From positions 8,676,717 to 8,740,716 of the forward strand of contig NC_037597.1 in NCBI RefSeq assembly GCF_003073045.1: DNA of 64,000 nucleotides, given 5' to 3'. The notes under the pieces were generated by a model, which worked only from the letters and a program-made list of their open reading frames with translations, ran no database searches and was not told the DNA's origin. The DNA comes from Pomacea canaliculata (lineage: Eukaryota > Mollusca > Gastropoda > Architaenioglossa > Ampullariidae). Position numbers and translations under genes: made by a program. Below are positions 1-64,000 of the stretch, one piece after another (the stretch's first letter is position 1; every line of letters begins with the position of its first letter).

Positions 1-2489
1 ATCATGTAGCTGAAACATTCCTCCCACGCAAAGCAATGAACTCCAGATTTTGAAAAGCTTGAAATCTCTGATTCATTTTAAATCCCCCTTTCCATTTTTT
101 TAATCGTTACCTTTGACTGGATTTAGAGAGTGGATTTGCAATGATTTCGAAAAACGAAGGAGGTGAAAAAATGTTCCAGTGCATTTAAATTGATGGTCAC
201 GTAAGTGGGAGTGGGTGGAGGATTGTCTCGAGTGGCTTCTGGGGACTGAGAATAGAAAGACTTTTCATTTTCAGTACTTGCAATAAAGTCACTGGGGACA
301 GACTTGGCTTGAAGTAAACAGCATGGCTGTCACACGTCCTCTTTGATAAAATGGTTTGGAAAAGTGAATATGCTCAATGAACGGATCATGAGGGAATTCG
401 TACACTTTACGAAAAATAATAACACGACAATGCGGAATGCAAAGCTGAACTATGATTATGGCGGATATATGTATTATATTCGAAATGTTAGATTTTAGAA
501 ATTTACAAGAAAGAAATGGTCGACATCTCTATGACTGGGTGTGTCTTAACGCCTTTAATCTTTTATCTTCTGCGATGGAGATACTTTTAGCAATGTTACA
601 CACGCCTAGCTACAAAAGCACGAAAAATGTTTCTCCTTATTATTCAGGTCGTTCTTTTGAAATGATAATTTCAGTCTAGTTTGAAATGTGCGATGTTTGC
701 ATCTTGTTGAAACGAAATGAAAACACAATTAAACACTATTTTTGGAACGCTGGTGACAGTGTGCTTTCACTGCACCCACATGTACACACGAAACCCCTAC
801 GCAGAGAACCAAAGCCAGAAGCATGTTTGTCCTTTTTCCAAAGAAAACAAGAGGAAAAAAGTGAAAGCATGGAGTTCTCTTACCTTCATTAAGCGCAACC
901 AGCGAAGACAGACTCCGCGAAGCATCGAGGTATCATCGCAGGCGTTATTATCCACTGAGCTATCGCAGCGATCTCGTCAAATATACCCCACAGCTTTTGT
1001 GACGCAAGACGCACAGCACTTGACTGAGAAAAGGTATGGAGGGGTGGTGGTGCTATCCGAGTAAGACAGGCGGGTGGTGACTGACTCGTGGGTGGATGGC
1101 TAAGTGGGTGTGTGTATGTATCGCACCGACAAATCCCCTCGGATGCTGGAGGGTTGGATGGGGAGGGGGAGATGCGAACTTGAGAAGATTCTCCTCTCAA
1201 CACTTGGAGTCGGCTAGACAGTAATTGTCAGTGCTCGCTCTCAGTTTTTTTTAAATTTTATTTTCCTCGCACGTGCTGCACGTCACCAGGGTGGGGTGGG
1301 GGTAGTCCTCTGTTCGTGCTGCTCCTCCTCCTCCTCCCCGCACACTCACTCAATCCTCCTTTGCCACGTCAATGTTTCTACTCTTCTTCCGGTAGCAGCC
1401 TCTCTCGCTTGATTTGCCCAGCAAAACGAGCTTCTCTCTATGCTTAACCTGTTATCCCTGCTGCATGACGCCGGGGACAAAAGGGCCGATCACTCTCCGG
1501 TCACGTGGGCTTACGCATGGCTTGTTATCGTCCCTGCTCGTTGCTGTAGCATCGTGCGTGCATCCCCTCGCCCAGTCGCAGGTTTGTCAGCACAGAACGC
1601 TGGAACTGGCCTGCTGTTAGCCCTCAGCGAAACATGTGCCAACCAGTTTACAATAAAATCCCTCAGTTTACAGGGAGGAGTGGAGAAATTCTATCGCCTG
1701 TAAATTAACTTTGTACCAAAAGACAAAAAAAAAGGAACGCACAATTTCTGTCAAAATTGCCTCGAAATGTCAGATCGGTGAAAACATTTTCAGAAAAGGG
1801 CAAAAGGTTCTGCCTTGCTGCTGTCGTAATCAAATTACTTTCTTAACAAGGTAGAAGATTCGATATGAAGTGTTATATGTTATCGGAAAATAATTGATAA
1901 GCTTTTAGAGTTGTAGCAGGTGTACCCGATGTAGACAGTTATCGGAAGGCTTCTCAGTTCACCGGCATGGCGTGAGAGTGAGGATGATGCCGCTTGCTGA
2001 GCAGTGGCATTGATTTTCTCCCTTTGTCTGGAAGCCTTGTGTGTGTTGTATGTGGCTACGTAAAGAAAACACTCCCTTGTCATCAGAGTAGAGAGCTGTT
2101 GTCAGATAATTCTGAAATAAAAAAGGCGCTTGGTATTGCTTCTACCTTGCTTTCTTCAGGACATACTAACTTTAAATACTCAAACATGTATGAATGCGTT
2201 AATTGCTCGTTTCCTTGCAAACAGACATTTGTACATATGAGAAATTATACAGTATGTACAGCGTCTAGTGTATAATATTCAGAGGCGTAGGAACAGGGGG
2301 CAAGGGAAGCGCCCCCTAAAAAAAAGATACAGAGGAAGCAAGAATGTGAACGTCGTTCGCAGTCAGCATGGAGTTTGCCTCGTAACCCATTCCCCAAAGC
2401 CGAGCATCTTCCTGCGTCTCTGTATATCTTGTGTGTATACATATAATAGTAAAATATAAATGCACACATATGCTTTTCTTTCTCAGTCC

Positions 2490-2605
2490 CGAGCAGTGGA
2501 CATGTACACATCCATACATAATCCATCCATACATAAATGACCACACATTTGCATACATAAGTACAAACATACATGCATATACTCATACATAATTTGCTTG
2601 CTATC
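2490..2605. repeat. Degenerate CATA tetranucleotide repeat
   Basis: The tract is dominated by CATACATA and CACATA words broken by substitutions. It looks like an old microsatellite. Confidence 0.5.
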
Positions 2606-3447
2606 ATATAGACAGACAGATGTTATGGCAGAGATTCTATAAGAAAAAAAGTGAACGTGAGGGGCCAGGGTCAGACCATCAGCAGTCAAACTTGCTGAAC
2701 CATCAAAAAGCGGATGACAAAATGATAAACACGGGGACTGGGAAAAGGGGGCGGGAACAGGAGACGTCTGTGCCGCAGCTGCTCCTGATCCGATGATTAT
2801 AAAAGACTTGAAGACAATTTGATTTTTTTAAAAAGGCTTCTTGTCGGAAGACACGTCGTGTGCAAATCCAGGGAACGGGTAGTTAGAGTGAGCGAAGTCT
2901 CCCCTTCTCTCTCTCACACACACCCCTTCCCACCCTATCCCTTATAGTTAGTTTTCTCTCCAGTTCCCCCTCCTTACTCACTTATACTCAATGTCGGAGC
3001 CGATTTATTGTCTTCTTGCGTGTCTGTCTCACGACCTCTGTGTAGGAGGGTATTTGAATGGGTGGGAGGACGGATGGGCGGATGAGTGCTTGTGTTGCTC
3101 TCGATGTGCCTCTGTCTTCGCTTGGTCTCTTACCTGATGCTCTTGAATCTCCTGTGCAAAGTGTAATAGCAAAAAATACATATCTGAGCCTGGTTCATCC
3201 ATCTAGATGACATATCAAACATCCATTAACCCTAATTGGCAGGTTCAGTTCCCTCACAGACATCTTCAGATGAAGTCCATATGCGTTCTCTAAAGAATAC
3301 TTGCAATAGCAAATATAAAGAAGAAGCAGAAAACTGTACGGATTTCTTTTTCTTTTTGTGAACGATTAATGTGCACTTCCATGTTTGTTCTCCTATAAAT
3401 GGAATGTGGGTTTGTGATCGGGTGACAAGTGTGTGGGTATACTTGTG

Positions 3448-3451
3448 TGAA

Positions 3452-3482
<31 letters not shown>

Positions 3483-3500
3483 AAAAAAAGAGAGAGAATT
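3448..3500. repeat. Compound (TG)n(AG)n microsatellite
   Basis: A run of TG dinucleotides passes directly into AG dinucleotides and a short A run. Confidence 0.7.
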
Positions 3501-4204
3501 CTAAGATACTGAATAAGCTCATTTCTCTAAGGATACCTTAACAGTCTTGCCTAAAACTACAAGGTACAAATGTTCTGTATTTTCGTGCAGGGGCTATGCA
3601 TATTATGCAAGATCTGATAAACACTTCTTGCTTATTCTTCTAATCTACCTCTCATTTCAGCACATTCTTAGGGTTTTTATCATGTTTTCTTCACCTTAGT
3701 ATTAAATACTTCCTGTGTGCTTCTTGTTTCACTTACAATATACGAAGAGAACCTTATATATATAGTAGGCTCTTTAATTGTGATGGGCTAATCAGTAAAG
3801 TGCAGCTTAGATCCGTTTTTCTTTCTCTCTCACTTTCCACAGAAAAAGATGAGATACATAAAACTTGCATCCTAGTTGATAATGTAAATATGACAATGTT
3901 CCTAAAATTAAATCACTATCCGCCTAGTATACTGGCAGGTAAAGGGAGAGTAATCCTAGATTCGGACAAAAGAATGCGCCTGAAGTTGCTTCCCATACCA
4001 AAACACTCCGGCCCTCTCCGCACAGTTAAAAATAATTAGCAGCTGAGACAATTGTAAGAGGAACACAAAAGACTGCGTGATTGTAGCTATTCCCATTTTG
4101 AAGAAGGATTATTCAGAATTTAATTGGTGATTTTTCCCTTCCTATTCCAAAAGCAAGACTGTGACTTTCTCACTGCTGAGGAATAGGAAACAGAAAGTTA
4201 ATGC

Positions 4205-4391
4205 AAGTATGCGCATGCGTGGAGGCGAAGCGGAAGTTACAGCAAATGTCATGCGTAAAAACGTAAACTTGCCAACATAAGCATAGGCCTTTCTAAGTCT
4301 GTTACGTTTTTCGTCCACGTGTCAGAGTGTTTGCACTGCTTCTGTTTCCCTTATCTGCGGTGTTGTGATATATAGAATTTTTTTGTTACCG
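4205..4391 (+). promoter_or_regulatory. Candidate promoter and noncoding first exon of TJAP1-like gene
   Basis: A near-perfect NRF1 palindrome (core GCGCATGCG at 4,211-4,219) is followed 11 bp later by an ETS core (CGGAAGT, 4,231-4,237), a pairing common in housekeeping promoters. A splice donor (CCG|GTAAGG) at 4,391/4,392 could join a noncoding first exon to the acceptor at 4,953 in front of the first coding exon. The start of transcription itself cannot be seen; this is inference from motifs and position. Confidence 0.35.
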
Positions 4392-4953
4392 GTAAGGGTA
4401 TACAACGGTTAACATTATTTTTGTTTATACTCTTGTCTTTATGGTCTGTGTTCATAATCCGCAGGGACAGTCTCTAATGACAACGCACACAAGGCTGCGT
4501 CCGCCTTGGTAAAAGTTTGTTGACAGTCGTCAGTATTTTTCTGCGGAAGGAAAAAGATATTTGTGATTAGAATAAGGACACCTGAAGTAATTGCTTGACA
4601 AGAAAAAAAAAAATGGAGAAGAAAACACGATAATATCGACGACAATTATTAAAAGGACGATAGCATTTCTTTATCGCTGCAGTCAGGCAATTTAATACGA
4701 TAAGACATTCGGCCTGTATGCAGTGTCTCGCTTGTTCTCCAACCAACCGTACATTTCGTAAGTCGGCCAAGTCAAGTTCTGACGTCGATTTATTTTTCAT
4801 TGTTGATGTTTAATTCTAACACGTAGCTCAAGCAGAAGGAATATTATATAAATTATGTTGTTCAATTATTAGAGAAAACCCATGCAGATGAACACTGCAG
4901 AATTTTTGTTTGCAGACAGACATTTATGTTGTTATAAATTTCCATATTTTCAG

Positions 4954-7900
4954 AAGCTGCAATGATTGCAGTAAACTACAAATACTATGGCAGGACATCT
5001 TTATAATGGATGGCATCGACGCGCAGGTTCCGAAACAATGATAAGAGTTTCTGCAGTTTGCAAGGTATGCACCAAGAGATTGATTTGTTACATAAATGGA
5101 TTTTTGTGCTGAATGTTTATTCTTGTATATTGAAAACTTTTGCTAATATTCTCGGGGTTTCCCATCCATAAAATGCAAGTGGTTTTCAGACACCCAGTTA
5201 AAACTGTTGGGAATTCTCAGACCCCTAGTTAAAACTTGTGAGTTTTCATGCCCTCATTAAAAATTGGTTATAGTTTTATTCCCCATTTTCCTGATAGAGG
5301 GCGGTCAGGTGAGGCAAAGGTTAGCGCCTGTCACCAATCCAGTGAAGGTTAGCTGTCATGAATTCGGCTCTTTTCTTTGGCACGCTGTCTTTTTTTTTTT
5401 TTTGCATGTGGCATCTGTTTACAGGGCTGGCTGTCTTCCAAAGCCTTAGTTGCAGGCTTGGTGTAAAACACTAATTCCACCCCCCCCCCCCAACTCCATC
5501 CAATAAAAATATTAGCAGTATTATCAGTTAGTAGCAGAAAAAAGAACAGCAGTATACATTTTTTAATATTATCGTGATCTTTATCACTGATGTTTTCTTG
5601 CATATAAAAATTTGTGATTGATGTTTATTAACAATAACAAAATATTACCTTTCATGTCCAGTTTATTACAAAATGCCTTAAACAAGGAGATTGCCAGCCT
5701 GCGCTGTTGTGTTTTCAGACTCAGCCCCAAATCATCTTTTCTGTTTTTGGGTTTCCTTGGCAAATATTCATTTCTATGGTTAACAGTTTTTTTATGTGAC
5801 TTACATATGTTTCTGTGCAATGAAAAACTTGATGGTTGTTAATGATAGAAAAAAAGAGGGGGAAAAAGTGATGGTTAATGTTATAAAGTTAGTAATGTTA
5901 TAAAATATAAAAACTATAATTGGGCTCAGAAAATTGTCTGTCAAATAATCTATGGATACACATTGCAAGAAAAGTAACTGAACTAAAGTTTCTCATAAAT
6001 TTAATTTAAAAAACTGCCACCTTCCTAAGTCTTGTATTTTGATGCCATTGTTTATTCTTTGTTTTACTACTACATAGCTGTTAATAGATTAAGACAGTAC
6101 ATATGAATTATAGTGTATTTTCACACAGAGGTTGATTAACAAACTTTAAAAATATGTATTAAGCCAGGCACCTTTATCCTTTGTGTCTGTCACTTCATGT
6201 GTCTGCATTTTCAGAAAGCACACTAAATGTCAATTTTTCACATCATGCAAATTCCAGCAGTTTGTTTTTATCAGTAAAGATAGCAAACAACTTCAGTTAG
6301 CACTTGCAGGGAATACACCCCTAGTTCCAGACCATAGAGGAGGGAATGGCATGAAGTGACAGCAGCAAGGCCTACCAACTACTGAAAACCTTGACCAAGA
6401 CAAGGCAATGCAAGACTCAACAGTGGCCACCATCTTAAAGAAAGCAATGCTGTGCTCAACTGATGGACTGATGATTGTAGAGACCTGTACAAATTCCATT
6501 TGAAGACATATTAATTCTTTCAAAACAACCAGACTAAAACCAGCAAATTTGCAGACCCTACCAGTCCTATGAGAAGAGGTCAAAGAGCAATACACAGTCT
6601 GAAGGGACCAAACGTCACCTGGCATTGATAATGCCCCGGCTGAGCTGCTCAAGCAGGATTGGAATTAAACGACAAAGGCCTTCACTGCCCTGTGAACGCA
6701 GAGAATGGATGCAGTCACTATTTGTGATGAGTTGTGATAGGTCTCATTTTGTGTATCAATGGTGTCTTGTGTGCGTCATTATATTACTCATACCCCTTTC
6801 AAAAATAAGGAAAAAGTGAACAGTGCCAGAACTACAGAACATTAAGCTTAGTCTATCATCCAAGCAAAGTCATGCTGAAAGAAACACAGAACTGCATCAG
6901 AACCACTGCTGAGGAACTGCTAGCAGAAGAATAACCCAGCTTCAAGACAGGTATTGAGTTGACCTTCAGCTGTTTCACCTGATAGAGAAACATTTTCAGC
7001 TGAACCTCCCTTACAGCAAGCTTGATAAACTTGATCTTGATCTCCCACTCCGGTGAGGTGTTGTTACTGTTAACAACTTTAAGAAGGCTTTTGACAGAGT
7101 CTGGCTAAGTGATGTGAAAATTCGACATTGAAGAGGTTTTTGTCTAAGTCACTTGCTACCTACACTTTACAGATCTGCTAACAGGCACCAACAAAGAACT
7201 GCAAGACCTTACCAACATACTGGCATACAGCTTGAATGGAGACCAGAACTGATGAGCAAAGTCTTGGTCATAGGTGACGGCAAAGCAGAGATGTATATAA
7301 ATAGAGTATGGCTTAATGAGGTGAACAGCTTTAAGGACTTGAAAACCAGCATCTCTAATGATAACAGTTCCACAACAGATATTGGCATCAGGACTGTAAC
7401 AACGGCAATGGGTGGGTTGTTCTGGACAGTGTCTGGAGTAGTCATGACATCAAGTTTACTATAAAGTACAAGTCTTTCATAGTCCAATTATGTTTTATAA
7501 ATGTGAAACATGGACTTTGCTTGCTGATTGGAGAATTCAAGTATTTGACAACAACTGCCTGAACAAGCTGCTTGAGATCTTGTACAGGGAACATAAAACC
7601 ATTGACTTTGTACAAAGCGTGTTCGCCACACTTGCAGGACACCAGGGACCCCGGCCTGCATCAGTCAAGCAACATAAGCTGGTCTGGTTTGGCCATTTTG
7701 CCTAGTACAACACTTGGTCAAAGTCCATCCTTCAAGATATCTTGGAGGCTGATGCCTAGGTTACCAGAGGAAAATCTAGCTTATGAACATGAAGGAGGGG
7801 GGGGCATAAAAGACCTGCTCATGATTGTCCTAACTACTTGGTGGGCCTTGTCAGCTGGTGTATCTATCCATGTTCTCCCCCAGAGACAGGTATCAGTCAA

Positions 7901-10900
7901 GGGACAAATAAGTGAATGAATGAGCCCAGACCAACAGAAACAAGTAGACAGCATGGGGAACACCAAGCTTTGACCTCATATTTATTCAGTGCTCTAAGAC
8001 TTTATCAAAACTATTGGTTAGATGCATATATAATATGTTTTTTGCAGTCATCAAGTGTAATATTTTTCAATCATATTATTTGTCAAAAATAAATTATAGT
8101 TCACCTCTTGTTACTTTGGCTGATATCAACACAGAAAGGCTAGCATGTATGAAGTTTGCAGTCTGTGACATCTAAAACACACTAGAGGTTGACAGTACCA
8201 TGCAAAAGTAATCCAAGATATAAATACACTTGTGATTATATAAGCACTGGCTTAATATCGCTGTTGGAGTTTGGATTATTTTGTTTATCACTGGGCTGTT
8301 TTGTTTTATTTTCTGGAAACATGTTGTACTTTGAATAACAAATCTACAAGAGCCAAAGTAAAATCTTGTATATCGCAGATGGATTAAAATATAATTGGTA
8401 TAACTCATATGTAAACAGCATAATTGCTTATAACAGGAATGATAAAATAATAGTGAGCATAACAGTTGTATTATTGTAACTGTTGTGTGCCATATTTTGA
8501 AACCCTCTTTTATTTTTTTCAGGAATGTGGATGTGCTTGTCACAGCTGTATTGGTGTGACGTCAAAGTGAGTATTTTTAATGTTTTATATAGATTTGTGT
8601 GGTTTTTTTGTGTGTGTATTTTTTTTGTTTTTTTTCGCAGGCTTACATTTTGACAACTACATAAACATTTCACAGTTTCTGATTATAGATTTCCTTTCCA
8701 GCATGCAGTAGCTTATCACGTCTGAGTCACCTGTTTGTAAATCAGTGCATCCTAAAACGACTTGGCTTCAACTCTAATAACCTCAGAAATTATCATTTTG
8801 TTTCTAATTGCCATTTTCTGGACATAGTACATGAAAAGGTTATGCGTCTCCAGCTCCTGTGCCATTTCTCAAGTTACAGCCTATTTGAACCATTTTGGCC
8901 AAGACAGTATTGCAATAAATGGTGAATGATTTCTTGTCTGCTTGCATCAGGGATTATGTCTCATTAGTGAGATGGCTGGCCTCAACTCTTGTCTGTTTTC
9001 AGGACCCAAGTTACCAAATCAGTTATGCTTTCATACCTCCTTGGCAGATTTTCTTTATGTTGTTTTATGAGTTCTCTTGTGCAATTTGTGCAATGGAAGT
9101 GTGATGGCTGGATCAGTTCTGGATCCATCTGCTGCACTTGACCACAACACCCTTTCCAGCACCTTGTTGCTTGTTTTGGAACTGGTTCCAATCCTACTGG
9201 ACAGACCACACCCAATCTGTGGTTGTTAAAGCACCATATTTTCTTCTGTTCCTTTGAAGTATAGGGTGTCTCAAGGCTCAGTTCCAGCCTCTTTGTCACA
9301 CCATGCTGATGATGTACAATGCTATCATCTAGCCTTGCTTCTTAGCAAGTCTGCGCCGCCACACAGCAAACAGTAGAAGCTGTGAAAGCTTGGATATCCA
9401 CCAGCAAAAAAAAAAAAACTGTTCAAAGCTGGTTACTAGTTCTTGCCTACTTTTACAAATACAAGTTCCAGATACACTTGCAGTTTTAAGACAGATAATT
9501 TAAAAGTAGACCTACATGGTCTTTCAGGTCATGTATGTATGCACATCTGCCTGTTTTGTACTTAATAATAGTGATGGTTATAATAAAAACATAGTACTTG
9601 ATTATAACACACTTATCTTTATACTGAAAGTCTAAAGTGAAATATCAAGGAACAATGAAGTTTGTTATTTGCACTTTTAAAGTGATGCAAAAGAAAAGGC
9701 AAGGTAAATAAAAAAAAAAAACAATAACAAAATTAAGATATAGTGATCAGGAATAACCTGTCGCTTATTAGACAAAGCACTGCTATTAGCATCCAGAGAA
9801 TTTGGTCTTTAATATAATATGTGTTCTTGCTGAAGCTTTTTATAAACCTTTTTTTACATTTTTATTTTTTTGTCTTCACAGGTGTCATTTTGATGAACTA
9901 ATAATGAAATAAATACCTGCAACATTAGAACAAATAAACACGGGGAAGAAGTCCAAATCGCTTGCCCTATACATTTTGTGGTACAAACAGGTCAGCATGG
10001 AGGTCAAAGAGACCTAGACAGTTGCTAGGCTTCAGCTGTTAAAAGGTAGATAGATAAGGGGAGACCACAAAACAAGGAAGTATATTTACAGCTCTCTTAT
10101 ACTTGTCTTAGCCAACACAAGTAACAGACTGGCAACCACTGCAGTTCTATGTAAAACTTTCATTTGTGTGCCAGAAGAGATTTATACCAGTAAGATTATT
10201 TAGGGTTCTTTGGAGCTTATCAAAGTGACACCTGGAAAGACTAAAAAGCAAAGCCCTAGATGTTTTCTTGGTATTTGTTGGATTTGTTACTTTAATAAGA
10301 TTGAGTGTTACTAGAAATTGTATTAAACATTTTCTTATATGATAGCAGCAGACATTGCTAAACCAGTATTTTAACTAGTGCTCCATAAGAACAATTATTG
10401 ATCTTTGGCTTTAGTTTGCATGGTATGGTTTTCACATTGTTAATCATCATTCTGAAATCCCTCTGCTTCTTCATCTACCTTTTGCTCCCTGTTCCTCATC
10501 CCCCTCCCTCCTCCAACAATTACTCCAAACCTCCACAATAAATCAGGTAGTTCCTATTGTCTGTCAGTTACTGATCAGAATAAGGCTCAAACCAACAGCC
10601 ACCTGCTTCAGGATTTATGATAAGTGTACAGTTACTGCTGTATCAGGGCAGAGCAGTTGGTCCTACAAACACATGCAGATACAAAGCACTCTGCCAGAAA
10701 CCGAATCTAAATTTTCCCTATTGGCAACTGGTGTTTAACTATAGCACCACTGGACTTCCTGTTGGTAACACAGAAGATGAGACACTTAAGTGTGATAGCC
10801 ACCTAAAGTGCATGAATCTGCATAGACTGCTATGGCAGTTTGCATTTTTTTTTTTCACAGCCAGGACTTTGAATTTGGTATTTCATGTCATCTTTACTGC

Positions 10901-13900
10901 ATTAGCCACAAGACTGCAGAACTTGGTGAAAATATCAGAATCTTTAAAGAATAGAAAAACAGTATTGCTGTGGTCTTAATTAGGTAAATACAAATCTGTT
11001 TTAAGCTTATTTAAAAACAAAAAAACAAGTCGTTACTAGTCACCATCAAAGCTATATTGTGTTCTGAATGACTGTTCATGGTATTTCTGTAAACTATTGT
11101 CTCCTGCTTTCATTAATCCCTCCTCCTCCCCTCCCAATAATAAAAGAAATTGGAAAAAAACTTACATGTGGGTTAGTTGCCCTTGATTTTATTGAGTTTA
11201 TTGGAAGCTGGCCTAACTCTTGTCAAATTTCAGAAGTTGTCTATGTCAGCAGACATTTTCCAGCTAGCCATCTGTTGCCCTTAATATGAGACCCTTCTCA
11301 TTTTAGTGTGTGTGGGTGTTAGGCATACAGAGGAGCTGTTGATAAAAATCAGTTTTTATTCCTCCCCTTCCTCGTATATTTTTGTTGGGGGGTTAAATTG
11401 TGTTAGCTGCATTTTAACTGGTAATTCGCAATTTTCAAAATTATTTAAGTGAATATTTACTGATTGTAACAGGGTTTATTGGATGAATTGAGCAGCAAGA
11501 TAGTATTGATTAATTTTGTCTTCAGTATTTAGTGTCGTCAGAGGCAACATGCTGCACACACATAAACATACAGCTGCACTTCTGACTAACTCAATCTTAT
11601 GTGGTCAAGAAAGAGCTTCATCCTCAGAATTTCTGTGCTTTTAAAAGGCTTGTATGTGTAAGATGAATTCTTTATGTTATTTGCTTTAATTGTAAACCAT
11701 CCACATAAGATATGCTGCTATTCTGGTCACTTTATGAAGTGTATTAAAAGGTTCTTTTGTCTTTTTAAGCAAAATTGTTCATGCTTTGTTCTGCAAGTCA
11801 CACCCAGTGTGAAGTATTGTTAAGAAGATGAAATAGATGTTGTAGATAAGTATCCTGACTTGTCAAATTTCTTGAGAAGATCAGTTGCAGCTTTGTAATA
11901 ATCTAGAGAGCTGTTTTAACGTTACTTTCAAATTTAAGAGAAACTGCTTCTTATTTTGAGAGAAACTGTGTTTCCATGGACCATTTTCCCTATTATACCG
12001 AAGTTGGGTGCTACAGTCACAGCTCTTAGTATGCCATTGTATAATATGAAATTGATGTGTTCATGAAAATTAGGTTCATTAGACATGTATATTCGAATAT
12101 GCAAGAATGTAATGTCTGATGTAATAGAAATATGGCAGTGATTTCCTGAAGAGGATTAATAAAGATGTTTAAGCAGATCTGATCACTTGAAAAATTTATT
12201 TTCATAGAACTTTCTTTGGTCACTTTCTTCCTCTCCCTTTATCAATATATTTTTGAGTATTTTCATATAAAAAAATTACAGTATTTTACATTTGTTACGT
12301 TTTATAACATACAATACAATACTTGGTCTCTCAAGTTGCATACTAAATTAAAAGTTTTGTCTTATACACCATTTTCGATGGAACTGTGCATTATCTTGCT
12401 CACAAGCTCACTCATTTTTGTCTTTTGTTGCAGCCTTGATCTCCATGAGCAGATAGAGGCCTTGCGGAGTCAGCTTCAGCGAAGTCAGGCCAGCCTTGGT
12501 CAGGTTGAGATGGAGCTGATAGAAGGACGGCAACTGACAGCTCAGGAACTGGCCAAGACGCGTGATGAGCTGGCCAGACTGAGGGAGCGCTATGAGCGGC
12601 TGATAGAAAGCCACAAAAAGATGCAGAAACTCAATAACAATCTGGAGGACAAGCTTTTGAAGCTGGTAGGCACTGGCTGCAGCCCGGCATCTGTTCATTT
12701 CTCATTTGTTATGGTTATGCTTGTAGTCCAATGCTTTTTTAAAACAGTTATTAATAATGATTTGAATATTATTATTAATGTTTTTAAGATATTTAACTTG
12801 AAGGCTGACTTTTACCTTTTAGCAGAAAGAATGGTTTAGCCAAAAGGAGAAAGGTAAGGACCACACAGTGCTGGCTACCTTCGTCATCATTTTTTGAACT
12901 ACATCTAACTTGTTCTGATGTTATCGAACTTTGACTAAAGGGACTACATCGCCCTGCGCTATACTCAGGATACCTATGCCTATTTATCTATCCCCCTCCC
13001 TCTTTCTCACTGTTGGCCATACCGACCTCCGACTGTCGCGACACCTGTCTATAGCTCCCTCATTCAGCACCAGTGTCCAGTCGGTGGTAACGAAAACAAA
13101 TGCTGTTCTCCAGGCTAAGTATACCGGTCTTCCAATTTACGGTTGTACCCCTGAAGCGACGATGGTGGCCCCTCTTACGTAAGTGGTCACAATTCCCAAG
13201 CTTAGTTAATGCCAGAGGAGATAAACATTCGTACCCCTTTTGTCCAACTCAAAGCCTGGTATAGCCCCAGGGTGACCACTGCCCCTCTTTAATATTTTAT
13301 TACTAGCTTTGGCCCTGTTTTTCTGGCCTTGAACCAGACTGGTTCATGACAGTATGTTTGTATATAACTGCAGCATTTTTTTTTCCCCTCGCAGGTTACA
13401 GGAAATAAAATGTGAAATGTTCTTGGCTTTCTTTATAAGCATAATGCCATGGTTTTGATTAGAAAGCAATTTTTTTTAATCCAGGCATATATTTTATGTG
13501 GTTGTGCATTGATAGTCTTAAGTGGATGCATCTTGTTTGAGCCAGATTCTTTGGCCATCTCTTTCACCCAGCACCCATCTCATTTGATGCTTAAAAAGTG
13601 TATAATGTAAGTAAACATGCCACTTTTGTGTTAATAATTATCCTTTTCAACAAGTTATTGCAAAAGAATGTGAAATTTTAGATGCATGGTAGTGTACACA
13701 AATGTCGGTGTTTCACCAGGTTAATCAGTTTGAGTCAGAAAAGACCAACTTGCAGCAAGAGTTGTCCACCATGACAACCCGGGTGCTGGATGCCAGGGTG
13801 TACATAAATGAGCTTGAAGAAGAAAATGTGAGTTGATACATAGAATGCGCTACAATTAAAAGCTGTTCACTCCGGGAGGGTATGCTTTGGTGCGTTTGTA

Positions 13901-15148
13901 TATTGGCAGATATGAAAAAGCAAAAGTTGAAATGTGGGTAACTGTATAATTTCAAAAACAAAGAAAAAGGTTTTGTTATCTTTAAAGAATCCTTAGTGAT
14001 AAATGTTCTGTTTTCAATCTTCTGGATTTTATTTCAACAAAAGAGCTACATTTTATTTACATACAATCATATTAATATTTAAGATGATTTAGAAAATTCA
14101 TTTAAAAGTTTTATCATGTGTCTAAAGGACAAATACCGAAGTGACTGTAATGTAGCTGTTCAGCTGCTTCAGTGTAAGCCATCCAATTTTGTGGGACAGC
14201 GTCTTCATGTGGTATGTCATTGGAGTGCAGTTTTATCATTGTGAACCTTCACAGCTTCTGTAGTTTGTACCTTTAGTCTTGTGTATAAATTATAGTTTGG
14301 ATTTGTTTGTTTTGTTTTGTTTTTTTAATGATTTGCTAAAAATTAGTGGCACATGTCTCTTAAATTTCTTTACTGTTTTATGCACATTCTGTAAGATTTG
14401 TTACACTTCTTGGCTCTAAGCTGTTAAAAATATATTAAACTAGTGTCTGTGCATACTTTAAATATGCATTATATAAAACTAATATTTGTGTGTGTGAGGA
14501 GTGGAGGGGAGGTGGGAGTAATAAGTAAGTTCATCTTGTTTAAAACCAATGCCAGAAAAATATTTTACACTAGTCTTCTTATATAACACTCATGTTTACT
14601 TGGGTAATAACAGAAACTTAGGAAAAGCAAGCTTTTTTGTTTATCTTTTTATGTGTTAACCTGTTAGCCTGTCTGGATTAGAATCCTTCAGCTTCTTACT
14701 CTTTTCTCAGCTACCCATAGAATTGCAAGAGCGAGTACGCAAGCATATGACAAGAGAGCAGCAGCAGCAGTCTCAGAAGAGTGAAGAAGAGCGCCTGCTG
14801 CGTGTTCCAATGCCAACTTTCCCACCTACAGCAATGGTCTTCTCACTGGACTCTCGTCACCCTGGCAGTGCAAATTTGGCCAATGGAAACAGTCCAGGAG
14901 AGGACAAGGAGACTGTGCCAATGGCGATCATTGCCAAGGTTCTTACGCAGGGACCATCAAAACGGAATCCACAACGATCATATCTGTGTGTCAGTTGCCA
15001 TCAGGACATTGTGATGGCCGATAAAGCCACTCAGGCTAATTTGCTGCTGGACCACAGCATTGTTGTTGATCGCATTCCCACAAATGGTGTTCACCAAGGT
15101 ACTGCGGCTAAACTTTATCGCACAGACTCCACAGAGTGTGGATCGTAG
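4954..15148 (+). CDS. TJAP1: TJAP1/BEGAIN-family coiled-coil protein, six exons
   Basis: Exons are 4,954-5,064 (ATG at 4,987), 8,523-8,566, 12,434-12,665, 13,720-13,827, 14,128-14,211 and 14,711-15,148. All junctions are AG/GT and all phases agree, giving 327 residues. The N-terminus has a cysteine cluster spanning the first splice site (CKECGCACHSC). It is followed by a long coiled coil with LARLRERYERL and NNLEDKLLKL, then VLDARVYINELEEEN, YRSDCNVAVQLLQCKP, LPIELQERVRKHM and MAIIAKVL. Vertebrate TJAP1, a Golgi and tight-junction-associated protein, has the same order: coiled coil, an LDCNPAVQLLKC-like block, LPCELQDMVRKHL and a VIARVLE-like motif. The vertebrate protein is longer at the C-terminus. 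BEGAIN is a close relative, so orthology is not settled. A donor at 15,099 may allow another 3' end. Confidence 0.8.
5285..5505 (+). mobile_element. tRNA-derived SINE remnant
   Basis: The head keeps a tRNA-like A-box region (AAAGGTTAGCGCC) and a weak B-box (GAATTCGGCTC). It is followed by a body with GGCACGCTGTCT, a T run, and a tail containing GTGTAAAACACTAATTCC. It lies in the first coding intron of the TJAP1-like gene. The internal T run and diverged B-box suggest an old copy. Confidence 0.5.
6300..7790 (+). mobile_element. Decayed non-LTR retrotransposon (LINE), reverse transcriptase part
   Basis: In shifting plus-strand frames the reverse transcriptase order is visible. It runs GIDNAPAELL near 6,620-6,650, a YRT-SL-S block near 6,830, NFKKAFDRVW near 7,075-7,105, a KVLVIGDGKAEM and SFKDL-TSISNDNSSTTDI region at 7,255-7,390, CETWTLL near 7,505, and a C-terminal YREHKT/WFGHF tail to about 7,705. 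These are LINE RT motifs of the GVDNIPAELL, FKKAFDRVWH and YGCETWTL type. Many frameshifts and stops make it an old dead copy, lying in the first coding intron of the TJAP1-like gene. Confidence 0.7.
8567..12433 (+). other. Large intron of TJAP1-like gene
   Basis: AT-rich intron bounded by a GTGAGT donor and a TTGCAG acceptor. Apart from the LINE remnant at 9,100-9,430, I see no coding or structured element; 9,430-12,400 holds only poly-A/T runs and short random frames. Confidence 0.55.
9100..9430 (+). mobile_element. Decayed LINE reverse transcriptase fragment, CR1/L2-like
   Basis: Broken plus-strand frames show LLDPSAALDHNTL (from the DLSAAFDTVDH motif), LLDRPHPICG (from the SYLSDRTQ region), SSVPLKYRVSQGSVPA (from the YGVPQGSVLGP motif) and HADDVQCY (from YADDTQLY). 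The order and spacing fit the RT palm of CR1/L2-type LINEs. Only the palm remains, with several frameshifts. Confidence 0.6.
12930..13210. other. GC- and CpG-richer insert inside an intron, unidentified
   Basis: The base composition rises sharply against the flanking AT-rich intron, with several CG dinucleotides and an 83-codon plus-strand open frame (12,931-13,182). I recognise no domain. It may be a fragment of an inserted element. Confidence 0.25.
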
Positions 15149-16590
15149 TTTTTGCACAACTAAGATCTAGCATTGAAGTATTTCTAACTCAAAATGGAAG
15201 GAAATCAAAAAAAAAGGCAGATCTAGAGCACACAGGTATTTTTCTTGGCCTGTTTATTCTTGCTGAAAAATATCTTGTTCCTTTTTTTTTCCTTCTTAAA
15301 ACTGAAGGTGCTGGAAAAATACTGATTTTAGGAGAACTGAATATACAGGAAAGATATAGCCTTCACGCTTCTTTATTCAGTAAAGGCTTGTGCCCACCAC
15401 TGAAGGGAGGTAAACAATGGTCATGTGTAACATATGCATTTTGTTATCTCACAAAGAGAAATAACTAGACTGAAGTATATCTTTGGGTGAAAGGAGATAA
15501 TTTGGACAGCATACAAAGGTCAGACATCTTGTCTTTTAAGCAATGAGCATTGTTTTGAGTATTAAAGCTAGCTATTATTGCTCCCAAGTGTACATAAACA
15601 GCTACAGTTTGATCCCCAAAAAAGAAATAACCTAGTTTATACATGGCTGGTGGCATACAAACAGTAAATATAATGGAAACAACAGGTAAAATCCATGGCT
15701 GATTTCTCTCGATTGTGGAGAAAACAGTGTTGGCTACAAAGACCAACTCTACATTAACAAATCATCATCAAACAACATTTTTCCAATATCAATAATATAA
15801 AAATTCCAAATTGTCTTACCAACTCATTGATACTACATAAGTGCTTGAGAGCAAGAGGTCCTTCAATATCTTACAATATTTATCTCTCAAATTTAGGCAG
15901 GGCATATATATAGCACATGGAGTTCATCCTCTGTCATAACTTGGTAGAGGGGACAATGGCAAGCTACTTTGAACACATGTTCATAGTGAGAATTGGAACT
16001 TTTGTATTAGGCCTAGGTCCATTTCAAGGGGGGAGGTAAGCAAAAACAATAACAAACATCCTGATTATAAATTAATGCAACTACAATTCTGTAAAATATA
16101 CCACTATATTATTATACAATAAAGCAATACCTGTTGAGAAATGTAACTGGCTATGATCGAAAGGGCATCCTTCTATAAAAGCATTTGAGACTGAGGGGCA
16201 AAAAAGGGATAAGATAGTTATTAATGAGCTTGTAATCAGAACTTGTGTTTCTAATACAAGGATGATGGGAATGCAAATCAGATCAAGTCGTATCAACACT
16301 GGCTGCAAGAAAAATAAAAGGTATGTATAGGAGGTACTATACAACCATGGTCCATCACTAAACATTAAAATAATAGCATGACTTAATTAAAACCCTCAAC
16401 AATCTTTTACAAGATAACAGGTGGATTTTCTTTACAGCCACTATTTGGTTTAACCCTCAAATTTCAGAAGCATTCAATAACAGGTGTACAATTTGTATAT
16501 CAAAGATTTTGAAAAACATTGTAGCAGAGTTGTATTTTAGCTTGCCCACTGTTGTCAGCACTTCAGTTGTGCCCTTTTTTTGCTTTAATC
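15149..16590. other. 3' flank or intron after TJAP1-like stop, nothing recognised
   Basis: AT-rich sequence with AATAAA-like words and no conserved frame. It may be the 3' untranslated region of the TJAP1-like gene followed by spacer, or an intron if the donor at 15,099 is used. Confidence 0.35.
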
Positions 16591-16593
16591 ACT

Positions 16594-18450
16594 CTATTGT
16601 TCACTATTAATACTTAATTTTGTAGAGAATCCAAGTCCAAGATATTTATATTTACCACTTCTAGGGTTTCCTCCCCCTAGACTCATCATTGCCAAGTTAC
16701 TACCTTTTCGAAAGACAACAATTTTTGTTTTATCTAGGTTAGCTTTCAAACAGATTTTCTGGGCTGATTGATGCAAAACTCTAAGCTGGTTTTGTAGTCC
16801 AATAACAGTTGATATTAATGTCAAGTCATCAGCAAAAAATAAGAGGAAAAGTTCCATTTGGTGTGGTGTTAGTGGGACTCATGTCTACCTTTTGATATGT
16901 CTTGATCTAATGAGTTAATAAGAAGTGAAAGAGTGTTAAGCTGAGCACACAGCCCTGCTTCAGACCTAACAAGCATTTAAAGAAATGCAACATTGTCTGA
17001 GTGCCATCTCTGACACATGCCTGGACATCTTTGCACATGCTTTTTATTATCCTCAACAGTTTACCCTTTTTACCCATTTTGCTAGTTCCTGAAGTAATAT
17101 TACTCATTGCACATTATTAGAAGCTTTCTGGAAATGTTTAAATGCTACATATTGCTTCATGTTTTGGGATAATTGTTTTTTTACTTTTTAATTGTTGCAT
17201 ATAATGTGAAAATATGGTCTACTGTTGAGTAGTTCCTGCGAAAACCTGTTTGTGTTTCATCAATTATTTGATTACGTTAGTATGGTTTGGAAGTGCTTTA
17301 CCCAATCCTCTTCACTTATTTACCCCACTACACACTGTTTTCTTTGGTATCTCATAATTTCCTCCCAAAAGTCCTTTGGTTTGTTGTTCAAAAGACTTAA
17401 TTTTTAATTGGTTGTTAGTTTGTTCCTTTACTGTTTGCAGTTTTCTATAAGCTTTTCTTTCTCTGCTGTAAGCTATTCTGTCTTCCTGTGCTTTCTTCTT
17501 TCTAAACTTTCTTAAACACTTTCTTATTAGTCTTGTCTTGTTTTTACATTCTTTATCAAACCATGTACGTAGAGTGACATACCCTCTTGTGGTGTAACTA
17601 ATTACGTTCTTTATTAAACACTCGACAGCCTTTTTCATGCCCTCATTAAATATGGTTGTTTCAATATCACTTGACACTATTTTAGTAGCCTTACTTAAAG
17701 TGAGTGTAAAGGATTCATATTTCTTTACACCATCTCATTTCTTTAATTCAATTTGTTGCTTGTCTTACCAAATTCTAAATTCTACATGCTTGTGTGAGGA
17801 TTCTGCTCTATCACTAATGGTCAAATCTATAATCCTGTGGGTAAAATCTAGTGAAGCAATCCAATAGTCTACTACTGTTTCTTTGATCTGCTAGAGGTCT
17901 AGTAACAGTCTACCAAAAGCATTGCTCTACATCCTCTGAGTGTCTACCATGGCACATCTCATCCACCAGGTTTCTTCTAGTGGGTGTTTTATTCACATAA
18001 TCTATTCTCTAATTAATATCATCACATTGGCTGTACTTGCATCCATACCTCCACATAACAGAATACAACAATGATCAAAGGATAACATAAGGGCAGTTAG
18101 TCATTGCTCTACTTTCTAAATGTGGCTATCTGATTCACTCTTCTGATAATAGGGTGATCTTACAGGTGGTACTTAATAATGATTAACAATAATTAAATCC
18201 CTTAAACCACCACAGAAGGTTTTGCACAGCTTAAAAGCACTTGTTCATAAAGTATATATACTTTTTCTCTTGCTAATCTTAGAACATCTATCTTGCCTTT
18301 GAATGCACTGTAGTACGTACTTCCAAAGGGCTTCATCCCTCAGACCGATCAGTTGTCCTCTTTCCTCTTAGGGACCACTTGCTCTGACTTAAGTGGTGTC
18401 ATGTAAATTGTAGCCTGGCCAAGTACTGGGCTCCTAGTCCCTGCTCTGAG
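16594..18450 (-). mobile_element. Decayed non-LTR retrotransposon, minus strand
   Basis: Read on the minus strand, the endonuclease-RT linker comes first (17,312-17,677, with TLRTWFDKECKNKTRLIRK). It is followed by an RT block with GLKQGCVLSLTLF (16,907-17,107) and a palm with FADDLTLIS, NLDKTKIVVFRKG and KYKYLGL (16,594-16,857). This order is diagnostic of a LINE ORF2. Sequence up to about 18,450 keeps shorter broken frames probably from the endonuclease. The frames are interrupted many times, so it is dead. It lies downstream of the TJAP1-like gene. Confidence 0.7.
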
Positions 18451-18619
18451 GTATTCTTGAGTTTAACCCCAAATGTTTTTAAATGGTTTCCTTATAACAT
18501 GCAAATTTTTTTTGTGGATATTTGGATATGCTTATCTTATGATGGTAGATTCTTCATCATGGTACACATTCCCTAGGAAATGTAGCTGCCTCATTGCCTC
18601 ATGATTAGGAAATTGTCAG

Positions 18620-20190
18620 TAGCAGTTATCTTAAACCCCAAAGTGTTGGTTGATGACATAGTTTTTAGTCCATGTGCTTAGGGTGACTGCTTTTACATCC
18701 TTGCTAATCAAAGACAAGGATCAGAGTTGAAGGTACTGATGTTTTCTAATATTCTGATGTGTTTTTGCTTTGCATATACTGTTATTGATGTTTAAGTGAT
18801 GGACATGGAGTTTACTGCAGTGTTCTGACTGCTGTTGCATTAACATAGTGTGACTAAAGGTAACATGATGACAGCAGTTACATGCAGGGCTCAGTGTGCT
18901 TATTATTTCCAGAGATAAATATTAAGGATGACTGAGATTTGACGAAATGTGTTTACAGGCTGATTAATGAGAGTTGTATGTGAAGGATGATCTGATGAAC
19001 CAGAATGTCAAAGGAGTGCTCACATCTGCATTTTTGTTTATAAAACTAGAACCTGTGTATTTTAGGCAACATTTATGTGTATAATGGAGGTGAGAATTAT
19101 ACAGTCCTGCCGCAACGGGAATTTAGCACAAAAAAATCTCAAAAAACAAATCAGATTTTTGTTACACATTTATTCATTTTGGGTGCATAGACTTAGAGGT
19201 TTATTTTAATTACGTGGGGGTATATGTACACATTTATATATGCACTTGCTTGTGCCTGTGTTCATGATTATATGTGACTTTTTATTTTGCTTACTAACTG
19301 ATCCATTCCCGGAAAATCTAGATGCGAGGCTTGCTGAAGTTATATATATAGATTTGTGCGAAGTATTGAGATTCGCTGAGTATGCCATGAGTCTTAAAAA
19401 TGACATGTATAACTTCAGTTTTTTTTAACTGTGCCATAATAATGTTTCAGCCAAGTGTATCATAGCAAAGAGATGCAACATCCCCATTGTTAATCCTCAG
19501 TACCTGAGTCATGTTCTTAACTGTTAGGATATGATTTTCTACTGAAGTACACATGGTCAGTGTCCACAGAGCTGAGATGTATTTTTATTTTTGCAGAAGA
19601 TGGGGTTAAAGAGTCGGTGTGGTTGCAAGATTGAGTTAGGAGTCGGGGGCAGAACCATAAACCATGCTCAGATAAATAGAATATTGCAACTTATTTTAAC
19701 CTATAGCTCACAATTTTCCCTGTATTAATACTGTACTTTTCACCAAAGACAACTGAAGCAGCAAAGTAGTTGGTTAAAACTTGTATTACTGGACTGCTGG
19801 CAGACGATTTTTTCCCAGTTAACTCCTAAAATGAGGCATTAGACGACAAAGAATCCGGTTTAGTCACATTCTTTGTTTAGACTCGCCAAGACTAACAGCA
19901 AAGAACTTCGCAAGAGGCTAAGCGTTGGTCTTGGCAGACAGACAGCAATCCACAAGTCCATGGTAAAATTTTTTTTTAATCTTTTATTATTGCTTTAGGC
20001 CTGTCAATCTTTCTAATTGAAAAGTTTGCTATCATTGCATTACTTTTCATAGCAGCAAATTTCTTCCTCTGTGAACTCTTAATAGGTTGCCAGACAGGTA
20101 TACTTAATACAGAAAGTTGTATTAACAAAGCAGCTACAACATGAGACTGTTCTCCCACATTACTGTGAAGTCATGCCTGTTATGAACTAA
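18620..20190. other. Spacer, no gene recognised
   Basis: AT-rich sequence with only short frames (longest about 66 codons, 19,206-19,406 minus). I looked here for upstream STRAD exons and found none. Confidence 0.4.
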
Positions 20191-20191
20191 G

Positions 20192-20490
20192 GTTCTTGCC
20201 ATCACCTGCTGCATGCCTACTTCACAGCGATCTGCCAGAGCTAGCAGTCATGTGTATTTTGCATGGTGTACTTCGTGCTGTGGAATACTTGCATAGCAAA
20301 GGTGTCATACATAGGAGAGTGAAGGCTAGCCATGTTTTAATATCGGACACCGGACAGGTGTCTCTCACTGGCCTCCACAACTCCACACTCGTCCTAGGCC
20401 AGCGCTTGTGAACTATGACTATCCAAACATGCGGATGGTTGCCTCCAGTATTTCAGTCTGGAAATTCTTGAACACAATCTGGCTATTTCT
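20192..20490 (+). pseudogene. Orphan STRAD-like pseudokinase fragment
   Basis: The central frame reads DLPELAVMCILHGVLRAVEY, then GVIHRRVKASHVLIS and GQVSLTGLH. This matches the STE20-related adaptor (STRADA/STRADB) catalytic-loop region, where the kinase HRD motif is naturally altered (HRSVKASHILIS in vertebrates). STRAD binds LKB1 and MO25. Upstream, a different frame gives GSC-HLLHAYFT. Downstream, other frames give NYDYP and then EILEHNL, the counterpart of PEVLEQNL. At least three frame changes within 300 bp and no other STRAD exon nearby suggest a decaying partial duplicate. The AG at 20,190-20,191 may be a retained acceptor. Confidence 0.65.
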
Positions 20491-20589
20491 CGGTGATTGT
20501 AAAACTAACCTGATGATCTTATTGTTGGAATTGGACTATTTTTCAGTGATTACGAGACCAGCATCCATTATTATGATGTTTGTTTTTCG

Positions 20590-20690
20590 TTTTTAGCATA
20601 AAAGAGAAAAAGTGCTTTTAACCCGCCTTTAATGGTGGGGAAAAGCACTATATAAATAAACATTCTTCTTTCTTGATATTTTCAGCCTAC
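20590..20690 (+). mobile_element. Retroelement 3' tail (SINE or LINE)
   Basis: The stretch runs from AAAAAGTGCTTTTAACCCGC through a GGTGGGGAAAAGCAC stem to a CACTATATAAATAAACATTC end with TTCTT repeats. A short stem followed by CTATATAAATAAA and a microsatellite is a common ending for invertebrate SINEs and their partner LINEs. Confidence 0.45.
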
Positions 20691-20924
20691 ATTGAAAAGG
20701 TGAAGGTATGACTCGTTGAGGGCAGGAAAAGATGCTTTGATGCTGAAACAAGGTTCTTTTTTTATTATGTGCACACCCAAATGGTGAACATATATGCTGT
20801 TATCAATTATTTCTGGGCGTTCTGAACCTATTTTAAAAGTTGAGGTACCGTAGCGTAGGTGTCATTTTTAAGAATTATTTAAACACAACTTATATTTGAT
20901 TTGAAGTATTTAATTTTTGTACAG

Positions 20925-21031
20925 CTTCTAAAAGAGCAGATGATAAAGGCAACAAAGGAAATAAGAGCAATGAAGGATTTGCAAGACGACATCTGAACCT
21001 CCACCTGCCTTTCAAGTTCTACGACCCATGA
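20925..21031 (+). CDS. Possible alternative terminal exon, unidentified
   Basis: A good acceptor (TTTTTGTACAG) at 20,924 opens an exon. In the phase left by the donor at 15,098/15,099 of the TJAP1-like gene it reads 36 codons, rich in K, N and R, ending HLNLHLPFKFYDP and a TGA at 21,029-21,031. The phase match and open frame are suggestive only. Another frame also stays open for 23 codons (LLKEQMIKATKEIRAMKD), so the exon and its frame are uncertain. Confidence 0.2.
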
Positions 21032-22092
21032 TGGATGTACATAAGATCTGGTCATTGGTTCCATAGCCTAACCTTGTGCCGATTACAATTTCTTGAGCTT
21101 TGATAGCATCATAGCACCCTACTGCTGGGTGGCCTGTATAGTTTAATTCCTTAATTTTGCATAATTGTAAGGAATTGTATAGCGTTTTCTTCAACATCAT
21201 TTTTGGTTTGACATCTGCTTGAATCTGTGATGGTTGTAAGCTAGGATTCTTGAGAGGACCAAAATTACTGTATGAAAGAGAGCATGCATACTGTAGATGC
21301 TAATGAAAGAAAGCAAGCATAAGAGACTTAGTTGTACCTTTTCCTTTCAATTTAAATTGAAGCACAATTGAAATTGTGTTGAATTTGATCAGCTATTTTT
21401 GGGGTGAAATTGTACAATGCATACACTGGATTTTTTTAATGTCACTTGGTAAATAAAACGCTCTACCTTGTTCAGGAGTTTTCTTTGCAGTTTTCGGTTT
21501 CTGCATTCAGGTATCAGCACAAGCTGTTTATGCCTCAGGTCTAGGTAACTTGTTTCACCCTAATGCAAAGAATGCTAATCATTTTTGAAGTGATGCTTCT
21601 CTGCAATTGCTCTCAAATTATGGACCCTCAAGCAAAATTTTACAGGAATCTCACTAGGCAGTGTTCTAGAATAAATGCACTCTGATTTATTGGTCATCTC
21701 GCCATTTGTCATACACAAATGCCACAAGATTGACAACACTGATTTTAATGAGCAGTCTGATATTACATCAGTAGTAAGTTACTGTACTTTAATCATGCAC
21801 CAAACACAGAGGTATGCACACGGAGTTGGACTGCCAAACCTTCCATTTTGTCAATGCATGACCAGAAAAAACTGAATCTGTGAAATCATGATATCCTCAA
21901 AATGTATTAAAAACAAGATGGAAACAAGTCCAAACAGCTTCAACATAAACATGCTGGATGAATCTGATGACCGCTTATAGCACAACACCCCATTTTGCCC
22001 CTGAATATTTCTTGCCCATGCAGCACATTTATGTCCCAGCCTGGCTTATAAGACGAAAACTTCATGCTGAAAGAACTGTCTTTCCCAAGATC
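21032..22092. other. 3' flank of SNW1, no separate gene
   Basis: AT-rich DNA between the putative exon above and the SNW1 stop codon. It probably includes the SNW1 3' untranslated region on the minus strand. No conserved frame was seen. Confidence 0.4.
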
Positions 22093-25000
22093 TCACTCCC
22101 GTCTCTTTTTACTGCTCTTCCCGTCATACTCTCTCCCAGAACGCCCAGACTCCTCTGCTGGACGCTTTTGACCTTCTTTAGCGTCCTTGAAGAACTTATT
22201 CAATCCAAAAACGTCCTCCTCAATATCCCGAAGGAACTCAACGGGACCATCTCGCCGTCTCTTGCGGTCTGTTCCTTCAAATTCTTTGTCAGGCACAAAC
22301 CTGCAGATGAAAGCATGTTTGTATCTAAAAGAGTACAGAAGCACTACTTTAGCTCAGAATTTTATGTCAAAATGGTTAAAGGGATGCTCAAGGCTTGTGA
22401 TAAGACTGTGGCGACGGTCAAACGTTTTAAAAATATATTTAGTTACAATTACACAGCACGAGAGCGATACAGGAGAAATAAAGGATTCATTTCTCACTTA
22501 ATTACCACTTATTAACACTATTTCGGTTGCCGAAGTTTATAAAAATCACAAAAATCCAGAGAAATTGACCCTTGTGTCCTTCCCCCGAGTAATCGCAATA
22601 TTTTCCCCGAGATGGAAGACTTGTCTCCTTATGACGTCAGTCTCTGACATGAAGCGTCTGCGGTCATTTGGAAGATTTTGCGTTGGATTAGTGATATCCA
22701 AACTAATATACAATCAAGATGGCTTGGAGCATAATACGTCCCACTCATTGGGCTCCCAAAGCTTTTTCGTACTGGGAACGAGTCTTTCTATTGGTATGAC
22801 CCACTCTTTTTGTATTGCCTTGTCTTTAGGAAAGTGATGAAAAGAAACTTTTGACTCTTTTCCCCATCTTTTCATGGCAATCGGGTGCAGCACATTCTCG
22901 AGGCATGGTTCTCACTATAGAAACCACACGTCATACGGTCACGTGACGGAGAAAGAGATTTCGTCGAAGCAAAAAAAAAAAGTCCCGTGTCATTTCTCTT
23001 ATTAAACACAGCATTCTACTAAAAACCTTCAATATTTTCCACATGAACACACATATAGACGAGATTCAAACTGATCCTACTCTTTACGCAATTCTAAGCA
23101 GTTCTATTTTGTCTTTAGAATCCCTTTAACCTTTATTGGTACTTACAATTCCACTGCATCTGAGAACAAATCTGTCTATTTTTACATAAAATTCCACACA
23201 GGGGTAAAGCCTGTGGTTAAGTGATTAACCAAAATAAAATTTTTAGCCGAAATAATGCTAGGGATTAGCATTAAATGAAACTGTTCTAAGCGTGAAATGA
23301 GAAATAATAATTAGAGCATACAGTAGGAGAAAAATAAAAAAAAAAAAGACTTTCTGGAGCTTCTTTGCCACTTTTCAGTAAAAATATTAAACACAGCAGC
23401 AACACGGATATAATAGGTTGAAATGTGAAGTGTTTCCAAACATACCTTTTAGTTTTCATCAAAGTGTCTAAGTCGTCACTATACAGGTCATTGTCCAACT
23501 TTTTGGATGGTCGATATATGTTGTTTGCCACAGAATTCTCTTCCCGCCAAGGTTTGTCATAAACATTATAAGCTTCATCATCTCCAACCACTGTCCATAC
23601 CCTGCACAAACAGAATCCAAAAAGTTCTCATAACACAAGAGACAAAGATGTCAAGAATACTTTTCAACAATTTATAGCATTAACAATGAAATAATCCACA
23701 AAATGGTGAACATTATTTTGGTATGTTATTATTTTCATTTAAAGAACACTAACATTTACGAACACTTATACGTGCACAATCTCTGTGGAAAATTATTAGT
23801 TACCTTGGTCTGGTTGAAGAGTCGCTGGTCAAACTGTGTTTCCTGAGAAGAAGCACCAGCGTTGGGCAAACCCAACGCAATTTTTTCACTGATGTCCCTG
23901 TCTCGGGCTTTCATCACCTTGGTTCTGAAATGAACAAAGCTGAGGTTGTTCAAAGTGTACTGTCAACAGTCTTGCTAGTCTGAGCGTCACAAATTTTGTC
24001 AGACAGACATTACAATGGAGCATCATGAAAAGAAATAAATCCCACTAATCGTGCATTCTACCTCTTGTCTGGAGCAGCTCTGGCAAGGTTGCGCTGATGT
24101 TGTCTATCCTTAGCACGTTCACGCCGCAATTCATCCCTCTCAGCTGCTTCTTCATCTCGCTCTGTTAAACGTTTTGCAAATGTAATACTAAATTGTAACT
24201 ATGAATGTAATCCTCTGGCCTTTAATTAAAAAAAAAAAAAAATAAAAAATCAGTGCCAAAATTATCTGTATGGTCATCACATCCCCACCCACCCCCCAAA
24301 ATTAAGATATAACTTTCAAGCTCTTTTCTATTACATGGTCAGCAAAACATTATAAAGGAAACAAAATGATGCAATACAATCTAAAACTTGGGGTATCATT
24401 TAAAAAGTCAGTGCAACACTTCAAAAGCACAACCTTCAGCTCGGCGGATGCCAGCACGTTCATCCCTTGCTTTCTGAGCTAGCAGCCTCAAGCCCTCCTC
24501 CGCTCTTCTCTTTCTCCTTCTGCGCCATTTTTTTCTCAATATTGAGCACGAATCTCAAACAGCTTCACGTGCCTGAAGCAGACAAGATGATCAAATTGTA
24601 TCATTCCAATGACTATATGAGTACTTCCTGTCAAGCAAATGGCTAATGAATTCAAAAATTAGGATCTTTTAATTACAGCAACACTTCCCCTTTAACCCCT
24701 ATATTTTGTTCTTATATTGCATACCTTTCTATCCGCTATGTAGAGGCTTCTGCCAGCTTAGCAAAGTTTTCATTGATGTGTACATTTTGAAGTCCCCGGC
24801 CATCGGCAGCCAACCGCTTGTCCAAGGGAATGGTGTAACCCTGCAAAGCACAGATACACTTTTTAGCAACCATAAGAAAGAAAAACATTTCTCAATCCTT
24901 GATGTCCACAATCCCCCTTTTCACATCATCTCAAGCTGTGCTTAAGTACACCAGTATGCCCCTTCCTTTATTAACCGAGATTGACAACTGCCAAACAATA

Positions 25001-27168
25001 TTTCCTTCAAATGTTTGCCCAATCACAAGAAAGAACTCACTCTGTTGTTCTTTCAATTTGAAATGCATGGTGGAATCTTCCACTCTTGCTGCTCTTTTCA
25101 CTGTCACCTGCAAATAAAAGCAAGCTTGTATATACAGCACAGAAATGCTTTAACACCACAAAAAGATTGACATATAACAAAATCACTATTAAGACAATAT
25201 TGCTCAAGCATCAAGACAAGAAATAATTATGTTTCTATATATTAATTACAAGATAATAGGATCTTTTGGACCATACCAATGACTTTATAAGTACCTTTCT
25301 GTTAGGTGAGTGCAAGACTGGGGCAGGAGGTGATGGTGGTCCTCGTTGGTATTTTCTTGTTTACTCTGATAAGGACAAGGAAAATACTTGTTTGAATAAA
25401 TGTATTTCAAATTTTCTTAAGTATTAATAATTATGTCAAGAAAGATTGTCATTAAGCCCAGAGAGTGCAGGTTTACAGCTGTTGAATCAACTTATCAGTG
25501 AAAGTGCTATTGTAATGTGTAATGGAAACCACATTGAATTTTGCTGCTTTTATTACTATGACAATAACTTATCTTCTATAATACTATTTTTTTTTAGAAA
25601 GACATTTCTCAAATAACTCTTCGCGGGAAAAGACAGAGGCAATATACAAAATGTTCCAAGGTATAAATGATTATTAAGCTCACATTCCACTCCTACATGT
25701 TTCCTTCACACACCAATTTGAATTGCAGTCCCTTCAACCTGAATTATACACCTGGGTAAAAAAAGTGTTTTGTGATCTGACATTTTTTTAGCGTACAAGT
25801 ACAGAATTGTTGCCTAGCTGGCAAATGCTCCTAATATTTAGCTAAAAAATACATGGCTCTTACTCTTCCAGGTCTTCTCTATCACCTTTTTTTTTATACG
25901 AAATACTCCTTTGTCATTTCTACTACTTTACGACATATATTTATTCCACACTCCAAGACATTCTTACTCCTGATGCTTAGATCTTTTAACTAACAGACCA
26001 TAGATCATGTCAGAGCAGATTCTGAAATGGTAACAAAAAGCCTGCAAAATACAAGTTAACAGATATTTTGAGTAAAGGTTAGCTTGTTGTCAAGGGTGGT
26101 GCCCAATAGCAAGCATCCATCAATACATTAATACACGGTGAAGGTTAAATGTACTTACTTAAATTTTTGAGGGCTTAGCTTGTTCTGGGGTCTCTCTGGA
26201 CATCAACCATGCGGGATAATTCTCTGTTTTGCTCCCGAGTTTGAAAGCCACTCCCTGCTGTGAAGGAGTATACCTAAAAGACACACATCAGTAGATTAAG
26301 AAACAAGTAGCATGCAAAGTGATCTGTTAAAAATTAACGATATAAGTGACAAACCTAAGCATGACATACGGTAATAACAGTTCACAATATAAATCAAATA
26401 CACTCATAAGCCAGAAGCTAAATATTTACCTAATGTATTGAGCTGGTGCCTGTTTCTCTGCATGCCTCACAGGCATTGCTTGCCAGAAATTTTTCCAGAC
26501 ACAAGTTTTTCAGAAGTGCCATGCGAGTCTTCTCTGTGTTTTCCATAACCTGTTCATCAGGTTTCTGAAGCTCGGGGTCATCATCCTCGATGGGTTTTGG
26601 GAGCAAATCTGAGGACGCGAATGTATCACCTTTGACAGCAGCCAACATTCAAGTATTGAACATTCACAAACACACACAGAGATCTGTACAATATAAAAAA
26701 GAAATATACACCAGAATACTTTCTTGTTACAGTACCAATCCCTAATTATTCATTAAAAAACTACAATGTATGACTTCTCAAAAGTCTACTTGAATCCAAA
26801 AGATTTGTCCTTAACCAATGCTAAAAACAAATACTACAACAGAGGATAAAAAGAGCAGTGAAAATGCGTTGAAAGAAAGAAAAACCATACAAATTAATAT
26901 GTAACATTACACTTCAAGTCAAATGATCGTCTACCTTATCTTTCCCATGTCCCTGCTTGCCTATGGCATCATACTTGATTCTTCCAGTAGCATCCAGAGA
27001 GACAGCCAGGGCATTAGACGTGCTTTTTTCAGACCCTAGCCAGAGGATACTGTGCGATACCAATCTCTGGAATGCCAGTCCATCGCCCAAAGTCATCCTG
27101 TGTTCTTGGCACCCACTTTACGATGAATATGGAGGACAGCAGTTCGATGACTGCCTACTGATGCAAAC
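22093..27168 (-). CDS. SNW1: SNW domain protein 1 (SKIP), eleven recognisable exons
   Basis: Minus-strand exons, 5' to 3': 27,168-26,935; 26,629-26,430; 26,273-26,159; 25,365-25,295; 25,107-25,041; 24,840-24,725; 24,572-24,434; 24,161-24,062; 23,924-23,804; 23,601-23,446; 22,300-22,093. They carry the SNW1 blocks in order: SNALAVSL and IKYDAIGKQG; DDDPELQKPDEQ; YTPSQQGVAF; GPPSPPAPVLHSP; IPPCISN; GYTIPLDKRLAADGRGLQ and HINENFAKLAEA; AQKARDERAGI; NLARAAPDKR; RDISEKIALGLPN; EAYNVYDKPWR; FVPDKEFEGTDRK and a lysine/arginine-rich tail. SNW1 acts in the activated spliceosome and as a nuclear-receptor and Notch transcription cofactor. Many exons need one-base shifts to stay in frame, and the W of the SNW signature reads TGA. 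Exon 1 was not found. This is either an unpolished assembly or a decaying duplicate. Confidence 0.85.
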
Positions 27169-27169
27169 C

Positions 27170-27873
27170 TGCAAATGGCAAGCAAGCAGATGTTGACTGT
27201 TGGAAAAGACGAAGTTCTTCAAGACAGTGAACAAAATCATACAAAGCCACTTGATCATTAGTGTCAAGGACCAGTCATGCCTCCCTGCTTTCGGAATATT
27301 CAACCTTTGCGGATCTACGACATACAATGTGTAGTTGAGAGATTTTATGATAGTAGAGTGCTAGTGTCGATCCATGCTGGATGCAGCGCAGTACTGCTCG
27401 TTTTTGGATTAACCTTGCTAGACGAGTATGACATCTTTTCTGTTATATTGCTTATGAAATTTGTATTAGAACCTTATATATGTTCCAAAGTTGCAAACTA
27501 TGAGAGAAAGATGTGTTTGAATGTGGAGAACATTGTGTCTAGAAATTGTAGTATAATCTCAAGTTACAGGTTTTTAAATCGTATGAGTTTTAACTGGAAA
27601 CCTTCTGGATAAGGAAGAATCACTTTACGGACCATTCGTATCACGTGATTTTTTTGTTCAGAGCCCAAGAAAGGGGGTGGGCTAGGAGCCCCCTATGTCC
27701 GCAGATTACAGGCCGTGACCTCGAAAACCCCACCTGGACCCGACAATGTCCAAGTGTGTATGGCTTTCTGTTTGTGTTTATTGGATTCTTAGTGGGCTGG
27801 ACATGTGGGGAAGAAATCACAAAACCTTTACAGGGACGGGATTTTTTGGGAAAAATTTTTGTGGTTTTTTTTT

Positions 27874-27906
<33 letters not shown>

Positions 27907-27915
27907 TTTCTTTTT
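27170..27915. other. Sequence between SNW1 exons and gap, nothing recognised
   Basis: The first SNW1 exon should lie upstream on the minus strand but no convincing start was found. The region ends in a long poly-T run at the gap. Confidence 0.4.
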
Positions 27916-28015
27916 NNNNNNNNNNNNNNNNNNNNNNNNNNNNNNNNNNNNNNNNNNNNNNNNNNNNNNNNNNNNNNNNNNNNNNNNNNNNNNNNNNNNN
28001 NNNNNNNNNNNNNNN
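27916..28015. other. Assembly gap (100 N)
   Basis: Exactly 100 N, a usual placeholder for a gap of unknown length, preceded by a long poly-T run. Confidence 0.98.
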
Positions 28016-28337
28016 ACCGTGTACAAGGCGAGCATCTGAATGAAGTGATACAGCGACACATATACTGTAAGTTGATTGTCTTAGATGTTGTCAAGGTTTG
28101 ATGCTAACAGATGAAGCAGAGTAGTACAGTTTTATGATGAAGATAACGGAAAACATGGCTCTCGTGATATCAGATTATTTCTTCATGTGTGGAGGTCGGA
28201 CTGCGGTTTTCTATGTCAAAAGGCTAGTCGACAGTCGTGAAAATGACAAGAGAAGGTTGTAGAGCTGTTGTATTACTACCGGGTACGTTTGAAATTGCAG
28301 GTAAACGAAAATCTTGTTTTGTTATGTAAATAACAGT

Positions 28338-28408
28338 CAGGGTTTTTTTTTTAAAAAAAAAAAATTTTTTAAAATTTTTTTTTTTTTTTTTTTATTAAAA
28401 AAAAAACA
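28338..28408. repeat. Poly-T/poly-A low-complexity hairpin
   Basis: Alternating long T and A homopolymers that can fold on themselves, about 320 bp from the gap. They may be real or an assembly artefact. Confidence 0.7.
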
Positions 28409-28694
28409 AGATGAAATCTTCTGTAAAACATGGCACGTATTTGTTTGCTTTTTTACATCTGTCATTCACTTCTGCTGCAGCCCTGCTGTTTGTCTGCCAT
28501 GTTCATTGTGTGACACGTGTCTGATGTTCATGGTGTTGGGAAGAAGGCTCTTGTCGCACAACGATTTCTCAGTACGAAGAAACAACACCAATACAGGTTT
28601 TTAATATTATAGGACGAGGACGAAACTACGAAATGAGTAATAGTCTGGAAGTGATGCTCAGACGAGGGAAGTACATATAACGGAAATGTTTCAG

Positions 28695-28830
28695 CTCAGA
28701 GACTAGTGATACGAAGGATATGATACCATAGGACTAGTGAACAAGTGACTAGTGATCCAAGCATAGTGGATACGAAGGACTAGTGTCCAAGGACATGTGA
28801 TACCAGGACTAGTGATACCAAGCAAGCCGG
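28695..28830 (+). repeat. Degenerate minisatellite of GACTAGTGATAC units
   Basis: Words such as GACTAGTGATAC, ACTAGTGATCCAAG and GGACTAGTG recur about every 17-21 bp for roughly 130 bp. Confidence 0.55.
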
Positions 28831-30500
28831 AGAACAACAGGAAGATTGAGTGAGAGTATTGTTGAAAGAGTCCTACACGATAGAGTTCTTTCAACCTAAG
28901 TTTGGTTACAAGAGTGTTAAAATGTTTTGCAATTTGTTTTAATGTTTGGTTAGCTGTGCTGTCGGTATAACTAATCTGTTGTAGGGGTGCGCCCGTGAGC
29001 TGATACTTTATAACAGGTTAACCTTTCAAAGAAACAGCTGTGGAGAGAACTGTGAAATAACCCATGTTACGCCCACAGTACTTCATTAGCATGGGCAAGA
29101 GTCATATACTGCATGGAAGTGAAGATTGTGGGGTGTGTGGAGGTTGTGTAAGCAATACGACTGGCATACAGAAAAAAACTGAGACATGGGGAAGGAGCTA
29201 AAAGTATGAAATCTGTCATCACGACAATCATGGTGTTCTAGAATTGTAACAGATTGGAAACTTGATACTTGATAGATCTGCTGATGTAGAATAATTGACT
29301 TTCAGCCGGTGGGTTGAAATATTCTTAACTTAACATTTGATAAGTGCAAAAATGTGCTTACTTTCATTTTGAACTTGTCAGGTTGGAAAGCAGGCGAGTA
29401 CTGAGTGGAAAGGCTGGTGAGAAAATCTCAGCTAGATCGTATAAAGATATGGCAGTCACTCGAGCGCCGCAGTGGAAAAGCGTTGACTCCAGGTGACCGA
29501 GGTGAAGAGAGGGGGAGGACGGCAATTTCGGTCGCTGGGATTTTTACTCGAGCATCAGAATTCTTGATATGAAGAAATCCCTTATAAGTATAGTCTTTGA
29601 GATATATATATAATTAGAATATATTGTTTAGATATGATCATAATGTTTAAATATTCTTAAAAGAGGTTGTATCGTAGTATTTATTTATTTTAGAGTTAAG
29701 AAGTTGTCAGCAAGTTCTCGCTCTCGGGCACATTGTTTTTCTGAGTGGTTACAGAGGCTGGTTTGTGGTGAATTTATCTTTTTTAAATGAAGTTAATTCA
29801 AAATTAATTCAGACTAAGAGTCTAATGAAAGTACTAAACTCCATTTATTCTATTATTGATTGTTTTTAAGAGTATTTTGACACAATTCCTTATGGTGCGT
29901 TGTGTTATCAGGACGATGGTGTACTTGAATGGGTGACCAGAAAAATTCGACGTTCCCTCAATCTACGCTGATAGTTTCAGTGGGGTGAGTGAAATTATGT
30001 TCTTTTAATTGTTATCTGCCACTTTCATTTATTTAAATAGTTAATTAATTATTCAAAGTTGGTAAACGTTTTGGCACCTTTCAGCCCTGGATAAAAACAG
30101 AGCTTAGAGTTAGAAAAGTGGCTATTGTCTTCCATTATCTATTAGGCGATGCTTTTTACTTACACTTGTAGACAAATTTTGAGTTATTATAATTTGTTTC
30201 GTAAGGTCGTTTGGAAACCTTGGAAGAATCATGCAATGCTTTGCTGTCAGATGACTGCATATCTGACAGCACAAAGACATAATCCGTAATATAGATGGTA
30301 AGTACAGGCTGTTCAGTTTTACACTCTTTTGAGTACAGTATTAACATATATATATATTTAGAAAATATCAGCAGTTTGAAGCAAATACTGAATGTATGCA
30401 GGAGCAATATTTTTCTTATGCATAGTCATAGTGCATTTTTATCTAGAAAATGATATATGATGTGAATGGTATTGATCCTACATTCAGTTTTGCTTAGTTC
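28831..30500. other. Spacer, no gene recognised
   Basis: AT-rich DNA with short frames only. I specifically looked on the minus strand for the missing iGluR membrane exons and saw none. Confidence 0.35.
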
Positions 30501-30612
30501 AACTTTATTTTTGTCTTTTAAATGCACTCTTCATATATTACTAATGTGGTTTCAGTAAACTGTTCTGAATTTATTTCAAATGAGATCACATTGTATATTT
30601 CTACTTTTTCAG

Positions 30613-31400
30613 GACCTGCTCTTCTTCAGGATTTACAATTCCTGAATCAATGTTTGGTGAAGAAGGGCAGGTTCAAAACTGCTGCCAAGGAAAAGGCCTA
30701 TTCCAATTTCAACAGGGAATTTGTCAATCATTCTCAAGATGTAGAAAGGCACATCCCATCACCTGCCTCTGCATGGGTCTGCCTGAAAGTCTTTGAATTG
30801 ATGGTTAACAAGAATTACAACTTGCCATTATGCAATCAGGCATCCAGTATAAGTGAGGTCACTGACGATGAAGTAGATATTGTCCAGTATATTGCAGGCT
30901 ATGTATTACGTAGTGTCAAGAGACGAGCACTAAAATTGTCTCATACTGAGAGAGAAGACAGTTTATTATGCATAAAAGAATTAATACCAGAAGATGACAC
31001 AGCTTTGAACCTGCTGAGAGATCATTGACTCAATTCTGGACAGAGGGGGCTTATAAAATTAAAACCTCCTGTCCTTCAAGTTTTTATAAAGCTAGAGTCT
31101 ATTTTTAGACAATGCTTTGATGGACAGGTGCAGACTTTGTCCTTTGATTTATATTTTACTAATTGTTGCCAAGCAGAGTCAGTTTAGCACTTGCTTATAT
31201 GAGCAAATGTATAGCATCTTAGCAACACAGAAAAATAAAGAGAATATTTTATTTATGATTGTTAAATCTTATTTTATGGTTCGGGCACACCACAAGTGCA
31301 AAAAGTTTATGGAAAATTTTAAACTGTCAAGACGTACCTCTATCAAAAAACAGAAGGGACTTAGAAAAGGTTTGAAGACAACTAGCTCAAATGTGTAAAC
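30613..31400 (+). mobile_element. Transposase-derived C-terminal region, probably P/THAP9 type
   Basis: An open frame to 31,028 contains VTDDEVDIVQYIAGYVLRSV and a K/R-rich stretch. Broken frames continue with LKPPVLQVFIKLES and, at 31,117-31,398, VRAHHKCKKFMENFKLSRR. The DDEVxxxxYIAGYV motif is like the C-terminal part of invertebrate P-element and THAP9-like transposases; the family assignment is from memory of motifs. Stops and frame changes show it is inactive. Confidence 0.5.
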
Positions 31401-32169
31401 GGGGGTTTAATTTTCAGAATTTGGGTCAATGATCTACACTGTTTTTCAATGATGTCACTTGAATAGTTTTTTGCAAACTCATCAACTGATTCCTGATTTG
31501 TTATTGACTGCCCATGTTTTTTATGTGCTAATGCCTTCCTACTACTTTGCTTTGATTGGAAAATGAAATTTGCAAGAATGTTTGGTATAATGGGAATTAA
31601 AGGTATGAAGATGGTAATTTTATTGTCCTCCCTCCCTAAACCCATGTGAATTTAAATTGCCATCCCAAAATTAATACACACTCAGTTGACATAATATATG
31701 TATATCCCTTGTTAAATTTGTATCATCTTTATTTACATATGTGCAAGAATAATATTGATCATAATGTTATAGATAATGATCATCATGCAATGCTTTTTGT
31801 ATAAAAGCTAACTGGACTGTTTTGGCAATCTTAATTGGAGCGGCCGAGAAGCATTTCAATCTTGAGCATTATAAAAGTTTTAGTTTTACATAATGCATGT
31901 ATATAAAATAAAATTGATGTGAAGTGTGATTCCATGGATGTTATTCACTTTGTCACTGAAATTCATGCACGCTCAATTCAATGAAGATAACTGTCTTATA
32001 ACTGAACACTTTTTATTGCTCATTTAAGCATTACAAAACTATAGACAGGAATCTGTAATAAAAGAACATAGTACCTCATCAAATATGTCTTAACATGCAA
32101 GGAGTTTAATTTATGCAATGGCATCAAGAGGTATAATGCAGTTTATTTTACGAGAATCATTTATCTTCC

Positions 32170-32765
32170 TTCCACATATTTAAATAAAATATTAGCTATT
32201 GAAGAATCTTTAACACTAAGCATCATTTGTAAATGAGTCAGTCCTCGAAAGCTTTTTCTCTGTCTTTTAATTTTTTTTAGTGGGCTAGTGCTGATTACTA
32301 CTGTCTTAGTCTGATCTGCTTGTCTTTTTTGTACAATTGCCTTGGGGTTGAATTGTCAAAGATAAAGACTTCCTATTCTCAGTTTGTTATCATTATAGCC
32401 AACATCCATAAGTTGGGGTTTTCAGATCTGTGCCCCAAGCTTCGCTGCCTCCCAAAGTATGTTTCAAGAGGATCTTGGCAAAATTTGTTACTAAGAACAA
32501 ACTGAACACCATTCTGAAGGAGGTACCGTGTGACTTCTGGAAAGGCCTTTATAGTCATGCACAAACCTCTGAATGTCTGATGCGACAAAAACATCTTTGA
32601 ACGTTCAGCTTTGCTGAACACACCAGTTCGAGTTATCACAGACTGCTGCCAGTGAATTAAGAACTCGTGGAAACTTTCCAGGAAGGCAAACCTCCCATCA
32701 TTTATGTCCCTGTAAGGCACAGATCTGGCTTTCGCTTGCAAGTACCTCTTCTGTTGAACGGACAT
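32170..32765 (-). mobile_element. P/THAP9-type transposase fragment
   Basis: The minus-strand frame 32,379-32,765 contains FHEFLIHWQQSV, SHQTFRGLCMTI and FVLSNKFCQDPLETYFGRQR followed by SENPN. The FCQDPLExYFGRQR-x-GxRxxNP block is the hallmark C-terminal motif of P-element and THAP9-like transposases. Downstream on the same strand a second frame reads NKLRIGSLYL and a lysine-rich tail to about 32,170, so at least one frame change is present. It points toward the plus-strand piece at 30,613-31,400. Confidence 0.65.
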
Positions 32766-33799
32766 TTAAACAGTCAAAAAAGCGATCCATTTTGAGAATG
32801 AATTTTGCTGTTTCATGGCAATCAGGGCTACCATATTAAGCATCACTTTTCCCACACTGCAACTAAGCACCTGGCTTGCCAATCTAACATTCATGATAGA
32901 AGTAGATGTCAGATATACATGATCATAAGTAAGTTTAGTTCTGTACAGCTGACTAGATGCATCTCTGTTAAAGATATCAATGACATGCTTCCAAAGCAGA
33001 TGTTGACCATTTAACCAAAGATAGCGTGTCTGCCGACCTGATCCAGAATTATATAGTTTCTCCAGGCCTGACGAGAGGGGGGGACAGGGGGTCTGGTGTA
33101 CCCGGGCCCGCGGCTGTCAAGGGGGCCCGGCCTTGGTCAGTGGATTTTTTTTCTTCTTCTCCTTTTCTTTTTCTTTTAAAGAAAGGTCTAAGGACAGAAC
33201 ACCCAAGCATTACATATGCAGAAGTTGAGTTTCAAGTCTGTAGAATACAATTTCGGGGTGCTGGGGCCTGTCGTGAGAAGTGTAGTCAGCGGGTATCATA
33301 TTCTCGCTGGACAAGCCAAGAGCTGACGGCCGCTGGACACCAAAGATTTTATCGCGTGTCAACCGCCCTGAAGAACGTTCGTGCCATGAGATTGCTGGCT
33401 ACAGGTGCCACTAAGGGGAAGGGTGGGGTGGAGGAGGGGGCTGGCCCTGCAAGCAAATCGGAATGAACAGTGGAGATCAGGCAGGTATGTTACTGATGTG
33501 TGCACTGGCCACTCTGTGAACCGACATGGTGGGGGCCCGCCCCTGGCGCTGCAGCCTGTAAGCGAGAGACATCAAGGCTGCTTTTTTTCGTAGTTACTAA
33601 GCAACACTGAGACTTTTTTTAACCGTATCTCCATCACCAAACAAACAACTACATTAGTCTACACAGTAGATCCTTGATACAATGAGACTATATTATCCTG
33701 TAATACTATCGCAGCCAGCAAAATAGAACACATTATTGCAAAACATTTTAAAAACCCCGCAAATATTAGGTTTATAAATTGATCACGGTGGTGTCGCGG

Positions 33800-34130
33800 G
33801 AAGTTTGGAGCTGGAGGAGGATGATAAAGAGGAGGCTAGCATGAGAAAGGTAATTTAAGCAGGCGAGGTGGAAGGCGGCGCAGAGCGTCGAAGTGGCGGC
33901 GATTGACACCATCTCGGAGGACTGCAGCCCGACCGGTCAGGGAAAGTGACTGCCCCCGTCGTCCGTACAGGATGACAGGGAAATAAAGTGTAGCTGGCCT
34001 GACTGGAAAGGTCCGACGGCGGAGGTTGTCATTTATGGCAGTTGAGTGATGGCGTTGCTCGACACCGGCAGTGAGGTAACGACGGTCACTGACGAGTGGG
34101 CACGAGGGCAATACAGGACTTACAGCTAAA
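33800..34130 (+). mobile_element. Relic of LTR-retrotransposon protease region
   Basis: A plus-strand frame contains MALLDTGSEVTTVTDEW, the retropepsin-type active-site signature (DTG) typical of Ty3/Gypsy-class pol. It is a short broken fossil inside composite repeat copy 1 and is absent from copy 2. Confidence 0.45.
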
Positions 34131-34381
34131 CAAACTCAGGAGTGGCGGTGGTGGACATGTTTACGGCCAGCGTCTGAGGACGTTCCTATCCTGGTGGTCA
34201 ATAGAAAAAGTTATACTGTACAATATTTGTCATTTTACCTGCTCTAAAAACTTTATGGCGCTAGCTTTCTCACAAACTCGCCTCATTATCCTGTCAGTCA
34301 ATTTGAGACGCTAGTCACTCTCATTGACACTGATGTTCCTTGCTTGTCAAGGTCATGCTATTTGCCAATAAACTCGATTAT

Positions 34382-34712
34382 TTTTTTATTTTGTATTTTT
34401 AGCATTTTAGAAGGATCTATAAAAAAAAGCTGCGGTGTCACACTTTCCTGTACAAAGTCACTTCAGTGTTGAACAGAGGATAGAACATGTAAGTAGCCTG
34501 TGTGGCAGTCACTGTAATATTTCTCAGTATTATTTCAATGTTCAACAACTCAACCTGATAACCACATAATCAGCGGACTGCCGGCTTACATTCTTACTTC
34601 CAACTCACACAGAGTACTACTAAAAACTCAGAAAAATCGAATAACGACACCTAGGTCTACTTTTTTTTTATAGATCCCTTCTAAAATGCTAAAATACAAA
34701 ATAAAAAAAAAA
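34382..34712. mobile_element. Foldback/MITE-like element with long inverted arms
   Basis: The left arm (34,382-34,440) and the reverse complement of the right arm (34,643-34,712) agree almost base for base over about 55 bp, sharing AGCATTTTAGAAG followed by GATCTATAAAAAAAAG. About 200 bp of unrelated sequence separates them. No coding capacity. The arms lie within the part of copy 1 that is rearranged relative to copy 2. Confidence 0.6.
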
Positions 34713-34774
34713 TATTAAAAAAATATATAAATAGACAGTTTTGACAAGGCAAGGCCCGCGTCAAACAAGAATAC

Positions 34775-34983
34775 TCAATTGGTAGAGTGACTAGCGACAG
34801 GATGCTGCGCGGATGTGGTTGGGACTGGATGAAGAGGTGAGAAAAGCTCAGCGCCAGCCGACGATTTTTAGAGCATAGGAAATGACAAGTAACTTGAGCA
34901 GTATAAAGCCGTTTGTACGAACCCTCGCTACTATGCCACCACGCTCGGTCCCGGTAGGTGGTAGTAGCGAGATTTGACTGTAT
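34775..34983 (-). mobile_element. Pogo/Tigger-like transposon end, inverted relative to copy 2
   Basis: On the minus strand the segment starts TACAGTCAAATCTC, continues with ACCTACCGGGACCGAGC and then TGGCATAGTAGCGAGGGTTCG. This resembles pogo/Tigger terminal repeats, which begin CAGT and insert at TA. It matches 54,930-55,150 of copy 2 in reverse. Confidence 0.4.
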
Positions 34984-35589
34984 ACAGCATCATATATGAC
35001 AGCTTCCTTGAAGACAACTAGCGCACAATAAGAAAGATTCCGAGGTGGCTTTGGGTGACGGATGGTGGGTACTTTTTTAGTTTGTAGGCAAAGAGCAAAA
35101 AGAAGGTCGGAGGACGATGTGTTATTACAGGGCGATGCTGGTACATCGCCTGAGGTCGTGCGACGTCCACACTTTAGTTACAGTAGTCAGAGTCCTCCCT
35201 TTCAGGTGACATAACTCTCCTCCCTATCCGGCGCCATCCACCTCACCGTGCGAACACTGTCGACCACCTCATCACGTTGCTGTGGCACTGATGTCGACAT
35301 CCTTCCGTTCGCCGTACGCCTCCACTAGGACACCAAGATCTTTCTCGGCGTATCTCTTGCGTCATGCGGAAGCATCAACACTCGACGTCTGGCAGGTCCC
35401 TCCAGCGAGCTCAAGATGTAACCACGAGCCGCATTCTGACACATCGGGTTTATGGCGAGAGCTAACTCGACCTCTGTTTCAATCTCGTCGACACTCGTTG
35501 GTCCACCAGCAAACTACTGAAAGCGGACTAACTAGTATGCTCGTAGAGCCTCTGCCCACCCAACGGATAGCATCATGGTCCTCTCTATG

Positions 35590-35700
35590 TACTAATCTTC
35601 TGTCGTGGGCTTCTGCCCGTGATGAACAAATGTTTCTTTTTGTTCAGCAGTGCTTTTAGGCCCTTGGTCACCCAAGGTTTGTTGTTAGGATAAACATACA
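35590..35700 (-). mobile_element. LINE fragment, endonuclease-RT linker
   Basis: The minus strand encodes PNNKPWVTKGLKALLNKKKH, matching the PNxKPWVTxELKxLLxxKK motif found between endonuclease and reverse transcriptase in CR1/jockey-like LINEs. The surrounding 35,160-35,590 is GC-richer and probably part of the same insertion, but I recognise no other motif. Confidence 0.5.
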
Positions 35701-35872
35701 CTGCCTTGATGGACTGGTGCAATCAACACTATTTTACTCCTCACTTTTACTCCTAACTGTTTGTTAAATGTCTGTATGGGTATGTGAGCAAAGACAAATT
35801 TCTGTCCTCCTGGGCAGACAATAAAGTCTGTTTTGATTTGATTTTGATTTGATTTTGATTACGATTCAGCTA
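35700..35872 (+). mobile_element. LINE 3' tail with TTGATT repeats
   Basis: The sequence CAGACAATAAAGTCTG leads into repeated TTTTGATTTGATT units, a common 3' terminus of invertebrate LINEs. Confidence 0.5.
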
Positions 35873-36683
35873 AAATATGCTAAACATTTATATTTTTCTG
35901 TCATTTTTACAAAACTTTCTAATCTCCTTAAATATTAAAAGTATTAACACTTACTAGCTAACTAGTCTTTAAAACAGTTGCTTTGTCTTTTAAAACTCAG
36001 CAGGTATTTTAACGGCTAGTGACTGATGGGGTTTGAAGTCGACCGAGTTTATGCTTCGTAAAAAGTTGGATGAATTCAAAATGTCTGCTTTAAAGAGTCT
36101 GAAGGCGACAGTTCAGTTCAGATATTTTGTTTACGTGTAACAGCATGCGTGTGTGTAGTTATTGTGTGTGTGTGTGTGTGCGCGCGCGTGCGGTTTTGCT
36201 AAAGGAATAATATAGGAAGGGACTTTCGATAGGTGCTGCGTGTTTGTTATGTAAGTTGATAAAAATGATAACTGATGTGTTCTGCTGTTCGTCGCAGCAA
36301 ACACTTTTTTAATGAGGTTATTAACGACACTCGATGAAGACTTGTTTAGGCATTTACTTCTTCGGTTCTTCCTCTTTACATGTAGAAGTATAAATCACTT
36401 ACATAGAGAACATTTCCATGCACGTCAGTGAGCTTAGTACAAACTCGCAGCACTTACAACAAAAGGCTGTGTGGTACCTCTAGCCGTTGTTCTAATCTGT
36501 CGAGGTTTTGACATCGCTGCTGACGTAACAGTCCTTACTAAGGGGGGGGGGTCTGTGGAGCGGGGTGCTACAAGTCTGATCCTTTAACTCATTTGTCCTC
36601 ATTTACTAACCACTTTATGTTCAAGTAGTGAATGTAGATCCTAGTGCACTTGTCTACGTTTGCAGTTATATTTCGTTACTGAA

Positions 36684-37911
36684 TGTCACGGATCAGTCCG
36701 TGCCTCCTTTGTTTTTTTTTTGTGCAATTGCGCCTGAGTTTGGTGAAAGGAAATGGAGGGGAGCGGGGTGGCGTAGCCAGCCTATGTGTGTGTATGCCAT
36801 GGACAGTCAACGGCGTAATTAGTTGACGGATATAGAGGTCGTGAACCCCACGTGAGTTTCGGACCTCACGTGCGGCTGAAAGAATGCGACACCTGGTCTA
36901 GGGGACTGGGGTGAAGCGTCGGTCGGGGGGGGGGGAGGGAGAAACGAGTAACAAGAGGAAGTATCGAGCAGCGAGTTGAGGGGGGAGAGCCATCCAGCGA
37001 TCGAGAAGCTGATTGATACAGCGGCGGCTGTTAATTGTGTTAATTGTGAGTGGAGTGGATTGATGACGGACTTGCTGTACCGTGTTTGCTACGGAGCCGC
37101 TGCTGTTGCTGTGTTTGGGGATCGCAACTTCTGTTCAGTAGAACTGCTGCTGAAGGTTCCTCGCCGAATCTGCTACTGGGAGCGGTGGACATCGCCGAGC
37201 TGAGAAGTTCCAGAGAAGAACAAACCGAGCCGACGACTATAGGCGGGCAGCATCTCATCACAGCTGGGGAGTGTCGAGCAAGTGGCTCCACTCTCGTACT
37301 TGACAACGACGACGACAAACCGACCGCGTGGAGGGCCGTCGCTGTCGTCTTTAAAAGTTGTGCAGTGTAGTGTCGAGGACACTGACGATTTGATTGTCCG
37401 CTGAAGCCGACAACGCAAAGTAAGACTTTTGCCTTTTGAGTTTACCTCCAGAGAGAGAGAGAGGGGGAAGGTCGTATCCCCCATTGTTTATCTCCACCGT
37501 CAACGTTAGAGGGAGAATAAGACGGTTTACACGGACTGTGTGTATGTGTTTGATAAACATTTATGGGCACACAGACATTGCTGGTGGCTAGAAAGGTGCT
37601 CGGAGAGACTATCGTTAGGTGTGGATTGAAACGGACATATGTATGAGAACTGTTGTAGCAGCCTGCGTGCTGCCGTAGTGTCGATGTTGAACCAACCTAG
37701 GATGTATACTTTCTGATTTAGAACGGATAACAGTGAACTTGTGCTGTATGGTTTAATTTGACCTGCTGGAAATTCTTGTATTACAATTTGTTTTGTTTTT
37801 TTTAGTATTTTTTCTTTTTGGTGTATAATAAATAACAGAACGTCTCAATCTGAAGTGATCTCTTGTCGTTCTTCGTAAAGAATGCGCAATGTCCGACTAC
37901 CGGTCGTGACA
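36684..37911 (+). mobile_element. Solo LTR with 5-bp target duplication (CTGAA)
   Basis: The element starts TGTCACG and ends CGTGACA, is about 1.23 kb long, and is flanked on both sides by CTGAA (36,679-36,683 and 37,912-37,916). A polyadenylation signal in a TATAATAAATAAC context near 37,825 sets the plus orientation. No internal coding region is attached, so it is a solo LTR. The same LTR sits in copy 2 with the same right flank, so it inserted before the two copies separated. Confidence 0.75.
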
Positions 37912-38232
37912 CTGAATGAAGTGTAGATATTGAGATTCGAATTGTAAACATACATTATATACTGGGGAAATAATTTACGATTACAAGTACAAGGGGCCCG
38001 GAGAGGTCGTCTGTCCCGGGGCCCGGGCTGGCTCTCGGCGGCCCTGGCAGCATATAAAAATAATATTCTCTCTTTAACTCTCAGAGATTTCACTTTCTTA
38101 CATCATCGGTCGTTTTTCTTTCGGAATATTCAAAGAAGTTGTTCATGTATCTCTACAAGGGATTTTACGAGTTTAGTTTGTTTTAAGAAGAAAGAAGTGT
38201 ATCAGTAGTTGGGGTCAGTGAGTTCTACTCAC

Positions 38233-41096
38233 ATTTCGAGTCAGCATGCCGATGGCGCCTGTCCACTCTTTCTTCGCATTCACTTCGCCCCAAGTGCCGT
38301 CTGGCGATTGTAAGAGAACGCAGCTGCCACCACAGGGTTAGAAATTCTTACATGAGAAAAATTGCTGTTCATATTTTGAAATGCTTTGAAATAACCGATT
38401 AAACAAATAATCTTTGTCGGAAAATAACACTCCTGCTAGTAGCCAAAGGAAGCTGTAGAAAGACTGTAGAAGAATGTTCTACTCCACAAGCACAAATGTC
38501 ACACATCTCTCAATCATTCCCCTTGCCTTGTCCACTGTTGATACTTTTTGATGGCAAGTTTTGTTATTAGCGCATAGTTGTATTTTCTCATGAATTGATT
38601 TGAGAAAGAATTATTCGTGAAAGGTAAAAGCTACACAACTCGAGGACTAGCAGGAAGAAAGTTTATGTTCAATTTACCTGAAATTGAGTTTTCTTGCGAT
38701 TTCAGTCAGCATATCCATGACCACGCCTTCATAAGCTTCTGTCTCTTTGGATTTGAATAGGAAGAAGGATCTCTAAATATCAAACAAGGGATACAAATAT
38801 TTTAGAACATGAATATATCTATCATTTCAGCACAAGCATCACAACCACAACCGCTTCATCGTGTTGTTTTAAACATTTTTGACTAGTTTTTCACACCAAA
38901 TACTGTACATGCCAAGACGATACAAAATATTTTTCAGTTGATAACTGAACTTTACCAACAGTCGTTACTTTGATATGTTTCAGCTTTCTCTAGAAATAAC
39001 CTGTATGCCATCAATAGTGTAAAAGAATGAAGACAAAGATTCAACGAAAAAAGCACAGAAACATTCAGAACATGAAGTAGAAAGGAAGAAAAAAAAAAGA
39101 AATGAACCAGTTTATCAAAGCGAAAGCAAGTAAATCATTTCCGTTTTTAAAATATGAACTAAACAGAATGAGACGGGAACGTGGAGAGAGCCTTTTAGTA
39201 AGGCAGCGAGGGAATGGGAGTTACCTCCATTACTACGATCCTGAGTTGTCTGACCCCCAGCCCCAGTCCAGGGTTGGGGAAGATAACTTGTGGGGTTAAC
39301 CGGACGGTAGTGAGGGGCAGCGAGGACAAGAATCTGAATTTGCACTTCTCTCCCTCACGAAGTAGAGTCCACAGCTCAGCTCCTCCTGTCTGAAGAGATA
39401 AAATAAACATTGAAAGTCTGCCAGCCTATCGCGTTCTCGCCTTCTCGCGTTCTTACCACCCTTTATGGGGAAGGGCTTCTTGTCCTCAGTCTTGGATAGT
39501 AATATTGCCTTAAGAACGTAAATTAAAGTTTAAAAACTTCCCAACCCCTCTGTGGAGTCAGACACTCCATTTCTAATAGTTGGGTCGACTCGGTGAAGCC
39601 GTCTGCGCCACACGGGTATCTAAAGACTTAGAAGCTATTGCTCTAACCACCCGACTGTCGGCTTCTCTTACCTCTATAAAGACAGGACACAAATCAAAAG
39701 AAGTATTTTTACCGTTTTATTCGCAACAACCAAGACGTTTTCAAAACCTTGGACTGTAGCTTCAAATGGACGGAGATCTTCTTTCGCCAAAATGGTGATC
39801 CATCTTGTTGTGAACTGAAAGTGCCTCAACTGTTCAAAGAATTATAAAGCAAGCACTAAAAGACAGGCATCTGGAATGTCATTTATCATGCAAATACTTT
39901 GTACACACCGAGGCACACACGTTTACACAAAAATACGAACACACACTAATAAAAGTATGTGCACACACTCAAGCATGTAAAGACTATGTCTAGTGGTTAC
40001 TATGTCGTTCTGGGAACAGTAATTAATTTTGTAGATGATTATTAGCATTTTATTGTTCTTCATATCGTCTGTTATCGAGTCTAAAATGCTCTTTCAAGAA
40101 TGAGTACAAGTTTGCAAATGGGTCAATTTCATTTACGTTAGAGTAAAATAAAATTAAAAAATTGTAAAATTGTAAAAACAATTCAGGACCAAAAAAACAA
40201 AACAAATCATTCTCTACCTACTCCATGAAACACTCCTGTCACAAAGTCAGCAGAACCAACAACGACAACATTGTGGGTTGGCAGTGTCGCCAAGTCCAGC
40301 TGAGCGATCTGTGACAAACCCACGTCCACCACCAGCACCGCCAGGCTCGCCGCAGTCAGGTCATCGGTCAAGTCCTTAATATCGACATCTGCATCATGTT
40401 GGGAAACGCTTGACAAAAGTCAACAGGTTTAGGTTTCTTTGTCCTGTTAGTCAGTAGAAAGCGGCTTTGTCTCTGTTGCCGTGTGTGTGTTTGTGTGTAT
40501 GTGTTTATGTGTGTGTGTGTGTGTTCGTGAGCGCGCTTGAATGAGAACAAGATGGCTACTCACTCGCATCGCCGATTTGACTGTTACTGATAACTGTCAC
40601 CTCCAACCACTCAAGCAGTCCGATGACTTCTCTGAGAGCTTGGCTCGCTAAGAAAAAAAAAAGCATGATAAAACCTCTATAAGAATTCGCAATACCAAAG
40701 CAATTTTTTTTTAAATCAGGAAACATTTTTTCTTCCAATCTATTCATTAAGGAATAATTTGTTTAAAACACTGCTGTTTGTCATCTGCTATTTGCAAATA
40801 GGTTACACGAGCATCTATATTAAAATACTTGCAAATATACTACATGAGCATTTGTGTATAGTAGAACACTGACGAGGCGACTAATAGCATCCTGTTAAAA
40901 AAAAACAGTGTGCAAAGAAGAGAAAAAGAAACTCGCTAACAATCAAACCCCAAAACTCACCGGATATTCTGTCGCTGGACACACCGGACTGACACACTCG
41001 GTCTGGCTGTGTCAGTACCAATGTCCACACCACAGAACTAACAGCCAGCATCTCTCTTTGTTGCAGCAACATGTCGGCATCACGAGGGGACGAGCA
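38233..41096 (-). CDS. Ionotropic glutamate receptor, partial (seven exons)
   Basis: Exons, 5' to 3': 41,096-40,961; 40,647-40,564; 40,408-40,222; 39,829-39,713; 39,389-39,225; 38,772-38,678; 38,323-38,233, about 290 residues. The first five belong to the extracellular amino-terminal domain (LREVIGLLEWLEVTVIS, LAVLVVDVGLSQIAQLDLA, HNVVVVGSADF, WITILAKEDLRPFEATVQG, LRIVVMEV). The last two are the start of ligand-binding lobe S1, with YEGVVMDMLTEIARKLNF and SPDGTWGEV-x6-EWTGAIGML, matching the YEGFCIDLL and DGKYGxxxxxGEWNGMV motifs of glutamate-gated channels. Phases agree except for one base between the second and third exons. The rest of S1, the channel helices and S2 were not found before the composite repeat. 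The subfamily cannot be assigned. Confidence 0.7.
39540..39690 (-). mobile_element. tRNA-derived SINE
   Basis: On the minus strand a tRNA-like head has an A-box region (TCGGGTGGTTAGAGC) and a B-box-like GAGTCGACCC. It is followed by a body with GGAGTGTCTGACTCC, which can pair with itself. It lies in an iGluR intron. Confidence 0.55.
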
Positions 41097-41666
41097 CTGA
41101 GATAAAGCACGCTAGAACAACCCTGGTCCTGGTGACGGGTCTGGGTTATATCCACTCTCCAGACCATTGTTTGCACAAGACCACTCACTCAAGACTTTTT
41201 TCTTCTTCAGTGGTGTGCAAACGTCCAGAGGAGTTAGATACACAATGGCCAGGTACCAGATTCAAACAAACAAGGTTTATTGACATCTGTGTAATATTAG
41301 GAGCTGGGATCCTGGATCTTCGCTACACAAGAAATTATTACACTGCTCAATAGGAAAATTAAAGAGGTGAGAATCTGTGAAGGTTTGGATGTCATTGTAA
41401 ACATGTAGATAGGTGACACACACCTTCAACTCCTTACGACTGAATCGCGTGGGTGGGTGCGTGCACGCCCTGCACCTGCTCCGATCAAAATATCTCATTT
41501 TGTGAATGTCTCTAAACACGAAATGACAATAAATTTCCTTGATCGTCTTGAAAACGGCTTTTCCAATTTGTTTATCTTTTTGACATTCGTGAAGCAGGTC
41601 GGTGTTTGTATAAGAGAAGGTACACTTCTTATTTGTACACAACTGCACGACACTTCCACACAGTGA

Positions 41667-42137
41667 TTATCGCATTTCCTCCATTCGAACCTTCCTTTTC
41701 TCCAATTCGTAGACAAACATCTTTGTGTATGTCGTCTTATTAGTCTCCGTCTTCTGGAGAAAGTAAGTTGCTGGGGGAGGGAATCCATCGACAGCGAGAA
41801 GTGATTTTAGCACGTGATCAAATATTGACGAGATGAAAGTGAGCGATAATTGAATGAGAAAAATGAAAAGAAGGGAAGGGTTGGGGTTGCAGTTGGTAGA
41901 GGGGAAGATGATATTGTTTGTACAGCCCATCGTACAATTCCATCGCAAACAAGACTGTCCGCAAGGTCCTGCACCCTTGCCAGAACCTTGCCTACTTGTT
42001 CGTGAGAGTTCTGGCAGGTGACCGTCTGCTGAGATTGTCAGCAAATCTCGATCAAATAGCGGCCAGTCGGGGTATCCAAAGAAGAAGCTCGCATTACCAG
42101 AGACCTTGATCATTACCAGACAACAAGACGTTGCCAT
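41667..42137 (-). CDS. Unassigned open frame, 156 codons
   Basis: The longest minus-strand frame upstream of the iGluR exons. Its first 45 codons (FFFGYPDWPLFDRDLLTIS) look protein-like, and a second frame reads KVLARVQDLADSLVCDG over nearby bases. I recognise no domain. It could be an upstream exon of the iGluR gene with a frame error, or chance. Confidence 0.2.
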   Translation of the reverse strand: MATSCCLVMIKVSGNASFFFGYPDWPLFDRDLLTISADGHLPELSRTSRQGSGKGAGPCGQSCLRWNCTMGCTNNIIFPSTNCNPNPSLLFIFLIQLSLTFISSIFDHVLKSLLAVDGFPPPATYFLQKTETNKTTYTKMFVYELEKRKVRMEEMR

Positions 42138-42139
42138 GG

Positions 42140-45100
42140 ATACACGACACAGACGTGAATGATTGGAGAGGATATTTCACAACAGACTCACCACAGTATT
42201 TGAAGCACGTGCTGATCTCGAACATTAGCATAAAAATCTGATGTTTTTTTTGCTTGTCCAAAGCGATTGAATATTGCTGATGTCTCGCAGGTGTTTGTAT
42301 GTCGTGCTGTCATTTTCGCGGATTGTCTCTAAAATTCCAGGTAAAGACAGCACTCTCTACCCACCCCACATGGCAGGCCTTATCAGAGAGCAAATGTCTG
42401 AAGGCTGATTTACAAGATGCATTCTTATAGAATTTCATGCACCCCCATTGGATCAGATTAATTATCACAAACTAGTCTGGGACCAGAAACGAGCTTTGAG
42501 GTTATCCAGGACTGTAGACTACCTACAAGTCCATCTCTACGAAGTTCAACAAGATGTTCTCGAGACTGACAGTCTCCTTTTCTATTCTTTTTTCTTACTG
42601 TTGTATCAAGGGTCTAAATTATATCTGATGCCTCGCCTGCTACTGCAATCCTAAAAATCCTAATGAACTCTTATTTTTGCATTCGAGTTGGATGTTTGTG
42701 CTACCTTTTACATATTTATTTATCGGCCCAGTGCTGCTGCTCAGGAAGACAAGCACTGCACTCAGATAAAGTCGTGGACGACTTTCCGTAAACACGTGTA
42801 TAAACAAATGTTGTCGGCATCCGACATGAAATCATTTTTCAGATTGCGAATGCAGACTCTAAGGGCCGACATGATTTACACCTCTCTCGTGTTTCTTGCT
42901 GACCTCACCTGAAATTCAGTCGGAAACTCATCCCACACACACACATTATCCAATAAAATTATTTTAGAATACCATAATCCCATTTTATCACAAGGCGAGA
43001 AATCGTTTTTCAGTTGAAGCTCAAGCAGACGTGAGATGTTGACAGGTCAGTTTCAAGGCAAACACCGACAATTTGAACGCATCTCAAGTTATAGTCTAAA
43101 GCACAGCAAACAAACAAACCCTCACCAAAGTCATTGAAATGCATCTGTGCTTTCCTGTGACGTGAACTTTTGACCTCCCAGAACAACATAAACACAGGTG
43201 AGCGGGTCAACAAGCAGCGGGCTGTAGCATCGCCATGTGCCGGACCGTTGAGAATGGCGCAACAGGAGTCGTCTGCTCGCTGTTAATGGCATCACTCCTA
43301 CTTCAGTCCTATTATCATCCTATGTTTTCCTCCATTCCTCTTTTATAAAAGACGAATATGAGAGATGTATTTCACCACTTCGGTTTTTTTTTTCTTCGCG
43401 TAGAAATAGTCCCTGAGGCAATTTACCTTTGTGTATTGTAACAGTTCTCAAAGCGATTAATAAGTTGTTTTTTTAAATGGATTGGCAAACTCGATCTTTA
43501 TAACAAATAGACTTGATGCTAATTTTTAAAAAGATTGTTTTGCTGTTACGTTGGTAGTCACTCGTTCCTGTATTTTTCCTTTGCTGAAACACAGGTCTCT
43601 AGGCCTCCGGAGCTGACTGCTGTGAGAAAATTGGTAGAGACTGGTAAAAAAAACCAAAAAAACAAAAAACAAAAAACAACCGGCAGAGAAAGTATCTATA
43701 TATATAATACCTAAATTATTGTCATATTTACGGCGACATTTTGATACCAGACATCAAGCAAAACAGACCACGAATCCTACTGATAGTTCCTTTAACTCAC
43801 GAAAAAACTTCTTTCTAAGACTTTCGCCTGCGATGATCAACTTTATTTGCTGAGGCTTTTTAAATTCTGTTTGTTCGGTCATCTGCGGGAGGATTTTCAT
43901 GGATTGTGCATGGTTACTAAAGGTGATCCCACCTGTACCCTGGCTGTCACGAGACCTCTTCAAGTGCTCACGATGCATGATGCAAATTTGCAGGTCGGTT
44001 ATCAGGCTGGACCTTTCTCCAACTGTCACTCACTGAAGACAGTCGCACGGCAGCAGGCAAAGGTGTCCGTTAAAGAGTTTGTGCTACCTTGGGTTGCTGC
44101 CTGGTTACTAAATGCACCACTCTTGTTCAATGTGACAATCATGCAACTAATACCGGGACATTAGCAGATGTGGACTCCTGTTAGGAGCAGCCGGACTTTT
44201 GTCCAGGTGTTTGTGTAATACCGTGTAACTAGCAGACTGGAGTTACTCTTCAAGATATTCAATTGTTTCGGAGATGTAGAAGACATTGCTAGCAGACCAA
44301 GGCCCCATCGAAAAGAGGTGGACACCATCTGGAAAATATTAGCTTGTCTGACAGGATGATCATGAAGATGTTGACAGCCTCACCGTCACTCTTTGTGTGG
44401 CGGGCAGTGTCAAGCCCTCTGTATGCTTCTGCTTAGTATTAACAGATGTATTCTTCGAAACACTAAATCATCATTCTACAAACAATTTTTTGAAAAAGAT
44501 GTTTATTTCTCGAACGGAAAAGATGAAAATAAAAAAAGTATAAACTGTGTGTTTGTGCATCAAACAAATGGGCACCTTATCACATTTCATATGAGATTAC
44601 ACATGCAATTAAAACTCGAGATTTATAATTCTTCTTTCTCTCTCTCTCTCACACACACACACACAAATACACAAAGGCGTACGTACAAACATATGCACAC
44701 ATAAAAACATCCAGTATGCACGAGATTCCACCCTAATTAACTTCCCTCACACCCATAATCCACTTCTTTGGTGTCGCGCTTTAATTCCATTTGAAAATAT
44801 TTCTAACTGCAACATTCTCAGCACATGACAAGGGGAAGGTAATGTCTACAGCTCATCTCCCCTCACTTAAAAGATCCCACACTGAAGCGGGTGGCTTAAT
44901 TGTACATATACAAATATTGCTTCAGTAACAGATGCTGCTGTCACTAGCGACCTTAGGATGAGATTTTTTGTCTTGAAAGTCAGTTCCTGCCAGTCTGTGA
45001 GCATTAAGTCGCAAAACTAAAAGCAGTCACGTCACTTACCCATACTTACTTGCGCTACGAATATTGGTGCAAGTGCTTGGCTTCTAGTTCCACTAAGTTC

Positions 45101-45448
45101 TTACCATCCTCCTTTCGCTTAATAGGTTGACTTATTTGTTTTCAAGGGAAACAGCTTCCACCGTGCGTTGATTTTGTGTTATATGGAATCGAGAAAGTGG
45201 CTCAACGTGCAAATATCAATAAAAGTCGGCAATAAAACACCTCACGCACGCGCCTTTCGCGGTCGTCCTCCCCTTCCCCTTTCTCCAACTGCTGCTGTAT
45301 CTGATGCTGGTCGCATTTCTCTCAACAAAGGACGGATCTTTAAAAAAAAACAGCCTTTCCCATCATCGACAAAACCTTGATAGAGTCACAAAATGATAAT
45401 GAGTAACATTTATCATTGAAGTCATAAATAGTAACATGGACAGGATCA
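42140..45448. other. Spacer between iGluR and Dispatched-like genes
   Basis: No certain gene. A minus-strand frame at 43,754-44,029 (DLQICIMHREHLKRSRD) could be an exon of the iGluR gene but shows no known motif. A (CT)n(CA)n microsatellite lies at 44,636-44,668. Confidence 0.35.
44636..44668. repeat. (CT)n(CA)n microsatellite
   Basis: A CT run passes directly into a CA run. Confidence 0.7.
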
Positions 45449-48400
45449 TCACAGTTGTTTGGGAACGTTGGAACCTGCAGCTACTGCCCCGCTAGTCTGT
45501 GAGGAGTCTTCCCCCAACCCCCCGTGGAAACCTTTGCCCTCGCATTGTTTGCATGTCACGTGGTGAGACTTCCGGCCCCGCAGTTTGAAGCGCACCCACC
45601 AGAAGACGGGGACGAGGGAACCCGTCTGTTTCTGCGGACCCACCAGCGCCATGATGACGCTGAAGCCGAGCAGAGCGAAGAAGAGCGAGAAGCCGATGGT
45701 GGCGAACATGAAAATTCCGAACTGCATGAAGAAAAGAATGACAGCGCCGCACATGAAGACGGCGGCGCCCAGCGTCGTGATGGCCCCCGACAAGATGGAG
45801 ATGCCCACGTGATCCAGCATGTCACGTGTCCGGTCCAGGCGGTTCGCTGCGGTGGATGAGTGGTATCCTTCCGCCAGGTGCACGACGTAGTCCACAGACA
45901 GGCCGACCACGAGGGAGAGGTTCAGGGATTCCAGTACCTGCACATTACAGACGGTAAACCAATAATAATAACCAATTAATAACCAATTAATGTATGTTGT
46001 AACTATATTTGTGTATTATTTAAGTGTATTTTATTTATATATTTTGTACTTTATTCCCCCACCCACTCTCCCAACATCGGTTGTGGGCACGAGCCTACCG
46101 AATAAAAGAAATTGTCACTGTCATTGTTTTTGTATTCCTTTCTCTTTTGGTTATTTTTGTCTCGTAAACCAAAATCTTACTATTTAAGGATTTTTGTGAT
46201 CTTTCAAATATATTTACTCTGACAATAGATAAGCCGAGTCCACAAAGTCCTTTCACTATGTAACTATGTAAATCTTGCTTGATGTGACTCTCAGATTAAA
46301 CTGGTCAGTCTGAAGATAATACTCACCCCTAGTTTCCAACCAGCCATAGGAATAAGACCCACGACCATTAGGGTAACAAATCCGATGTCCAAGGTTGCTA
46401 GGAAACCAGTGATTACATTGTGGTTGCCAGGGTGATGACAACAAACGCCAGAGAAAGCCCAAGAGCAATTCCTTGCACTGCCGTGTCTGTGAGTTTCTGG
46501 TGGTGAAGACAAGAGACTGGCGATAAGAGATTTGTTTTTAACAAAAATAGTTGTTAGCCAAACAATCGGCTCACTAATCTGAGAAATGGCGATGTTAGCG
46601 GGTCAAGCTGGGAGGTTCCGGATTCACATCGTGTTTCCACTGACATTTCCCATAAGATGGAACTACATGTAAATTAGTTTTATCCACTGATGTTTAAAAA
46701 TATTCAGTTTTCGCTCCTCATCAAAGGATTTGCGTTGCACAAGATTTTTGTTGAGTCACACACACTGACCAGGAGCAGAAGACATTCACTGCCGCTTGTG
46801 TCATAAAAGTATTTGTATCACTGAAAGCATTTGATGCATGGAAATATATTGTCTATAATGTTGGAAACTGAGACTGAGTGATGTTAATCTGATTAATGTA
46901 GTCAACATTACCTTTTGGACATAGAAACCGTGCCACGGGTTGCTGGATTCCGGTGTGCACTGAAACCCTCCAGCTAACGAGCTTGGCATCACAGACACCT
47001 GAAGATGCACGTGGCAAGATTTTAACAAAATACTCAGAAACGCATCAACGAGAAAAGAAAAAGAACAACAAAAACTAACAGACAAATAACGAGCTCTTGA
47101 CCACACAGACAGATGCAAGAGAAACCAGTATCAAGCAAGAATTCGTATTTTATCCGTTAAATGGATGTTGAAAACGCTTGCTAAACATCAGCTCACAAAA
47201 TACTTGGCATCGAGAGCAAGAAGGCATCATCGACATCGTTGTTTGTTATTGTCTTACCTGGTTTTTGAAGAAGTCATCCCAGGCCTCGACAATGGGGATG
47301 CCGGTGCTGTAGCCGAGGGTGCCCACCTTCAGGGTGGTGTTGACGACGATGGCGGCGTACACTAGACGGGTACCCCAGTCCTTGGCTACCCGCACACAAT
47401 ATGAACATGAGTAGCTTTAGTTAAGAAGGGGTAGGTAACATTTTAAAACTTAAATACTTGTTTGTTGGACTTTTTGTTGTGTTTGTTTGTTTTTTGTTTG
47501 TTTGTTTTTTGTTTGCTTGTTTTTTGGTTTTTGTTTGTTTGTTGTGTTTGTTTTTTGTTTGTTTTGTTTTGTTTTGTTTTGTTTCGTTTTGTTTTGTTTT
47601 ATACTGCGCTTCGAAATCTTTTATCTTACTCCAAACCTCACGTTTGGATAAGTTGTTTTATCTTTGAAGATCAGCATGGTAAGCTAATTTTACCAAACAC
47701 AATGAGGTTTTAGGATACTTTGGAGGAGCTTTGCCTAGTTTAAGTATGTCATGAGTTGTTTTATGACAACAGATGGTGTAGCTTAAATAAACTGTAGACT
47801 CCTGGAGTGTTTAAGGAACCTCCAACGCGCGGGACTTCTGGTGTCCCCTCCATTCGTTGGAGCATAGAACGAAAATAACCACGGATGTCACATTTGTATA
47901 CAGCACAGAAATGTTATTCATGTAGGAGGTGACCCTTGTCGACCCCAGAGCCACGTGTAACAAGCGAGAACTTACTTGGATCTATGGCGGTAGGTCTGGT
48001 GTCGAATTCATCCTTCCCCTCACCCAGCAAGGGGGAGTAGATGCTGTAGTCGTAGTTGGTGGGACCGCGACGGTAGGTGTCGTGCAGCCAGTATCCCATC
48101 ATCGTCTGCATCGACAGTAGCAGACGTTGAGTAATCATCATCGCTGTCATCGCTGCTTATATCACTGTCTTAGTCGTTATCGTCAACACTCTCATCATTG
48201 CTTTCATCCTCATTATCATCCTTATCATCGTCTCTATCATCACTGTCGCTGCCGCTGTTACCCCTGTCTTCGTTGATGTCATTGTCGTTGTCATCAGTGT
48301 TGTCTTCATCGATATAACTATTCCTTTCCTCATTACAGTCATCCCGATCATCGTCGGAGCGAGAAAGGGTGGGTAGGGTGGGAGGAACTTAAAGTGACTA

Positions 48401-51400
48401 GACCTCGACTGACCTCGAACTGTCGGTACAGGAGAGGGTTGACTGACGTCACGTTGTACACGGCTGAGTTGTTGAGGATCAGATGCTCCACTTTACTTTC
48501 TGACGTTGGCAGAGTCAACTCGGGTGTGTTAGCCGGGTATTGCGTCTTATTTCTTTCGCTCTGCAAATAGCAGCACTGCATTAAATCATATTTGTGAACA
48601 TAAACCATTACTACTTTAATACAAATAGGGTTTTGTGCGGTTCTTGTTTTGTTGTGTGCGTGCACTAAAAAACAAAAACAAAACAGAGAGAGTGAGAACG
48701 GTCCCATGAAATTTTCTACCTTCATGAAGGTATTTATGTGTTCTAGAAAGCACTGAACTTCGATGCTGCCGGTGACCGGGTTCCGACGCAGGTGAAGTTT
48801 TTCGTTCTGACTGGCCGACAGATTCTTCAGTTTCTCACAGAAATCCTGGTCAGGGGCAGAAAGGCAGATTGATGTACTGCAACTGACTTCCATCATTACT
48901 CACATCCTATGAACAACTTGCTTAAAAAGTCAGAGAATAAAAAAAAAAAATGGCGGTCATTTCTCCTAAAAATTCGGTAGAGTATAGGTCAAGATACTAT
49001 TTACCTAAAGCTAAGGGTATACCCACCTTTCAGTTCGCGAGATACCTACAAACATCATTAAAAGGTTTATGTCAGTGTGTGCGTGTGTGCGCGCACCCGT
49101 GTGTACCTTAGTGTGTGCGCGGGCGTGGCTATGCGAACTAGATTAATCAACCGAAATAATTACCTATTTGAGTTTTTATTTTTCTATTTATAATTCTTAT
49201 AACTGGCGTTAGACTGCAGAGAAGGAGACACAGAGGTCGCTTTCTTGCGTCATCTGTGTACAGGGCACACCCACACCTCCAGCCTGGAGACGACAGCATA
49301 TCACAACACACTGAGAGAAACAGTTGCACTGTGTAGGGACCCTTGCACGAGAACCCGGGTACTGACTGGGACCCGTGCACCCGACCTGGACATTGGCCTC
49401 ACAATAAATGGATTTTCTGTGGCACCATGACACACATGTCGAGAGATAACAGAAAACAGGAAGCAGATAACAGTCACATCATGCAGAAGGAATGTACGAG
49501 AAATGACTTGTGAAGACAAGAAAAAGTGCAAGAGGACTGAAACTCATTTTAAGTTTGTTGGTTAGGGGCATAGAGGGGTGAACAAGATTGAGAGTCGCAT
49601 ACCAGCAAGGCGGACTGAGCGCGTTTGGGGTTGAGGTCAAAGCCCTTGTCCCACACTGTGACCCCTTTACAGTTGATGTCAGTCTTGGCGCAGGTGGTCA
49701 GGTCCTGCTCCCTGAGACCCCACACCATGTACACTTTGATCACCTTGTCCTCCGTGCTGGGCTTGAAGCCATCGCGTATCAGCAAAGCGGCCTTGCCAAA
49801 GTGATGTTCATTTTTATAATACTTTATCTGGTCAAAAAACAGAAATATTGTCTTTGACTTAGTGGCACCAGCACAAACTAAATTTTGTTTTAAAGATTTC
49901 GACAAATTCACTCTAGAACCACTTTACTGGAGGAAAGATGTGTGTGCTGGGATACATGTCACGTGACAAAGCGATGACATCAATCAGCACAACAAACCTT
50001 GTCAGAACTGTTACAGTTTGACCAAACACAAAAATTAACTAGGTAAAGATTTGCAATCAAGGTTTTGCAAAATTTGCAGAATTTTTAGAACCCATTTTTG
50101 AACTTTTGATCATTAACGTTTAAGCATTTCTTAGGTGAAATCTTAAACATAAAACTGTGTTCTTACCGATTCTTCGTCAGGCTTCAGTTTAGCAGCGAAA
50201 ACGGAAAAAACAATTATAATTCCAAGACACAGAGCAAGTAGTGCCCAGCGCAGCACTCTGTGGCTGACAAGGTTGTAAAAGGGTCCGCGGAAGAACCTGA
50301 CGATAGGATGGCGACGTTCACCATCAGCAGATGCTGCGTCCTTGATCTGTTTTTTACACCTGTGGAAAGTGAAGAACAGTGTGGATGTGACTGCATACCT
50401 GTCATACTCTTTTCATTTTAAAAAAATGGCTATTAGAAGTCGAAAGTTTTTGAAAGTCATTAAGCTTGAGTAAGTCGTTGCCCTGGGGCAACGAGAAAAT
50501 TTAAGGACAAGCGTCTTCTGTCCCAAGTGATAGAATGGTATCCAGACCCCGCAGGTATGGTTGGACTCACCTGAAGCAGGGCCAGGACCACGTGTCCCAG
50601 TAGTAGTGGTACATGATCAGGACGGCTGGGAAGAAGATGATGACGGACATGTAGTTGACGAAGACCAGGATGCCAGAGAAGAGGCCGAAGGACTGCACGG
50701 CGAGCAAGGGAGACAGCGCATTGCTGAAGAAGGCCACCATGGTGGTGAGGGAGGTGCAGAAGGTGGCGATGGCCGCCCTTTTGTAGCAGGCTGACAGTCG
50801 AGCCTCCAGCGAGGTGTACTCCAGGTGGGCGGTCGCGCGCCAGTTATCCACGAAGACGAAGATGTTGTCAGCGCCGATGCCGAGGATGATGAAGATTGAG
50901 AGGACGTGGAAGATCCCGAAGTACTTGTACTGGAAGATAAAGCTGTAGACGAGCGTGGCGATGACGAAGCTGGAGATAATGCTGAAGATACCAAAGCTTG
51001 TTAGGAAGAGCGATTTGGTCATGAAAAGGACGAAGAGGAAGATGAAGAGGAGAGAACCCACAGCCAGCAGCAGGTCCCAGATCACCTGCAACATTTTATA
51101 GCATGATTTTCTATAATTATTTCCCTTCTTTCTGGACAGTAGAGATATCGTAACTGATTTACAACTGTCAAATGTGTGTCGTCAGTAAGGCACCTTTTTG
51201 ACTTAAAAATTTTGATAGGAAATAGATAGAAAAGTGTTTGCTTGAGTAGAGAGTAAACATGGACAGCAAAGACTACGCTACGGTCAAATCATTGCAAGAT
51301 GATCAGAGCATGATAGCGAGATGAAGATGCCTGTTACCTGCTGCAATAAATTGTAGGTGACAATCTGGGTTCCGAAGTACAGGAAGTCCATGTCCCCGAC

Positions 51401-52105
51401 TCCGGAGTCCAGCGCTTCGTTCAGAATAGCCGAAAAGAAATCCGCTTGAAACCGACGAATTTTCAGAAGCTGCTCTGTCTTGTTGTCTTCTTTGAGGTTG
51501 TAACCGTCCAGCGGAAGCCCAAACTGAAAGATGGTGCGTGTGATAGAGGATTTGGCTTCGGTCTGGGTGACACTTCCGTCGACTCCCAGGTGGAGTTGTA
51601 GTAACTGAGCGAGCAGGGGCACTTGGGATGCCCCGAACAGTGTCGCTGGTATGTTGCTGAAGGTGGTGTCGTTCAACCCTGTGACCGTAAGTTCCGTCGA
51701 AGAATCGAAGAATGGAAATGGGCTTGGCGCACTCTCTCGTCCCGCTGCCACCTGTCAGTCTGCAAAATTTCTTGTACTCCTCCACGCCGAGGAGTCTATC
51801 CTCCAGCTGCTTCATCGCCAGAAGGCGCTCCTTGGTGAAGACTGTGGAGTCGCCTGTCAGGTACATCAGCACCAGGGAGTCGGCGACTTGCGATCGTTCC
51901 CCGATGGTGGTGACGTCTGTGTCTTTGCCCACCACTGTCCCGTCCTCGTCTCGATACTTCCAGGCCAGAGAGCGCAGAAAGGTCGGGTCATCTTGCAGGT
52001 CAAGGGGCACGACGTCGAATTTAAAATTAACTATCTTTTTGCTGTCCCACATCGCTAAGGCCAAGGTGACAATTAAAATGGCGACGTGGATTCCCAGTGT
52101 GATTC
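45449..52105 (-). CDS. Dispatched-like RND/sterol-sensing-domain protein, 5' exon(s) missing
   Basis: Exons, 5' to 3': 52,105-51,338; 51,085-50,571; 50,359-50,167; 49,827-49,603; 48,845-48,720; 48,560-48,414; 48,105-47,976; 47,385-47,258; 46,998-46,912; 46,496-46,327; 45,937-45,449, nearly 1,000 residues. The first exon starts with a membrane helix (GIHVAILIVTLALAMW). The next gives helices of a sterol-sensing domain with GIGADNIFVFVDNWR. Exons 4-9 form a large extracellular loop, and the last two give the second helix bundle with GLSVDYVVHLAEGY. The acidic residues in GADNIF and GLSVDY match the GxxxD proton or ion-relay motifs of Patched/Dispatched transporters. Dispatched releases lipidated Hedgehog from cells. 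The tail is soluble and has one CxxC pair. One-base frame disagreements occur in the first exon near 51,700 and near 46,410. No exon upstream of 52,105 was identified. Confidence 0.8.
47460..47605 (+). repeat. GTTTG/GTTTT pentanucleotide-like repeat
   Basis: A G/T-only tract of GTTTGTTTTTT and GTTTT words in a Dispatched-like intron. Confidence 0.65.
48106..48360. repeat. Cryptic ATC/GTC trinucleotide repeat
   Basis: About 250 bp of imperfect CATCATCGCTGTCATC-type triplets in a Dispatched-like intron, starting directly next to the exon that ends at 48,105. Confidence 0.6.
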
Positions 52106-54929
52106 CTGGAATAGATTATCGGATGAAGTAGTGAATGATGATGGTGGCGGTGGTGGTTTCGTCAATTCTTACCGTAGACAGAATTAAAAGTTGGCAATAG
52201 CCAATACACTAATTTTTCAGTATTTTAGCTGGTATGCAGGCCTGACGAGAGGGGGGGACAGGGGGGTCTGGTGTACCCGGGCCCGCGGCTGTCAAGGGGG
52301 CCCGGCCTTGGTCAGTGGATTTTTTTTTCTTCTTCTCCTTTTCTTTTTCTTTTAAAGAAAGGTCTAAGGACAGAACACTCAAGCATTACACATGCAGAAG
52401 TTGAGTTTCAAGTCTGTAGAATACAATTTCGGGGTACCGGGGCCTGTCGTGAGAAGTGTAGTCAGCGGGTATCATATTCTCGCTGGACAAGCCAAGAGGT
52501 GACGGCCGCTGGACACCAAAGATTTTATCGCGTGTCAACCGCCCTGAAGAACGTTCGTGCCATGAGATTGCTGGCTACAGGTGCCACTACGGGGAAGGAT
52601 GGGGTGGAGGAGGGGGTGGGCCCTGCAAGCAAATCGGACTTAACAGTGGAGATCAGGCAGGTATGTTACTGATGTGTGCACTGGCCAGTCTGTGAACCGA
52701 CATGGTGGGGGCCCGCCCCTGGCGCTGCAGCCTGTAAGCGAGAGACATCAAGGCTGCTTTTTTTCGTAGTTACAACCGTATCTCCATCACCAAACAAACA
52801 ACTACATTAGTCTACATAGTAGATCCTTGATACAATGAGACTATTTTATCCTGTAATACTATCTCAGCCAGCAAAATAGAACACATTATTGCAAAACATT
52901 TTAAAAACTGCTGTCCCGCAAATATTAGGTTTATAAATTGATCACGGTGGTTCTTTTGCTCTTTGCCGACAAAGCTCCCAGTAAAAAGGAGATACTATCT
53001 ACCCACCATCCGTCACCCAAAGCCACCTCGGAATCTTTCTTATTGTGAGCTAGTTGTCTTCAAGGAAGCTGTCATATATGGTGCTGTATATTGAGTTTTG
53101 CGGTGGCTGCGACATTTGCTTTTCGAATTATCACATATATTTGAATGTGTTTTTAAAGTGTAACGTATAGTTGTTTCACGATGAAGAATGGAAGAAAAGA
53201 AAAGTTTACAGATGTGTTATGAGTTATGACATAAGTGTTAGTTTGTCCACGTTTTCATTAAATTTCTCCATGTCTTGAACCCCACAATCAAGGTAGAGGC
53301 AAATTATGTTTTAGTTTAGAGGCCAGTGACTAAGATGACAGCAACTTCCACCCATGCCGGCCATCGTGGGCCGTATTGCATTGTTGCTGACAACACGACA
53401 AAAGGGAAAGGGGGTGGGGGTGTGATAGTTTCTGGAAGACTCCACGGAATGGACTGGGAATTAAATGGTCGGGGTTTGGAGCAATTGGAGGTGTAGACTG
53501 ATATTTTTATGAGATAGACGAGTCAGCGGTAAAGTCGCCGTGTGTTTGACCTGACACTTAATTTTCCCATCCCTTTCGATCGGAGTCATTGGACCAAAGA
53601 AAGCTTGGACAGTTGGACCTTAGAGATAGCGATAGTCACTTAACTTCACACCGCACTCTCCTGCCTGTCGCACGCTGTCTTCTAGACTCGAAAAGCCGAG
53701 ATACGCGGCACTTTGTTATTATGGTCAGTACACTAGTTTTTTATTTATGCTTCTATGATTTTCTGTTTATCGGCAAATAGCATTTGACAAGGCAGGAACA
53801 TCAGTGTCAATGAGAGTGACTAGCGTCTCAAATTGACTGACAATAATGAAGTTTGTGAGAAAAGCTCATTAAGTTTGTAGCACTCTAGTAGTGTACGAAG
53901 TATAATGTCTTTGGGTTGTAGATTTGCATCTATATTCCAGAATGTTCAGCACGGCAGCAATGTAAAAGATAGAATGTCTTGTGTGAGGGAGGAAATGATG
54001 TTCAACAATGTAGCAATGTTCAAAGTAAAATGTCTGCGAAGAAGGGCTAGAATGTTCGAGGGTAGGGAGAAGAAATAGTAGGACTGACAGTGGGATGGCA
54101 GCTTTTGTGAATTTGAGAGAGAGCAGTTAGGCCAGACGCTGAGCAAAACTGAATAAAAAACTTCAGTGCGGAATTCAATCTCGGTGTTATTTCTGGTACG
54201 ACAGCCCCCTCTATGTAGCCATTTGACATGTTGGTTACAAGTGTTTAGTCAGCAGGTAAAATGACAATATTAGTCTTGTATAACTTTGTTCTATGAACTA
54301 TTACGATTCAGCTAAAATATGCTAAACATTTATATTTTTCTGTCATTTTTACAAAACCTTCTAATCTCCTTAAATATTAAAAGTATTAACACTTACTAGC
54401 TAACTAGTCTTTAAAACAGTTGCTTTGTCTTCTAAAACTCAGCAGGTATTTTAACGGCTAGTGACTGATGGGGGTTGAAGTCGACCGAGTTTATGCTTCG
54501 TAAAAAGTTGGATGAATTCAAAATGTGTGTGTGTGTGCGCGCGCGCGCGTGCGGTTTTGCTAAAGGAATAATATAGGAAGGGACTTTCGATAGGTGCTGC
54601 GTGTTTGTTATGTAAGTTGATAAAAATGATAACTGATGTGCTCTGCTGCTCGTCGCAGCAAACACTTTTTTAAATGAGGTTATTAACGACACTCGATGAA
54701 GACTTGTTTAGGCATTTACTTCTTCGGTTCTTCCTCTTTACATGTAGAAGTATAAATCACTTACATATAGAACATTTACTTGCACGTCAGTGAGCTTAGT
54801 ACAAAAGGGCTATGTGATACCACAGTGTTGGGATAGACAGAAGACAATTAGAAGAGGTACTAACGAGATTACGAGAGAGATACGTCTTAGCCCTAGGCAG
54901 TTTTTAAAAGGTGATTATTGTCTGACACT

Positions 54930-55270
54930 ACAGTCAAATCTCCCTACTATGCCACCTACCGGGACCGAGCAAAAGTGGCATAGTATCGAGGGTTCGTAAA
55001 AACGGCTTTATTTGCTCAAGTTACTTGTCAGTCCAAAGCTCTCAAGAATCGTCGGCTGGCGCCAGCTGTCTCCTCTCATTCTCCCCCTCACCTCTTCATC
55101 CTCCACCCCTCCCAACCACATCCGCGCACCTGCATCCTGTCGCTAGTCGACCCCATCCCGCTCTCCCGCTGTCACCCGGCCAGCGACCACCACCCCCCAC
55201 ATTGCCAGCCTCCACCCTCCCTGTGTGCGTGCTAGGTTCCATCCCCACTAACTGCGATGTCGCACACTAC
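54930..55270 (+). mobile_element. Pogo/Tigger-like transposon piece
   Basis: It starts TACAGTCAAATCTCCC, followed by ACCTACCGGGACCGAGC and TGGCATAGTATCGAGGGTTC, so the start forms an internal partial palindrome like pogo/Tigger terminal repeats. The right end is unclear. The first 220 bp recur in reverse in copy 1. Confidence 0.4.
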
Positions 55271-55324
55271 CGTACAGTATAATAATCGAGCACTGCGTGG
55301 AATTTCACAACTTGTGTCTTTTAA

Positions 55325-56573
55325 CAGTCCGTGCCTCCTTTGTTTTTTTTTTGTTTTTTTTTTTGTGGCAATTGCGCCTGAGTTTGGTGAAAGGAAATGG
55401 AGGGGGGAGCGGGGTGGCGTAGCCAGCCCTGTGTGTTGCCCCTCTGCGATGGACAGTCAACGGCGTAATTAGTTGACGGATATAGAGGTCGTGAACCCCA
55501 CGTGAGTTTCGGACCTCACGTGCGGCTGAAAGAATGCGACACCTGGTCTAGGTGACTGGGGGTGAAGGGACCGTAGCGTCGGTCGGGGGGGGGGGGAGGG
55601 GGAAACGAGTAACAAGAGGAAGTATCGAGCAGCGAGTTGAGGGGGGGAGAGAGCCATCCAGCGATCGAGAAGCTGATTGATACAGCGGCGGCTGTTAATT
55701 GTGTTAATTGTGAGTGGAGTGGATTGATGACGGACTTGCTGTACCGCGTTTGCTACGGAGCCGCTGCTGTTGCTGTGTTTTGGGGATCGCAACTTCTGTT
55801 CAGTAGAACTGCTGCTGAAGGTTCCTCGCCGAATCTGCTACTGGGAGCGGTGGACATCGCCGAGCTGAGAAGTTCCAGAGAAGAACAACCCGAGCCGACG
55901 ACTATAGGCGGGCAGCATCTCGTCACAGCTGGGGAGTGTCGAGCAAGTGGGCTCCACTCTCGTACTTGACAACGACGACGACAAACCGACCGCGTGGAGG
56001 GTCGTCGCTGTCGTCTTTAAAAGTTGTGCAGTGTAGTGTCGAGGACACTGACGATTTGATTGTCCGCTGAAGCCGACAACGCAAAGTAAGACTTTTGCCT
56101 TTTGAGTTTACCTCCAGAGAGAGAGAGGGGGAAGGTCGTATCCCCCATTGTTTATCTCCACCGTCAACGTTAGAGGGAGAATAAGACGGTTTACACGGAC
56201 TGTGTGTATGTGTTTGATGAACATTTATGAGCACACGGACATTGCTGGTGGCTAGAAAGGTGCTCGGAGAGACTATCGTTAGGTGTGGATTGAAACGGAC
56301 ATATGTATGAGAACTGTTGTAGCAGCCTGCGCGCTGCCGTAGTGTCGATGTTGAACCAACCTAGGATGCATACTTTCTGATTTAGAACAGATAACAGTGA
56401 ACTTGTGCTGTATGGTTTAATTTGACCTGCTGGAAATTCTTGTATTACAATTAGTTGTTTTTTTTAGTATTTTTTCTTTGTGGTGTATAATAAATAACAG
56501 AACGTCTCAATCTGAAGTGATCTCTTGTCGTTCTTCGTAAAGAATGCGCAATGTCCGACTACCGGTCGTGACA
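55325..56573 (+). mobile_element. Solo LTR, copy in repeat 2
   Basis: Same LTR as at 36,684-37,911, nearly whole, ending CGTGACA followed by CTGAA just as in copy 1. The shared right target duplication shows common descent of the two copies rather than two insertions. By eye they differ by a few percent. Confidence 0.7.
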
Positions 56574-56708
56574 CTGAATGAAGTGTAGATATTGAGATTC
56601 GAATTGTAAACATACATTATATACTGGGAAAATAATTTACGATTACAAGTGCAAGGGGCCCGGAGAGGTCGTCTGTCCCGGGGCCCGGGCTGGCTCTCGG
56701 CGGCCCTG

Positions 56709-57398
56709 GCCAGGCCTCTTCCCTCTTGTGATTGGCAGTGAGACGACACACCGTACATGTTATCAACCAGGTCAAAGGTTATCTGTGAGGGCCACATTTC
56801 CAAACTGCGAATGACAAACGAAGGCGAAACAGCAAGCTGGAACATGGAGTGCACGCTGGACAACTTCACTGATGTTTGAAATACTTTCCTTCCACTAAAC
56901 ACTAGTCCTCCCTGCTGTAGAACATTAGAGAATGTTCTTGTGCCCTAGAAATCCACAGTGATGTTGCTAAGTGATGACAGATGTGTTTATTGACTCCCCT
57001 ATAATCTCAGCGAATGTTTACAAACATGTTTAATGAACTGTGATCAGTGTGTCAGGGAAGCGTGTGTACACGGCACGACACCCTGTCGAAAACTGTCCTT
57101 CCAGGCACCTTGGAGGGTGGCCGGCATCCGGTGGCCAGAGGAAGAACCGACTAACGAACCTCTGAGTTCCTTTCTTCCCGTGTATCAAAGTCACGTGTTT
57201 GTAGAGGAAACCAGTAGAAGTCAGATAAACATAAAGACCAGTACAACAACTGCACACCTCATTAAACTTCAGCAAAGGACGGGTTTGGTTGTACAGGTTA
57301 TAGAAATATTATTTTCTTGAAAACTGTATATTAAGACTAAAGTGTGTGTGACGAGTGAACAAAAAGATATAAAGGAATCGAAAGATGGAAAAAGTGAG

Positions 57399-57436
<38 letters not shown>

Positions 57437-57883
57437 GTGTCACGAACTTCCAGCGGACATGCGCACTCTTTAAAATAAACAACAGGAGATGGCTTCAGTT
57501 CAGGACAAATACTTATTAAGCAAAGCGTCACGTGACATTTTAGAATACAACACAGCGAGTCAAAGCGGCAAATACCAACAATACTACTTATAATACTACT
57601 TATTATTGTAATTGCTTTCATGAAAATATCTGTTCATTCTTCGCAATAGTTCTATTTGTTTACACGAAAAGTAAGCTTCGCTGATAGCTTTGTGAAAATG
57701 TCAGTTTTTGTGTGTCTAAAGCAAACTGCAGGATACGGTAAAGTTTCACAACATAACACAAAATAAACTTGAAGCCTTTTAAATAACAAACAATTAGAGA
57801 ATGTAGCAATCTGAGTCATGGTCAGTCATCGTCGGTAAGCAAATAATGAACAGCAGTGTTGGATACAATCAGTATCCGTGTTT
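56709..57883. other. Spacer, no certain gene
   Basis: A minus-strand frame just outside the repeat (56,720-56,902; FQLAVSPSFVIRSLEMWPSQ) and another at 57,030-57,275 look protein-like but match no family I know. Either could be a missing 5' exon of the Dispatched-like gene. Confidence 0.3.
57399..57436 (+). repeat. (GACA)n microsatellite
   Basis: About nine perfect GACA units. Confidence 0.9.
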
Positions 57884-58508
57884 AGGTGTATAGCTAATAT
57901 ATAGTTCATGACACATTTACTATAAACTATCAGGTGTATAGCTAATATACAGTTCATGACACGTTTAGTATAGAGTAGACTATTAGGTGTATAGCTAATA
58001 TATAGTTCATGACACGTTTACTATAAACTATCAGGTGTATAGCTCATATATAGTTCATGACACGTTTACTATAAACTATCAGGTGTATAGCTAATATATA
58101 GTTCATGACACGTTTACTATAAACTATCAGGTGTATAGCTAATATATAGTTCATGACACGTTTACTATAAACTATCAGGTGTATAGCTAATATATAGTTC
58201 ATGACACGTTTACTATAAACTATCAGGTGTATAGCTAATATATAGTTCATGACACGTTTACTATAAACTATCAGGTGTATAGCTAATATATAGTTCATGA
58301 CACGTTTACTATAAACTATTAGGTGTATAGCTAATATATAGTTCATGACACGTTCAGTATAAACTATCAGGTGTATAGCTAATATATAGTTCATGACACG
58401 TTTACTGTAAACTATTTGGTGTCTAGCTAATATATAGTTCATGACACGTTTACTATAAACTATCAGGTGTTCAGCTAATATGTAGTTCGTGACACTTTTA
58501 CTACAACC
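57884..58508. repeat. 48-bp minisatellite, about 13 copies
   Basis: The unit starts AGGTGTATAGCTAATATATA and continues with GTTCATGACACGTTTACTAT; central copies are nearly identical and edge copies diverge. Because 48 is a multiple of three, one minus-strand frame stays open as a 16-residue repeat (core VMNYILAIHLIVYSKR). I regard that frame as a by-product. The array lies just 3' of the fibrinogen-domain exon. Confidence 0.95.
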
Positions 58509-58810
58509 TAGGCACAATTAAATGCTGAATTAATTAATTAAACTTAGACTTCACGTTTGTAAACCTATTAGTTTATCCAAGCAAATGCAAATGTGAAAGA
58601 AGTAATACAACACGTGTATAATAGAATCACCAGGCAATATACTCAAAGTAAACAATTAAAGTACAGTAAGTAGTCTGTACTAGTGTCAGATGCTAGACTA
58701 TTGAGAAAGATTAATGTACACTGAGCTCACATCATCAGTGGAACCTGTAGTGAACAGTGAACAGTGGACTGGCGGTGTAAGCAGTTGGTACAGGAGACAA
58801 GGTGGTGTTA

Positions 58811-59016
58811 TCATGTTGGCTTTGTCTTCATCTCCGAGAACTTCGCGTAGTTGATGTTAGACCAAGTGATGTCAAATTTATTAGGGCTGTTGAGGTTAGC
58901 CCATGTGTAACAGCGAGGCGGGTACCACCAGGCGCCAGCATATGATTTAACACAGCCGTACGGGTTTCGGTCATAGGTTTGAAACGGGTATCCGTGACTA
59001 TTTGTCAACCGATCTC
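58811..59016 (-). CDS. Fibrinogen-related protein, last exon
   Basis: This terminal exon (acceptor TTTACAG, phase 1, 67 residues plus stop) encodes the C-terminal end of a fibrinogen-related domain. GDRLTNSHGYPFQTYDRN corresponds to the GDSL-x-HNGxxFSTxDxDN block. GCVKSYAGAWWYPPRCYTW matches the C-x10-12-WWYxxC block with the conserved cysteine pair. DITWSNINYAKFSEMKTKP matches the GIxWxxxxxxxYxLKxxEMKIRP end. Such domains form secreted lectins (ficolins, tachylectins, gastropod FREPs) that bind sugars or acetyl groups. Upstream exons were not found; an RTE LINE lies in the adjoining intron, so they are probably beyond it or outside the window. Confidence 0.8.
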
Positions 59017-59299
59017 CTGTAAACACACAAACACACACAATTGTATACTAGTAGACACACAAAGTCCTAAGCACAAATATAATTATTATCACTACAAAAC
59101 ATCTATACAAACTTTTGTTATTAAATGTGTTATTTCTGTGTTGTTCATCATAACAAAGCCAAACACCACGTAACACAAATACAAAAAGAGTTTTTTTTTA
59201 ATTTCTAATGATGCTTCACCCAGCTTATCATCAACATAAGAGTGAAGAGAACAGTTGTTAAACACAAGAATGCCTCAGCTAAAATATGTAAAAATGAAC

Positions 59300-61560
59300 G
59301 AGTATAACTAACTCTCCCCTGTGGGACCCCGGGGTAAGCTTGCCTAGCGAGCATTGTAAGAACAGGGTCCCTGCCGTCCAGCCAGGCATGTCGTAAGAGG
59401 CGACTAAGGTGGACACCTCACCTAGAGGTAAACTAGGTTGTGGTAGGGCTAACAACCCCACCATGTACAAAAAAGTATGTTACAGAAACTAACACCAGAG
59501 AACTCGTCAATCATGGCGGAGGTAATGAAGCACACCAGGAGACTGGACTAATGACGGACGACAGCCAAACCCGAAAGGGAGCTGGCGCCCCGACAGCGGA
59601 TTTACTGAAGCCGAGGCAAAAGTTGAGGGTGGGGTGCTGGAACGTCCAGACCTTGTACCAGACTGGCAGGATGCTCCAATTAGTCAAGGAGTTTGACAAC
59701 TACAACTTGGACATCCTGGGAGTCAGTGAGGTCAGATGGACCGGCACGGGAAAGAGGAGACTAGCGTCAGGACATACCATCTTGTTCTCAGGAAGATCAG
59801 ACGCTCAGCACTCTGAAGGAGTGGCACTACTCCTCAACAAGAAAACGGAAAAGGCACTGCTGGAATGGAAGCCTTATGGACCCAGGCTTTTGAGAGCAAG
59901 ATTCCATTCAAAGTACACCAAGCTGACAGTGCTAGCCTGCTATGCACCAACAAATGACTCTGAGGCAGAAGACAAGGATGCTTTTTACGATCAGCTCCAG
60001 GCAGCCTCAGAAAGTGTTCCAGTCCACGACATGTTGCTCATCATCGGCGATCTCAATGCCAAGGTGGGAAGTGACAACACCTGCAGGGAGCATGTCTTGG
60101 GCAAACATGGAATTGCTATCATCAATGACAACGGAGAGAGACTGGCAGACTTTTGTGAAGAAAACAACCTACTGATTGGAGGCACACTCTTCCCACACAA
60201 AGACATCCACAAGTCAACGTGGACATCACCAGATGGGATCAGAAAGAACCAGATAGACCATGTCATCAGCAACCGAAGATGGAGGAGCTCACATCAAGAT
60301 GTCAGAACCTACAGAGGAGCAGACATTGCCAGTGACCACACTCTTGTGATAGCCACAGTTTCCTTGAAGCAGAGAGTGGACTCCGGCAAACTGAAAGATC
60401 AAGCTACCAAACGGGCCTTTGCTATAGAAGTCGAATACAGGTTCCAGGCACTAGGAGACCAACAAGAGATGACCGTAGACGACTTCAATCGAGTCTCACA
60501 GGAAACAGGAGAGAAAATACTAGGCTGTTAATGGCATGACGGAGTCCCTGCAAAACTTGTTCAGGTCGTTGCAATGCTGTACAGCGATTTCAAATCCCAG
60601 GTTGTGTGTGACACGGAGCTCACAGACCCCTTCAACTCAGTACCGGGGTGAAGCAGGGCTGCATTCTGTCGCCGTTCCTCTTCATCCTGGCCATGGACTG
60701 GATCATGAAGACTTCCACCGACAGTGAGAGGAGAGGGATCCGATGGACCATGACTATGACAGCAACAACAGCGCTGGAAGACTTGGACTTTGCTGATGAC
60801 ATTGCCCTGCTGTCACACCGCCACCAAGACATGCAGGAAAAAACAAAGGCCTTCTCAGAAACAGCTGGAAACCTTGGCTTGAAGGTCAGTGCAAAGAAAA
60901 CGAAAAGTATGAGAGTGAACGCCAGAGTCCAAGACAGCATCAAACTAAATGGAGAAGAGATTGAGGAAGATGACAGTTTCTCCTATCTTGGGTCCAAAAT
61001 GTCAAACACCGGGGATGCGGAGGTGGAGATTGGAGCCCGACTGGCGAAAGCCAGCCAGGCCTTCGCCTCACTCAGGAGCACATGGAAGGCAACAAACATC
61101 AGTCAGAAGATCAAGCTGAGAATCTTCCAGAACTGTGATCAGCACCCTCCTTTACGGGTCACAATCATGGAAGATGGCAAAATCCATCTGTAACAGACTT
61201 GATGTCTTCCAAAACAGATGTGTCAGGCGCATACTTCACATCTTTTGGCCAAACACCATCACCAACGAAGAACTCCACCGAAGAACCACGCAGGTTCAAC
61301 GAAGGCGTTGGCGATGGATTGGACATGTGCTCCGCCAGCAGACAGCAGACCTCTCCACAGTCGCCCTGCGATGGACTCCAGACGGCCGAAGAAAACGAGG
61401 CCGCCCACAGGAAACTTGGAGAAGAACAGTGGAAAGGGAGATGAAAGGAAAGGGCTGGACATGGGGTCACCTAGAGACATGGGGTCACCTAGAGCGGGTT
61501 TCAGCCGATCGACATCGGTAGCGGCCTCTGGTTGAGGCCTTATGTGCAACCTGATGCACG
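59300..61560 (+). mobile_element. RTE-clade LINE with internal deletion
   Basis: A GC-richer 5' leader (59,310-59,460) precedes an intact endonuclease frame (59,440-60,531) with WNVQTLYQTGR, LGVSEVRWTGTG, CYAPTNDSE, IIGDLNAKVGSDN, STWTSPDG, NQIDHVI and ASDHTLV, the apurinic-type endonuclease of RTE elements (CFDP2-like). The RT finger region is missing: the frame ends at EKILGC and sequence resumes at VVAMLYSDFK. The palm and thumb follow (GVKQGCILSPFLF, DLDFADDIALLSH, SYLGSKM), then after a frameshift near 61,133 the C-terminus (STLLYGSQSW, RWIGHVLR, GRRKRGRPQETW). It is non-autonomous but fairly young. It ends in GATAGAGAGATA-like sequence. Confidence 0.85.
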
Positions 61561-62057
61561 AAGAGGAATAGATAGAGAGATAATATCTCTAAAATGACTG
61601 TAAAGTTTACAATAGGAAATAAAAAGTTCATCTTAGCCTTTAGAATGAAAGGAAACAAGAGAGAAAGTATAGAGAGGAAAGTATAGAAGTAGACATGTTG
61701 ATCTTAAGGTCACGGAGAATGTAGTGAGGTGCCTTCCCAGCATTACCCTCGTGTGGACTACTGCGAGCATCGTCCCTTCCTGTTCCTAGTTCACTATACT
61801 TGTCTTAGTGTGAACACCAGTCTGTAGGAATCAGCAAAAGAACAGCAAAGTCTGGTGTCTGTTTTGTTTACCGACAACAACAAGATCCAAAGAGTGAGGC
61901 TCGGCATGGGCCCTGACGATTGTCTTCAGATTATTAGCTTATCTGTTTCTCTTCATGTTTCACTTTAATTGCTTATATTTCTGGACCTGATGTTTATTGC
62001 CACATGTGACAAATGTACAAAGACATCAACCAAATAATGGCTTTCAAACCAGAGGGT
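61561..62057. other. Spacer between LINE and satellite
   Basis: No coding or repeat structure recognised. Confidence 0.4.
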
Positions 62058-62510
62058 CCACACTAATCTCTTGTTTAGAGTATTCTTTATAATCTGCACA
62101 CTAATCTATTACTTAGTGTAAGCTACATAGAGTGTACACACTAATCTCTTACTTAGTGTAAGCTACATACAGTGCACACACTAATCTCTTACTTAGTGTA
62201 AGCTACATAGTGTGCACACACTAATCTCTTACTTAGTGTAAGCTACATAGAGTGCACACACTAATCTCTTACTTAGTGTAAGCTACATATAGTGCACACA
62301 CTAATCTCTTACTTAGTGTAAGCTACATACAGTGCACACACTAATCTCTTACTTAGTGTAAGCTACATAGAGTGCACACACTAATCTCTTACTTAGTGTA
62401 AGCTAAATAGAGTGTACACACTAAATTCTTACTTAGTGTAAGCTAAATAGAGTGTACACACTAAATTCTTACTTAGTGTAAGCTAAATAGAGTGTACACA
62501 CTAACCTCTT
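62058..62510. repeat. 40-bp satellite, left part
   Basis: About ten to eleven units of the form CTAATCTCTTACTTAGTGTA plus AGCTACATAGAGTGCACACA. Units vary at a few positions. The array resumes after the solo LTR. Confidence 0.95.
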
Positions 62511-63803
62511 TGTAACGGATAAGTACTTAGTAGAGGGGGTTAGGAGGGAAGATCGACAACCGTGGTTGATCTGATTTAGCGTAGTGGGCTGGAAGTTGTT
62601 TGCCCTTGAGCAAATGACGTAAACTGGGACGTCAAAATAAGGTGACGTAAAAGAGAGAGTAAAATAACGTTAGAGAAAAAACGGAAAGCAGAGAGCTAAC
62701 GGCGGAACAGAGTTGGAGCTGGTGGATTTTTCTCGGGACTTTCTCGCTACTGCTGCGACAGCGGAATAAGTATTACCGGGGAAGTAATACCGTGGTTAAA
62801 CTACAGGTGGATGTACTTCACAGGTCGTGAGTCACTGTAGTCCGTGTTCGCACCGTGGGGGAGCTCTGTGGCTTGGGCATCCCGCAGTACAGTTTCTTGG
62901 TGGGGCCAAGAAACCACACACTGGCGTGAGCGAGAAAACAACGGTCCCAGAACAGAAAACTTGGTGTAAGACTGGTGCACCGACCTCCATCTGTCGCCTG
63001 GAAGGGACAGTTCTTAACAGCCGGAGAGTAAGCGCCGGTGGAGGAAAGGTTTCCTCCCGGCCTTCAGCTAATCTAACATCATCGTGCCAAACACCGAGGA
63101 GGCGGCCGCATGCGCAAGACCGAGACGTCTGCTTGTAAACTGTTGGTACCGTAAAAACCATTTATTTTCAATAATAAATAGACTTCGTGGAAAGAAGATC
63201 AGTGGGACTGATTAGAGTAGAGGACTTGGGAGGGTCTCAAAGACTTTAATATAAAAGGTTAATGTTTCATCAAGAACGAACATTTTCTTTTATTCTTCAT
63301 CAGTGACAATATTTATGAGAGCCGATTTTATTGTTAACTTTAATAGTACGTTGGATGAATGATAATATATTGGTAATATAACTCGCTTTGTCCTGATGCT
63401 CCAAAATTTATTTTGGGAGATTTTAACCACTGTGATCTGACATCAGTTCTCCCTAACTACGACCAGTATGTGACATGTCATACTACACTGAGTCAGACAA
63501 CACTCGACCTTGTGTACGGATCTGTACCACATTTTATTTTTGCTGGGATCACCGCGCATTGAGCGCATCTTTGTGATGCGGATACTGGCGCGCTATAAAA
63601 CTACATCATCATCATCATAATATATCTTGTGTGGCGAATGAAGGATTGAATCTATGAGTGTGGATACTTTGCCTTTGTTTCATTTGACATTGTATTTGAA
63701 TTGAATAATTATTCGTGCCTCTAAGAAGGTACGCCCACCCTCAAGCGATCAGGATATTTTGGTTTGTGGAAAGAATGCGCGTGTCTGCGGACGGTCCGTG
63801 ACA
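62511..63803 (+). mobile_element. Solo LTR inserted in the satellite, perfect CTCTT duplication
   Basis: Starts TGTAACGGA and ends TCCGTGACA, with CTCTT directly on both sides (62,506-62,510 and 63,804-63,808). The identical 5-bp flanks and TG...CA ends define an LTR of about 1.29 kb. An AATAAATAG signal near 63,173 sets the plus orientation. It carries a nested LINE/SINE-like fragment. The uninterrupted satellite on both sides confirms the boundaries. The intact duplication suggests a fairly recent event. Confidence 0.85.
63385..63625 (+). mobile_element. LINE endonuclease fragment plus SINE-like tail nested in the LTR
   Basis: The frame reads CPDAPKFILGDFNHCDLTSV and then QTTLDLVYGSVP, the ILGDFNH endonuclease block of CR1-like LINEs. 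Immediately after follows ATGCGGATACTGGCGCGCTATAAAAC and a CAT-repeat tail typical of SINE or LINE 3' ends. Confidence 0.6.
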
Positions 63804-63985
63804 CTCTTACTTAGTGTAAGCTAAATAGAGTTTACACACTAATCTCTTACTTAGTGTAAGCTAAATAGAGTGTACACACTAATCTCTTACTTAGTGTAAG
63901 CTAAATAGAGTTTACACACTAATCTCTTACTTAGTGTAAGCTACATACAGTGCACACACTAATCTCGTACTTAGTGTATACTAAA
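63804..63985. repeat. 40-bp satellite, right part
   Basis: The same 40-bp unit continues for about four and a half copies after the LTR and decays at the window edge. Confidence 0.9.
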
Positions 63986-64000
63986 GGAGAGCGACATACA

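Follow-up and report, generated by a model that had tools for sequence, protein, structure and literature searches.

In the consulted portion of a maize survey, Ds and Ds-like elements of the hAT superfamily are described as having short terminal repeats, filler DNA that replaces their coding sequence and LTR retrotransposons inside, and captured sequence common to several copies is read by the authors as transposition after capture (PMC3260210). The same portion reports 903 elements with 8-bp target duplications (variation of up to 2 bp being allowed) and 11 more putative elements when the duplication was not required, 5 of which the authors regard as in decay (PMC3260210). At inversion 2z3 of Drosophila buzzatii, Galileo, of the P superfamily, is represented by a pair of related copies that contain nested TEs and whose middle segments run in opposite directions; its terminal repeats are relatively long, the copies lie in opposite orientation and, as far as the excerpted account goes, their target duplications were exchanged and disturbed by ectopic recombination, a documented exchange between TE copies (PMC2775673).

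We compared the window (the whole 64,000-nucleotide stretch of Pomacea canaliculata DNA analysed here) with itself and found two copies of a hAT-like composite element, c1 (4,984 bp) and c2 (4,472 bp), in the same orientation and about 14 kb apart (Table 1). Both open with CAGGCCTGACGAGAG and close with CTCTCGGCGGCCCTG at exactly the bases given in the table, and their similarity is far above chance (for example, 95.6% over 1,391 columns). In the same self-comparison no similarity was found left of the two starts, and right of the two ends only 2 more bases, GC, are common (the alignment reaches 38,048 and 56,710). Against the remainder of the window, c1 and c2 gave only short weak matches of 15 to 29 bp (12 rows, best E-value 0.02), and no third copy was seen. 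Pattern scans of viral and genome contigs for other copies returned two matches, both judged from the surrounding sequence to be chance.

Table 1. Coordinates of the two copies, of their parts and of the adjoining transposase-like frame in the window (TIR, terminal inverted repeat).
Feature	Position	Strand	Basis
P-like transposase frame up to the left end of c1	32379..33062	-	TNP-like_GBD, E 3.6e-6, 27.8 bits (cut-off 24.8)
Copy c1, hAT-like composite element	33063..38046	+	termini identical to those of c2; imperfect TIR, 12/15
Block A, c1 (partner 52,237-52,951; 15 substitutions/707 aligned sites)	33063..33792	+	alignment
c1-only fragment like a retroviral-type aspartyl protease, internal stop	33998..34203	+	Pfam RVP, E 0.0046, 17.7 bits
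Internal stretch of c1, conserved pieces reverse-complemented in c2	34201..35104	+	alignment, edge comparison
Foldback with 52-bp arms, c1 only	34377..34713	.	self-comparisons of c1 and c2
c1-only stretch, LINE-like 3' tail at its end	35116..35857	+	by eye
Blocks E (35,858-36,087) and F (36,163-36,443), c1; 11 substitutions/511	35858..36443	+	alignment
Left CTGAA target duplication of the LTR, c1	36679..36683	+	sequence
Complete solo LTR, c1, 1,228 bp, TGTCACGG...CGTGACA	36684..37911	+	alignment and sequence
Right CTGAA target duplication of the LTR, c1	37912..37916	+	sequence
Copy c2, hAT-like composite element	52237..56708	+	self-comparison of the window; termini identical to those of c1
Block A, c2	52237..52951	+	alignment
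Inverted counterpart in c2, between blocks A and E	52951..54294	-	alignment, edge comparison
Blocks E and F, c2	54300..54805	+	alignment
c2 fragment with pogo/Tigger-like end	54929..55148	+	78.5% identical over 223 columns to c1 34,789-34,982, opposite strand
LTR of c2, first 10 bp absent	55325..56573	+	alignment and sequence
Right CTGAA, c2, without left partner	56574..56578	+	sequence

Elsewhere the window holds a tandem array with a 48-bp unit (57,882-58,510), two arrays of one 40-bp unit about 1.3 kb apart (62,051-62,510 and 63,804-63,985) and a LINE (59,437-61,521) that matches endonuclease and reverse transcriptase and is split over several frames. An assembly gap of 100 N lies at 27,916-28,015 with a long T run alongside, as the flanking frame suggests. 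On the minus strand, 45,449-52,115 holds frames of a patched/sterol-sensing-domain protein, with about 120 bp separating the frame ending at 52,115 from the start of c2. In this protein and in the LINE the window resembles animal DNA.

The termini of both copies form an imperfect 15-bp inverted repeat (CAGGCCTGACGAGAG / CAGGGCCGCCGAGAG) that matches at 12 of 15 positions; the chance of such a match at one fixed place is 1.2e-5 under a simple uniform model, for a repeat that was first spotted by eye. Short terminal inverted repeats of the CAGGG... type are the form typical of hAT. When the two 120-bp ends were aligned freely, the best local match was an inner GGGCCC-rich piece rather than the terminal repeat, with a score that 15 of 500 shuffles reached, and an unrelated site of the window, at 42,374, also fits the left 15-mer with 3 mismatches. 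The DNA fold of the two ends (z of -0.58 for the left end, -2.74 for the right) was given no weight. No transposase was listed in any of the six frames of c1 or of c2, where one weak unrelated match appeared (TraA, E-value 0.2), and neither copy gave a hAT transposase match in six frames. Both copies behave like a hAT element with cargo and we call them hAT-like; hAT membership itself is not claimed, because the 8-bp target duplication was looked for and is absent. A shorter hAT-like element inside block A, proposed by eye with its end near GCCCCTG at about 33,544, was rejected, its flanks being without a duplication too.

The cargo common to both copies is a solo LTR. In c1 it has TG...CA ends with short inverted repeats and sits between CTGAA on both sides, and the self-comparison of c1 contains no second LTR copy. 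In c2 homology to the LTR starts at LTR base 11, the left end and the left CTGAA being gone, and the sequence to the left is unrelated to that of c1 (aligned locally, the two left flanks reach a score of 13, against a mean of 14.8 in shuffles); c2 has TGTC where the LTR start would fall, by chance or not. The shared insertion site is therefore fully readable only in c1. The preliminary description had stated that both copies carry the LTR with the same right-hand CTGAA, which holds for the CTGAA (37,912-37,916 and 56,574-56,578), a complete LTR being present only in c1; its statement that the copies start and end at the same bases between unrelated flanks was borne out, the GC on the right being the sole excess. 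A literature search on solo LTRs co-mobilised by DNA transposons found no paper.

Of the 2,563 sites aligned over the collinear blocks, 43 (1.7%) differ between c1 and c2, with 15/707 differences in block A, 4/230 in E, 7/281 in F, 15/1,210 in the LTR and 2/135 in the right end. When the sequence was tested for a change in divergence by maximum chi-square, P was 0.67. Comparing the LTR with the remaining blocks (15/1,210 vs 28/1,353) gave P 0.12, setting the LTR plus right end against A, E and F gave P 0.09, and a hand-counted version of the LTR comparison (13/1,206 vs 28/1,351) gave P 0.057. Since the collinear blocks, LTR included, diverge evenly, the copies most likely split only after the LTR had arrived. 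All of these tests are compatible with a single split after the LTR was in place, and they leave room for an LTR that might have become somewhat younger than the remainder through conversion. Independent insertion of an LTR into each copy was rejected in view of the common right junction, which lies in a near-identical block (131/133 sites) and has diverged like the remainder. A CTGAA-flanked LTR inside a transposon puts the events in order, and indicates that the common ancestor already carried it.

The interiors have fared differently. By block coordinates, the collinear part makes up 2,594 of 4,984 bp in c1 and 2,605 of 4,472 bp in c2; the middle is partly inverted, and whatever remains occurs in one copy only. 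Between blocks A and E, three c1 pieces (34,201-34,253, 34,244-34,373 and 34,981-35,071) are reverse-complemented in c2, in an order that is reversed to match. The edges of the inverted stretch (34,201 and 35,104 in c1; 54,294 and 52,951 in c2) have scores of 62 and 36, where shuffles reached no more than 26 and 20. We also considered whether recombination between flanking inverted repeats had turned the middle round, and rejected this: the sole inverted repeat listed in c1 is the foldback, and none is listed for c2.

Among the private pieces of c1, the protease-like fragment was matched from a short query at a bit score below the curated cut-off of 20.7, and the long frames did not report RVP. 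The three plus frames of the c1-only stretch at 35,116-35,857 gave no Pfam match, and its tail is presumably that of a LINE. The fragment of c2 with what we take to be a pogo/Tigger superfamily end matches c1 on the minus strand (34,789-34,982 / 55,148-54,929) outside the order of the three inverted pieces; with an identity of only 78.5% and with such an end, the fragment probably represents an older repeat that arrived independently. Further private pieces are present in c2. One c2-only stretch, 54,140-54,206, has an AATAAA and a TGGTACGACA end, and by eye resembles the 3' end of another LTR family.

On its left side c1 adjoins a broken transposase gene of another kind. The P-like frame reaches base 33,062, the last before c1, with one internal stop, and matches the P transposase structure 6p5a (PDB) weakly (E-value 0.0052). 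Another frame there also matches TNP-like_GBD, at the end of the model (E-value 0.0022), which suggests a frameshift. For the first half of the P-like protein, no P-type Pfam match was found in the 6 kb right of c1 (38,047-44,000, both strands), and none was listed on the plus strand of 27,500-33,062 or on the minus strand of 28,700-32,378, 44,001-52,236 and 56,709-60,600, where weak matches to other families were all that appeared. Long frames can miss weak matches in such a scan, as the RVP case illustrates, yet the sterol-sensing domain was found in a frame of 2,744 residues. Six frames of the whole window were also searched with a P-like motif, with no match. A plus-strand frame of 168 aa (30,522-31,028) has a P-type C-terminal look by eye and no Pfam match. 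The broken frame fits what is expected if the right flank of c1 is not original; the P-like half may also have been lost before c1 arrived, or may lie beyond an intron.

A hAT element that inserts cleanly should leave its target duplicated over 8 bp. The 8-mers flanking c1 (AGTTTCTC / GCAGCATA) are equal at 1 of 8 positions and those flanking c2 (CTGGTATG / GCCAGGCC) at 0 of 8, so that neither copy lies in an 8-bp target duplication. Shifting the flanks by up to 3 bases per side raised the agreement to 5/8 at most, a value that 5,971 of 20,000 random site pairs reach or exceed. Pairing the flanks of one copy with those of the other gave 1/8 and 3/8, and the reverse-complement pairs gave 2/8 and 1/8 by eye, for which reason an exchange between c1 and c2 themselves was rejected; any exchange partners must therefore lie elsewhere, unseen. 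At the rate in the maize survey excerpt, two of two copies without a duplication would have a probability of about 1.4e-4, as a rough guide, maize being distant and the copies perhaps not independent (PMC3260210). Because neither copy has an 8-bp duplication and such cases are rare in maize, plain insertion fails to explain the present state of either copy, and some further event must be added, whether later remodelling, an exchange of flanks or a join in the assembly.

The reading that we favour, and consider somewhat probable as a whole, is that a hAT-like element gained an LTR retrotransposon that became a solo LTR, was copied with this cargo, and had its interiors and flanks remodelled. 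The common ancestor of c1 and c2 would have been one hAT-like transposon without a detectable transposase gene, into which an LTR retrotransposon would have inserted at CTGAA before the split; recombination between its LTRs would then have reduced it to a solo LTR. The exact ends suggest that the element, with the LTR on board, was copied to a second site, presumably through the action of a hAT-like transposase. After the split the interiors would have changed separately, with an internal stretch becoming inverted and other TE-like pieces entering each copy, and c2 would have had the first 10 bp of its LTR, and what lay to their left, replaced. The likeliest routes would be excision followed by interrupted gap repair, the nesting of further insertions, and ectopic exchange with other family members, the last of which would also explain the missing matching target duplications in both copies. 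The homology that runs 2 bp beyond the right-hand CTG counts against this reading. The preliminary description had preferred transposition of a hAT-like element with cargo over duplication of the locus while seeing no target duplication. The latter observation was confirmed for the own pairings (1/8 for c1, 0/8 for c2) as for the swapped ones; the preference draws support from the identical termini, from their hAT-like form and from the evenness of the divergence, and is weakened by the absence from both copies of the expected 8-bp duplication. The evidence comes from two copies, and their family, true ends and target duplication are unproved.

The chief rival, which we hold to be unlikely, is an assembly error that joined the flanks of different genomic copies across the repeat; it predicts the same missing duplications, and would turn these and the broken P-like frame into artefacts around a real element. 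Repeat ends are where such joins occur, and a join there would be expected to erase matching duplications, which are indeed absent, the window does contain one 100-N gap, and the transposase-like frame halts exactly at the left end of c1; against this, the private or inverted interior, from 1.9 kb in c2 to 2.4 kb in c1, would itself need placing.

Quite improbable is a local duplication of a locus holding one copy, after which the surrounding homology would have been lost or replaced: the copies do share their orientation, lie about 14 kb apart and have diverged evenly, but on either side the homology breaks off at transposon-like termini, with no similarity listed between the flanks.

We also give little credence to integration without target duplication by a hAT-like family, or by another superfamily with similar ends. 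Both copies are without a duplication, as this would have it, and the phrase "transposons without target duplications" does occur in the literature, as excerpted. The Spy group is such a case, its target lying between AAA and TTT, but the flanks of c1 and c2 do not fit that target; moreover, this explanation has two copies only to draw on, one of them beside a broken frame, and no transposase for classification. In the excerpt consulted, the target duplications of PIF/Harbinger, ISL2EU and Spy are reported to differ (PMC4482050).

Very improbable is a hAT-like family in which movement or rearrangement regularly leaves no target duplications, its interiors being continually reshuffled among copies and its solo LTR and TE pieces circulating as modules.

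If the missing duplications are real, the pair would document, compactly and in nature, how large DNA transposons lacking a transposase of their own are remodelled and exchange flanks once they have moved; if they result from assembly joins, it is a warning about inferring insertion history from repeat ends.

Returning to the systems described at the outset, c1 and c2 resemble maize Ds and Ds-like elements in their short terminal repeats, in filler where coding sequence would stand, in an LTR retrotransposon remnant inside and in captured sequence common to both copies; they differ in being without 8-bp duplications, and an internal stretch inverted between copies goes unmentioned for maize Ds in the excerpts of that survey (PMC3260210). 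With Galileo they share the pairing of two related copies whose middle segments are opposite and which contain nested TEs; unlike Galileo as excerpted, they have short repeats and the same orientation, and no exchange between them was seen (PMC2775673). A DNA transposon with nested or captured cargo is already known, and what is unusual here is the combination of missing duplications with reshuffled interiors.
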